The notes below the pieces were generated by a model that ran no database searches, was not told where the DNA came from, and saw nothing but the letters and a program-made list of their open reading frames with translations. A DNA stretch of 64,000 nt. Source: Limonium bicolor (Eukaryota; Streptophyta; Magnoliopsida; Caryophyllales; Plumbaginaceae). The DNA is taken from assembly GCA_023374045.1 (NCBI GenBank), contig CM041776.1, forward strand, positions 322,859,925-322,923,924. Direction: 5' to 3'. Below are positions 1 through 64,000 of this stretch, piece by piece (the first letter of the stretch is position 1; each line of letters begins with the position of its first letter). The position numbers and the translations under genes are program-made.

Positions 1-145
1 ATCTTTTGAGGAATAAAGACCAATCAACAAGGATATCTGGATGAGTGTATGTTCACTAAAAGCTTTCAAAGAACTTTAAAAAAACTTCTACAAAAACAAT
101 TGTTTTCCAAAATGAATAAGTTGTACACATAGAGAGGTTATGTAC

Positions 146-2435
146 CTCAACACCAGGCTCACTAGGAGAGGACAGAGCAACTTCTCCTTCCTTTAAAAGA
201 TCCATCTGGAAGCATGCTAAAGCGAATATATAGCGAGATTGAGCCATTTGTTTGCCTTCACACAATAGAATTGCAACATGCTATAAGAACATAACAGTGA
301 CATAAACATAACTTACAGAAGTAAATAAAATGGAATTGCCAAGGGCAAGCTCATGAATTAGTTACATAACTACTCTTAAAATAAAGGTCCCAGATTACAT
401 CAGGAACAAGCAATATCATAGGATGCATCTGATACACACTCTAATTTATTAGATCAAATGGGATCATATGTACCTTTTAGTAAATGATACGCAGCATAAG
501 CTTGGTTGTTACGCAAGTAACATGAAGCCAATAGTTGCAAATTCACCTGCACCCAAAGGGACAGGAAAGTTAGCGAAAGAACCGTAACATAATGCTAGAC
601 AGATTGCTCTAGAAGCACAGCCACTGAATAAACAAGTATGAGATATCAAGGGACAGATGGAACCCTAAATATTGGTGACTCAACAGCTAACCCACACTCC
701 AAAACTGCCTATATGTTTAAATATAGGAGCGAAAAGCTTTGAACGGTAGAAAGCAGGAAGAATCCTGCCTATGTATCAGAGCTATGCTCTGCCAAATCGG
801 GTAAAACCCACCTATCCACTACAGCGGCCAAGAAGAAGATTCTAGTTCATGATGCCCTAGAAAAGAAGCTACCCTTTACTTAAACCAAGTCAGAGAAGAG
901 TAGCTTGGGGAAGGGGGTGCTGCCGTTCACGTGACAATATGTCCCCTAATGGGCTCTAAGATATATAGTTCCTAAACTCCCCGAGCTCATACTACCACTT
1001 ACCCAAATGCACCTAGCCCAGCCCGTGATCCCATCAGGGACCGTTATGCATTTATTCCAAAAGCCAGGACCAAAGATGAGAAAACCAATGAACTTCCAAT
1101 GCTATCAAAAACTGAAATCAACGAATAAGAGACCCACACTGAGCAATGAATAGCATCTAACTAGGAAGCGACCATGCGATAGTTTTTCTGTGTTAGCACT
1201 GACAGTAGTATGTTCTAACTAAAAATCAAAAGCAGAATAGACAGGCACCATAGCAGTTCACAAATCATGAACCTAACAGAAGCCTCAAACTAAGCATGCA
1301 ATCGAAACGCATCTCTTTCCCTTATGCAAGTCATTTGGACTGATACACAGGATATGTTTCAGTGATGGGTGCTGTGTGCCCTATGACATACAGAAATATA
1401 TGCACAGAAAAGAAGCTGATTGACAGAACTTTACCATATCGAAGTGGAGACATGAAAGTACATCTGGTCATTCTCTTTCTTAGCAACAGTTCTAGATTTG
1501 AAATGAGACAATCCCTCACAGCATTTAATAATGCAGGGGTGACCAGGTAAAATTCTTTTACTTCATCTATGACTGAATCGTGTAGGTTCCATGGTCTTAG
1601 GTTCCATAAAAAGACACCAAGTCAACAACAACTAATGGGAAAGTAATGTACTTCAGATGAAGAACACAAAAGCAAGCTTTTTCTTCTAAGTTCACCCTTA
1701 AGAAACTAAGGGAATGGCCTCCAGACGACATGCCATACTTTAATACAAAAAAGATAGGTAGTCAAAGTTCAGTTCATAATCTGAGACATTGGAGTATAAA
1801 CACTTCTAGACATACACAAGTAAATGCTATTTCAGACAACCTTGATCTGAAAGGCATGTCATTTAAGACATTGGGAACTTTAAGACCCCCAGGTTACGAA
1901 AGTCTTGAGTTTTTCCAAATTAACCTGTGATGTTACAGAAGTATTCTTATTACAAAGCCTTACTTTGTTCATGCTGCTTAAGGAGCAAGTGACTACAAAC
2001 ACTAGAAAAGTTCAATACCACTACCCCCCAGCTGGCAGAAAATATTTTTCTCGCCAGAAATTGTCACTTAGTTTCACACCACAGTTACTGCTGCTAAAGC
2101 ACCACCTATAAGACAAATAAATAAACATCAGTATGACCTTCAGCTCAAATTCTCCACAAGAAATTGACACAATAAGCTAACGTCAGTTGGAAACATTATC
2201 TTGCCATTACATCATAGTACCTTGATGAAGAAATAAAGAAATGACAGTGAACAAAAAAGTTCTATTTGAGTAAAAGAAAAAAAGGGAAAAGAGATTTGTC
2301 AGGGATCTGACATATTCTTTCAGAACATACCTCGGAAGGAAACTCTGCACAGAGTCGCTCGCAAATAAATATGGCATTGCGATACATAAAATGCTGGAGA
2401 CTGTTCTGCACGGATTCTGTCAGTATTCCTTCCAT
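146..2435 (-). CDS. CDC27B: CDC27B/HOBBIT-like APC/C subunit 3, 5' exons (partial)
   Basis: Three exons can be read on the minus strand with canonical splice sites. Exon 1 is 2435-2331 (35 codons, MEGILTESVQNSLQHFMYRN then AIFICERLCAEFPSE). Exon 2 is 546-474 (73 nt, VNLQLLASCYLRNNQAYAAY). Exon 3 is 255-146 (110 nt, GKQMAQSRYIFALACFQMDL). Phases join cleanly to give 96 residues, and the gene runs off the left edge. The sequence matches the N-terminal TPR region of plant CDC27B/HOBBIT, a scaffold subunit of the anaphase-promoting complex, the nuclear ubiquitin ligase that drives mitotic exit. Intron 1 is 1784 nt and intron 2 is 218 nt. The start ATG at 2435 is the family start. No frame damage is seen in these exons. 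The identification is firm; the C-terminal TPR array lies outside the window. Confidence 0.95.
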
Positions 2436-2965
2436 GCTTCAACCTACCAAAAAATTAAAAAAAAAATGAGGGGAAAGGTGTAATGTATATTGACAATTAT
2501 ATGGTAATTTCCTATGATCAAGTTCACATGCATGTTTCCTAGATGTGCATTCAGCCTTGAGCAGATAGAAAAACAAGCTTGTGCCACTACAGTCAACCTA
2601 TGAGATATATTACGTGTTTCTTCATCAATTCCACACTAATATAAGTTTTAAACCACACTTAATCCCTAATTTCAGCCAAACCCCAAATTCTAACCTTATT
2701 TTATAAGTTAGGGTTCACCTTAGCTCTTCCTATGCATAAATCTGGTGTAGGCTAGAGCGGCAGGTTGCGGCGTGGCCGTGGCCGTGGGCGGCGGCGGGTT
2801 GCGGCAGCGGCTACGGCTTCAACAGGCGGCGTGGAGGGTGATGGGAAGGTGATGCGCAGGGGGGAATCGCGGGAGAAGTGTGGGGAGTGAGGAGGGAGTG
2901 TGAATGAGAGAACGAGAAAGAGAAAGAACCGGGAGGAAGAAGAAAACTCGATCGTTTCAAGAGTA
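2436..2965 (-). promoter_or_regulatory. CDC27B leader, leader intron and promoter-proximal DNA
   Basis: Directly upstream of the ATG is a pyrimidine tract ending in AG (about 2442-2462 on the plus strand, ATG side), a good 3' splice site. This suggests a leader intron. The region 2740-2960 is GC-rich with CT-rich stretches when read on the minus strand, like a plant 5' UTR. A telo-box-like ACCCTAAC lies near 2705-2717 and a GT donor candidate is at its side. The exact transcription start is not visible. Confidence 0.5.
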
Positions 2966-3714
2966 GTAGGCGCGGGGTTCAGTACGCTTGAATAAACGAT
3001 TTCGAACTGGTGGAGTTAATGAAATCTACCAAGAGTGTTATTTAAAAAACTAATCTTCGTGCGTTCTATGAGCGCATTCTATTTTTTTTCATTAATGTGA
3101 CGCTTGTCACTTGTTGGACTATTTAAATTAATTGGATCCACAAAAGTATAATTGGTACTATCCTATTTGTTAACTATAGTAAGATTAAACTTAAAGCTTG
3201 TAATTGTTGTTTTTGGGACCAGCCAGCGAATCCTAAGGCCCCTGGGGCAGCTACCTTTAAAATAACAACTCACATGAAGGGTGCATTATGAGTTTGAAAG
3301 ATTTTTGTGGTTATTCGGTGGATAGATTAATCTATTTAAAGAAGTTTTACCATAAAGTTGTCTACATGTCAGATTCCTATTTGTTTATCTCATTAATTGG
3401 TCCACCAAATTTTGAATAAAGTGCATATGGCTAACTACTATTGGTTAACTATGGCTAACTAAAGGAAGATTTGATCGAACGGACCCAAAGCTTGGTTTTA
3501 TAGCTTTATGATTAAGGTCGTCATGGTTAACCAATGAGAGTAAAGTATTTCAGTTTTGATGGGGTCAAGAAGTAAAAGTAACCCAATAAAAAAGTGGCAT
3601 ATGTCTCATTAATCTCAACAAATGAATTAAGTTACTGAAAAAACGCAGCCGATGTCTTTATTTTTTGAAAATTTCCATAGCTTTAACTCATGAGTAGTCG
3701 GTAGTGACTTTTAA
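2966..3714. other. Intergenic, no gene seen
   Basis: AT-rich spacer upstream of CDC27B with no convincing ORF, RNA gene or paired terminal repeats. Confidence 0.6.
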
Positions 3715-3934
3715 GGGCATCCACAATGATATGGATTTCACCCTCTTGTGTCAGTAAAAAAAAAAATATTGTTGCAGTGATGTGGAATCCACCCATTTTC
3801 TCTCTCATCATTCCTTAATTAAGCAACACTTGAAAACAAATATCATTGGCTGCAGCTTTGCAACAATAATAAAAAAATAAAAAGTCCTAATTGAATGCTA
3901 CGGTACAAATAGTGGATAAGAGGAGTGAGAATAT
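3715..3934. repeat. GGGCATCCACAAT-family MITE, left end only
   Basis: Starts TTAA-GGGCATCCACAATG and carries internal motifs (tgtgtcagta, ggattccaccc-like, cttaattaagcaac) shared with the complete copies at 46538-46985 and 46673-46889. A matching right terminus was not found before or after the neighbouring MITE, so the end given here is where similarity fades rather than a true boundary. Confidence 0.45.
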
Positions 3935-3937
3935 TAA

Positions 3938-4115
3938 GGCCCCGTTCTGGACCTAGATGAAGGAGGTGGGTCCTACTAGATGAAGTTATTGTGGGAAAAA
4001 CGCTGGTTGTAGGAGCGTTAGATTTAACCGATGAAATAATCTAGTCCCTTAATTAGTGGGCCCCATAGAAAAAACATTTTCATCTCCTCCCAGCAGCTGG
4101 GTTGAGAACGGAGCC
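3938..4115. mobile_element. Tourist-like (PIF/Harbinger) MITE
   Basis: A 178-bp unit with terminal inverted repeats GGCCCCGTTCTGGACC on the left and, reverse-complemented, GGCTCCGTTCTCAACC on the right. It is flanked by TAA on both sides (3935-3937 and 4116-4118). TAA/TTA duplications with GGCC-type ends are typical of PIF/Harbinger-derived MITEs. It has no coding capacity. Confidence 0.75.
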
Positions 4116-4118
4116 TAA

Positions 4119-5568
4119 GATACTCCACCATGTAGACATTGATAGATTATTAGTGTCTTATGTAATAAAATATTATATTTTGGTTACATAGCACCTATAA
4201 ATGTGCTAAGGAACACATCAAAGTTCCTCTTTTTGTTAAGATTAATGAAACATCCTCCTACATCTACTGTGTTCTCATATTTACCGTTACACACCCTTGT
4301 CATTTTCAACAACGTATTTTGATGTCTTATTTATACATGAATCTCATATTTTCCTTTGATAGACACCCATTACTTATCGGTATTGTCTTTGTCTAGTTCT
4401 CTTGCTATCAACCTCCAACCCTGCATTGTTGTTTAGTACTCACGGTATAAGTATTACAGCTCTGTTTTTTTTAAAAAAAAATATATCTACAGTTTAACAA
4501 TCCATTTTACTTCTTTATTTGCATAACAGAACGTCTGGAAATAGGGGTGAATAACTTAACACCCGTTGTATAAACTTCAGGTGTCACGTTAAATGTATGT
4601 TGTTTATATCATAAACTAACAAGAACTTTGGTCGTATGTTCTTCCGCAGCAATCGGTGTAATTTTTTTTGTGGGACTCAGTCAACAGGCCATCTGCATAA
4701 TCAAAACAGCAGTCGAGTGGAATATCATACTGCCTTAACAAGGAGCATGGGATCACACCTTCACCGGATGAATGATGCTATGATTGTTGTGAGATCAATG
4801 TTGGCCATTATGGAAGGGATGTCAGACGATGTTGCTGCAACCACTGTCTAGCTAGTTGATGGGCAAGCAACCATTACAAGGAGTTTGTCTCGAACTATAG
4901 TGACGTTTTATGATGTGATCCTGCTCCATATCTTCCTTTTGTTTAATTAGGCGGTGTAATGTATTGGTTTTTTTTGTTTCTATATTTAGGATTTGTGACT
5001 ATTGTTCAATTTAGTTAAGCTTCTATTTTTGGATGAGTATGTGATGAACTGTGAGATTCTCAGTTTCAAAATTAGCAATGTATCTGCTACGTCCTATCTG
5101 TAATATAATCAATTAAAGTGTTATTAAGCATTTTACACCAATGACTATATATCGTGAGTGGGTTCTCTTATTGTTGTTCATAATCGTCTTAACCACAATA
5201 ATCAAGAACACTAAACTACCAAGCATTGAATTACTCTAATGATGCCAACCGATCTGTTTAACCAATTTATTGAACTCTTCATACACATCCAGCTCAAAAG
5301 AGGATGAATCAATGTTGTGAAGTGTGAACCAGCTATTGGTTTTCCTCACCCGCTGGTTGGTGGGGAAATGATATTTTCAATGCATTATTTAAAGAAAAAC
5401 CAAGTATATATATATGTCTTCATTTCTTTTACTATACCACTTATAGGAAGGAGATAGGTGTGGTTAGTTGCATATCATTTTCCTTAAATGCTGCAAATCT
5501 TTTGTATATGGCGAGTCTGCACAACAATTAAAGCATCATTGTCTATTTAACTTCTTTATTGTCCAGGA
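4119..5568. other. Intergenic, no gene recognised
   Basis: AT-rich. A 71-codon plus-strand ORF at 4636-4851 has no recognisable domain and no splice context I trust. Nothing else is supported. Confidence 0.5.
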
Positions 5569-5877
5569 GTGTTTGCATTCTTTTTGTCTCACTATCCGAC
5601 TTCTATTAATTCTTCATCTCTTGCGTTGTCAGTTTCTACTTTTATCCTTATCAATGATTATACTCGTACCCCTCCTCGTGTAACTAAGGTGATAGACCTT
5701 GAATCGTCCCCACCAAAAGAGTTGCTTTTTATTGGCAACACTTATGTGGTTGTTTTTGTAGATACTCCACCAAATAGTCCATCCAAGCAGGGTTTTAATG
5801 ACAGTAAAACCCCTCTATTAGAACCCAGTGAAGATGAAGAGTTGGAGTTTGAAGACTCCCTATTTGTCCGTCACTAG
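5569..5877 (+). CDS. Unrecognised 102-codon ORF
   Basis: An open frame whose second half is acidic and proline/serine rich (for example VDTPPNSPSKQGF, EPSEDEELEFEDS), unlike the AT-driven ORFs around it. The first part is hydrophobic and may be intronic. A possible acceptor (ttgtccag) precedes it at about 5564. I recognise no family. It may be one exon of a decayed gene, or chance. Confidence 0.2.
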   Translation: MFAFFLSHYPTSINSSSLALSVSTFILINDYTRTPPRVTKVIDLESSPPKELLFIGNTYVVVFVDTPPNSPSKQGFNDSKTPLLEPSEDEELEFEDSLFVRH

Positions 5878-5879
5878 TT

Positions 5880-6885
5880 TGGTTATTAACCTTCAAAATA
5901 CAAACCCACTCTCGATGAGCTTGAGTTTACAGACATGACATGTTACAAGTTCACTCCAACCCCGAAGCTACAACCTTATGAAGGTTGTTCTCAAAAGGAG
6001 GAGTGTCACAGCGGAAGTTCGTCCACTAGACCTGCACCAAAAACACTGTGTATGATGATGATACAACTTCTACAGAAGTAGACTTAGCTTAGTGGAGCTA
6101 CACAGAAGATCACACCAGACGCTAACAGAATGCAGCTCCTTCCTGCTGTTTTTCGGTGACTGTACAAGACCTTGCTATTGTTTATCCAGTAGGTGTTATT
6201 GTTTTGTTTTTTGGGTTTGATGGTGTATACGCAAGGTTGCGATGTTCTTTTTAGTTTGAACTTGCTATTTTGGTTTAAAATGTGTTTCACTTATTGGGTT
6301 TGGTTTGTTATGATGCCTTGTGATTCGCTGTTTTATTTGTTATCATGTATAATATTACTATTATTGCAGTTCTTAACACGCAATCTCTACATAATATCAA
6401 TGTATGTACTTATATTGCTTGTAACAAATGTTTGTTCTATCTACACCAGTCTTTATGAAACAAAACGAACAAATGTCCAACAAAGATCATTAAGTGCTTT
6501 GTATTCATTACACATAACATTACTCGGTCATTAAACAAAATGTATCCTACTAATGATTACATCACCATATTTTGATTAAAAACTAGGTTTTGTTCGACAT
6601 GGCTGTTTTGCAGTTGTTTTGGTCTTGATGTTTTGTAGTTGTTTTATATGTGGTAGTATATTATAGGAGTAGAACGTAGGACCCATATGGGACCCGCACG
6701 GGACCCACCCATTTATGCCACAAATATGCCAAAAGAAAATAGAGCCTAAGGCAAGTGTCATTCTCTTAACAAGTAACTATAACACGTGGCACAATAATCA
6801 GTCCAAATTTTTACTTCCCAAACTATGCTCTTCCATTTTTCCTTGTCATCATCTCCGCTGTCAGCCTTTGCTTGAGTTGAACCAT
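5880..6885. other. Intergenic, no gene seen
   Basis: T-rich plus strand. The apparent ORF at 6193-6534 is a run of hydrophobic codons caused by base composition. No terminal repeats or RNA gene seen. Confidence 0.5.
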
Positions 6886-7621
6886 TTATTGGGACCCATT
6901 TTCCGTTGCTTCACTAGGCCTTAACGTACTACTAACATCTACCACATCACTTTCATCCTCATAAGGAATAAAATTCGGGGCTGCCTTCATAAGACTAAAG
7001 CATGTATTGACTAAGTTGTGTGAAGTTATGTAATGTAAATTGACTATCTTCACCTGTTTATTAATAGAGTAACTAGGAACCTTTCGGAGTATCAACCAAC
7101 GTGCTTTCAACACTCTAAAGCATCTTTCGATAATCGATCTCAACGACGAATGCACTTTGTTAAAAAATTCCTTAGCTTCACTCTGGTTTTCCACCCTAAA
7201 TTTGGATTGGTGATACCTAACCTTCGTGTGTGGTGTAATTAGGCCTTCAGAGTCGGGGTAACTTTTTACACAAAGGTTGTATTTTCCTTAAACAATTAGC
7301 GCGGGTGAAAGCTTTGGTGATAGTTTGGAATTGCAGTATGCTTTTGGCAATGAATGATGCACTTAAGATAGCACATTGAGGTGGTTTTGGATACGAAAGT
7401 GACCATTCGCTGACTAAATTAAGAAATATTCTTGTATCATGAGCTGACCCTTCCCACCCAGCGTATACAAACATGAAAAGCGTGTCAAAGTCACAGACGG
7501 CAAGAACAGTTGTTGAAGTGACGCCCTTTTTGTTGATGAATCTTATTCGTTCTCTTTTTGGTACCATCAATTCCACATGACAACTGCTAAAAAGATATTT
7601 GTAGGGAAAAACTATGTACAA
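6886..7621 (-). pseudogene. PIF/Harbinger-type transposase relic (DDE_Tnp_4 / ALP1-like)
   Basis: Two minus-strand frames form one degraded DDE transposase. The upstream part (from 7621 leftward) has a GIDGT motif (first D, other frame, near 7575), then VPKRERIRFINKKG and AVCDFDTLFMFVYAGWEGSA, followed by HDTRIF (second D). The downstream part (7194-6886) has RYHQSKFRVENQSEAKEFFN just before it and IIERCFRVLKARW, where the E is the third catalytic position. At least two frameshifts separate the blocks, and the segment that normally holds the YLVDAGY block is scrambled. It is about half the usual length, with the N-terminus missing. The family (PIF/Harbinger transposase or the domesticated ALP1/HARBI1 group) is clear; the copy is dead. 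Right of it the Athila-like LTR begins. Confidence 0.8.
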
Positions 7622-7649
7622 AAATAGATAAAAGAATGAAAGAAATCCT

Positions 7650-8397
7650 ACAACTCTATTACGGGTAGCAAAAATTCCTGGTTGGAATATAGTGTAAGTA
7701 AATTACGACCAAGAGTATCGAACCCAAGGGACTTAGTAGAAAATTAGTCATAATCCTAGTAATTGTTTATTCTAATAAAAAGAGGGAAAAGATTAATAAT
7801 AATTCAAATTAGAAAAAACTAACTAAAGATCTAACTAAATGGTATTTACAATGAATTACCCTAGATTCGGGATAATAATCAATCTAATAACAAGTATGAT
7901 CACCAAGTCAAATTGACAAGTCTCAAATTAACCAACTTTTGAACACGCCAGATGTGATGCCGGACATAAGATGCACGGCATTTTCAAGAACTTTGAATGT
8001 GCCGGACACTAGACACCCGGCATTGCATCCGACAATGTCAAAATGTCAATATTGTCTTCCAGTTTCTGTTCGAAACAAAATACTCTCAACCCATTATCGA
8101 ATCCAGCAAATCTATTGCCAATAAACGAACAGGAAAGAGGAGAATAAAATGGTTAATTCCAAATCTTAATTTTTATCCCCTAACTTATAGAAGACAAAGG
8201 CAAAGATCACTTAGATCTTCTCAACCCATCCTGTTAGAAACCCATCCTATTAGAAATTTGAAGTAAAAGGGAACAAGTAGCAAACTTATTCCACTTTTTG
8301 CATAAAGATCGAAATCTAAGTTGGAAACTCGTAACTTTATTAATGATCATAATTGTTTTACAAAGAAGATCATTCCTAACCAAAGATAACAAGGAAT
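7650..8397 (-). mobile_element. Athila-like LTR, distal half (split by nested element)
   Basis: In minus orientation this ends with an LTR-terminus-like stretch reading CCTTGGGTTCGATACTCTTG then GTCGTAATTTACTTACACT. It shares the GCCGG-rich style (tgccggacac, cccggcattg) with the right-hand half at 23297-24010. I read the two as one LTR of about 1.4-1.5 kb, opened by the insertion at 8398-23296. The outer boundary near 7650-7680 is not exact. Confidence 0.5.
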
Positions 8398-8923
8398 TGA
8401 AATCGTATAATTAGGTATTCTAAACAACGCAGACTCAAACACCAGGATTATAGTGGTTCAGCCAAGAATCGGCCTACGTCCACTCACTGATATGATATTA
8501 TGTAGTACAATCTTAGAGAGCGTAGGAGTATTTTCTCTCCCTTCTAACTTGCGTTGTTTTTTCACAAATGAGCCCCCATGCCCCTATTTGTAGACTTTTG
8601 GTAGCGAAATTGGTACTCAACTTGCTTGTACACGTGGCATAAGACTGGATTTGTTTGCTTCAGGTGGCAACCCTTCGGGTAACATTCCTATCGGTAGAGA
8701 TCCTTCAGGTGGTAATCCTACCAGTGGAAGCCTCTGGTAGCGGCCTTTTAGTAGAAAACCTTCAGGTGGTAAGTCCACCGGTAGCAAGTCTTCGGGTAGT
8801 AGTTCCACCAGTAGAAATCCTTCCAGTAGACTCTTCAAATAAAACCTTCCAGTAGGCCCTTCCGGTAGACCCTTCCGGTAGCCATCGTGGCCTTTTAGCC
8901 ATGGTATATTTCATACCATTACA
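8398..8923 (-). repeat. 3' LTR of the nested minus-strand element
   Basis: 526 bp, TG...CA. It contains a block absent from the other LTR (about 8422-8466) and a minisatellite of ccttc(c/a)GGTAG-like units from about 8660 to 8885. It is otherwise highly similar to 22808-23296. Confidence 0.75.
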
Positions 8924-9836
8924 TCAGTCCCACAAGTTCTACTTTTCAATACTAAAAAGTGGAACTTATAAAAAGAAGATAAAATTTACACCTTGTACTA
9001 TTTTCTTTTCTTCTATATATCTCCTAGTCCCACAAGTTTTTTTTCTTTTGCCTAAAAAAGGAAATGAACTTTACAAACTTTAGCCTACATAAGATCTTGT
9101 CTTCTGGTCAGAAAGAAGTCCCACGGGTTTCGGGAGCGATGAGTCCAACTTGTACTTCTGAGAAAAGGTCTGCATTCCTTGACCATGCTATGACAAGAGG
9201 TAGCTTGACTGCTTCCTCTCAGTGCGCCTGATTCATAAACGCCGGTCAGATTCTTTTGTTCGCACTAGGTCACTGCCCAGGGCTGAATTTAAGATTGAAA
9301 CGTTGTCTAGACCAAAGGATTATGTCCTTCTATGCGAGCCTACAGTTGACCGACCCTTCACCGTTGATATCTCCACCGGGAGATTCATAACTCAATGTTT
9401 CTACCGGGCCGATAAAGAGAATAAGCTGCTACCGGATACGCCTCAAATTACAGTGATAGTTATCTGCGGAAACAGTTTCTCCATATACAACATCTGTCAA
9501 ACTCGCACGTACCGGTAGATAATGGCTCCTTGGATTGAACTATCAATGATTCCGAGGGGTGGTTTCTTGATTATCCTGCTAACCACACTATCGAAGAGAA
9601 ATAATTTTTGAGCAAATTAGCGTAAGGCAGATTATCCTTGTGGTGCTTGCGACACTTGGCAAGAATTAAAAACCAAAGTAATATACGCTTATCTTACCGC
9701 AACAAAGTGCAAGACAAATGAACCGTAACTAAAACTAGTAACAAATATATGCTTCAAGAAGTGAGCCGAACCGAGTTTATGGAATCTAGTGAGCATCCAA
9801 GTTAACCAGCGAACATCAGTAGCAAAATTAGATTAT
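8924..9836 (-). other. 3' internal region of the nested element
   Basis: Non-coding as far as I can see. It carries scattered ACCGG/CCGGTAG motifs (for example near 9375, 9433 and 9512) like those in the LTR minisatellite. A 98-codon plus ORF at 9222-9518 is antisense to the element and resembles no protein I know. Confidence 0.45.
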
Positions 9837-11181
9837 GGCCCCGTTCGTGAGGGGAAAAAAAAATCCCATAATACCTTTTTCAAATGTAATAAGTTATTAT
9901 TTGCTTCAGTCTGTTCTCTACGTCAATCTGTACTTTACGTATTTCAGCTCATACCAACATTATTGCTTTTGTAAATTACTTTTGTAATACCAATATATTT
10001 CAACAATTATATTAGTAAATATTATTTTAATTAAATAATTAGTAATATGTATTATAGACATCTTATATTACAATTATTTATTAGTTATATGAAAATGAAT
10101 ACATAATTATGATATAAATATTAGTAAATATTGTTTTAATATTAAATAGTTGATAATATTTATAGACATTTTATGTACATATTATTTATTAGTTATATGA
10201 ATATGAATACATATGTTATATATGTAATTATGATATATAAATATTAGTAATATTATTTTACTTAAATAATTAGCAATATGTATTGTAAAATATTTTGTTG
10301 CACATTATTTATTATTTATATGACTATGAATAAATATGTGATATAGCAATTATAAATTGACAAACAAATAGTAGTTTGGTACATCAATAAATATGAAATT
10401 ATGCACATATACGTATATGAAGTTATGATATATAAACATAAGTAAATATTATTTTAATTAAACAGTTGGTAGACATTTTATGTATACATTATTTATTAGT
10501 AATATGAAAATGAATACATATGTTATATATGTAATTATGATATATAAATATTAGTACTATTGTTTTAATATCAAATAGTTGGTAATATTATAGACATTTA
10601 TGTTACACATTATTTATTAGTTATATGAATATGTATACTTATGTTATATATGTAATTATGATATATAAATATTAATAAATATTATTTACTTAAATATTTA
10701 GTAATATATGTATGTAGAAATATTATGTTGCACATTATTTATTATTTATATGATTATGAACACATATATGATATATGCAATTATGATATACAACATAAAA
10801 AAAATTTTTAATTAAATATTAGTAATATATATAGAAAATTATGTAAACGTTGTTTATTACTTATGTTAATATCAACATATATGTCATTAGATGAATAAAT
10901 ATTGGTGAATATTATTATAGTTACATATTTGAAAATTGTACAATAGTATTTCCAACATATTTTTAATTGTACTATAGTATTTATAACATATTAATATGTA
11001 TATAAATTTACTTATTAATCTAATTATACATTAAGCTGTTAAAATAGCTTAGCAACGGCAAACACATTATCAGATTATTGCAATAAGCTAATGTCATTTT
11101 AACTAATTTATCAGCTTTCAGCTTACTTAATCAGTCATCAGCTATCAGCTATCAACTATCAGCTCTTTCACGAACTGGGCC
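9837..11181. mobile_element. 1.35-kb TIR element, AT-rich, non-coding
   Basis: Left end GGCCCCGTTCGTGAGGGG. Right end, reverse-complemented, GGCCCAGTTCGTGAAAGAG. TAT lies on both sides (9834-9836 and 11182-11184), a 3-bp duplication. Ends and duplication length fit a PIF/Harbinger-like non-autonomous element, although TAT differs from the usual TWA. The right side has a TCAGCTATCAGCT-type subterminal repeat at about 11110-11165. The interior is a diverged tandem repeat (separate entry). Confidence 0.65.
10000..10850. repeat. Diverged ~120-bp AT-rich tandem repeat
   Basis: The phrase ttatgatatataaatattag followed by ...attattttaatta and cacattatttattagttata recurs about seven times between 10000 and 10850, at intervals of roughly 110-125 bp with one larger gap. 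It lies entirely inside the 9837-11181 element. Confidence 0.6.
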
Positions 11182-12154
11182 TATATTGGTAGTCTTAACG
11201 TTAAGCAAAGGTATTCACGCTTAATTCTGACATTCAAATCTTAATAACCACCAAGCAAGCTCATGAGACCTATGCAGATATTTTATTGAAATCTACCGGT
11301 ATCGGGGTACACAGAGGCGAGGTTTTTGTGACGGAAACGAATTCTCCGTCCCTGACGGATCAGTATTTTGGATGGATCAGTATTTTCTTTTTAATATATA
11401 TCTGTATATAATATATAGCACATGCAAGGGAAGAGCGTTGAAATATCAATGCCGGTCAGATTTGATTGTGTACGATGATGCTGTGCAACAAATCCTCTAT
11501 TTACTAGTGTTTTAGAAATTATAAATACAATCTCATCGGTAATTTTTAAATCAAATTGGTATGCAATATTGTGTTGGTTTTTTCCTTTAACAATGTCTTA
11601 AATAATTATAGAAAAATATCACTTATACAAAGTTTTTACATGACTATATATATGCATATATTACTATTGTATAATAATTCAAAAATCTTATAATATTTGT
11701 CGTTTATATATATATATAACGGAGTATATATCAATTCAAAATACATGACTTAATCAACTGAATAATTGAATTGATATACACTTAACTTTTTTGTATAGAT
11801 GTGTAAAAGATAAATACTATTATTAGATTAAGCAAGTATTATTTAGTAATCATATATATGTGCGTAGTCATATAATTTACTATATAATTGGTGACTTGTT
11901 TTATGACAATTATAAGCAATTATATTATTGAAGTATTGTAAAAGAAAGGAAAGTTATAAATTAAAGCTAAGTGAATGTTACCGTTACCTCTTTAATTAGA
12001 ACCAATTACATTTTGTTGGTATATGTAGATGGCTGATTAAAAAAAGAAATAAAGAGACAAAAATACAAGTTCGGAAATGCATAGTCTAGAAAAGATAATT
12101 AAATACTGATCAGAAGAAAATAAAAAAATCGCATACTCTCGATGTCTCATGCAC

Positions 12155-12425
12155 AATATAAAGTACATAACAAATTTCAAATAGATTACCCTACCCCCAA
12201 AACTCACCCTAGGAAAGTTAAAGCGTCGAAGACATTTTTAGGGTTTGTAGTGGGAAGGTTTAGGGTCTAAAAACCTGTCGAGTTAGCTGCTACAATATAA
12301 AGTACGAAAAATTCAAATAGATTACCCTACCCCAAAACACCCCCAAAACCCATCCATAGGAAAGCTAAACGTCGAAGGCATTTTAGGTTTGCAGTGGGGG
12401 TTTAGGGTGGTTTAGGTTTAAAATA
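12155..12425. repeat. Tandem pair of ~140-bp units of a dispersed family
   Basis: Two similar units each contain caaatagattaccctacccc, a GTCGAAG(a/g)CATTTT block and a TAGG(g)TTTG(t/c)AGTGG block. The same units occur in reverse orientation at about 45050-45420, outside this element. Confidence 0.6.
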
Positions 12426-12939
12426 TACCATACAACAATAATATACTACAAAACAACAATAATGATTTTTTATCGGTTCCGAAGTTTTGTAATCAAATTC
12501 CACTATCTTACTTAATGAATCATAATACCAATTTTAATGAATCATAATACAAAATTAATGAATCATATTATCATTTTAGTGTATATCATATACATGTAAA
12601 AAATTTTTTAAGTGTCAAAAATATCCTAACTTACGTTCCTCAAACAAATCTTATATTCTTTGGTTTAGCGGAGAGAGGATCGAAGGTGTGGAAACGTAAT
12701 ATATAATAATGGAAATAGAAAATGGTAACGTTTATATAAAAACTTGGAATCGTTTTAAAAACTCGTAGACACATTATGCATAACGGTGTGTAAACGTTAC
12801 TACTTAATTGTGGCATGGAAACGTGTATATAAATCGTGGGCGTAGAAATGTATATATAATAGTGGCATGAAATATTAATTGTGTAAGCGTATACAATAAT
12901 GACATGAAAATCTTTATATATAATCGTGGAACCGTTATA

Positions 12940-13975
12940 TGTAATGTGGCAAGAGGAAACATTCATATATAATTATGAAAGTTGTTATATGTAATCAGGT
13001 CGTGGAACGTTATATGTAATCGTGGCGAGGAAACGTTATATATAATCATGGAATCGTAGAAACATGGAAACGTTATATAAAAAAATGTGAAAACACATAT
13101 CTAATAAAGTGGAAACGTTTAAATAAAAAGTGGAAACGTTTATCTGCCACATGGACACCTTTATATATACATCGTGGAAACGTTATATATAATTGTAGTG
13201 TGGAAACATTCATATATAATAATGAAAATGTTTATATGTAATTATGTCGTAGAAACGTTATATGTAATCGTGGCATGGAAACGTTATAATAATCATGGAA
13301 TGGTAGAAACATATAAACGTTTATATAAAAAAATGTGAAAACACATATCTAATAAAGTGGAAACGTTTAAATAAAAAGGTGGAAACGTTTATCCGGATAC
13401 ATGGACACCTTTATATATACATCGTGGAAACGTTATATATAATTGTAGTGTGGAAACATTCATATATAATAATGAAAATGTTTATATGTAATTATGTCGT
13501 AGAAACGTTTATATGTAATCGTGGCATGGAAACGTTATATAATCATGGAATGGTAGTAGAAACATAGAAACGTTTATATAAAAAAAATTGTGAAAACACA
13601 TATCTAATAAAGTGGAAACGTTTAAATAAAAAGGTGGAAACGTTTATCCGGATACATGGACACCTTTATATATACATCGTGGAAACGTTATATATAATTG
13701 TAGTGTGGAAACATTCATATATAATAATGAAAATGTTTATATGTAATTATGTCGTAGAAACGTTTATATGTAATCGTGGCATGGAAACGTTATATATAAT
13801 CATGGAATGGTAGAAACATGGAAACGTTTATATAAAAAAAATGTGAAAACACATATCTAATAAAGTGGAAACGTTTAAATAAAAAGGTGGAAACGTTTAT
13901 CCGAACACATGGACACCTTTATATTATACATCGTGGAAACGTTATATATAATTGTAGTGTGGAAATGTTATATCC
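12940..13975. repeat. ~252-bp satellite-like tandem array
   Basis: The landmark ATGGACACCTTTATAT recurs at 13151, 13401, 13656 and 13909, giving periods of 250, 255 and 253 bp. Each unit is itself built of smaller GTGGAAACGTT(T)ATAT steps. Adjacent units are nearly identical; the stretch 12640-12940 looks like a decayed extension. It sits in the middle of the Mutator-like element. Confidence 0.8.
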
Positions 13976-14767
13976 GGTGTTTCATGTTTATGACATTTCA
14001 ATGACATTGGTGCATCACTGAAGCCGTTAGAAGGGAAAAAAGTCACAATGACTCTGTTAACGGTTTAGATTGGAATTTTGTTTTTAATATGGACGACCAT
14101 GATCTTATCCGTCTGGAACGGAGATGAGTCGTTCATTACGAAAGCCCCTGCGTGGAAGAAATTGTCGTCTATATTGCACAGGGACGCGGGGACGGGGACA
14201 AGTTCAGAGACGAAGAAACTCCATTTATTAAAATATAGAAAAACATGGGGATGATATACATATACAAATAATATAATATTAATTATTTATCTAAAAATAG
14301 TACTACTAAAATAATTGCTAATTAAAATCATCTTCTTAATTATGAATATAAATGCAAATATACTGTTTAACTATTAATTGTTAAATAAACACTAAAATAA
14401 TGAAGTTTTCAAATACACAGTAATAATATTATATATTATTATATAGATTTATTAAAAATACAGCAATAAAATCATGTTTTTGGACATTTCATCATCTACG
14501 AGAAATGACATATATGCATAACATTCTGTGGTGATGAGGAGTAAGAAAAAAATAAGAGTTTACTATTGACGACTGGGATTTAAATTTTATTTTTAATATG
14601 AATGACCTGGATCTAATCTGTCAGGGAGGGAAATAGATCGTTGGTCACCAAAGCCCCTTCAAGAAGTTTATAGACACACTTATAAAAAACAATTTTAGTT
14701 AATGTAATTAATAACATATTCTATAATAAATATAAATAAGTATACCATTAAGGTATTGGAAAAGAAA

Positions 14768-14862
14768 AGGTAAAAATATATATATTTGAAAAATAGAACA
14801 AAATAGTGTATAGTGTAAAAATATATATATTTGAAAAATAGAACAAAATAGTGTATAGTGTC
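14768..14862. repeat. 47-bp tandem duplication
   Basis: Two adjacent near-perfect copies of a unit containing GTAAAAATATATATATTTG and caaaatagtgtatagtgt, near the right end of the Mutator-like element. Confidence 0.75.
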
Positions 14863-15025
14863 ACATTCTCGGGCGGAGAGTGGGATTTGTCAGGACAAAA
14901 TAGTATTCTGCCATGCATGCTTTTCTTGTGACTGCTATCATATATTGTGAGATCAAGGGTCCAGATTTCGTCCGTCTGGGACGGAGATAATTCATCCGTC
15001 ACCAAACTCCATCCGGTACACAGAG

Positions 15026-16257
15026 AGTTTCCAGAATGCGCACCTACTTCATGTATAGATTTCCATCAGCTTTTTTTTTTTTAAAAAAAAAGAAAAAACT
15101 TTAAACAATTTTTTAAGCGTAAATATCTGAAACAGTAGCCAATTTTGGTAAAATCTTAAAGAATTTTAAGTATGATATATTTTGGCAGCAAAGACCTGAA
15201 GCATAGTAGCATAGTTTTTGGAAAGATATTGCCGGAAGTATGATTTAAGATTTCAGGAGCAAGATTGTAGCAACTTTTAGTTTTAATAACAGCAGATAAA
15301 GGTTTAAAAGTAAGTGAAACTGCTAGAACATACTTTACTTGCCGCAAAAAAGATTAATAAGATAGAAATAAGAATTAACCGTCTTCCGGATAGAGCTAAA
15401 TTTCGGACGACGTCAACTCCCGACCCGAGGCATCCTTGGTTTACACTTTCCATGATGCATGATATTTCTACCGGGGTGATGTATGATATTTCTACCGGGG
15501 TGATGTGTTCTACCGGGACTTCTTCTTTTTTTTTATATCTTGGTAAAAGCTGGTCCGCAAGCTCCATACAATCCATTAAATCCTTAACTCCAGTGCCACC
15601 ATCATTGCATATCACTCAACAAAGTTGCCATTAAGAGCAATCAAACTCATAGAGAAGGTCAGTGTCGACTGTAGTTAAATTTTACGGTTTAGAATATAAA
15701 ATCCATAAAAAATGGAGCTTTAATACCGTAAAATAACAGGCCATTGATTACAGTATTAATAATGCTTAGTGCAATTCAATTAAATTGGGTAAAGTCTGGC
15801 TAAAAATTCAAAGTTAAAACACTCAGCAACAGACGGCATGTACTTCACTGTTTCCCTAGGCTCAAAACAACAATAAGCAAAGTTTTTTAATGGCCAAATT
15901 AGCGCGAACTTGGCCAAAGAGATCGTCACAGCAGGTCTTTACTATGGTAGTAAAAATCTATTCAAGACTATGAATCTTAAGGAGTTGACCAGTTTTGCAA
16001 TACGCTGATTAATACCAGAAGTTGCAGCAGCAACAATTGTCAGAGGAAATTGTCAGTAGATTAAGCAATATAGGACTCACGAAGTCCCCTATTAAGCAAA
16101 ATTAATCTTGATCATGCTTCGCATTTGCTCACAGACAAAGAAGAAACTGAGGCATGAAGCATTAATGAGCACTCATAAAACATTCAGACTAAAACCATTC
16201 ATAACAGTGCAACCCAACTTCTTAACTATTCGATGATACATGTCTACGTCAGTAGTA
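15026..16257 (-). other. Internal region of the nested LTR element, no gene recognised
   Basis: Contains a two-copy 24-bp repeat (atttctaccggggtgatgta, about 15464-15507) and overlapping ORFs of about 103-106 codons on both strands at 15304-15634. Neither ORF has a domain I can name. Confidence 0.45.
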
Positions 16258-16262
16258 GGTAG

Positions 16263-16494
16263 TGTTAGAATTGATAGAAGAGTGAACTTTTGTAAAAGAG
16301 AAAGCTTTGTTGTATATTCAACGTGTAAAGACTTCTGTCTGCAACAATGAATATAAAGAGAACAATTCCCTAACAATCTGTAACTAACCCCAAAGATAAA
16401 GGAAAATAAGAAATAAATAAAGATTACAAGGTTTGTTAAGATATTCTAAATATCTTATCTCTTATTATATCGTAATTCTATTTTACTCCCAATA
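16263..16494 (-). repeat. Copia 3' LTR
   Basis: 232 bp. In element orientation it starts TATTGGGAG and ends CAATTCTAACA, next to the GGTAG duplication at 16258-16262. Confidence 0.9.
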
Positions 16495-16799
16495 CCCCCC
16501 GCAAGCCGTAGGTAAGCAAGGTTACCAGGGCTTGGAGGAATACTCTCATGCATACCCATGCGCTGGATTTGTTCTCTGTAACGCGTCCCGGGTAACGCCT
16601 TAGTCATCATATCCGCCAACTGAGAAGAGGTGTGAGTATAAACAACATCAACTAAACCCTGCTGGATCTTCTCCCGAACGAAATGGCAATCAATGTCAAT
16701 GTGTTTGTTCTCTCATGAAATACTGGGTTCCGCGCAATATGTATAGCGGACTGATTGTCACATTTAACTGGAATTGGTGTAATATTGTCCACGCCCAAT

Positions 16800-17336
16800 T
16801 CACAAGAGGCGTGTCAACCAAGTTAACTCCGCAGTAACACGACGAAGAGACCGATATTCTGCCTCAGCACTAGAAAGAGAAACAGAGCCCTGTTTCTTAG
16901 TCTTCCATGAAATAGGACTATTGCCCAAGAAAATATAATACCCAGAAACCGACCGTCGAGTATTAGGGCAAGCCGCCCAATCTGAATCACAGTATGCGAG
17001 GAGATCCAGTGGGGAAGAACTACCTTGAAGAGTGATCCCATAGTTCAGATTTCCTTTAACATAACGAAGAGCATGCAAAGCAGCCTCCATGTGAGACGCA
17101 GAAGGGCTTTGCATAAACTGGCTAAGATGTTGAACCGTAAAACTGATGTCAGGCCGGGTGTTGGACAAATAGTTGAGTTTGCCCACAAGTCGTCGATAAA
17201 CCGTGGGATCATGCATAGGGGGGCCATCATCAGCTAATAACCGTTGACCAACTACCATAGGGCCTTGTGCATTCTTCTGAGACTCGCACCCATATTCCTT
17301 AAGAAGATCTGAGCAGAACTTGCGTTGGGACAACAC
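16800..17336 (-). pseudogene. Copia RNase H
   Basis: Copia RNase H landmarks: LNYLSNTRPDISF, YCDSDWAACPNTRRSVSGY, SWKTKKQGSVSLSSAEAEY. It follows RT after a one-base frame break. The C-terminal end is close to the usual Copia stop, leaving about 300 bp of 3' sequence before the LTR. Confidence 0.88.
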
Positions 17337-18202
17337 GTACCCTGGGGTGTAGGGACAAACTCAATCCCAAGGAAGTAATGCAATGGTCCCAAATCTTTGA
17401 TTTTAAAATTCAAATCTAACGCCTTCTTGATCGCATCTATTTCCTCCTGATGCGCACCAACTGCCAGTATATCATCCACATAAACAGCCAGAAAAAGACG
17501 CCCTCTGTGTGTGTCTTTGTAGAATAAAGAATAATCATTCTTCGACTGACAAAAATGAAGACTACGCAAGAAAGTAGCTAACTTAGAAAACCATTGACGA
17601 GAAGCTTGCTTGAGACCGTACAGGGATTTCTTGAGTAAACAAGCTTTGTTATGCCCATCAACATCAAGACCAGGCGGAACTCTCATATACACCTCCTCGT
17701 CAAGATCACCGTGTAGAAATGCGTTATTAACATCGAGTTGATGAATAGTCCAACCTTTACTAAGAGCAACAACAATAAGCGCCCGGATGGTAGTGAGCTT
17801 GACAACCGGCGAAAAGGTCTCATTATAATCCAACCCATGCCGTTGTGTAAAACCCTTTGCAACCAACCGAGCCTTATACCGCTCCAAAGTGCCATCCGAT
17901 CGAAGCTTTACCTTGTAAACCCATTTGCAACCAATAACCTTTTTGCCCTTAGGCAAAGTAACAACATCCCAGGTATCATTCTGCTTGAGAGCCCTCAACT
18001 CAGCATCCATTGCTGTATTCCAATGATCATGTCGTGCAGCCTCTTGATAGCTGCTAGGCTCACTCATATCAACAGTAGGCAACTTAGACTGGCAGGACAA
18101 GAGAGCTATAGAAGCTTGAGGTGTGATGTTAGTGAGGCTGTCATAACGAGCGAGCAGATTACTGTGAGCACCCTCCGTCTTATAAACCCTCTCATCGAGC
18201 AC
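17252..18202 (-). pseudogene. Copia reverse transcriptase
   Basis: RVT_2-type RT beginning with NDTWDVVTLPKGKKVIGCKW, the polymerase motif QLDVNNAFLHGDL and the catalytic YVDDILAVG. It is open until about 17340, where one missing base after PTPQG shifts the frame. The true continuation is the RNase H frame at 17336-16800. Confidence 0.9.
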
Positions 18203-18205
18203 CTC

Positions 18206-19354
18206 CTAGAATGCAGTATTACAAACATAATCAGCAAGATAACTCGGTGGATTACTCACACGACCAGAACGTCGTACCGGAGCATCATGTTCCTGCAAAT
18301 CAGCAGTAACAGGCTGATGTGGCTGCATATCATCATCAAAAATGGCATAAGAAACGTCATCGGACAAAGGCTGTGCACTTGTTCGTTGCACAGGAAGACA
18401 ACTCTTCATATATGGAAAAACAGAAGGATGGAACTTAACATCGCGGCAAACCTCCACTGCCTGAGTACGAACATTAAGGACCTTATGTCCTTTCTTTCTG
18501 GGATCCTCCCCAAGATAAACGCAAGATTCACCCCTCGGACTAAACTTGCCTGAATGACCATGCAAAATCGTCTTGTAACAAAGACAACCAAAAGGTTTAA
18601 TGCCAGTATACTCCACCTTTTGTCCATACAAGCTCTCAAACGGCGTTCTGCCTTGCAACGCCTTCGTAGGAAGCCTGTTGATCAAATAGGTGGCATGTAG
18701 AATGCACTCGCCCCAAAAGGAAAATGGTACATTGGACTGGAAGAACAACGCTCTTGCCGTTTCGAGCAAATATTTGTGCTTGCGCTCTACTACAGCATTC
18801 TGCTGCGGCGTGTAAGCACAAGTAGTCTGATGTACAATCCCCTCTTTAGCAAAAAATTGTTGACCTTCAATAGAACTACCAAGTTCTTTTGCATTATCCG
18901 TCCGAACAACCTTGACTGTTGTCTCAAACTGTCTTTCTACCATCTTGATGAAATTGACAAGAACTTGCCACCCAGTACTCTTCTGTTTGATAAGTTGTAC
19001 CCAGGTTGTCCTAGTAAAATCATCAACAAAACAGACGAAGTACTTGTAGCCATTATATGTATCCTCCCGAAACGGTCCCCAGATATCCACATGTATCATC
19101 TCAAAGGCCCGTTTGGTTTTAATAAATGAACTGGCAAAAGGCAATCGCTGAGCTCTACTTTTGTAACAAATATCACAAACATAATCAACTGGAATTTCTG
19201 AATCTTTGATTAAACGCATCGAAACGAGTTTGGGAAAAGGAACATGTCCGAGTGCAAAATGTAACTGAACTGCTCTAGAAAAAGAACTATGACAGCCCGT
19301 TTCAACTGGATCAGATGTTGCGACCCGCCCACTGGCTCTGCTACAGACTCGCAC
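18206..19354 (-). pseudogene. Copia GAG-pre-integrase and integrase
   Basis: Zinc-binding HHCC segment (LHFALGH then CDICYKS), then the rve core with D in HVDIWGPF, D in VVRTDNAKEL and E in NAVVERKHK, so the D,D,E triad is present. The frame ends at an in-frame TAG (18206-18208). The same frame continues into the RT segment, so one nonsense codon separates integrase and RT. Confidence 0.88.
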
Positions 19355-20226
19355 GCCACGGGCTGGCCCAACATCGCAGCTGGACTTGAACTGCGCCGGC
19401 CCAGAGCCGCATCGATATCCTTTGGGTCCAACGTGTAGAGTCCGTCAGAGCCGCGCCCAACCTTCTCAATTCGCCCTGTGAAGCGGTCCTGGACAGAGAC
19501 AGAATCAACACCGAAAATTAGGGTACAATCAAGCTCGAGAGTAAGCTTGCGCACCGACACCAAGTTGAACTGAAATTCGGGGATGAACAACACATCGGTA
19601 AGACGAAATCGCTCTCCCAGCTGAATATCACCGATAAACCTTACCAACTGCGGTCGACCGTCAGGTAAGAGAACTGTTTTACCATTACGCAAATGCCTCC
19701 AATTCATAAACAACCCCGCATCACCTGTCATGTGATCGGTGGCTCCCGAGTCGACTATCCACTGTTTGGCAAGTAAGTTTTGTGAATTTAGCAAGCAAAG
19801 TGTAGCGCAGTAAGAATCGGTACCTGCGAAATTGCAAAAATTTGGGTCTTCTGGTTTGGCTGTTGTGTTTGCACTGCGTATTAAATCTGTGATTTGCTGT
19901 ATCTGTCTGGGAGTAAGCCCATCATCTCTGTGCGATTGTGCCTGCTCTGTGCTCGTTTTCTCTGTCTGTTCTTCTGTATGAACTAGACTGGCATAAGCCT
20001 TCTTTCTGCGTGCGAGTATATTCTCGCGTCCGTGCAAGAAAAAACAGTCCTGTTCGATGTGGCCATTCTTCTTGCAATGGTTACACCGCTGTTTCTGATA
20101 ACAATTCTCAGCACTATGCCCGGGTTTCTTACAATATGTGCACTGTACCTTGCTTCTGTTTGGCTCGCGGCTGTTAGGGTTTTTCAAACCCTCTGAGTGT
20201 ATGTTCCTCTGACTGTAAAAAGACAT
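19300..20226 (-). pseudogene. Copia nucleocapsid and aspartic protease
   Basis: Two CCHC zinc knuckles, CTYCKKPGHSAENC and CNHCKKNGHIEQDC, then the protease with active site WIVDSGATDHMTGD near 19730-19760. The frame is lost just after the protease region (about 19300-19340), where the integrase frame takes over. Nucleocapsid binds element RNA; the protease processes the polyprotein. Confidence 0.85.
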
Positions 20227-20959
20227 CGAAGATCATCCTTTTCCGGTTTACCTCCCCTCTGTTCTTCCTCCTGCATAACAATGGAGAAAGCCTTCTCAAG
20301 CTCCGGTGACTGTTGCATAGCCAAAATCTGCCCACAAATAGATAAGTATTCCCTGTTTAAACCCATCAAAAAATGCACTAATTTGTCTTCATCTGATGCC
20401 TTCTTTATTGCCTTATTAATACCGCAAGTACATCCACCACAAGAACACCTCAGCGGTGGACGTGCCTGCTGAAGTTCCCCCCATACTTTCTTTAGTTTGT
20501 TGAATAATCCACCACTGACAATTCTCCTTGTTTTAACTCCCCGGGTCACGTTTGAGAGAATGAACCACAGCAAGATTGCTGTGTTCATACGTTAGACAGA
20601 GGGTTTCCCAAACTTCTACCGGATCATCATTGTAGCGGACACTCTCAAGTATGTTGGTGAAAGTGTGTTCTTAATCCACGAAACCACCAGAGGATTCGAT
20701 CTCATCCAAGCAGAATAACGCAAGGTATCTTTTCATCTGGTTTCTCTACTTTACCAATTACAAAACCATACTTATTTTTTGATTTTAATGCTGTTGTCAT
20801 GTCAAATTTCCAGCCGAGAAACCCGGTTCCACTAAACTTAGAAGTGAGCATCAAACCTGGATTCTCAGCAGCATGAACGAAGATAGGATCGTTGACGTCG
20901 ATGACGCTTGTCGAAGAAGCGGCTGTGGCGGCATCCTTCTTCCCTTTGTCGTCTGCCAT
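20190..20959 (-). pseudogene. Copia gag, frame-broken
   Basis: Starts at 20959 with MADDKGKKDAATAASS, then NPGLMLTSKFSGTGFLGWK, the typical Copia gag N-terminus. The first frame closes at 20702. The capsid-like part resumes in another frame (KLVHFLMGLNREYLSICGQI, near 20350-20400) and closes near 20184, where the nucleocapsid continues in a third frame. At least two frameshifts therefore lie in gag. In an intact element this makes the virus-like particle shell. Confidence 0.8.
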
Positions 20960-20995
20960 TTGTATAAGAAACGCCCAGAAAAACTACTCTTTCCT

Positions 20996-21009
20996 TGCTC
21001 TAGATACCA
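20996..21009 (-). promoter_or_regulatory. Copia primer-binding site (tRNA-iMet type)
   Basis: Minus strand reads TGGTATCTAGAGC directly after the LTR terminus CTAACA. The usual plant sequence is TGGTATCAGAGC, so this copy has one extra T. Confidence 0.75.
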
Positions 21010-21236
21010 TGTTAGAATTGATAGAAGAGTGAACTTTTGTAAAAGAGAAAGCTTTGTTGTATATTCAACGTGTAAAAACTTCTGTTTGCAACCAATGAAT
21101 ATAAAGAGAACAATTCCCTAACAACTTGTAACTAACCCCAAAGATAAAGGAAAAATAAATAAAGATAACAAGGTTTGTTAAGATATTCTAAATATCTTAT
21201 CTCTTATTATATCGTAATTCTATTTTACTCCCAATA
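21010..21236 (-). repeat. Copia 5' LTR
   Basis: 227 bp, about 98% like the other LTR by eye. It is followed on the minus strand by the primer-binding site and flanked on the right by GGTAG (21237-21241). Confidence 0.9.
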
Positions 21237-21241
21237 GGTAG

Positions 21242-22807
21242 CGGAAAATGGCCTAAGTGCAGTTTTTACTTATGTAAGAATGGAGTGTTTGCTTGCTAAT
21301 ACAGTCTTGGAGCAGGAAACAGCTATGGAATGTAACAGTAAATATCAATGACAATCCGATTGTATCCCACCGTATTAAGAAGAACAGGATCGGATAAAAT
21401 CGAAATCAGGAGAGGCAGTTTACAAACCTTCAACTCTATCACTCCCCAACTTTTGTGCGCTGAATTATCACAAGCTTATTTCAGATTTAGAGATGTACCT
21501 TTTATGAAGGATATTCGGAGAAGCAGAAATCTAGGCGAGAAACGGGTAGGAATACCTCAAACTTCTTTCCTCTCTCACTTGCCTTTCCTTACCCGGTTGG
21601 TCTGTGCCCAGGCGTGCCTGGTTCTGAAATTTGATGTCACCTGGGGAGGGGCTAAACGTGGTGTCGTGCGCTCGGGGTTGTTGCCCGGACGGACCATGCC
21701 AAATTTTTGCCAATCGATTGTGGATGTCGACAGTAGCTATTTTCTAAGTGGTCTCTTAAAATATCCTTCAGAAATCTTGTTTTACTGCTTCCGGCCTTCG
21801 GAAATCGAACAACTCCCGGGACGTGGGTCCGCTACATTTCCTTCCTTTCTGGATTCAAGCGTAAATTAAATCAGCGTTTGAATCGAAATGTGACTCGTAC
21901 ATTAATTCACAATTTTTAGAATTAATAATGGGAATAAGTTTAGTAATTCTCCCTGTAGCCGATGTAACTGGAATCTGGATTGAGGTTTGGTTAACAAATT
22001 CTCCGATATTTTGAGTAATAGGCGGTTGCAACCTCCTCCAAACAGAAAGAGTCCGTTGCGAATCAATATTCCTGAATTCTTGAGAATATGACTTTCTTTG
22101 ATCCTCTTGACTTTCCAATCATGGTCCTCTATCATTCTTGATCGATCAGCAGTTCCTTTACACTCTAATTAACTAAAAAACTTCATCCTTCTCTTTTAGG
22201 CTACGTTTTTCGTCGGAGTCCAGATCATCGCTTTTGTCGTTGAAGGTAGTAGCCGATCTGGAATTTGTTGCTCGTAGGATTTTAATTTGTTGCGCGTGGA
22301 TTATTTCTTCACGATTTTCATCCTTGACCAGAAGTTCTTGCTTCTGCTCGATTGTTTTTGACAATTCGACAGATGCGGCGGGGTATCTTAATCGATTGTA
22401 TAGCGTTATCGGTTTGATCTTAGAGGATCTTGTTTGTATGCGCTTTGTGAGCCGATGCATTTGTCTTGCTTTACGGTCTCATTCTTGGTAAAAGGAGCGT
22501 GTCCGACTCCCAAAAAGCTTCGCGGAGATTGCCGATATTCAGAATGAAGCCTTCGAGCCTTCGGTCGCTGTAGAACTTCTATTGTCGAATTACGAATCGC
22601 GCACACTTACACCGCCGAGTAGCGGTTACCGCACACTTCTCATTAAGCTCTTACCGAATCACGAATCCCCGATCCTTGATAATCCGTGGTTGGATAATCT
22701 ATACCTTCTTCCGATAGAACATCGATTCTTGGTTCAGATTACCCTTCACCAATTCTCACAGAGTGGATAATCGTGGTTGATGTTCGTTTTGCACAGACGG
22801 CGCCAAA
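21242..22807 (-). other. 5' internal region of the nested element (leader, possible gag)
   Basis: Begins on the minus strand with TTTGGCGCCGTCTGTG (primer site, about 22792-22807). Downstream are short charged frames, for example 22460-22173 with IEQKQELLVKDENREEIIHA and a KSDDLDSDEKRSLKEKDE tail, in keeping with a decayed gag start, but no capsid or zinc-knuckle motif is visible. The Copia insertion interrupts this region on its left. Confidence 0.5.
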
Positions 22808-23296
22808 TGAAATCGTATAATTTGGTATTCAGAATCGGCCTACGTCCACTCATTGATATGATATTATGCAGTACAATCCTAGAGGGCGTAGGAGTATTTT
22901 CTCTCCCTTCTAACTTGCGTTGTTTTTTCATAAATGAGCCCCCATGCCCCTATTTATAGACTTTTGGTAGCGAAATTGGTACTCAACTTGCTTGTACACG
23001 TGGCATAAGACTGGATTTGTTTGCTTAAGGTGGCAACCCTTCGGGTAACATTCCTACTGGTAGAGATCCTTCAGGTGGTAATCCTACCAGTGGAAGCCTC
23101 AGGTAGCGGCCTTTTAGTAGAAAACCTTAAGGTGGTAAGTCCACCGGTAGGCGGTAACAAGTCTTCAGGTAGTAGTTCCACAAGTAGAAATCCTTCCAGT
23201 AGACTCTTCAAATAAAAACTTCAAGTAGGCCCTTCCGGTAGACCCTTCCGGTAGCCATCGTGGCCTTTTAGCCATGGTATATTTCATACCATTACA
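22808..23296 (-). repeat. 5' LTR of the nested minus-strand element
   Basis: 489 bp, TG...CA on either strand, with the same GGTAG minisatellite (about 23030-23260) as the left LTR. Confidence 0.75.
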
Positions 23297-24010
23297 TGAA
23301 TTATACTCAACCATCTACACAAAATATGAGAAGAAAATACAAGAGGGTAAAGGAATTGGTCATAGCCTCAACCCGACAAGGATCTCCTTCTCTTCGTGTG
23401 GATGGTTGCGTAGAACTTCCTTGGACACCAACACTTGGATGAATGCGGATTGTGAGATGTGAGTGGAGTGTATAGGTTGTTGAAGTGTGTTCAAATGTGG
23501 GGAATTTCGGCCTATTTATTGACTTCAAATCTCCATGTGTGTCGGATGTCATGCCGGGTGTAGTGTACCCGGAACCACGTGCAAAATGTGTTGTTTAACC
23601 GTTAATTAAACCGCCAAATCATCAAGGAGATGCTTGTGCCGAACAGGGAATGTCCGGCACCAGACCCAACAGTGGCTGGTTTGATAACGGTAATTAACTG
23701 TCAACTTTTGGCGAATCGAGACGACTCTTCACTGGTGCCGGGTAGGAAATACCCGGCACCGGATCCGGCATGCCTTCTGCTTTTGCTCCATATTGCTGCT
23801 GTGAGTTGTACATCTGGCGTCCTACCCGGCAGAACTCATCCTTTGGTTAGAAGTTTTATTCCTAATATGAGAAATACACCAAACATAAGTCTGAACATAA
23901 ATAATAAACTTTATATATAATATAACATAAATATTAGCTATTTTAACCTTATTTTCATCAATAAACCTATAATTCTAACTACTATAATATGATAAGTCTG
24001 AGACTTATCA
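23297..24010 (-). mobile_element. Athila-like LTR, proximal half
   Basis: On the minus strand it begins TGATAAGTCTCAGACTTATC directly after a tract reading CTCGAGGACTAGCAAAAGGT then AAGTGTAGGGCCT. That CTCGAGGAC(g/t)AGCAAAG...GTGTGGG tract before a TGAT LTR start is the Athila-type 3' arrangement. The LTR is interrupted at 23297 by the nested element and continues at 8397 leftward. Confidence 0.6.
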
Positions 24011-25322
24011 AGGCCCTACACTTACCTTTTGCTAGTCCTCGAGTAAAACTTAATCAGAAAAGAATAACTACTTGTGCACAAAACAAATAACCATAATAGT
24101 GACAACTAGATAATCATTTCCAACTATCTGACTCTAATTCACCAGCATCACTTAATCTTCCTTAATCCATCAAAAACATACTAATGAGTATAACATAAAA
24201 CATTCAATTTCAAAAATCGATCAAAAACTCTTGGGCTATTTTGCATAAGGGAATCTGTACTCTCTCCTTTTTCCGGTTTCCAACATTCAGCCCTATTTTT
24301 CAAGGGTTTCTGAATGTGCTTAAAACCCTCATAAATGGATTTCATGTTTCAGCCCTATTTTTCAAGGGTTTCTAAACCTGACCATGATTTTTTTAGAATG
24401 AGAAATTTAGGAGTAAAACAAAAGGAAAAACACTCTCGATTGTTTCTTTATTATGAGGCAATTTTTGCAACCTCATAGAATATAATGCTTCTCCTTTTTT
24501 GAAGAAGAATATTTTTTTTCCTTTTCTTCTTCTTTTTCCTCTTTTTTTTTCTTCATACATATTTCCTATTTAAGATTTTCACCCAAAAGAATTTTTACTG
24601 TTTTGAAAAGAAAGGAAAACATTACCCAGAAGTAAATCAGAGATAAAAAAGGAGTAAGGTATACTTATATTAATAAAGAGAATCAAGAAGTTAAAATAGA
24701 GATCTAAATATCATTAGAAAGCTTACCTCTTGAGAGAACAAGCATTTACTCTTCCCTAATCTACTTTGTCAAAGACATGCAAAAATCTTAGTAAAACATT
24801 GATAAGACTTCAACTTATAACAATTATTTATACATATAGTTTTTTCATATATATATATATAATAATTTTAAAGGGGGACCCCTGGCCTACACTTGGCAGG
24901 AACATTGTCCCCAGTGTTCAAGGAGAGAAATAATTGAACAAAGAATTGAAAGAAAAGGAAAAATAACATGAAAGAAATACTCCCCTTATTATGGAGGGAC
25001 CAGGGTAGGAACGCCCTACACTTGTGATGAGCCAAGGTATTAGAATTGCTCACAACATAAAATAAAGACAACTAAAACCAAAAACTCATAAAAGTACCAA
25101 GCTTCCATAACACAAGGAGAGAGTTAAATAAGTATCCATTAGTTATACACTAAAAATAAAAATAAAAATAAGATGAAATAAAATAAAAAAGAAATGAAAG
25201 TAAAATAAAACAAAGAAAGAGAGAGAAAGAACTAGAGAACTGCTGCTAGCGCTGAAGATGCTAGTGGTGTGCCAGAAGAAGAGTCATGAGAAGCTGCTGG
25301 GGAAGCAGAGAGGCTAGAAGAG
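24011..25322 (-). other. 3' untranslated internal region of the Athila-like element
   Basis: No ORF. Contains the polypurine-type tract next to the LTR, a two-copy repeat (cagccctatttttcaagggt at about 24289 and 24350), T-rich stretches and a CCTACACTT motif near 24891 and 25012. Confidence 0.5.
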
Positions 25323-26300
25323 CTAGGAGTGGGAAGACCCTGTCTTCTTCGCCTCCCAACACGCCTTCTTCTTCTTCATATCTTTCCGGAGGAGACTCTT
25401 GATCAAGGCAGTCACTGAACACTCTACCGACTTCTTGATCTCCTTCCTGATCTTCTTCCTGTCGGCTGCCATGTTCTTATCCATCTTATCGACATCCATC
25501 ATGAGACGGTCATCTACCCTCCTCTCATGCTCATCCTGGCGCTGGGTAATGCGCTCCTCAAAGACCTGATGACCAGTGGTAATCTCCTGCTGGCACTGCT
25601 CAACCGCCTCGACCCGACCGGTGATCTCAGAGTGATACCCCTCATAGCTTGCCCGAAAGGCCTCATAATCTGTCCAGGTATCCTGCTGAGCCTGGAGGTA
25701 GACATCAAAAGACTGTCGCTGCTGATCAAGGGTCTGCTGAAAGTGGTCCATCCGCTCATAAAGAGGACCCATGTCAGTAGCGGAACCAGAAGTCTAAGGA
25801 TGCTGATAAGGCTAAGGGGAGAAGGAGGAAGGTGGGGGCAACATCAGTTGGGGCTCATCTCCCTGGTAGCTCGGGTAGTCCTGAGCAGTGGCATTTTGCT
25901 TAGGCCTCTGCTCTGAAAGGACATACCGGTGCTCTCCCGATGTAGACTCTCGAAACCACCAACGACGTAGAAGAGAAAGGTCGATGAGGGTGGACTCGTG
26001 GTGATACTGAAGAGTCCGTGGAATCTGATCCTCCCTCAAAGTTTGAATGATATGCTGATGAAGGAGCATCGGGAAGATCGGGCGTTGTGTATCTCTGTGT
26101 AGGATCGCCCGAACCAACTGAGCAAACATCAGTCGGTGTACCAGAAACCGTGCTGAAACGGTACCCTGTAGTGGCCCACGAAGATACTCGAGAAGAGCGC
26201 AATCCATCTCATTAAGCTCATCGTGCTTACAGGGCCTAATGTTACTCACAAGGGTGAGTAACGACGTGTAACACCAAGGATAGATAGTTTTATTTTCCAC
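25323..26300 (-). pseudogene. Athila-type retrotransposon ORF (ORF1/env-like region)
   Basis: A single minus-strand frame from 26300 to 25323 interrupted by two in-frame TAG codons, near 25800-25814. The upstream half has NKTIYPWCYTSLLTLVSNI, MDCALLEYLRGPLQGTVSAR and LFRRWWFRES-like segments, as in the ATHILA ORF family. The downstream half is a charged, Q/E-rich coiled-coil-like tail (MGPLYERMDHFQQTLDQQRQ ... KKIRKEIKKSVE). Position next to the LTR agrees with the non-pol ORF of Athila elements. Function unproven; the copy is broken and the 5' part of the element is missing. Confidence 0.6.
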
Positions 26301-26447
26301 TGCGAATTATAATTTATTATGCTACGACATGCGACGTTATTACAGGTTTAGGATTAGGGGTGTTACAGTTTTTCCTTGTGGGTATTTTCTTGAGCATCAG
26401 TTATGTTGCCTGCAAGCTCCGAAACACCATCATTCACTACTGCAAAT
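26301..26447 (-). repeat. Short LTR-end-like fragment next to the CACTA element
   Basis: Minus strand near 26374 reads TGTAACACCCCTAATCCTA, which looks like the start of a Gypsy-type LTR (TGTAACACCC). Only about 80 bp can be assigned before the Athila-type frame begins, so this is a truncated piece or a coincidence. Confidence 0.3.
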
Positions 26448-26725
26448 CACTAGTACAAAAATGACCTATTTCGGCGCCCCTATCTCGGCGGTTGTACTAG
26501 GAACCGCCGAGATAGGTCCTCCGTAATTTTTTAATTAAACAAATAACATCTATTTCGGCGGTTCCTAGTAACAACCGCCGAAATAGATATATTTGGTTGT
26601 CTATTTCGGCGGTTGCTACTAGGAACCGCCGAAATAGAGGTTATTTTTTTAATTAAAAAAATTACGGAGGACCTATTTCGGCGGTTTTTAGTAACAACCG
26701 CCGAGATAGGTCGCTTAATAAACAC
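26448..26725. repeat. CACTA left terminal and subterminal repeats
   Basis: Several inverted pairs of (C)TAT(T/C)TCGGCGGTT and AACCGCCGA(A/G)ATAG, for example around 26490-26515, 26549-26586, 26600-26637 and 26670-26710. In characterised CACTA elements such subterminal arrays bind TNPA; here each pair can form a hairpin. Confidence 0.85.
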
Positions 26726-26739
26726 CCCCACCCAGCCCC

Positions 26740-26955
26740 GACTCCGTTACGCTGTTACAACCCTAACCCCTCTTCTCTTCTCTGTAACGGGCGAATTTGA
26801 GTACCAATCTCGACAGCCACCACACCACCGCCGCTCCGACGTCCGTCGCCCTCCTCCCGCCTTCGCCGTCGTCGCGCCGCCGTCGCCGGTCGTGCGTGGT
26901 TGTCATCGGAAGTTGTTGCTGCAACCAAGAACCGCAGCTACAATATACTGGGTAA
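26740..26955 (+). promoter_or_regulatory. GC-rich leader exon candidate of the CACTA transcript
   Basis: A sharp GC-rich island (CCGCCGCTCCGACG, CGTCGTCGCGCCGCCGTCG) in AT-rich surroundings, starting just inside the left subterminal repeats. A GT donor candidate (tgggtaaaac) lies at about 26951. Likely a non-coding or short-coding first exon. Confidence 0.4.
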
Positions 26956-29600
26956 AACAAGTCCAATTCGGTTTTGACTAAAAAATTACAAATGTGTTGT
27001 TAAAATTGGTAGATGTGTGTCACATTATGATTGTTGATGCTGATATTTATTGTGTGTGTCAAATCTTTGAAAGATTTGGTTGTTAAACTAATCAAATTAT
27101 GTATGAACACAAGGTGTTTGATGAAATGTCTGAGTGAATATTTTTACTGTTTTTTGCCCTTTTTTAAGTATAGTTAGGCAGGGGCGGACCGACTTGGGTG
27201 CGTACTGTGTTTGTTGACACATATGGAAAAGAAAATTGCCTAACGTTTTACTTATTGTTATAATTAACTAATTTATTTATTAATTTAACACATTGTTACG
27301 GAGCAATAGAGATCTGTACTATATATAAACCCTAAAAAGTCTTAACAAAGCACTGCAACTCCGCGAGTCTGTAAAGACTGTAGAGGAGTACGAGCTTCTC
27401 TCCTATATTTTATTCATCAATCAATCAACATTAAATTTTATTTTTTTAATAGAATTACTTATTTACTTGTACGACGCATACTATTATATTCAACAGTAGC
27501 ATCAAATTTCAGCTTTTTAATCGATTAGCTAATGACAGTAGATTTATATCATGGTAAGACACATAGATCAGAAATTGATATCTTTTTTTTCTGCTGCCTA
27601 GTTTGCTATAGTGTTTGCCAAAATCAAAATATTTTGTGGGTTCAATTTTTTTCTAGTCATTAATTTTTATATTTAGGTATTCAATAGTTTAACTATTAAT
27701 TAAAAACTTGTTAAGTAATTGTTAGTAACAATTTAATATATCTTACATTTGTTGAACTGAAATACAATTAATAGATATGGTATAATTAATAAAATTAGTA
27801 CATTTATTTCTATAGGTTTGATATGGAAAGGTTTTTTATAAGAAAAATAGCTTCATCATCGGAGCCAACGCCCGCCCAAGAAATAATTGATATACCGAAC
27901 GAATGTGGTTGATAAAGATGTAAACAAAGTCGTGTTGTTAGCAATATAGTGTTGCGCCCTCAATTGATACTTATTTTGCGTTTGCGTTGCCTCTGTAGAG
28001 ATTGGTACTGCTACACGTCTCGCATGCCCGATTGAGAAGAGGGGCTGAAAACAATTCCTTTAGGAACCGGTAATATACTTTAACTTATCTCTTCATTCTC
28101 TTCACTCGCTGTAAATTTTCAATTAACGTAACTACAAATAAGGAATAAATTTGGTATATATTAGTTTGGTTTATGATGGAAATTTGTGTTGTTGAATAAT
28201 TGGTGAATGCTTAATAATAAGCATGGTTGTGTCTTTGTAGAGGGAAATCACTAAATGGGTTCACCGGATTGAAGTCGTACGGGGCTGAATACCTTTCATT
28301 TGTGAACCCGTAATATACTCAACCTACATCTTCATCTTTTTAGCTCATTATATATAATTTTGCAATCCTAATTACAAACAATTAACATACGTAAACTAAT
28401 GAGTTTGTATTCTATCTACAGAGAAGTGGTTAACAAACTCCTCATTCATTGCACGGTAGATTGAAAGCGGAGTGGAAGAACGGTAATATAATCTAACTTA
28501 TCATTTTTCTCTTTTGTACTTTGTATTTGATTTCCACAAATTATTGGAATTTGGTTTGATGAATAAATTTGGTATATATTAGTGTGGTTTATGATAGAAA
28601 TTTGTGTTGTTGAATGATTGGTGAATGCTTAATAATAAGCATGGTTGTGTCCTTGATTTCCACAAATTATTAAAATTTGGTTTGATGGATAAATTTGGTA
28701 TTAGTTTGATTTGTGATGGAAATTTGTGTTGATGAATGGTTGGTGAATGCTTAATAATAAGCATGGGATAGGTAAAATTATGCAAAAGTCATGCCGATTT
28801 TTTTTTAAATTCTCTTCGTAATTAATATTGTTTGATGTATGTGTATATGTCTAACAATATCTAATTTTTTTTATCAGGTCTCACTACATTCAAGTCCGTG
28901 AATCACCTCTCTTGTTTCCGCCTTCTTCCATGTTGTCCTTTCCTCTCTGTGCACAAGTAAAGTAACTAAACCTTATTTTGTTAATAAATGCAATTATGTA
29001 TTTTAAATATAATTGCTAGTACATAATTTAGCTTCATTCCATATTTGTTGATGCATTTCTTTTGTAATTTATTTTTTGTTGCATCTCTCACACAGAAGCG
29101 TACCTCTCAGGAACCAGTCTCCCCTGTCCATAAATCCTTAAAAAACAAGTACGTATTTTAACTCTCGATTCTTTGTTAATCTCTAAACCGGTTTGAACTT
29201 ATACAGTGGAGAATTGAAAGCGTTGATTTGATGATCTGAATTTGCAATTGGTTTTCAGTTAGCTAGTAAAGAATTGATTTATTTTAATTGTTGGTTGCTG
29301 CCATTGTTGGAATGTTTGTGGTTGTGATGACTTTGGTGAGTGCTGAATAATAAGCACGGGATGTGTACAATTATGCAAAGGTCATGCCGAATTTTTTGTA
29401 GAAAAAGTATTCGTAATATTGTTTTAAACACCGGTTTCTGTTTTAGAAGTGCAACAATTTCTTAAATTTAAAATGCTAGTTTATTTTGTGTTTGCAACCT
29501 TAGAGTTAGGCTAGACTAATTGACAATCATCCCAGTCATGCTCCATTAGAAATAAACATGTGCAACTTAATACAGGCCATATTCTACAAAGGCTCTAACT
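26956..29600 (+). other. CACTA 5' intronic/leader DNA
   Basis: AT-rich with possible small leader exons (GC-richer patches near 27890-28070, 28250-28310 and 28880-28965, each followed by a GT) but no ORF. Four copies of a phrase GTGAATGCTTAATAATAAGC (one diverged) occur at about 28201, 28620, 28741 and 29335. Confidence 0.45.
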
Positions 29601-29607
29601 CACACCT

Positions 29608-32600
29608 GTGATCTGTTGCACATGTAGTATGGAGCGTGACTGGATGTATGGTGATAGAGGCGAACATTTTGACAAAATGCTGAAAGAGTTTTGCAAAGCT
29701 GCAGTGCAACACAAGGACAGGACAAAGGCGGAGAAAATTCCATGTCCTTGTGTTGATTGTGGTGTGGTTAGACATTATTCAAGCATCAACCTCGTACAAC
29801 TCCATGTGAAGACCCGTGGTTTCATGCCACATTATACAAAATGGATTTTTCATGGAGAACGTGTTGAAGATAATGCTTCATCTTCCTACAGTCACGATCG
29901 GTGTAACTCAAGAACCGAGCAGACATTCGATACTACTAACGAGTCAGAACTCCCAAGCGCTTCCGGAGTCAATGTTGACAGTGAGTCGACTTATCATGAT
30001 GAACAAATTGACGAGATGCTTGATAACGTTGAGGATAACTTTGTCGACCGGCCGGATGAGTATCAAAGGTTGTTGGACGCATCCAAAACGGCGTTGTATC
30101 CTACTTGCACTAAGTACACGAAATTGACAGCTATATTGAATTTGTTCAACCTGAAGGGAAGATATGGATTGAGTGACAAAGGTTTCACGGCATTCCTCGA
30201 GCTGATTCATGATATGCTACCGGATGAGAACGGTCTCCCTACGACCACGTATGAGGCAAAGAAATGGGTGTGTCCAATGGGAGTAGAGTACAAAAAAATT
30301 CACGCGTGTCCAAACAACTGTGTGTTGTACAGGGGTGAATACGAACATCTGGACAATTGCCCGAAATGTTCGTTGTCCCGGTATAAGCATAAAGATGGTG
30401 AGTACTCCTCCGTTCAGAAAAAAAGCCCTCCAGCAAAACTTGTTTGGTATTTGCCGATTATACCCAGATTCAAACGGTTGTTTGCGAATCCGAAAGATGC
30501 AAAGAACATACGATGGCATGCGGAGGGTAGAAAGAGTGATGAGAAACTAAGACATCCAGCAGATGGGCCTCAGTGGAGAAACATCAATAGACGGTACAAA
30601 GAACATTTCGGACATGAAGATAGGAATCTGAGGCTTGGGTTATGTACTGATGGAATGAACCCGTACGGCACATTGAGTAGTCAACATAGTACATGGCCTG
30701 TTCTGCTAGTGATCTACAATTTGCCCTCATGGTTGTGTATGAAACGAAAGTACATCATGTTATCTCCTGATATCTGGTCCCAAGCAGCCAGGTAATAGCA
30801 TTGATGTGTACCTTGCCCCTCTGATCGACGATCTGAAGCTATTGTGGAATGAGGGGACCGTGGTATATGATGCTTATGCAAGAGAGAATTTCACGCTCAA
30901 GGCTTTGTTGTTCTGTACCGTCAATGACTTCCCTGCGTATGGGAACTTGTCCGGTTACACGGTTAAAGGAGCATTTGCATGTCCCATTTGCGAGGAAGAC
31001 ACTTGTTCGGACCGTTTAAAACATTGTGGGAAGAATGTTTATATGTGTCATCGACGTCTTCTCCCCGAAGATCACCCTTATCGAGTAACGAAGAGAAAGT
31101 TGTTCAATGGTCAAGCCGAAACTCGTGTGGCCCGTCTACCTCTGAGCTCTGAGGAAGTGTACGAAAAGGTTAAGGACATTGCAAATGTATTTGGAAACAC
31201 ATCAAAACCGGCGAAAAACATTTGGAAAAAGTGTTCTATCTTTTGGGAACTACCTTATTGGCGTCATTCTGTGAGACACTGCTTAGACATCATGCACATT
31301 GTGAAGAACGTTGGTGAGGCAGTGAGTGGGACTTTACTCAATATACCCGGCAAAACAAAAGACGGATTGAAAATCAGAAAGGACATGCAAACCATGGGTA
31401 TACGAAAGGAGTTACACCCACAAGAGAACGGGAAACGAATCTACCTACCTCCTGCATGCTACACGCTCTCAAAGGCTGAAAAGATTAGTTTCTGCAAATG
31501 TCTGCACTCGGTAAAAGTACCGTCTGGGTACTCTTCAAACTGGAAGAACATTGTATCGATGAAGGATTTAAAACTTTTAGGCATGAAATCTCACGATTAT
31601 CATGTACTGATGTTACATCTTCTTCCGGTCGCAATTCGAGGGATATTGCCATCTGATGTCAGAAATGCTTTAACTCGGTTATGTTTCTTTTTCAACGCTG
31701 TTTGCTCCAAGGCAATTGACGTAACGTCTCTAGATGATCTACAACGTGAAATTGTTATCACATTATGTCAACTAGAGATGTATTTCCCACCATCTTTCTT
31801 TGATATAATGGTACATCTAATTGTGCACATCGTTCGAGAGATACAGTTCTGTGGTCCGGTATACTTACGGTACATGTACCCTTTTGAACGGTACATGGGT
31901 ATTCTGAAAAGTAGAATGAAGAATAGGTATCGACCAGAGGGGAGCATTGTTGAAGCAACAGTGACTGAGGAAGTCACGGAATTTGTGACCGATTATTTGA
32001 GTGAGGCAGAGTCTATTGGTATCCCAAAACCACGACACTATGGCAGGTTTAAGGGTAAAGGTGTTATTGGTAGAAAGATCGTGCAAGTTTCGCGTCTACT
32101 TATTCATCAAGCACATTTGTTTGTCTTACAACATCTTGAGGTTGTTGAACCTTATTTGGAAACCCATATGGTTGAGTTAAGGCATCAAAATCCTTTGAAA
32201 GGCCACATTTGGCTGACAAAGGAACAAAACCGAGTTTTTATCCAATGGTTCAAAGATCATGTGTTGACATTAGCATCATCAGATCCAGAAGCTGTAAGCG
32301 AAGAGATCAGATGTTTGGCAATCGGACCTGAAACTAATATTACATCATTTGAGGGGTATGATATTAGTGGGTATACATACTACACTGCACGTCAAGATGC
32401 CAAATCGATAAACCAGAATAGTGGGGTAAAAATTGAAGCTGCTGCCACTGAGTACCACAGCGGTAACCGATCTCAACCAGTTAGTAATTGGTATTATGGT
32501 GTCATCGAGGACATCTGGGAACTAGACTATGACATTGATTCCTTTCTGTTGTTCGGTGCAAGTGGGTGGACAACCGACGCGGGTACCAAAATGATGGAGG

Positions 32601-32904
32601 GCTTACCTTGGTTGATCTTTCACGGTTACACGGTTATAATGATGATCAATTTGTTCTGGGAAAGGATTGCGAACAAGTGTGGTATGTTGAGGATCCGAAA
32701 GACTGCAGATGGTCTGTTGTTCTTCCAGGAAGAAGGCCGGTTGTAATCGAAAATGAAAATGAGGATAACGATGAAAATGAGACTGTAGAGGAAACATCCT
32801 TGTTTCCTACTGGATTACCGGATTCGATTGATGATACCGAAAACGATTTGCTCTACGCACGATCTGACCATGATGAGGGTGTTTGGGTAGAAAATATGAA
32901 ATGA
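29608..32904 (+). pseudogene. CACTA tnp2 transposase (TNPD-like), two frameshifts
   Basis: Likely start is the ATG at 29629 (MERDWMYGDRGEHFDKML), the transposase-associated domain with CPCVDCGVV. The Tnp2 domain follows (CPNNCVLYRGEYEHLDNCPK, WHAEGRKSDEKLRHPADGP). The first frame ends at 30795; homologous reading (PLIDDLKLLWNEG, VNDFPAYGNLSGYT, CLDIMHIVKNVGEAV) resumes in another frame, so a frameshift lies at about 30745-30765. The DUF4218-like part has LEMYFPPSFFDIMVHLIVHI and PFERYMGILKSRMKNR. A second shift at about 32540-32560 moves the DUF4216-like end to the 32566-32904 frame (GGLTLVDLSRLHGYNDDQF, CRWSVVLPGRRPVV). Length about 1090 codons, full-size for the family. It would cut and paste the element, but this copy cannot make one continuous protein. 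Confidence 0.9.
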
Positions 32905-33831
32905 TTTATGTTTTTGTACGTGAAAGGTAATGTTGTTAGTAGAATGTAGACTGTAATGTCATCTTAACTGTTATTGTTATGCATCATAGTATTTATGTTA
33001 TGACTTTATCTGATGAAAATGCTTTGTTATTTTTTTTGCAGTGGATGATCACCCTATGGATGACCCCATTGGACGGCTTCTCATGGAGAACCTGAGCCAC
33101 AGCAGAATAGACCAAGTAAGCGGGTCACAAGAGGAGGAAAGAAGAAGAAGGACCAGTTAGCAGTACAGGAGACTGAGGCTGGCCCTTCACAGCAGACCGA
33201 AGAGGAGTCAGTTGTCCCACCAGAGGCGAAGAAGCAAAAGAAGAGAGGTGCAACACGTGGGCTGAAGGCTAACAAGGGCCCTCCTACAAAACCGGTGGAC
33301 TTCAATCAGTTCAACCAACCCCATGGTAATTGGAAGAATGACTTCACCGCTTACGGTAGCCATTTGGTGAAGTCATATTGCAACATAAACCACAACTGGA
33401 AGCAAGTGCCTCAATCATTGAAGGATACTATGTTTCAGCGTCTTCAGGTAAATCTCTACATTATTACTATGATCTTTTGTGAAATAATAGAACATTTATG
33501 TTTACTTTACTAACTGAATGATCATGTACGTAGTCTCGTTTCTCCGTGGATCCCGCACTTAAAAAGGATGTGCTATCAGCGATGTCGAAACAGTTCCGGG
33601 ACCACAAGAATAAGTTGGCTGACAAGTTCATCTACAAGATGCCTACTCCAGAAGATCCAGATGAGCCAGATCATGGTGGAGACGGTGAGAGACCACCATG
33701 GGAGGTTTACGAGGGCATAACAGAAGAGCAATGGCTACAATTTGTTGAGAGGCGTCACACACCGGAGTTCCAGGTGCACTTTATTGTCATACATACATAA
33801 ATTAATCTTAATTTCTTATTTTTTTGTGTTC

Positions 33832-33974
33832 AATTTCACTTAACATGATCCCATTAATTTATGCAGGCTCTCCGTGCGCAACAACAAGCAAATGCTAAGA
33901 AGAATCTGTACCCTCACCACTTAGGTGGAAAAAGTATTGCTCAAAGGGTACCAGAATGGGAGCAAAAAGGATAT
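33832..33974 (+). repeat. Left copy of 143-bp target duplication
   Basis: Runs from AATTTCACTTAACATG to GGATAT and includes a 3' splice site and the exon beginning ALRAQQQANAKKN. Equal in length to 38083-38225 and differing by one base (AAAAAGG versus AAAAGGG). Confidence 0.92.
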
Positions 33975-36900
33975 TGCCTCTCCTTATACAATCCAGACTC
34001 ACGCAGCGGATACTTACATACATACAGTGGGTGATACAATGCCGTTAGCCACCCACGTGACTAACAAGGCTACTACTACTGTTACATACAGCATCGGTCT
34101 GATGGACCGGAATCCCGAGTACTACATAACTACAACACATACTCCATTTACCAAAAAAAAGTACTACAATCTTCATTCCATACAATACTCCATGTACAAT
34201 ACAATTTAATTCACATACCGAGTCTACTAGGATCCTCATACAAGTATAATACCTCTTCCAAACTCATACATACTCACTAGGAGACTACTTACTACCATTC
34301 CTCACAACTACTTACTTCCTAGCTAAAGGTTGTGCCTCCGGGTCTCTTCCTGACCATATTCGCTCAGGTACCTGCACACTAAAAATGGTCCCCCGAAGGG
34401 GTCAAGCTTTCGCCGAGCATGATAACCCATACCCCGCGTACTAGTGAGGGTACGCCGACCACTTGTCGTATACATGCGGTTGATTCATTCAAAACATACA
34501 TGCATACATGCTCCTATACATAATATTGCAATACATTACGCAAGACATACACACATACATACACTTCATTACATACAAGAAGTACAACATAAACCATTCA
34601 ATACATACTTACCTCTTTCCAAATTACACACACATTACATACACAATATACAATTCTTGTTAGCTTCATTGGTCCACCCGGGTTAATCGGGTGGGGATTA
34701 CTCTTTTACTCGTTACTTCATACATACGCATACATACTCATACATACGGGATCCATACTTACTTACTCTTACTCTTACTCAAGTTAAGTCGTCGGGACCT
34801 CCGGCCCTGGGGACTACACCGTCCCACCTCCGGGATTTACTTGACTCACCCAATCCGGATGCTACCCATTTAAGGGATTTGGGCCGCGGACCAGTTTAAG
34901 AGTCAGGAATTGCAGCCAACCTCTTGTGACTCCGCATCCTCACTGTGGCGAAGCTATATCGGACTTCTACTCATTCCGGTTTACTCACTTAAGTTAGGAG
35001 TTAGGTATTAGGAATTAGCAGAAGTCATTCATTCAAGCCACAATAATACAATACAAGCTCATATACACATCCATACAAATACAGTGCAATATACAAGTAC
35101 ACTACAAAATACAATACACATCATCATCATCATTCATATGTTCATGAATTATACAAACTATTGTTCAAGACAAATATCAAGAACAATGTAAACAAGCACA
35201 AGTAAGTGCAATATAGTCCGATTCATGCATTTATCTTATTAGGTGATCAAATAAGCACACAAATCGGGTAACCAGATTAGGATACAGGGCATGAAGAAAT
35301 CATACCGTTCACCGTTGTACTTGTATCCAACTTTCCTCCGGTGTTCACAACCCAAGTCCTATAACATACATTGATCGAGTGGTTAATTCCCTATGGGTAA
35401 CCCAACACGTTTCATCCTTTATGTTTCCCAATGTACCATTACTAGTTCCTTAGATTTCATACTTAATTCCAAAATCATTTACTTCACATCATTTCCTAAG
35501 CTCATTTTCTTAGGTTCTTATGTGTATATTATTTTCTCCTTCCACCATCATTATTCTCCCTGTGGTTTACTGCTTAAGCCCAAAAAAGATTTTTTTTTTT
35601 TGACCGGACCTCCCCTGTGGGGCGGTCCCTAGGGGCGGTCCGAGACAGAAGCCATTTATGCTGCGAGATTCCAGTACTGGACCTCCCCACAGGGGCGGTC
35701 CGTAGGGGCGGTCCGAAACAGAAACCAATTTTTTTTTTTTATAATCTTCTCTGCACTGGACCTCCCCTGTGGGGCGGTCCCTAGGGGCGGTCCGTGACAG
35801 AAATGAATCCGTCCAGCTGAATTCGACTATGGACCTCCCCACAGGGCGGTCCATAGGGGCGGTCCACAACAGACCCTGTTTTTAAAAGTGTTTTTCTACA
35901 CATTCTGAACTCCAAATTCACCCCAATTTTTTTCTACTTATTCCACAATCTTTCCACATGTTTCCTACATGTTTAAACACATTAAAACATGCATTAAACC
36001 TCTCAAATCATGGTTAAACCCTTACTCAATTCTCAAATTCACAAACCTCAATTCTTACATTTTGCACTTTGCACACTAGTACACTTCTAACTTTCTCTTG
36101 CTAGTTCCCTACCTTCTACCAACTCACTTAATAACCATTCCAAATCCTTTATAACCATTTGCAATAGCTATACTCAAGTTCTTCATTCATTTCCAAGGTT
36201 ATGCACACCAACTTTCTTCCTAAATTCAAGGTACTCATACACTGTTTTGCTACAGATTTTTGATTCTCACTTCCTCCATCTATAGCTCCCTCTTACAATG
36301 CCATTCCTAAGGCTTATAATGCATTACACACCTCTCCTAAACTACCCACCTACTAGCTCCAATCAAAATCTGTTTCAAATACATGTTTTTCACCTAGTTC
36401 CTAGTTCTTAAGTTCTCTAGTTTCTAGGTAAATTTTGACATAGTCTCCCCTATATTTTTACATTCTCACCACATGTTTTAGCTCACAAAACATCACTCAT
36501 TTCACCTGCACCTGCTTGTAAACAACATTAATATACCAAGCTATCCACACAATACCAACACTAACATCATTAAATTCCTGCACATGCACATTTACTTCCC
36601 AATGTTCTACCCAAGCTTTAAAACCTCTTTCAAAGGCCTCAAATTGTTACATTCTATTCCTCATTATACTACAACATACCAATTACTCATTACCATATAC
36701 CTTACTCATTTTACTACACAAAATCTGTTACACTACAATACATAAACCAACTCAAGGTAAGAGCATTTACCTTGTGATTCTAGTTTCTCTTTCTTTCTTT
36801 CCCTTCCCTTCCTTTCTTCTTTCTTTTCCTTTCTTTCCTCTTGTTCTTGGTTTCAAATGGAGTTCACACTCCAATGCTACAGCCCATACCAATACACAAA

Positions 36901-38082
36901 TTCTAACTTAGAATTTCCTCCTTAAACTAGCCTTGGGTTTATACATGCTTAAGGTTTAAAAGAGTATTACCTTCAACCACTAAGTGGAGTACTTGGCTAG
37001 CAAGAGAGCAAGATTTCAGCACCAATGAAGAGACCAAAATCAGCTGGAACAACAAGACACCAACAAGGGCTCATTTGGAATTTTTGTTTTGCCCACAAGG
37101 GCTAGAAAAAGGTAAGCTTTCAAGGATATTTTTACCTCAAAATGACAAGGAGAAGGAGGTGGTTCTAATGGTGGTGTTGAAGCTCCAAATGCTGCACACC
37201 CATGGAGATGAAGATGCTCGTTTTCGAATTTTGAAAGGAGGAAGATGTTCTCCTTGATGAGAGGATTCCAATGGTACAAGTTTTATAATTTTGGAGGAGA
37301 TTTGAGGGATAACAAGAGGAGAGAAGGTAGAGTTTTTGTTGGGATTCTTATTTCTCCATTGTCAACCGGTTGAGGAAGAAGAGAAATAGAGAGGAGGAGG
37401 TGAGTGTGCTGTACGTGAGTGAAGAAATGAGAGGATAGGAGAGAGAGAGTGTGAGTGGTAAAATAATATATGTTACTTTTTGCTTTTTAAAATGCTTTTG
37501 TCTTTTGTGAATAAAAAGAGAATAGAGAGTGTGTGTGAGAGAGAGCAAATCGTGACACACACAGCCCATGTGGGTTTTAGAATTCAATTTACAATATTGG
37601 ACACATAAGTTTTGGTTATTTATGTTTCTACCCCACAACTTCCTGTTTTTGACAGTTTTTACTATTTTCTCGTTTTAGTTGGTTCTAAAGCTTCACTAAT
37701 ATTTATTAATGGCTATTTAGTTGACCAAAATTGTTACGAGTCTATTTGACCCGCTTAAAGTCACGTTTTCCCGGTTACCTCGAAAAACGCGCTTTAATGT
37801 TCGTTAGTGTTTTTAATCCATTTTAAGGATCCGTTTTCTTCGGGATTTATTCCCTAATATTTTTTTAGACTTAATTAAGCCTTTAGAATCCTTATAATAC
37901 GCTAACCGAGGTCTCATACCCCCTATGGTTATTTAACGCTTATTTAGCGTTTTACGCTTTTTAAGCGTTTCTTTATTTCTTTTGGATTTATTTTTCCTTA
38001 CCAATATTACGTAGGCACTATTAGGCTCTTAAATACTTATTAGAATTATTTTAATCGCTATATTTAAGGTCAGGGTATTTCA
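33975..38082 (-). mobile_element. 4.1-kb LTR-like insert (probable solo LTR)
   Basis: Bounded by TG (TGCCTCTCC) and CA (GTATTTCA). On the minus strand it starts TGAAATACCCTGACCTT, close to the TGTAATACCC start common in plant Gypsy LTRs, and ends GGAGAGGCA. No gag or pol is present. It contains CATACATA-rich DNA, a four-copy GGACC/GGTCC hairpin repeat (35606-35880) and pyrimidine-rich DNA at 36780-36840. Large LTRs of this size occur in Tekay- and Tat/Ogre-type elements. It splits an exon of the CACTA ORF2 gene. Confidence 0.65.
35606..35880. repeat. Four-copy hairpin repeat GGACCTCCCC...GGGGCGGTCC
   Basis: Units start at 35606, 35679, 35758 and 35831 (spacing 73, 79 and 73 bp). Each carries GGACCTCCCC(t/a)(g/c)(t/a)GGGGCGGTCC, then a second aggGGCGGTCC, then a CAGA-type spacer, so each unit can fold on itself. 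Confidence 0.85.
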
Positions 38083-38225
38083 AATTTCACTTAACATGAT
38101 CCCATTAATTTATGCAGGCTCTCCGTGCGCAACAACAAGCAAATGCTAAGAAGAATCTGTACCCTCACCACTTAGGTGGAAAAAGTATTGCTCAAAGGGT
38201 ACCAGAATGGGAGCAAAAGGGATAT
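38083..38225 (+). repeat. Right copy of 143-bp target duplication
   Basis: Same limits as 33832-33974. Here the exon continues normally into LPTDGSLDVSGRRMKVWELS, so this copy is joined to the intact downstream gene. Confidence 0.92.
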
Positions 38226-40974
38226 CTGCCCACGGATGGCTCATTGGATGTCAGTGGCAGAAGAATGAAAGTGTGGGAGTTAAGCCACATTCCGAAGAAC
38301 TCTACTCCCGAAAATCCTCAATACGATGAAGCCACGAGAGCAGTTATTGCTCAAATGGTAAGTGATAACATTTCATTTTCAGTCAAACTGTTCATTTCAT
38401 TTGTATATGAACTTATGTTAAACTAATAACTGTATTTGTGTGTTGTATTAGGGTGAATTAAGCTCTCAGCTCACCCAGGGCACCTGGACCTCACAGAGGA
38501 ATGATGATCCTCTTACACGCGCTCTTGGTAAGAAGGATCATCCAGGTCGTGCCATTGGGTTTGGTGGGCACGTTGGTATCCGCCAGGCATTTGGCGCACC
38601 CGGTCCAGAATCAGCCAGGGAAAGTCGATTAGCTACGAGGAGCACCTGAGAGCGTTGGCTGAGATGGAGCAGAGGATTACTCAGAACGTCGACGAGAGGA
38701 TCGCTCAGGCTATATCAAGGATTTAGCCACAGCAACATGAAAGCCAAGAGGTTTCTCGACCACCAGTTGATCAGTCACCCATTCAGCAGAGTGCACCGGT
38801 AGTGAGAAGTAGTGTCCACTCGGCTGATCCGTTTCCCTATGCATCTCTAAAGGTTAGACTAACATTTCAATTGAGTACATGACGATTATGATTTTTCACT
38901 TGATCACTAATATCATCATAGAAGAATTCACAATTTTTATCTAAACAAGTTCCACATAACACTCAGGCACCCACTGAGTGCCATCTGTTTTTACAAATTG
39001 GAGTAGAAGAGGTCATGGTTGCATGCGGAAAACTTTTCCCCTCTCTTCCAAGTGATATTGTGCACGGTGAACCACTCCGACATTACCATGCACGAGTGCT
39101 TCTAAACGAATTTGTTGCCGAGCATGCTGACGTCGGTTTACCGGTGCCAATCCCAAAAGACCTACCTTGCGTTCTGCACAAACTGCGACAGTGCAGTGGC
39201 CTGTACGATTGATCAGACTCCCTGGGCAGGTATTACTCTTAACCGTTGCTATAAAACTATTGGTGTACCACCTTGCATCCATATACTTAATTAGACTAAT
39301 ATCATAGGATATGAGCCGACCGAAGACTGATAAGGGCAAAGGAAAAAGAATTGCCACACCTGTGCAATCAAAGGCATCCACAAATTTTGTGCTTAGACCT
39401 GCTTTGGTGGGGAAGAGAATATTGGCCGGCTTGTCGACTAACATGCAGATTCTGCATTCCTCGTTGTTGCTGCTACCACCTGATTCTGATTCCCTCACTG
39501 TGGAAGATCCCGAGCGGATATTTCACTATATAGTTCAAGGAGAAGATATACATCGATTTGGGATGTATATGTCCGACTTCGAGGAGTGCTTCAGGAGGGA
39601 TTGGTTGAATGTGTCGATTATCAAGTCGGCCGCCATGTGAGTGACTTCTACTTCTACCTTTTATATTTTGAATTCATTAATTGGTGATGAATTAGATGTT
39701 TGAATAAAAAGTTAATGACTAATGATATTGCCTCATAGGTGGGTGCATGATAAGGCGATCAATGTCTATGAAGATCAAAGATTTGGATTCCTGTGTCCTG
39801 CTATGTGCAGTGCAGTCCAGATGACAAGTGATATGCAAGGCCTTATGCAATATATGACGAATGCCCTCTTTGAATGTTCTAACAAGTCATTTATTATGCT
39901 GCCATATCATTCAGAGTATGACATTGACTATTTCTCTTAGTATTATCTAAAACATATAGTTTGTGTTAGTTTCTTAATGATTTCAACACATTGTGTAATT
40001 TGTGGACAGTCGACATTGGTCTTTGCTTGTGCTGGTGATGTCGAAGCACCCACGAATCTTGCAATTTGACTCACTTGGTAGGGGTGCCAAGAGACCGAAG
40101 ATCTCCACCGCAATACTGGGGTAATTAGTTTGTTATCGTAAACAACAATTATTATTACTTAACATTAACTGTTTCATAACTTGCTACTGATGCTTAAAAC
40201 TATATATATTGCTGATGTATATAGTTCCATGAGAGCTGCATTATCTCTCCAGGGTATAACAATGAAGAGTACCATCCCTTGGAACACTGTCAAGGTACTC
40301 TATTAATTGATAAATTTGTGTGATAATGTTTAAACTTGTTTATAACTGTCAATATGTGCGTTTGTATAGTGTCCGGTGCAGCCTGGGGGTTCAGAATGTG
40401 GATACTTTGTCATGAGATTCATGAGTGACATAGTAGGAGCGGCAAACCTTTTACCAGAGCACTCGTTAGACAAGGTAACATTCTTTGAAAGTTTTAGTTA
40501 TGCTCTTTACATGTTGTTAGACTTGTACATTTTAGATTAATGTTCATTTTTTTCAAGGCTTACGAAGAAGTGTTCAAAGGTGGTCAGTATGATGATGCTC
40601 AAATTGTTGAGATGCTTGAGGAATGGTCGGAGTTCGTCTGCACAAGTTTAATGAATTGATGATCATGAAGATGTTTTGTGAACTTTTTTGAGTATGTAAA
40701 TGTAACTCTGTACACTTGTGGATAGTGTAATGGTAGATTTGAATTGTAATGGTGTTTTTTATTTGTAATGAAAGTGTGAATTGCATTGGTTTTGTTAACT
40801 CTCAAATTGTGGTGCGTCGTTGGTATTAATTGGGAGCTTTTATAACTTTTTAAATGTGTGTTGGAGCTCCCTGTGTGGATGAAGCTTTATTACAGGTCTC
40901 ATTGAAGCAAATGCGGTGAATATATATATATATATATATAAGCTGGAATGGAAAAAAACAAAAAAAAAATACCC

Positions 40975-41298
40975 CTATCTCGGCGGTTCTTAGAGAACAA
41001 CCGCCGAGATAGGCCCCTGGGATTGACCGATGGTGGGATTGACCATGAGTCTATCTCGGCGGTTCTTAGAGAACAACCGCCGAGATAGACCCATGGTCAA
41101 TCTCACCATCGGTCAATCCCAGGGGCCTATCTCGGCGGTTGTTCTCTAAGAACCGCCGAGATAGGTGCATCTAGTTCGGCGGTTTACAACCGCCAAAATA
41201 GGTGCTCACACCTATTTCGGCGGTGCTCATTTCGGCGGTTCACAACCGCCGAAATAGGCCCATTGGAACCGCCGAAATAGGCCCTTTTTCTACTAGTG
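40975..41298. repeat. CACTA right subterminal and terminal repeats
   Basis: Nested inverted copies of CTATCTCGGCGGTT/AACCGCCGAGATAG plus the CTATTTCGGCGG variant near the end. The block 41010-41130 forms a long hairpin: ggattgaccgatggtgggat matches its complement atcccaccatcggtcaatcc-like sequence at 41092-41122. It ends in TAGTG at 41298. Confidence 0.85.
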
Positions 41299-41301
41299 AA
41301 T

Positions 41302-42008
41302 AATCTATGGTAATCAAATATAACCCGCATCTAGATAGATCACCGATTATAATCTTTCCTATCTAGCACCGGAATAAATATAATGGAAGTGGAACTAGAA
41401 GAACCATTCATTTTTTTGTCACTTCCAGACAATACTGCTCTCAGCACCCCTTTTTATTCAAAGATCAATGGCCTTTTACTTTTGAAAAGTAATGGTGTTG
41501 GCAACTTTCACTTTTGTGGAAGACTAGTGAAGAAAAAGAGTTTGTATGGGTTACACAGTAGGCGAGACAAGATGGACGTGATGGCTTCATTTCTTAATGT
41601 GATTTTTTCTCCCGGTTGACAAAGGCTAATGGAAATTTTGTTGCTTCAGTGATGAAAGAGGTATAGGGCTCTGTGTGGTGGTATAAAAATGGGTAAATAA
41701 TGGTAATATCTTCTTCTGAGTTTTGCTGTGGACAAATGGAGTAGCATTGTGGCTAGTGATGGTTTGCACGGTAGCTAGAACCATACAATTTGTAGTGTCA
41801 ATCAGTGTTTTGACTTGAGGAAGTAGAGTAAGACTTTAAAGTGTAGTCTTTTCTGTGGAAAGATACGTAGTTGTGGAGGATGAAGCTATAGTTGTTAGTA
41901 GCTCTGGTACCACTAATGAATATTGAATTGTTAGATGCATTTGATGACTATAAGAGGCAGTCTATTTATAGCTTGGTTGTACAACGTGAATATGTGAAAA
42001 ACTAGCTA
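41302..42008 (+). other. Intergenic with one unrecognised ORF (41383-41619)
   Basis: A 78-codon frame (MEVELEEPFIFLSLPDNTAL...) has somewhat protein-like composition, but I recognise no family and see no supporting splice structure. Treat it as doubtful. Confidence 0.2.
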
Positions 42009-42107
42009 CTCCCCCAGTTGTAAATGTAAGTCATTTTGGAGATGAATCTAACTGAAAAATGATCACGATTCATCTTCAAAATGACTTACATTAAAAGTAG
42101 AAGGTAG
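42009..42107. mobile_element. Stowaway-like MITE, 99 bp
   Basis: Ends CTCCCCCAGTTGTAAATGTA and, reverse-complemented, CTACCTTCTACTTTTAATGT. Both run into AAGTCATTTTG(g/a)AGATGAAT, so the whole unit is a hairpin. TA lies on each side (42007-42008 and 42108-42109). Confidence 0.8.
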
Positions 42108-42581
42108 TAACTGATAGCAACTATCTAACAATTTAGACTAAAGCTGATAGGAGGAAAATAGGAAACAAACTCAATGACTAATATGACCTATGATCAAACT
42201 ATTAAATAGGAAAAGCTGAGTAAAATAGAAAAAATGTTACTAAAAGAGTAGAAAAACAAAAATCAGGATTAATAAATTTTAACAACAAGTGAGTGAGTAC
42301 CTGTCTTTACCACTCTGTTGTTTTAACTATGATTGGTTAAGTATTTGAGTTTGGAGATAATGAAAGAGCTCAGCTTGGATATGGTACACTAAAAGGATGC
42401 CCTCAACCTACTAAAATATTTGTTGATGGAAATCTATTAATGCTCTTGATGAGGAACTTTTAGGATTGATGTCTTAAGCGTTGATTCCCCTCATTGTAGC
42501 GTTGATTCCCCTGATTGTTAAAGTGGTTATTAGCTAAAAAAATCCATTGTAGACTTACTGCAGTAAATCTCTAATATCGTA

Positions 42582-42804
42582 CTACCTCCGTTGCCTTTGC
42601 TTTTTGGCACGTTTTTCCACCTCAATATAAACATATAAGGTAAAATAATTTTATAAAACTAAATTTTGTATTATATAGTTTATCATGTAAGGAATCATAT
42701 GCAAAATTTAAATTTTCAAAATTAATTTATCTTATATGTTAAAAATTGAAATCAAACGACATATCCAAATAGTAAATAGGACAGTCAGGGTGGGACGGAG
42801 GGAG
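42582..42804. mobile_element. Stowaway-like MITE, 223 bp
   Basis: Left end CTACCTCCGTTGCC. Right end, reverse-complemented, CTCCCTCCGTCCCACC, the classic Stowaway/mariner terminus. TA lies at 42580-42581 and 42805-42806. Confidence 0.85.
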
Positions 42805-42806
42805 TA

Positions 42807-44800
42807 TGATTTAAATATGATTATAGCGAGTTTGGCTCGGCCTGATTTGACCTGGGAAAAAGTGCTACGAATTCGGACCCAAAAGGATTATCGAATGAAT
42901 CTTGACGGTACATGAGCAAATATATGACTCAAATAAAAATCAAAATGAATTGTGATAAAATTTAAAGCTTAATCCGTCTTAGCTACAAGCATGCGTAGCT
43001 ATCTTTGGGTACATTTGTGGTGGTATAGTTTGTATACAGTAAAAGTATAGGTTTCGTAAGTTTATTGTACAATTTAAGAAATCAGTATATATATCAGGTA
43101 CAATTTTAGTAATATAGAATTCAATGTATACCGTTATATATACATCCGTACAACTTTTATATACTAATAATATAGTTTTTACAGAGCAGATATACATGTA
43201 TGTAGCCATCTATAGCTACATTAGGAAGTAGCTAAGCAATTACCTTCAAGCTTGTACAAGCTTGACATGACCCAATTTTATAATACATATATTTTTAATA
43301 AATTTGTATAATATATATTTAATTTATTATGTATGTATTATATATTTATAAATTTAATTAAATTTTATAACAATATATATATCAATATTTTATATTTGAA
43401 TATCATATATATACAAGAAATAGAAAACAACATTTTAAAACTGGGCCAACAGGAAATGTAGAAAGCCAAAAACCAGGTCTTATAGGTTTGTACATTGGTC
43501 TTATAGGTTTGTAAATTATCATACGTCCAACGTGAACTCAACCACACACTATGGTGTTCAACTCTAGTTTGATCCAAGCAAAATAAAAAGGTAAATTTTA
43601 TGAAATGCTATCAAAATTTTCCTTAATTTATGAAATGTTATTTTTTAAAAAAAATTGTTACAAAATGCTAGGACATTTGTGCTTTAATTCTCAATTTCAC
43701 TCCAATCATAGCACCAGAAAGATAAAAATACTCTTACTCATTAATAACAAGTTTAAAAGTTCACAGTTTCTTTTTAAAATTTAAATATTACTATTATACA
43801 ATTTTTGAACAATGAGATAACAATAATTATTGAGTTATAAAAGAAATTATTGAATACAAAACAAAATAAAAACTTTAAGCAGGTATTGATATTTTTAAAA
43901 TGAAAACATTTAAATAAATAATTATATATAATAAAATAAATATAAATTCAAAAAATTATAAAAATCAAAATATCAAAAAACTTCAAGTACAAAAAACTTG
44001 TTTTCTTTTATTTGTTTTTACAATTTTGTTGGGATCATTTTAGTAGTAATTATTCGTTATTTTCAACTTATTAAAGTGAAATTTGGTTTATTAATTAAAA
44101 ATTAATGTTGTGGATGGTGATTTTAGTTTCTAATTGAGATTATATACAAACTATAGTATGTCATATTCTAGATTTGTTTATAAATTGATATTCATATTTG
44201 TATAATTTTTAATCATTATTGAAATATAATTGCAAATTTTGTAGTGAAGTAGGATAAGGTTGAAGAATCGGGGAATGTTAGGAAAAAGGAATAAATTATT
44301 TTTTTAATATGCTAAACTATATGTTTTTTTCTATAAATATTTATTATTTATTAGTATTTATGGTGCTCACTACTATTTTTTCTTTCAACTATATTACTCT
44401 TTATTTTATTTATTGTTTTTTACTTTTTGTTATATTTTAATATGTTTATAATTACTTATAATTATACTAATATTTTGATTTTTTATACTTTTTAATACTG
44501 AGCGATACTTTGTGAAGTTGCAAACAAAATTTTAGATAATGGATATTTGATCATGTCTTTGTTTTCTATTAATAAATAACTTGATCTAGAATGACATTTG
44601 TGACTCAATTTTTTTTAATAATATAAAAGGCAAATTTTTGCATAGTGACTGTAGCTAGAATGACTACAGTTGGGGGTATTTTAGAGAAATTAAAACAAAA
44701 AAGCTGCAAGGGGAGGGGAGCGTGTACCAACGAGCGAATTGTGAATGCAATGCATTTTTTCTTTGTGTGAAGAATTATTTTTCTTTTCTTTATCTATATC
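42807..44800. other. AT-rich intergenic DNA, no gene seen
   Basis: Long stretches of A/T with chance ORFs only (for example 42979-43209 and 43365-43577 on the minus strand). No boundaries of an element could be fixed. Confidence 0.5.
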
Positions 44801-45420
44801 ATAATAATAATAAATTTAAATTGCTGTAACTTTTAATATATAAGTCCAAAATAAAAAAAATTATATAATTGTTCATCTAAATTCAAGCTCTTCAAAACAA
44901 GACTAGTCATAAATATGTTTTGACAACTTTTTAAAAATATTATTTTTTGATACACTGAAATGATAATATGATTCATTAATTTTGTATTATGATTCATTAA
45001 AATTGATATTATGATTTATTAACTAATATAAGTGGTGAATTCAACTTTTTTAATTTTCCTAGGGTGGGTTTTGGGGGTAGGGTAGACCCTAAACCCGTCA
45101 CTACAAACACTAAAAATGTCTTCAACGTTTTTTTAGCTTTACTACGGTGGGTTTTGGGGTGTATAGAGGGTAAGGTAATCTATTTGGAATTTATTCTGCA
45201 CTTTATATTGTAGCAACTAACTCAATAGGTATAAAAAATGAAAAAACCATTGCTCCAACACTCTGGATAGGCGGAAGGATTTATGTCCTTCCCCAACTTC
45301 CTTTCAATCCACATCGGCTTAGACCCTAACCGCCACCACAAACCCTAAAAATGCCTTCGAACGTTTTTTAGCTTTCCTAGGGTGGGTTTTAGGGTGTGTG
45401 TTTAGGGTAATATATTTGGA
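44800..45420. repeat. Dispersed AT-rich repeat family (GATTCATTAA / GTGGGTTTTGGGG)
   Basis: 44815-44935 matches the terminal arm of the long-TIR element at 56804-57951 (taagtccaaaat, ttcaagctcttcaaaacaag, gttttgacaactttt). 45050-45420 repeats the GTGGGTTTTGGGGTAG and AGCTTTCCTAGGG blocks seen in reverse at 12155-12425. Confidence 0.6.
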
Positions 45421-45427
45421 AGACGTT

Positions 45428-45760
45428 CTATACTTTAAAGTGATAAAGTACATATTTTAAGTGAGAATGTACATGTTTTAATGTGACCATGTACATGTTA
45501 AATGTAAGAATGTACATGTTCATTATCAAATGTATATGTTTTAATGAACAACTGTACATGTTTGTATGACCATCTGTACAAGTTTTCTCCCTTATATGTA
45601 CAAGTTTTAATCCAAGAATGTACATATTTAATGATTCATAAAGGTTTATGTGACCATATGTAGTTTTTAAATGCGAGAATGTACATGTGTTTTTACGTGA
45701 GGATGTACATGTTTTAATGAACATTTGTACAGGTTTGTATGACTATATGTACAAGTTTTC
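45428..45760. repeat. Irregular GTACATGTTTTAATG repeat
   Basis: About ten spaced copies of (T)GTACA(T/A)GTTTT(A)AT, roughly every 25-40 bp. No coding value. Confidence 0.65.
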
Positions 45761-45805
45761 TTTTACGTTCTGTGCACTATAACCCTTAGCAACATCAAAT
45801 TTTCT

Positions 45806-46303
45806 TGAGTAAATTACTCGGAACCCCCTTGAGGATTGGGCATAATACTGTTAACCCCTTGTGTTTATCATAATTATTGATAACCACCTGAGGTTACAGT
45901 ATCTTTGACTATGAGCCCCTTAACTATATATTCCATTATTAAAACGTTAACCATGTGCTGACTCATCAACTTAATGACATTTAATGACATGCTTGACAAA
46001 AAACAGTGCTTAATTAGCATTCTTGTTGTCCGGAAAATGTTAACCCTACCTCAAAATGTATCTGAATTGGGATGAAGGAGAGTTATACGATGTTGATTAA
46101 ACAATTTTATTGTCGAGGATGACATTTAATGTGATTAAGCTGATGGGCCAGCATGTAGTTAATGTTTTGATAACAAAGTTATAGTTCGGGGGCTCATGGT
46201 CAGAGATACCATAACCTCAAGGTGATTTTCAATAATTATGATAAACACAAGGGAGTTAACCGTATTATACCTATTACTGAAGGGATTCCAAATAATTTAC
46301 TCA
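45806..46303. mobile_element. Long-TIR non-autonomous element, 498 bp
   Basis: Inverted arms of about 150-190 bp start TGAGTAAATTACTCGGAACC on the left and, reverse-complemented, TGAGTAAATTATTTGGAATC on the right. Both contain CTTGTGTTTATCATAATTAT. ATTTTCT flanks both sides (45799-45805 and 46304-46310). Long arms suggest a Mutator-like or fold-back element, though a 7-bp duplication is short for Mutator. Confidence 0.75.
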
Positions 46304-46537
46304 ATTTTCTTTTACGTTCATTTTTTTAACTTGCCAAGTCAGCTGCGACGTACAAATATGTAACCGGGCTGACTATAGTGGTTGTAGCTCACAGGTTGAC
46401 TATAATTTCTGGAATTTGACGGACTAAAATCACAGGAATTCAAGGAATGGTCCTTCGGTTGCCTACTTCTTCCCTTGCCCCTCTTCACACCCAGGCACTT
46501 CGGACGGCCCCGATTGGGTTCGACCAATATCTTCTTA

Positions 46538-46985
46538 GGCATCCACAACAGCAAAAAGGTAAGACATCTCTTATATTATATTTTTCTTCATTTCTCTCAC
46601 ATTCTCTCTCTTTTCAATTTAATGTGTCAGTAAGGAAGGGGTTCTTAGCTAAGAACCCGTGTATACCTCTTAGGGCATCCACAATAAGAAAAGTGGATTC
46701 CACCCACTAAAATATATTATTATAATCTCTCATCTCATTCTCTCTCCTTGTGTCAGCAAGAACCTTCTCTCCTCCAGATTCTTAATTAAGCAACCCTCTC
46801 TTATTTCTCTCTCTTCCACATCACTATTTATCTTTTTCTATTTTAATCTTCACCAATGAAACTGTGTCAAGAACCCCATTGTGATGCCCTTACCTCCACA
46901 TATCATTTCCTTTTATTTTTGTTTTGATGTGTCAGTAAGAAATGGGTAAGAACCACTGCTGTGAGAACCACTGCTGTGGATGCCC
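46538..46985. mobile_element. Outer GGGCATCCACA-family MITE (hosts a second copy)
   Basis: Left end GGCATCCACAACAGC, right end reverse-complemented GGGCATCCACAGCAG. TTA is at 46535-46537 and 46986-46988. Contains the inner copy 46673-46889. It lies in the DNA just upstream of the zinc-knuckle gene. Confidence 0.7.
46673..46889. mobile_element. Inner GGGCATCCACA-family MITE
   Basis: Ends GGGCATCCACAATAAG and, reverse-complemented, GGGCATCACAATGGGG. TTA is at 46670-46672 and 46890-46892. TTA duplications agree with a PIF/Harbinger-type origin. Confidence 0.75.
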
Positions 46986-47109
46986 TTACCTTGCCTCTTC
47001 ACACTCAAGCTTTAGGTCCGTCTACGCCGCCAAGGGGCGGGGTTCAGCCAGAGCACCAATTCTTCCACCTATATCGCTCGCTCTCTTTATCCCTTGCGAG
47101 CAGTCACAC

Positions 47110-50100
47110 ATGGCGAACCAAAGGCAGAGGTTAGCTAGAAAGAGGTTAAAAAAGGGCACCCTGAACTGTTTCCCGCAAAAGAGCCAAACCCTCCAAAGGA
47201 TTCTAACAGTAAGAAGAAGGAAAAATCCCAGTTGAAGAGGAAAAAAACTGCTAAAACCCTAGAAGGTGTTGCTAAACATAGAAAATCAAACCTGAAGAGA
47301 CACCCTCTCAGAGTCCCTGGATTGAAGCCTGGGGATGGCTGCTTTATCTGTAAAGGAAATGACCATATTGCAAAGCTTTGTCCTGAGAGAGCTCAGTGGG
47401 AAAAGAATAAGGTCTCTCGCTTTGGACTTTTTTTTTCCTTTTCTTTTTCTTTTGCTGGTATTGTCGATCACTAAAGAGTGTTACGGTTCTGAGAAATGAT
47501 GCTAATTTAATCGTTCGCTTTCCTGTATTTCGGGCAGTTCACTGTCCTTTAATTACACGTCCGTGGTTATTCAACTGAACAATTCGGGGCGCCGAATCAT
47601 ACTAATAGCTGATCCAGTTGAAGCATGTTGGGACAATGCTAGAACCATTGATTGGTAGTGGGCTAAATCTCTAATATACAAACGAACTTGTGATGGCTGC
47701 AGACATGTTTATTATGTAGACAACGTGGTCACACGCTCAAGAGGTGTCCGAACAAGGGCAATGAATCTGTGGATGTTAGGCTGTGTTACAATTGTGGAGA
47801 AAGTGGCCATTCTCTATCCAGCTGTCCACAACCCCTACATGATGGTCAGACCTCCCTATTTTCTCAACTTCGATGTACCACTTTCTATAAAACAGAAAAC
47901 TATTATTTGCTGCAATTTTCTGATTGCTTACATCAACCATGTGTATCTTGTTTCCTGATCGAAATTTTCAACCCTATTTTGGTTTATTCCTCGCTGTTTG
48001 CATTTGCTTCAGCAGACATATGAATGAAGTAATATGACGTGTGAGACAATAAAGCAAAAACATAATTATAAATGCTGATGTGTATGGCTTTTAGAGATGA
48101 AAAGATAGTCTTGTGTCTATCTCCCAAATGGGGTGTTCTTGTTCCTGCAGTAGGTTTCTTTATATATGTGTACATATATATTTATAGTTTTGTGTCTCCT
48201 TGATATCCATCTTGTGCACCCTACTCAGAATAGCTGTTCTGGATGATGTCTGCAACTAGTTAGGCTTTTCAATGACTACTAATCTGTTACTGATTATAGA
48301 TCTGCGGTTCTACTGAGAACTCTATGGAAACCCCCTCTCTCTCTTGGTCTCGTTTGTATCTTTGTCCATTAATGTTTAACCTTCATGGGGTTCCAGCATT
48401 GTGAGATGGTTAACGTGGGAGTGTTCCAGATCTTGAGCTGCTGGACACTGATTTGATGACTATACAAACAGGCCCTTGGTTTTGCTTGGTGATCCTTCTT
48501 CTTTAATACTTATACTCTAGCTCAATCTTTAGGCACTCTTGTTTTATGAGAAAGATATGCTATGACAGTTACAGGTTTCATTGAAAAGCATGGATTATAG
48601 TGAGTTGCTATATTCCTATGAGTAAAAAGGTAGCTAGAACTACTGCCGTGGAAATGTTATGTTGGATGGTCAACTGTTGGGACTATATTGATGTTAAAAG
48701 ATTTTAGAACTTTCAGTAGATGCTGTTGAGGTCTCGGTGTTGCTAAATTGATTTGATATGCCATGCATAAAACATGGGCACTAAACAAATGATGGAATAG
48801 GTGACCATTGACTGATACTCACTGATTGTAATATGGTCATGAAGTAGACAAGAACCAGATGTCCAGAACTGGGGTTTTTGATAGGGCCTAACTAACTATA
48901 GTGGATCCAATATCTAGTAGTAGATAAAATCTTTAATACTGTCGAGAATGTTAGTAGATAGGAAGTTAGTATATAAATAAGGAGGCACATGGGGTCTGTT
49001 TGGGGCAAACAAAAGTTTTGTATAGGTTTGGCCTTTGGGTTGGTTTGTTGATCTGAACAGGCAGAGCTTTGCTCTGTTTTAGGCAGTTTTTGTCTTGATC
49101 ATCTCTTGTATTCCTTCATAGCTTCTCATGAAGTATATATGAAGTAGATAAGTACCAGATGTCCAAAACTGGGGTTTTGGTAGGGTCTCACTTACTATTA
49201 GTGGATCCAATAGCTAGTAGTAGATAAAATCTTTAATACTGCCGAGAATGTTAGTAGATAGAAATTATAGTATATAAATAAGGAGGCACATGGGGTCTGT
49301 TTGGGGAAAACAAAAGTTTTGTATAGGTTTGGCCTTTGGGTTGGTTTGTTGATCTGAACAGGCAGAGCTTTGCTCTGATTTAGGCAGTTTTTGTCTTGAT
49401 CATCTCTTGTATTCCTTCGTAGCTTCTCATGAAGTAATATGATGAAGTAGACAAGAACTAGATGTCAGAACTGGGGTTTTTGATAGGGCCTGACTTACTA
49501 TTAGTGGATCCAATATCTAGTAGTAGATAAAATCTTTAATACTGCATAGAATGTTAGTAGATAGAAATTATAGTATATAAATAAGGAGCACATGGGGTCT
49601 TTTTGGGGCAAACAAAAGTTTTGTATAGGTTTGGCCTTTGGGTTGGTCTGTTGATCTGAACAGGCAGAGCTTTGCTCGGTTTTAGGCAGTTTTGGTCTTA
49701 ACCATGTCTTGTATTCCTTTGTAGCTTGTCAGTTTTCTGGGGTGGATGTGTAGTTGTGATGAAAGTGCCTACTATTGCTGTTTCCACGTACAAATGTAGT
49801 CATTATGTAATAACTAATATGTCCTGTTGTTTTATCTGTAATTCGAAAACTTTTATCTTGATGTGAGAGTGTACTGAGCCAACTTTAAATAATAAGCTTG
49901 CAGATGATTTGTTTGCCTTCTATGTTTAAAGTCAGTCGGAACTTGGGTGCTCCCTATTTTTCCATTTGTTTATATTCTATTTCCTTCTCTGTGCCAGTTG
50001 GATGGAGATGAAACTTGAATGAGCGAATACCTTAATGGATTAAATTGAAGATCGGAGTAGAGTTAACATTTGTCCTGCTTCAGGGACCTCAAATATAACT

Positions 50101-51608
50101 CTTCTTAGATGGCACATCTGTCCGTTACTTGTTTTGAGTACATTCATTGTGTCTTTTCTGGATAATGTCGAAAATAATTCATGATCCTACTTTTTTCTTG
50201 AAGGTGGGACAAAATTTGCTAGCTGCTTTATCTGCAAGGAACACGGGCACCTGAGCAAAAATTGCCCCAAGAACACACATGGGATTTACCCAAAGGTCTG
50301 AATATCTGATCACTGTTCTATTGTAGCAATTTATATATGACGCTCCTGTTCAGGCTTTATAGATTAAAACTGGGGTTGTGCTATCTTTCATTTGATGCGT
50401 TCTATTGACCTGTCTATTGTACCGCAGGGTGGTTGCTGTAAAATATGTAGCGGTGTGACTCACTTGGCTAAAGATTGTCCAGAGAAACTTAGCAAAGCTT
50501 CTAGTGGTAGAGAAGCTCGAGGTAGTGGAAACATTTGGTTGAACCTACTTTTTTGTTATTCTTTACATGTATTTACATATTGGTTGTGGTGAAATAGTTT
50601 AGCTTAAGCATGATGTGTTTGTGATATAGGAGACTAGGACTTGCTTCCTACCCTTTTTCTCCCTGTTTTTCTTCTATAGTTTTCAGCTTAAGCGTTTACC
50701 ACCAAGCAGTACAACAAGAATTAACGCCACAACTATTACGTACATGGCTTACAACGGCTTACCACACTTTCTAACACAAAACTATCCTATCATACCCTTA
50801 GACAAAATGCAAACAAGGAGACTGCACCCAAGAAAAATCTCTCCCTTCTTTTACAAAAGAGAAAAATCTCTCCTTGCACCTCTTTTTTTCTTTTCCGCAT
50901 CACTTAACCGTACTTGAAAACTTTTCAAACCTCATCAAAGAGTCCCTACAATCTTTTTCTATCTCCTTCCTTTCCATCATTTGCATTCTTTGTGTGTCGG
51001 GTTGTTGCCTTGTTCTTTCTATTTACCTTCTTGGCTTTTCCCTTTTCGCATGACCTCTTCCGCTTCAAGTAAGAGTTCTTCATCTCGAAAGTAGATTTGA
51101 ATTTTTCAGCACTCAAGATTCATTATTAAGCTTTTGTATCGGAGAAAGAAGATTTGAATTTCTGTCGAGTGAGTTGTATGTTGCAGATCTTTAGCGTGTT
51201 TGCCTCTTGCTCTCTCTCTCTCTGAATGGAGTTTTGTCTACGTTGCAAATTTTCACAGGATGTATGATACAGCTCACTTGATAGAACTTTTTTTTTGCTT
51301 GTGACAACCTGAGGAACATGTATTGATTGCACGTTGGGCTGATAATATATTCCATCACAGTTCTTTGCCATTAGCCGGTGACAAAACATTACTTGTTTGT
51401 GTCAGGATTCTATTTTGGCACGGATCCAGCACTTAGACCGAAAGTGACAAAATTTTTCAGCGGGGACGATCTTGAAGACGATTTTGATATGGAGGATCAC
51501 AGTGGGGCTGGGAGCAAGAGTGAGCCCTCCCATTCTTTGCCGACCAAAGATGACAATTCAAGTGGGAAGAAGAAACCAGGCCCCAAGGTGGTTAACTTTG
51601 CAGGTTGA
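47110..51608 (+). CDS. Zinc-knuckle (CCHC) protein, ZCCHC9-like, five exons
   Basis: Exons 47110-47411, 47703-47844, 50204-50295, 50428-50521 and 51406-51608, all with GT/AG sites and matching phases. Five CCHC knuckles of C-x2-C-x4-H-x4-C type: CFICKGNDHIAKLC, CLLCRQRGHTLKRC, CYNCGESGHSLSSC, CFICKEHGHLSKNC, CKICSGVTHLAKDC. A basic N-terminus precedes them. The acidic C-terminus has VTKFFSGDDLEDDFDMEDHS. The order matches the plant relatives of ZCCHC9, a nuclear/nucleolar RNA-binding group. The start MANQRQRLARKR (47110) is in a different frame from the rest of exon 1: one base is missing near the A-run at 47146-47153. Intron 2 is 2.36 kb and holds a 300-bp tandem array. Confidence 0.9.
48841..49737. 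repeat. Three-unit ~300-bp tandem array inside an intron
   Basis: Units start at 48841, 49141 and 49444 (GAAGTAGA(c/t)AAG(a/t)AC). Each carries GTGGATCCAATA(t/g)CTAGTAG, a TATA-box-like AGTATATAAATAAGG, CAGGCAGAGCTTTGCTC and CTTGTATTCCTT(c/t). The units are about 95% alike by eye. Lies within intron 2 of the zinc-knuckle gene. Confidence 0.85.
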
Positions 51609-53560
51609 TTCCTGACTTTGCAGGCAGCTTTTGTGTGTGTGAGTGTGTGAACTAAAAGCCCTGCCTTTTTTGTGTGTATCGTTTAGACTGCTCTTGGAAG
51701 GACTTGTTTCTGCTCAATCGAAGAATGAGTGTGCAAGTACAATTTATACAGTGTGTCTAGATATTAGTCTGTTTCTGACTCTTCTAGTTATTTGTCTTAG
51801 ATAGGATGGAGAGAGACTCTTCTAGCTATGTATCCTTGTTCTTGATGCAATTTTTTTTCTTAGTATAAAGAAATAATTCTTGTTTAATTGTAAACTGATG
51901 GCATCATTATTGGAAGACAAGTATAATTAAGATGACATTTAAATGTTTGCATGAGCTTGTTTATTGTTTAAGAGGGTAACATATGTGATCTGGATGGAAG
52001 AAGAAAAACTAGATATCTCACACTTCCTAAGAGATAACTAATAGTATTAGCAATAACGTGCTTACCCATACTGAAACCAAGCAAGCTTGAATCTGTAAGA
52101 AAAGATCATCAAACTGAACCCAAAATTGGACTCTTCAACTATGAATTTGATGTTGAGATGAGAAACAGGTCGCCAGCCTCTTGGACGCTAGTCTATCTTG
52201 ATTGAGATTTCCAGGAGTACGTCTTCTCTTATTGTTTGAATGGTTAATACTGCATGCGGTGTCGTTTATACAAGGCACTTGTTGCAAAGATTATAGGTTC
52301 CAAGTCGTTTATATAGACACTTGTTGCAAGGATTATAGGTTCCAAGAGTCAGACTTACATGAGGAAGGAGAATCCTTTTGAGTTTAGTAAAGACTGTATA
52401 ATCCCTGTTGGCGTTTGGTTGGAAGATAGGAATGGTTGCATTACTCATGATTGTGAGGTGTTGTCATAAGGAGGAGAATAATCATGATTAGTACGCCTGG
52501 TTGTTTGGTCAATAGTGGAAGTTTCGGGTTCAAAACTCATCCACTACCGTAACTCTATAATTAAAAATCATGATCAATACTGCATGAATCTCAAATGTGT
52601 GGAGTTTGAGCCGCCTTAAATGTGAATAGTGGGAGGTAGTAGAATATAGACCCATACGACTCATATAAATATAGTCCATATTCCTTAAAAAATAGGGTTG
52701 TAATGATCAGAGAACTCAATATAATATTTCACATAATTAGTTGTCTCACTAAGATATTAGAGCTTCATAGGAGTGTTTTTATCGCTTCTCGATCCTCGCC
52801 CTCTATAAAAAAGAAAGAAAAGGAAGAAGTCGCTACAATTGTCTTCACGAACCCTATTCTTCATTATCCCCAGCTTCGCTTCTCATCTGGCTTTCATTCA
52901 CGTCATCATCCTACAAATATGGTTAGATAATTTTAATCAAATTTGATTATCCATCTTTTTGATAATTGTAATCATTAAATATGAACTTTTTTTTTTTCAC
53001 AACGTTTAGATTGCCGGAGTGTAGTAGAATATAGGTTCATACGGCCCATAGGAATACCAGTCCATGTCTAGAGTGTTCCATAAATTCCTTATCGATTCTT
53101 ATAAATATTATACTCTAGGGTTGAAATGATCAAACACATCAATATAATATTTAACCAAGCCCTGACGTACGGCTTGATCGGCACTGCTGCCACCAATAAA
53201 AAAAAAACATCAATAATATCTCACATCTTTAGTTGTCTTACTAGAACGTTTATGGAATATGTATTCAATCATCGCTAATCATGTTCTTGGCTTCTCAAAC
53301 TGCAACCCCCCTTTGTGATGCATGCTCATGCACTGATGTTTTTCTTAAACTGTTTCGGCTCCAGAGTTGTCTTGGGTGTATCCTCTAATCAGTGGTTAAA
53401 AGTTAGGCCAACAAAAGTGTTTTACAATTAAATGAACGAGTAATCTATATTAGTATATCCCAAGTGTAAAAATATAGCGTAGGCCTTAGTTATGTTTTTA
53501 TGTCTGAGTTTAATCTTCCTTATCCATGCTACTAATGGGCTAGGGCCACATTACAATAAT
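51609..53560. other. Intergenic between the zinc-knuckle gene and ADF
   Basis: Holds a two-copy ~42-bp tandem repeat (52262-52345, TTGTTGCAA(a/g)GATTATAGG), two related copies of a spacer repeat (about 52636-52760 and 53022-53250, TAGAATATAG(a/g)(c/t)(c/t)CATACG), and a gene-leader-like stretch at 52770-52923. No complete gene. Confidence 0.55.
52770..52923 (+). promoter_or_regulatory. Orphan leader-like sequence ending in ATG-GT
   Basis: Pyrimidine-rich, GC-richer stretch (CTTCGCTTCTCATCTGGC, ATTCACGTCATCATCC) ending AAATATG followed by GTTAG. This resembles the 5' UTR and ATG-only first exon of plant genes such as ribosomal proteins or ADF. No second exon fits downstream. Possibly a captured or truncated gene start. 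Confidence 0.25.
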
Positions 53561-53599
53561 TATGTATAATAAAAAAAAAAGAGATATATTGCTAAAGGA

Positions 53600-53890
53600 T
53601 AAAAAAAATAGTCCGAGTTTCGCTCCCTCTCATGCGAAACTCACCCGCTCGTTGAATCCATTGGCTCCTCCTCAATTCAAGGATATTTTTTTATATTGGA
53701 ATTCTTCGTCTAATGAACTGCTGCCTCGATCGATCCCTTGGATGTCTCTCTCGATCTCATCTTATTCCTCTTCTCATCTCGGTCATCTTCTCTGTTTCTA
53801 AACTAAATCTCTCTCTTTCTTTTATACCTTGTTGTATTGTGCTGGACAATATATCGAACACACGGCGGCAAGAACACAAAAAGCATCAAA
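53600..53890 (+). promoter_or_regulatory. ADF 5' UTR / promoter-proximal region
   Basis: CT-rich leader-like DNA (CTCTCTCGATCTCATCTTATT, ATCTCTCTCTTTCTTTTATA) immediately before the ATG-only exon. The transcription start is not certain. Confidence 0.4.
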
Positions 53891-55018
53891 ATGGTACGCT
53901 TTCCTTTTCTTCTTTTCAATTCACGGCTGGTAACATAAGATTTTTTTTAATGATTTTAATCAAACTCTTGTGGCTGGTACTCATAATTAATCATGGAGAT
54001 TTTGATTCACATTCCTCCATCAACAAGGCTGAATTTCTTCTTTTTTTTTCTTCTCAAATGAAACAATTTTTTAGCGATCAATCGATCATTATATATATAC
54101 ATGTGTGTGTATGTGTGTTTGATCTTTGTAAATCACGATTATGGAGAGGATGATGTGAGTCATCAGACAATTAATTAGGTTGCTAGAAGCCATGATCATA
54201 TTCAAGGCCCGTTCAATCAATAGAATTATCTCAATGATCGATTGAGATACAAACAGATGGCCATGCCCATGAGTTCGAGGCACTTCATTACATTGGGTCC
54301 ATTTCAGGTGTTAGTTGTAACATAGAAACAAATAATTAATAGCTTTTTTCAAGAGATTGTTAAGAAACTGTCCAAATTGAAGTCCTCATATCCAATCCCT
54401 AAAAAAAATACAATAGCTTATTACTTCATCTTGTTTGTATCAGTTGTAATGGACCTGTAATTTGTGTGTGTAATGTATGTATGGTATACTTGTATTGCAG
54501 GCGAATTCAGCGTCTGGAATGGCAGTGCATGATGATTGTAAGCTCCGGTTCCAAGAGCTAAAAGCGAAGAGAATCTACAGATACATCACTTTTAAGATCG
54601 AAGGCCAGGAAGTGGTAATTGACAAACTAGGTGGTCATGAGGAGACTTATGAAGACTTCAATAATGCTCTCCCTACTGATGAATGTCGTTATGCTGTCTT
54701 CGACTTTGACTTCACCACAAATGAGAATTGCCAGAAGAGCAAGATCTTCTTCATTGCTTGGTAATATCTATTATTTAATCTATATATAATGTTTTTCTGA
54801 TTATATATCTATTACATTATGTTAACTTCTCCCTCGATTGATTAATGAAATTCTGAAAAAAAACTAAGGGCTCCTGATACATCCAAGTGAGGATGAAGAT
54901 GGTTTACGCCAGTTCCAAGGACAGGTTTAAGAGAGAGCTTGATGGAATTCAAGTTGAGTTGCAAGCCACGGATCCAAGTGAGATGAGCCTTGACATTGTT
55001 AAAGCCCGAGCCATGTAG
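53891..55018 (+). CDS. ADF: Actin-depolymerizing factor (ADF/cofilin), last exon out of frame
   Basis: Exon 1 is only the ATG (53891-53893) before a GT donor, the hallmark of plant ADF genes. Exon 2 is 54501-54760 ([20 protein letters not shown] ... [11 protein letters not shown]). Exon 3 is 54869-55018. The protein has the ADF-H fold and a regulatory Ser6 position; it binds G- and F-actin and severs filaments in the cytoplasm. After APDTSK, codon 54888-54890 is TGA. One base is missing relative to the family, because from 54893 the next frame reads [20 protein letters not shown] through ARAM-stop at 55016-55018. As written, the product stops at residue 94 and lacks the main actin-binding helix. 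With the frame held it would be about 137 residues, normal for ADF. Either an assembly indel or a recent mutation. Confidence 0.92.
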
Positions 55019-55840
55019 GCTGTTCCTTATGCTCTAGCTGTGCGCATGGATGTGCTTTCTTTCCTCTGATCACCAAACAAAACACTATACACCAATTAAT
55101 CCACCAGTAGTAGCAAGGCTATGAAGATTTGATCAATGATCCAACCCTCTAGTCTTTGTTTCCCTTCCCATTTACTTCTTTCTTTCTTTCATTCATTAAT
55201 ATTTATTCCACTCTCTAATTATGTACCCGGTAAATACATTATTTTTCTTTTCTTTTCTTTGCTTTGCTTTCCCCCATGATGAGCACCCGTCCCACTAATA
55301 TTCTTTCCGGTAACAAAACAAGGGTGTTTAGCTTCAAGGAAACTTTTAAATGAAAACAACCAATGTCTTAGTGCAAATGCACTATTTATCTTGATTCTTT
55401 TTTTAATTTTGGTTCTTTTCTTTTTATGTTTTGTCATACATGATCCTAGTTTTTTTTAATGTTTTGTCATAAACCTACGCATATACTTAGAGAAATTTCA
55501 TGTTACAAAAAAAAAAAAAAATTCATGCAAAAGTGTTAAAATTTGCCAAAAAAACGCCTTACACTAAAATTTGCCAAGAAAACACCCTTGGATTTTCTTG
55601 ATCATACGAAGAAAGCGCATCAAGGTATACAATTTGAACAAAAAACACCTTAAAGTAAAAAGTTAAAAAAAATCTACACGCAAGGACAACTCTACCTAGG
55701 ATATTTAGAATAAATATAGCAACATATTTTCAACTATCTTAACGCTAATGTACCACCCCCACATCCCACCGTAGTACCATATACTGAAGTTGCTGGTTGA
55801 GCAGTCCCACATATGTTAGAGCAAAGGCTAATAATTTGAT
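55019..55840. other. ADF 3' flank, no further gene
   Basis: Likely 3' UTR to about 55250, then A-rich DNA with a poly-A run (55507-55521). Confidence 0.5.
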
Positions 55841-55844
55841 AGGA

Positions 55845-56531
55845 ATTGACTTCGTTGAAAGATGACGATCTGAAACACATTATACTATCTTTTGGAAAGA
55901 TGGATGTGCATCATTTACTGGGTTTGAGCATTGAAGGAGTGGCTGCTGTTGGATCTGCCTCTAGAGTTGTTAGGGAAGAACCGCTTTAAATGTGATGAAG
56001 AGATTCAGCATTGTCATGGTTAGCTAATGAATTTGAGGTCCATGAATTTGGGTTTTATTTTAATCACATGGTTGAAGCAGTAATGCAACAATATTTAAGA
56101 GCGTACATGCTGAAATTTATCGGTGAAATTTTGAGGCCTAACCATAATAGTTTTGTCGCCAGCATTGAATATCTTGGGTTGTTGAGGGATTTTCATACAT
56201 CTCGCATATATGGTTAGGTTTGTTGTTCGGCTTTTCCTTACCAATCCTTGTGCAATGCCACCCATTGTGATTTCAATGTTGTGATTGATTGCATCAAAAT
56301 GTTAACATCATGGACATATTATAGAATATCATTATAATTTTTTTTGATAAGTAGAATATCATTATAATTATGATTTTCCAATCATTTTTAAATTCTTTTA
56401 TCATATTGTAATGAAACAATGTGTAAATGTGGCATACATATAGGATCAACAACTTATTAAGAGTGTGGGTCTTCTTGAGGCTCGTCCATATCTAAACTCA
56501 ATTCTCATCCCAGTGATTGGTTATTACGTAA
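55845..56531 (+). pseudogene. Plant mobile domain (PMD) relic
   Basis: Broken frames spell ERWRSETHTILSFGKMDV (normally ERWRPETHTFHLPFGE...), then HLLGLSIEG, then SWLANEFEVHEFGF, AYMLKFIGEILRPNHNSFVA and YLGLLRDFHTSRIYG, and after a likely intron LLEARPYLNSILIPVIGYY. This is the order of the plant mobile domain found in MAIL/MAIN-type proteins and in Mutator- and Gypsy-borne copies. Stops and shifts make it non-functional. No transposase is attached, so the carrier is unknown. Confidence 0.6.
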
Positions 56532-56803
56532 GTATTAGCGCTAATTTTGGTTGTCATTTGCAATATATTTTGCACAATTAACTATCGGGTTTGTAGTGGA
56601 TTTGGCACGGTATGGGTCTGTGATGGTAACCAATACCACAGTTGATGTGTGTCCATAATACACTTTGATATTGTTGAGCAGACGGTAGATGCTGCGGCAT
56701 GCTCGCTTGCAGATGGGTGCAACCCTGTCCACTTGGCAGTTCAGTCAGCTGTTGATTGGATTGTTTTGCTGAGGCCACCTTTTTAGTATATTAACTTCAA
56801 TTA

Positions 56804-57951
56804 GTTGTAACTTTTAAAATATAAGTCCAAAATGAAAAAAATTATATCATTGTTCATCTAAATTCAAGCTCTTCAAAACAAGACCAGACAGGGATATGTT
56901 TTGACAACTTTAAAATTTTATATTTTTATATGTATATATTTATACATATCAACCATACTTGATTCACCATATACAGTTTAAAATACACCATACAACAATA
57001 ATAATACACTACTAAACAATAAATGATTCATTATCTGTTTTGAAATCGTAATGTTAAAAAAATATATGATTCACTATATAAAACTAAAAATACATCATAT
57101 AAATAATAATAATACACCACAAAACAATAATAATACATTACAATAAAGATCCATTATTAGTTTCAAAGTTTGTTATTTAATTCACTACTTGTTAGTTAAT
57201 GAATCATAATATCAGTTTGAATGAATCATAATATCAAAATTAATGAATCATATCTTCATTTTAGTGTATCATCGCAAACATATAAAAATAGAAAAATATA
57301 AACAATAATGCAATACAAAAAAATATTTGGTATGTATGAAAAATACATGATTCACCATAGAAGATTTAAATTGCATCATACAATAATAATAATACTACAA
57401 AACAATAATGATTTTTTGTCGGTTCCAAAGTTTGTTATCTAACTCACCACATATGAATAAATGAATCATAATATCAATTTTAATGAATCATAATATCAAA
57501 GTTAATGAATCATATCATCATTTTAGTATATCAACGTAAACATATAAAAATAAAAAATTAAACAATAATACAACACAAAACAAATTTGGTATGTACGGAA
57601 AATACATGATTCTCCATATAAGGTTTAAAATACACTATACAATAATAATACACTACAAAATAATAATAATTTTTTATCGGTTCCAAAGTGTGTTATGTAG
57701 TTCACCACTTATTAGTTAGTAAATTATAATATCAATTTTAATGAATCATAATATCAATTTTAATGAATCTCAATATCTAAATTAATGAATCATATTATCA
57801 TTTTAGTGTATCATCATAACATGTTAAAAATAATTTTTTTTCAAAGTTGTCAAAACATATTCATGACTGGTCTTGTTTTGAAGAGCTCGAATTTAGGTGA
57901 ACAATGATATATTTTTTTTTCATTTTGGACCTATATATTAAAAGTTATAAC
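56804..57951. mobile_element. Long-TIR AT-rich element, ~1.15 kb
   Basis: Arms of about 120 bp in inverse orientation: left GTTGTAACTTTTAAAATATA..., right reverse-complemented GTTATAACTTTTAATATATA.... Both run through AAATTC(a/g)AGCTCTTCAAAACA. The interior has three or four units with AATGAATCATAATATCA and GGTTCCAAAGT. No clear target duplication. Looks like a non-autonomous Mutator-type element. Confidence 0.6.
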
Positions 57952-58909
57952 CATTTAAAGTCAATATAAATTTTCTTCTCACTCATGTGCTACATAAGCA
58001 GTCCAGTCAGGATATTGACTGGACTGCCACATAAGCAGACCGCACATAACAATACAAACCTGTCGTGTAATCGATTCTGCGATTGTTGAGGGCTAGAGAT
58101 GAGCAAACAGTTATTTCGGTTATTTTTTAACCGTTTTTTCGGGTTTGATCACCGTATTTTTTAATCGTTATACAAAAGTTCAGTTATTTTGGTTAAAACG
58201 GTTATCCGTAATAAAGTACGGTTCAGTTATCGGATATTGAAATTCAAACATCAGTTATCTGTAATAGCCGACTTTTATAAATTGATTTTTTTTTCTTAAC
58301 CCAATAATTTTATTTAATATTTCACTACTCACAGGTTTAGTTTTGATTATTTCTGTAAGTTCAGAAAGTTATTTCGGTTATTTTAGGAAGTTGGTTATTT
58401 TGATTATTTCAGGAAATTCAGTTATTTCAGAAACTTAGGTTATTAGGTGATTAACAATTATTAGGGTAACATAAAAAATAATTATCGATTAAAACAATTA
58501 TATTAAAACAAATATTAGTATTAAATTCAGAAAATTATTAACTTAGATCCAACCCATGACGTCCTGCATATTTTCAAAAATTCATATCCAATCTTCTTAC
58601 TTTCTTTTTAATAGTAGTTTTCTATCCTTTTAATGTTGTTCTCTTACTAGCAGTAAACTTAATATTTTACATTTCATGTTAGCTAGGCTTTTGTTTTTCG
58701 AACTTTCAAACCTTTATATGCACATGCTCTGATTACTTGAGTCGAAACTTCTATTCCAAGCTAATCATGGGAAAATCAATTTGAGTTGAATGACAATAAG
58801 ATTATTATTTAATGTTTTATTTTCAGGTTAGCAAAATTTAAAAAATTTAAACCAGTTATTTAACTAGTTTATTTAATAATTCATTTAAAAGTTTATGTAA
58901 AAAATAAAT
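57952..58909. other. Intergenic; GGTTATTTCGG-rich repeat at ~58085-58500
   Basis: Repeated short phrases such as CAGTTATTTCGGTTATTTT and CGGTTATCCGTAATAAAG, a common style of plant non-autonomous DNA-element ends. No boundaries found and no gene. Confidence 0.45.
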
Positions 58910-59966
58910 GGGAAAATTCACAAAAATGTTTCATAATTCACGATATACTCTACTTTTAAAACTCGTTTTTCATATGCCATAAAAATGTTTTATAATTCAC
59001 AATATATCTCTATTTCATGAAATGACCTTGAATAATAACTATATTATCCCTGATATTACAGATCATGTTTTAAGTTCATAATATGTCGCATTTTTTTCGG
59101 GAAGGGGCATGTTATGAAAATTTTCAAATAATAAATGGCAGTGATATTTAAAAGCATAATAAAATTATAAAAAGTAAATAAAAAGATATAAAATTAATAA
59201 TTCTTAAATGTCAAACATACAAAAAATTTAAACAATTTAATTTTTATTCTTTTTGGTTTTTTACCTTTCTTTGACAAATTATCATTTTCATATTCATTAA
59301 AATATTTGTAATTATTGTTAGATAATGATTAAATATTATAAAATAATATATATATCAACTTAAAACTCGTTCTTCATATGTTATGAAAAAATTGTATATA
59401 ATTTTTTTTGAAAGAGGAACACCTAAAATTATGTATAATTACTATTTCATTTTATATTAGATTATTTTTGTTTGTAAAGTGATATATATATATATTCTTA
59501 TTTGTAATATTTAATTATTATCTAACCATAAATGCAAATATTTTAATGAAGATAAAAAATGATAAATAGTCAAAGAAGTCAAAAAATAAAGGGAAGAAAA
59601 ACTTAATTTATTTAAAGTTTTTTGTACGTTTGATATTTAAAAGTTATTCATTATATTTTATTTTTTAGTAATTGATAATATTATTACCTTTTAAATATCT
59701 CTGTATTATTTATATTTTTGTAGTATTTAAAAAAACTTTTCTGAAAAATTTCATAAAATGCCCCTGAATAAACAAAGTGACATATTGTGAACTTGAAACA
59801 TGATCTATAATGTCAGGGTTAAAATCGTCAATATTGAGGGTCATTTCACAAAATAGGGGTTTATTGTGGATTATGAAACTTTTTCATGGCATATGAAAAA
59901 TGAGTTTCAAAATCGGGGTATATTGTGAATTATGGAACTTTTTCATGGCATATTGTGATTTTTCCC
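58910..59966. mobile_element. Mutator-like MITE with ~190-bp TIRs and 9-bp TSD
   Basis: AAAATAAAT flanks both sides (58901-58909 and 59967-59975). Left arm GGGAAAATTCACAAAAATGT; right arm, reverse-complemented, GGGAAAAATCACAATATGCC. The arms stay similar through CATAATTCACGATATA, TTTCATATGCCAT(a/g)AAAA and AGATCATGTTT(t/c)AAGTTCA. A 9-bp duplication and long arms are diagnostic of Mutator-like elements. Non-coding. Confidence 0.85.
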
Positions 59967-59975
59967 AAAATAAAT

Positions 59976-60500
59976 TAATTGATAAGTGAAGTTAGCTAAT
60001 GAAGAAAAAGAGCCCCTCATCAAATTCACATTTGGTGCTTTATTTCTTACTACTAGTGAAATACCCCCAAAAATCATGACTTTATAGTTGTCAATATTCC
60101 TAGCCTTAGAATTGATTTTAGGTGGAGGTATCTATTCTAGTAGGATTCTTCCGGAAGATCTCTTCTAGAAGTTTTTGAGGTTGGTCCCGTAGAGCGTGAG
60201 GAGTCAACAACGGTTTCCATTTCTCGCCACGATCTTAAATACCCAGATAGACTGATTGGCTCCCACCATTGCAACTATATTACTTTTAAGAGACTTGCAA
60301 CCATTAAAAATATAAATACACCATTATTAATCTTCCAATGACCTTAATTACTTTTCTTAAACCATGTGAGCGCCGCTACAAAAACCTCCAAAAAGAGTCT
60401 CAGCAATCAAAGGACGGCAGGATCAATCCTGTTTCAAAATATTCAAGGAGTCAAAAGAAAGGAGAAATTAATTAATTATTAGCAGTAATAGGAGCCTTAA
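59976..60500. other. Intergenic, no gene seen
   Basis: AT-rich spacer up to the C-rich start of the LINE region. No supported feature. Confidence 0.5.
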
Positions 60501-60772
60501 AGGTTTAGCACATGGCGCTCTCTCCCCTCTCCAAAAACCTCCGTCACCCCAACTCCCCATCCACTCTCAGCGTTCAACCACCATGCCACCTCCACCACCC
60601 ATAACCCTACTCTCCGCCACTACGTCTTCCCTCAACCACCATAATCCCCACCACAAAAACTCATCCCTAACACCAAATCTCCAAAAACCCCAAACAACCC
60701 CCTCCCCCCCGCTTTTCCACTCCCACCCTCCAACACCCACAAAGTACCCTCGAAAGAAAACCCAACTGACTG

Positions 60773-62114
60773 ATGACTATGGGGAGAGGAAAGATTAAGA
60801 CGTCATGGAACAACCGCCGCTTCTCAAACCCTGCAAACCGTTTTGAAGGCAGAAAGTCGGGCAAGAAATCCCGATGGAAGGACACCCAACAGGCATACCA
60901 CATACGTGAAGGGAAGTTCAAACGGAACACACAATCCCGCAAAGCCAGTCGTGAAAACTCTCGTAGTCTAACCTACAAACAGAAGCGGCCGAACAACAAG
61001 GAGACAAAAAGGGAAGGTCAAAGCCGAGGTAGGAGCTCAAAAACTATAGTCTTTATCGACAATATTAACAGAGAAGTTTCGGACTATCAGTTGGGTAAGA
61101 TAGTGAAGAAATTTGCTCACTGAAGTAGGTTGTATATAAGCAGAAAACGCAGGAGAGAAGCCCCAAGGCCCGTGCCTTCGTCGACGTGAACCATGTAGAA
61201 GATGCGAGAAGAGTCATCGAAGGTCTTAGCGGCTGGAACATCAACAGGGATAAGTTATGGGCTAGAATGGAGTTCCAAGGCTCCAAAGCCAGACCAAATC
61301 ACTCTGATGAAAGTAGCCACCCCCCAAGACAACGACAAGGTCCCATAAAAAATCAAAAGAGCTGGGTCCGCAAGGAATCTAGCCATAGGGATCACAGCAA
61401 TGTCAAAACGAGGCTATCCATAAATGTTACATCAAATAAGGAAATGTTGACATGCCTCTCCAAATGTACGGTTATCACCATGCCAGAGGAGAGGAACCCC
61501 AAAGAAGCAATTAATTTCTTACAGAACAGATGGCCGAATCTAGCTGGGTTATTGGCCTTCTCTAGAAAGAAATTTCTATTGGTGTTTAACACACTCCAAG
61601 AGGCTGAAGAGGTTGTGACAACATCCCTAACGAAAGACAAAGAACTTGAAGGAATGAACATACGAAAGTGGGACATGAGCGATCAAGTCAAAAAACGGAG
61701 GACATGGATAATTATCCGGGGTATCCCGATCCACGCTTGGAACAAGGTAAACATGCAAAAGATCGCACAGACGGTGGGTGGCGTCTTGAAAATCGAGGAA
61801 GAGGATAGCCAACTAGTGGAAATGCTGAAATCTGGCTCCAAATTGAAACTTCAACCTTACAACTAATAAACTGGAGAATCATGGTCAATGTTGACGGGAT
61901 CAATTATCCAGTAAGTTTAGTTGAAGGCGATAACCAGGCTCTCAGTGGTAGATATACAGACTACTCGGAAAGTATCATTCAAATGCCAAAAACAGCAGCA
62001 GGGGGTGAACACAGACAGCATAATATCAAAATCGTCGACCACAATATAGTTGACCTAGGGAAAATGGAGGAAATAAACAATAAAACTGCCACGATGAGTC
62101 CCGAGGCAGTATAG
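60773..62114 (+). pseudogene. LINE ORF1: RRM and DUF4283-like domains
   Basis: Basic N-terminus (MTMGRGKIKTSWNNRRFSN, 60773). RRM with RNP2-like TIVFIDNI and, after a frameshift near 61120-61140, RNP1-like KARAFVDVN and the tail ARRVIEGLSGWNINRDKLWA. Then a DUF4283-like segment (LLAFSRKKFLLVFNTLQEAE, TWIIIRGIPIHAWNKVN). A second shift near 61820-61850 leads into INWRIMVNVDGINYPVSLVE. ORF1 proteins coat the LINE RNA. RRM-bearing ORF1 is a feature of the BNR sub-clade of plant L1 elements. Confidence 0.75.
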
Positions 62115-62822
62115 GCGGCATAGGAAACCCAGTGGGTGTAACACCTGAAGAAATAGGAAAGACAACAGATAAAGAGACACAATCATTGTGTCTTGATCAC
62201 TTGTTCACGGAGGACCTGTGAGCGCAGATCCCAAACGACGTCGGCGCTGTAACAAGAGTAGAGGAATCAATATCCCTCGTGAATGAGAAACAGCTGGAGC
62301 AGGTAGGTCAAAAAGGAGAAAATGATTTGGAATTCCCGAGACAGTGGAGAATCGGAATGGAATGTCGGGAATAGATAATGAAGGAATTGCCCCAGAATAT
62401 GAAGAATCCCCTATGCAAATCATGCAGTCACATGAATTAATTAAACCCACTGAGGATAGGGAGAGTAACTCGAGATCTGGAAAATCAAACGCAGCCACTT
62501 CGGATGGGTTAGTTAAAATGAGTTTGTGCACCTCCCGTAGTATGAGTCCACTACACGTCAAAAGAGCGCGCACATCACAAGGAGAGGGAGGAATAAAACT
62601 ATTTGTGGATTTGTTCCACAATTCACCCCCAAGCATCCATATCAAATCGCAAAGCCAAGCGCACAACGAAAAGGGGAGGATAGTCAACCCTGAAGCCGAG
62701 GCAGAAGAGTGTCTAAACCTGATGCAGAAATTGGGATGTCAAGTCCAAGACCGAGAACAGGCAAAACGTAATATCCAGGAGTAGCTACAGCCACACGCTG
62801 GTAATTATCCTGGGAGCAAGTG

Positions 62823-63990
62823 ATGAGGCTGGGGTTCCAAAATGTCCGAGGTATGGGCCCCAAAGAAAAACAGAGAAGAATAAGGGAGGAGGTTCGCAGC
62901 CAAAAAATATCAATCCTGGGACTGGTAGAGACAAAGTAAAGCAGGTCAGTATCACAAAAGATTCCAAACTTTTGGGGTAGGAGGAAGAACAGTTTGTTGT
63001 GGGGGGAAGTCCCGAGTATAGGAAGGTCTGGGGGATTAGTAGTGCCAAGAGGAGGTGGAAGTCAAGAGTGTAGTAAAAGGTACACGCTGGATGATGCTGG
63101 ACTTAAAAATTCTAGAGGAGGGAACCGAGAGCATACTGGTTATAGTATACGCCCCGTGCGACATTGTGGGAAGGAGAGCACTATTTGAGGAACTGATACA
63201 ACAAAGAACAAACTGGCAGTCATAAGTCTTAATTGCGGGTGACTTCAACGAAGTCCGTGTACCAGAAGAGGGACTCCCCATGCACAGTGCTTGTCGCACC
63301 ATAGGTATGAAAGATTTCACTTCATGGGTTAATGACATGCAGTTAGTCGAGATACAATTACACGATGCAAGATTTACCTGGCACGGTGGTGGGTCGTTTA
63401 GCAAAATAAACAGGATATTTGCTACATATGACTGGCTAGCTCAACATGCGGATGCAATGCTTCGATCAAAGGAATGGTTATTATCTGACCATCGATTCCT
63501 ACTACTATCCACGGGCCAGATCAACTGGGGTCCAAAACCGTTTCGGTCGATGGATTCCTGGTTGAATCACTCCGAGGTTGGGCAGTTTGTGAAAAAGAAA
63601 TGGAACAGTTTGAAGTATGGAACAACGTTAAGTAAACTAAAGAAACTGAAGCAGGCCTTGAGAGTATGGAACAGGGATGTTTTAGGTGAAATGAGGCAAA
63701 AGATTAATGATAGCCGAAATGAGCTGAGGAAAATTGAGACAAAGATTGAAGAGGGTGATATCACTGCCCAAACAGAGACTGAGAGAAAAATAGCCATGGC
63801 GTTGCTAGAGAAAGCTGAACGAAACAATGAAATATAGTGGAGACAAGTATCTTGTGACAAGTGGGTGAAGGAAGTAAACAACAACATGAGATACTTTCAT
63901 AGAAGAGCGACCCTCAACCGAAGGAGGAAACTGATCAGTTGTTTGGTTACGGATAGCGGTGTGGTAGATAGCCCAGCCGCAATCAAAGAC
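62823..63990 (+). pseudogene. LINE ORF2 start: AP-like endonuclease and linker to RT
   Basis: Opens with MRLGFQNVRGMGPKEKQRRI, where the N of NVRG is the first active-site residue, then ILGLVETK (E). A stop follows at about 62938. Homology resumes with VIVYAPCD, LIAGDFNEV (D,N), ARFTWHGGG and SDHRFLLL (final D,H), so the core endonuclease motifs are all visible although the frame is interrupted. The stretch 63540-63990 (NSLKYGTTLSKLKKLKQALR ... RYFHRRATLNRRRKLI) is the usual spacer before RT. Confidence 0.78.
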
Positions 63991-64000
63991 CAGATTGTTG

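What the first reader, a model, noticed from the sequence alone, without database searches (positions are those of the whole stretch)
33832..38225. 143-bp target duplication flanking an exact TG...CA LTR-like insert
The order is T(143 bp)-insert(4108 bp)-T(143 bp). Both copies of T have equal length with one mismatch and abut the TG and CA termini exactly. Integrase-made duplications in plants are about 5 bp. The 5-mers at the two junctions (GATAT left, AATTT right) do not match each other. Two readings: (a) recombination between two same-oriented LTRs that had inserted 143 bp apart on two copies of this locus, leaving one half of each original target duplication; (b) insertion by repair of a widely staggered double-strand break. 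Either is a rare, clean structure, and T includes a splice site and part of an exon of a transposon gene.
Basis: partly seen in the sequence, partly recalled or inferred. Interest (0 to 1): 0.8.

Follow-up and report, generated by a model that had tools for sequence, protein, structure and literature searches.

The report
Botched one-ended retrotransposon LTR insertion
A plant jumping gene (a CACTA transposon) holds a piece of another jumping element, one end of which was inserted cleanly while the other lost about 39 bases and was stuck on by repair, leaving 148 bases of the host gene copied twice.

Summary
The duplicated target is real (142/143 identical, 4,251 bp apart), but the insert is not an exact TG...CA LTR. 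The window's own 2.9-Gb genome could be searched. The insert belongs to a large Gypsy-like LTR family (over 5,000 first-look candidates), in reverse orientation. Its right end (38082) is the family's true LTR start. Its left end is not an LTR end: in 28 of 28 other copies read, the match starts only at base 33979 and the LTR runs on for 36-39 bp (39 in 24) to its true terminus. The "TG" is target sequence: a second copy of the structure, 44.4 kb downstream, reads GGGATATCTGCC|TCTCC, so the target duplication was 148 bp (148/148 identical there), and the window copy lacks one C. 28 of 28 other CACTA copies read are empty at this site. Recombination of two intact offset LTRs, reading (a), is refuted in its simple form. 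One integrase-type end plus one truncated, repair-joined end with a long host duplication is what is reported for one-ended retroviral integrations. I favour that (0.5), followed by collapse to a single LTR; later break repair of a normal insertion is the main rival.

The parts
26448..41298 (+). Host: CACTA (En/Spm-type) DNA transposon, 14,851 bp including the LTR and the extra T, with terminal inverted repeats (CACTAGTA...TACTAGTG) and matching 3-bp TSD AAT
   Evidence: Inverted repeat I9, 30 nt, 90%; TSD AAT/AAT; transposase domains PF02992, PF13963, PF13960 in 29599-32746; PF03004 across the joined empty site
33832..33978 (+). T1, left copy of the target duplication (147 of 148 bp; one C missing after GGATAT).
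   Evidence: the second genomic copy reads GGGATATCTGCC|TCTCC, and T1 and T2 there are 148/148 identical
33975..33978 (+).
   Evidence: 28 of 28 family copies read, other than the window and its neighbour copy, match only from base 5 of the query 33975-34374
33979..38082 (-). Single LTR of a high-copy Gypsy-like family (Del/Tekay-like ends), 4104 bp, lacking the terminal 39 bp of its U5 end at 33979
   Evidence: the ten LTRs of five relatives with both LTRs are 4164-4562 bp long
38073..38082 (-). Intact U3 end of the LTR (minus strand TGAAATACCC), joined directly to target AATTT: the integrase-type junction
   Evidence: In 28 of 28 fetched copies other than the two at this site, the same terminus is followed by the purine-tract complement (12) or by other flank (16)
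38083..38230 (+). T2, right copy of the target duplication (148 bp), continuous with the rest of the CACTA gene

Best explanation
One-ended (half-normal) integration. Shown: an LTR of a Del/Tekay-like family sits in a CACTA gene; its U3 end is intact and joined to the target as integrase would join it; its U5 end lacks 39 bp and is joined without overlap to target sequence 148 bp to the right of the U3 junction; those 148 bp are therefore present twice. Inferred: integrase joined only the U3 end of the cDNA; the free, trimmed U5 end was attached by host repair after 148 bp of the intact target (sister, homologue or another CACTA copy) had been copied; later recombination between the element's two LTRs removed the internal region and left the single LTR. 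The structure is now present in at least two copies, in a tandem repeat of about 44.4 kb.
For: Left end: 28 of 28 other copies read (best-scoring of 5339 candidates; 40 scored, 30 fetched, 2 of them this structure) run 36-39 bp past the insert's end (39 in 24) to TGTAA..., with TGTAACACCC in 26 of 28, then primer-binding-site complement (clear in 12) or other flank. Right end: 28 of 28 have the same terminus. Five relatives with both LTRs have 5-bp TSDs (4 exact, the fifth 4 of 5 bases) and LTRs TGAAATACCC...GGGGTGTTACA, so the family normally integrates by the book. Empty sites in 28 of 28 other CACTA copies read. T1 = T2 over 148/148 bp in the second copy. In experimental one-ended integrations of HIV and avian retrovirus DNA, one junction is normal, the other end is often truncated, and most commonly the host DNA there is duplicated, usually by far more than 5 bp and up to hundreds or thousands (PMC5041404, passages and Discussion). 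Loss of only 39 bp from a roughly 4143-bp LTR fits a trimmed cDNA end; a break at random in the LTR would fall there with a chance of about 0.9% (arithmetic).
Against: No microhomology at the aberrant junction (0 bp), whereas the retroviral study reports a short homology there usually, although not always. The internal region is missing, so a second event (LTR-LTR collapse) is needed. The titles and abstract openings listed by my paper searches showed no such event in a plant, so the precedent is from retroviruses. The order of events is inferred. Several of the 28 comparison copies share flanks, so they are not all independent insertions.
Confidence: 0.5

Rival explanations
1. Normal insertion, later damage. 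A full element or solo LTR integrated normally at AATTT with a 5-bp TSD. A later break (for example during gap repair after CACTA excision) removed the left side; the left flank was re-copied 143 bp too far from an element-free CACTA template and end-joined to the inside of the LTR.
For: Explains the intact right junction, the truncated left one, the duplication and the missing internal region in one repair event. Element-free CACTA templates are abundant and nearly identical (40 matches to T scored of 1123 candidates; 28 of 28 read are empty). T1 in the window carries an A at position 137 that is an allele of other CACTA copies, as if copied or converted from one.
Against: The break would have to fall within 39 bp of the end of a roughly 4.1-kb LTR (about 0.9% by chance). 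No CACTA copy with a normal LTR at this site among the 28 read (a partial test: 36 other matches were scored, of 1123 candidates).
Confidence: 0.27
2. Capture of linear retrotransposon cDNA at a double-strand break whose two nicks lay 148 bp apart: fill-in gave the two T copies and end-joining trapped the cDNA (modified reading b).
For: Duplications of this kind fit the paired-nick model summarised for rice insertions (Vaughn and Bennetzen as cited in PMC7407515, passages only). The left junction has no overlap.
Against: The right junction is exactly at the CA end of the LTR with no extra bases. The review describes insertions of 10-1000 bp made of tandem or nearby duplications and short ectopic pieces, not 4 kb of an LTR. 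Needs LTR-LTR collapse too.
Confidence: 0.13
3. Reading (a): two same-oriented LTRs had inserted 143 bp apart on two copies of the locus and recombined.
For: A duplication product is possible in principle; [quoted passage not shown]
Against: The left junction is not an LTR terminus: 39 bp are missing and the TG is target sequence. The CACTA TSD AAT/AAT matches, so an exchange between CACTA copies at different places is unlikely. A second insertion would need its own later end deletion.
Confidence: 0.04
4. Assembly artefact: the second T or the LTR is misplaced.
For: The region is highly repetitive and no reads were available.
Against: Two copies of the structure, 99.24% identical over 4079 aligned LTR bases (31 substitutions), show the same two junctions and differ at T1. 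If the 44.4-kb repeat is itself two misplaced haplotypes, two molecules still carry the structure.
Confidence: 0.04

Closest known systems
Aberrant one-ended retroviral integrations (HIV-1 with hindered integrase; avian sarcoma-leukosis virus DNA with one bad end), PMC5041404
   Same: One normal end, one truncated end, long duplication of host DNA next to the aberrant end
   Different: Natural plant insertion; only one LTR remains; no microhomology at the aberrant junction; no proof that integrase was hindered
Del/Tekay Gypsy retrotransposons of plants (att sites described in PMC4029996)
   Same: Family U5 end GGGGTGTTACA fits the type A att; LTRs of 4.2-4.6 kb lie within the overall range reported (1143-4831 bp); PBS, PPT and 5-bp TSD in relatives
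   Different: U3 end TGAAATACCC differs from TGTAACACCC at positions 3 and 6, which are among the most conserved; the LTRs are longer than every eudicot subgroup average in that paper (1190-3737 bp); the copy in the window lacks its U5 att
Solo LTRs formed by unequal recombination in plants (PMC7251063)
   Same: A single LTR without internal region
   Different: The classical solo LTR keeps both LTR ends and its short TSD; solo LTRs without TSDs are described, but none of the passages I saw describes a long target duplication
Tandem duplications with insertions from paired-nick break repair in rice (Vaughn and Bennetzen 2014, seen only as cited in PMC7407515)
   Same: Direct duplication of flanking DNA with inserted DNA
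   Different: The inserted DNA here is a near-complete LTR with one exact integrase-type end

Membership tests
Exact, intact solo LTR | Both LTR termini present | tested here: not met
   U3 end present; last 39 bp of U5 missing, by comparison with 28 of 28 copies read
Exact, intact solo LTR | Flanked by a 5-bp TSD | tested here: not met
   148-bp duplication instead
Del/Tekay LTR retrotransposon | U5 att type A (GGG at -10..-8, and the conserved positions -1 to -3 and -6) | tested here: met
   10 of 10 LTR ends of five relatives read GGGGTGTTACA, GGG at -10..-8; that the conserved letters at -3..-1 are ACA is recalled, as the logos are not held. The window copy itself lacks this site
Del/Tekay LTR retrotransposon | U3 att TGTAACACCC, positions 3, 6, 9 and 10 most conserved | tested here: inconclusive
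   TGAAATACCC, 8 of 10; positions 3 and 6 differ; 10 of 10 LTR starts of five relatives read the same
Del/Tekay LTR retrotransposon | Methionine-tRNA-type PBS and purine tract next to the LTRs | tested here: met
   TGGTATCAGAGCG after LTR1 and AAGGGGG(G)TAGAT before LTR2 in five of five relatives; that this PBS is the initiator-methionine type is recalled
Del/Tekay LTR retrotransposon | Chromodomain and reverse-transcriptase phylogeny | not tested
   One 1.8-kb internal piece gave no open frame over 80 aa on the element's strand; not scanned, not pursued
One-ended aberrant integration | One end normal, joined as by integrase | tested here: met
   Right junction at the exact U3 terminus
One-ended aberrant integration | Other end often truncated, with a long host duplication | tested here: met
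   39 bp lost; 148 bp duplicated
One-ended aberrant integration | Short homology at the aberrant junction (usual, not obligatory) | tested here: not met
   0 bp overlap between CTGCC|CACGG (target) and CCAA|TCTCC (LTR)
One-ended aberrant integration | Made by integrase acting on one cDNA end only | not testable with these tools
   Inferred from the structure
Recombination between two offset LTRs (reading a) | LTR termini at both junctions | tested here: not met
CACTA transposon (host) | CACTA terminal inverted repeats, 3-bp TSD, tnp2 transposase | tested here: met

The most novel reading that the evidence does not exclude
One-ended integration, known from retroviruses with hindered integrase or a damaged DNA end, happens naturally in plant Gypsy elements and is an unrecognised source of long target duplications around solo or truncated LTRs. 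A family like this one, with thousands of candidate places in one genome, would allow it to be counted genome-wide.
Probability: 0.4. Interest if true: 0.6.

Novelty: new member of a known kind. Interest (0 to 1): 0.42.

Why it matters
It shows that a 'target duplication' far longer than integrase makes can come from a single faulty insertion, not only from two insertions and a rare exchange. If such cases recur, the standard filter 'TG...CA plus 5-bp TSD' misses a class of real insertions, and plant genomes hold a natural record of failed integrations that can be counted. It also shows how a chance TG beside a missing base can imitate an LTR end.

Tried and rejected
Before the genome answered, I compared the insert's ends with att sequences. 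The right end matched 8 of 10 (0.3% of the 4242 TG sites in the window do as well or better), the left only 5 of 10 (32% of 4080 CA sites do as well). That pointed to a false left end, which the genome copies then showed. As a control, the Copia element in the window with a perfect TSD ends TG...TA, so weak termini alone would not have been proof.

Viral contigs were scanned for the 15-base LTR end: 56 stretches with an exact match; comparing the insert with them gave seven alignments of 17-26 bases, read as chance. Protein evidence inside the insert: 10 of the 25 listed open frames of 55 aa or more that overlap it were scanned for Pfam families (one, nine); one weak match below its curated cut-off, so no coding part was found among those scanned. 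The joined transposase exons found no homologue at E <= 0.001 in the protein collection, which takes only candidates of similar length, but do match PF03004. A mismatch-based age of T was dropped, because the A/G at T position 137 is a polymorphism of the CACTA family.

A whole-genome pattern search for further right junctions of this kind did not complete: the same request was sent 20 times. So the number of copies of this structure in the genome is known only as 'at least two'.
Full report
WHAT IS THERE. The two T copies are at 33832-33974 and 38083-38225, 142 of 143 identical. They lie inside a CACTA transposon, 26448-41298, with a 30-nt inverted repeat at its ends (90%), a matching 3-bp TSD AAT and tnp2 transposase domains. 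Joining the flanks through a single T gives a continuous Transposase_24 match (PF03004, E 1.9e-8). So T occurred once in the ancestor, and the insert interrupts an exon.

THE OWN GENOME. After repeated busy answers, the genome search showed that the window is C1:322859925-322923924 of a 2.92-Gb genome. T has 40 scored matches of 1123 first-look candidates. Four of the 40 belong to two T-insert-T structures: the window's, and one 44.4 kb downstream (T at 322938126 and 322942380). Of the other 36, I read 28: 8 with flanks and 20 short stretches. All 28 run straight from T into CTGCCCACGG, that is, they are empty sites; 27 of them are preceded by the same TTC and one by TTT.

THE INSERT. The right end of the insert found 40 scored places among 5316 candidates; 30 loci were fetched. 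Two of the 30 are the window and its neighbour copy. In the other 28, the same terminus GGGTATTTCA is followed by the complement of a purine tract (12) or by other flank (16). So 38082 is the true U3 start of an LTR on the minus strand. The left end found 40 scored places among 5339 candidates, 30 fetched. Apart from the window and its neighbour copy, all 28 match only from base 33979 and continue for 39 bp (24 copies), 38 bp (3) or 36 bp (1) to TGTAA (TGTAACACCC in 26), then a clear primer-binding-site complement (12) or other flank (16, one of which looks like a degenerate PBS). Several copies share flanks, so the 28 are not all independent. The insert therefore lacks about the last 39 bp of the LTR. 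Five relatives with two LTRs were checked at their ends only: all ten LTRs start TGAAATACCC and end GGGGTGTTACA; the PBS is TGGTATCAGAGCG; TSDs are 5 bp, exact in four of five and 4 of 5 bases in the fifth. Their LTRs are 4164-4562 bp and the internal parts 5381-5703 bp.

THE FALSE TG. In the neighbour copy the left junction reads GGGATATCTGCC|TCTCC, and T1 and T2 are identical over 148 bp. In the window the C after GGATAT is missing, which places TG next to the repeat and imitates an LTR end. The one mismatch in T (position 137, A or G) is a polymorphism of the CACTA family: the eight exact copies fetched have A; of 20 further copies, 19 have G and one has A with another difference. It may therefore come from conversion by, or copying from, another CACTA copy.

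WHAT THIS RULES OUT. Recombination between two intact LTRs offset by 143 bp would leave LTR termini at both junctions; the left one is not a terminus. The CACTA's matching TSD also speaks against exchange between CACTA copies at different places. An artefact is unlikely: the two copies carry the same junctions but differ by 31 substitutions in 4079 aligned LTR bases and at T1. The 44.4-kb repeat is patchy: 99.5-100% identity in the eight compared 1-kb windows of CACTA outside the LTR, 97.8-100% in 500-bp windows of the LTR, 98.1% across the CACTA's right end, 96.1-100% in ten windows beyond it. It could be a true tandem duplication with conversion, or two haplotypes placed in tandem. Either way two molecules carry the structure.

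MECHANISM. The structure is one normal junction, one truncated junction, and a host duplication that starts exactly at the normal junction. PMC5041404 (passages and full Discussion seen) reports this for retroviral DNA when integrase inserts only one end: the aberrant end is often truncated, host DNA is most commonly duplicated there, usually by much more than 5 bp and up to hundreds or thousands, and the authors propose that the free end primes copying of nearby host DNA, followed by homologous recombination. Copying from one side of the first junction gives a duplication. Here the free end would be the U5 end, cut back by 39 bp and joined 148 bp to the right of the first junction. Against it: no microhomology at the join, and a later LTR-LTR collapse must be assumed. 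A later break in a normal insertion explains the same letters, including the missing internal region, in one repair event, but needs the break within 39 bp of the end of a roughly 4.1-kb LTR. Break capture of cDNA is possible too. I give 0.5, 0.27 and 0.13; two-LTR recombination and artefact 0.04 each.

FAMILY. By its U5 end, PBS, PPT and overall LTR length range the family resembles Del/Tekay as described in PMC4029996 (abstract, passages, and sections 13 and 15 seen). Against: its U3 end departs at two of the most conserved positions, its LTRs are longer than any eudicot subgroup average there (the window's species was not determined), and chromodomain and reverse transcriptase were not tested. 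I call it Del/Tekay-like; 'Gypsy' rests on the same resemblance.

LIMITS. No reads, no second accession; the pattern search for more copies of the junction did not complete; only the best-scoring part of each repeat family was read. The titles and abstract openings listed by my paper searches showed no plant case of one-ended integration, but subscription journals are largely not held. Other papers were seen as passages only: PMC3601003, PMC3605345, PMC6317226, PMC6097286, PMC7407515, PMC2672092, PMC7251063, PMC1950507, PMC11899658, PMC12786077.

Noticed in passing
window 35860-37219: A 1,359-bp stretch of the LTR has no CpG inside it (37 expected, 39 GpC). Pieces at the same distance from the LTR start in five other LTRs have 8-15 CpG against 39-45 expected, although little of the stretch aligned between copies; in the neighbour copy the longest CpG-free run is only 521 bp.
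   Followed up: partly
window 28914-52537 and C1:322933249-322957000: A tandem repeat with about 44.4 kb between units: the second unit starts inside the CACTA; identity is 99.5-100% in CACTA windows outside the LTR and 96.1-100% beyond the CACTA. Either segmental duplication with conversion or misplaced haplotypes; its far end was not read.
   Followed up: partly
window 16263-21236: Copia element with perfect 5-bp TSD GGTAG whose LTRs end TG...TA (TGTTAG...CCCAATA), not TG...CA.
   Followed up: partly
window 26448-26720 and 40969-41298: Both ends of the CACTA carry inverted CTATTTCGGCGG / CCGCCGAAATAG motifs (subterminal repeats).
   Followed up: no
window 12902-13965 and 48828-49731: Tandem repeats with units of about 250 bp and 300 bp.
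   Followed up: no
window 35603-35881: Four GC-rich 55-nt repeats with GGACC/GGTCC inverted arms, in the middle of the LTR.
   Followed up: no
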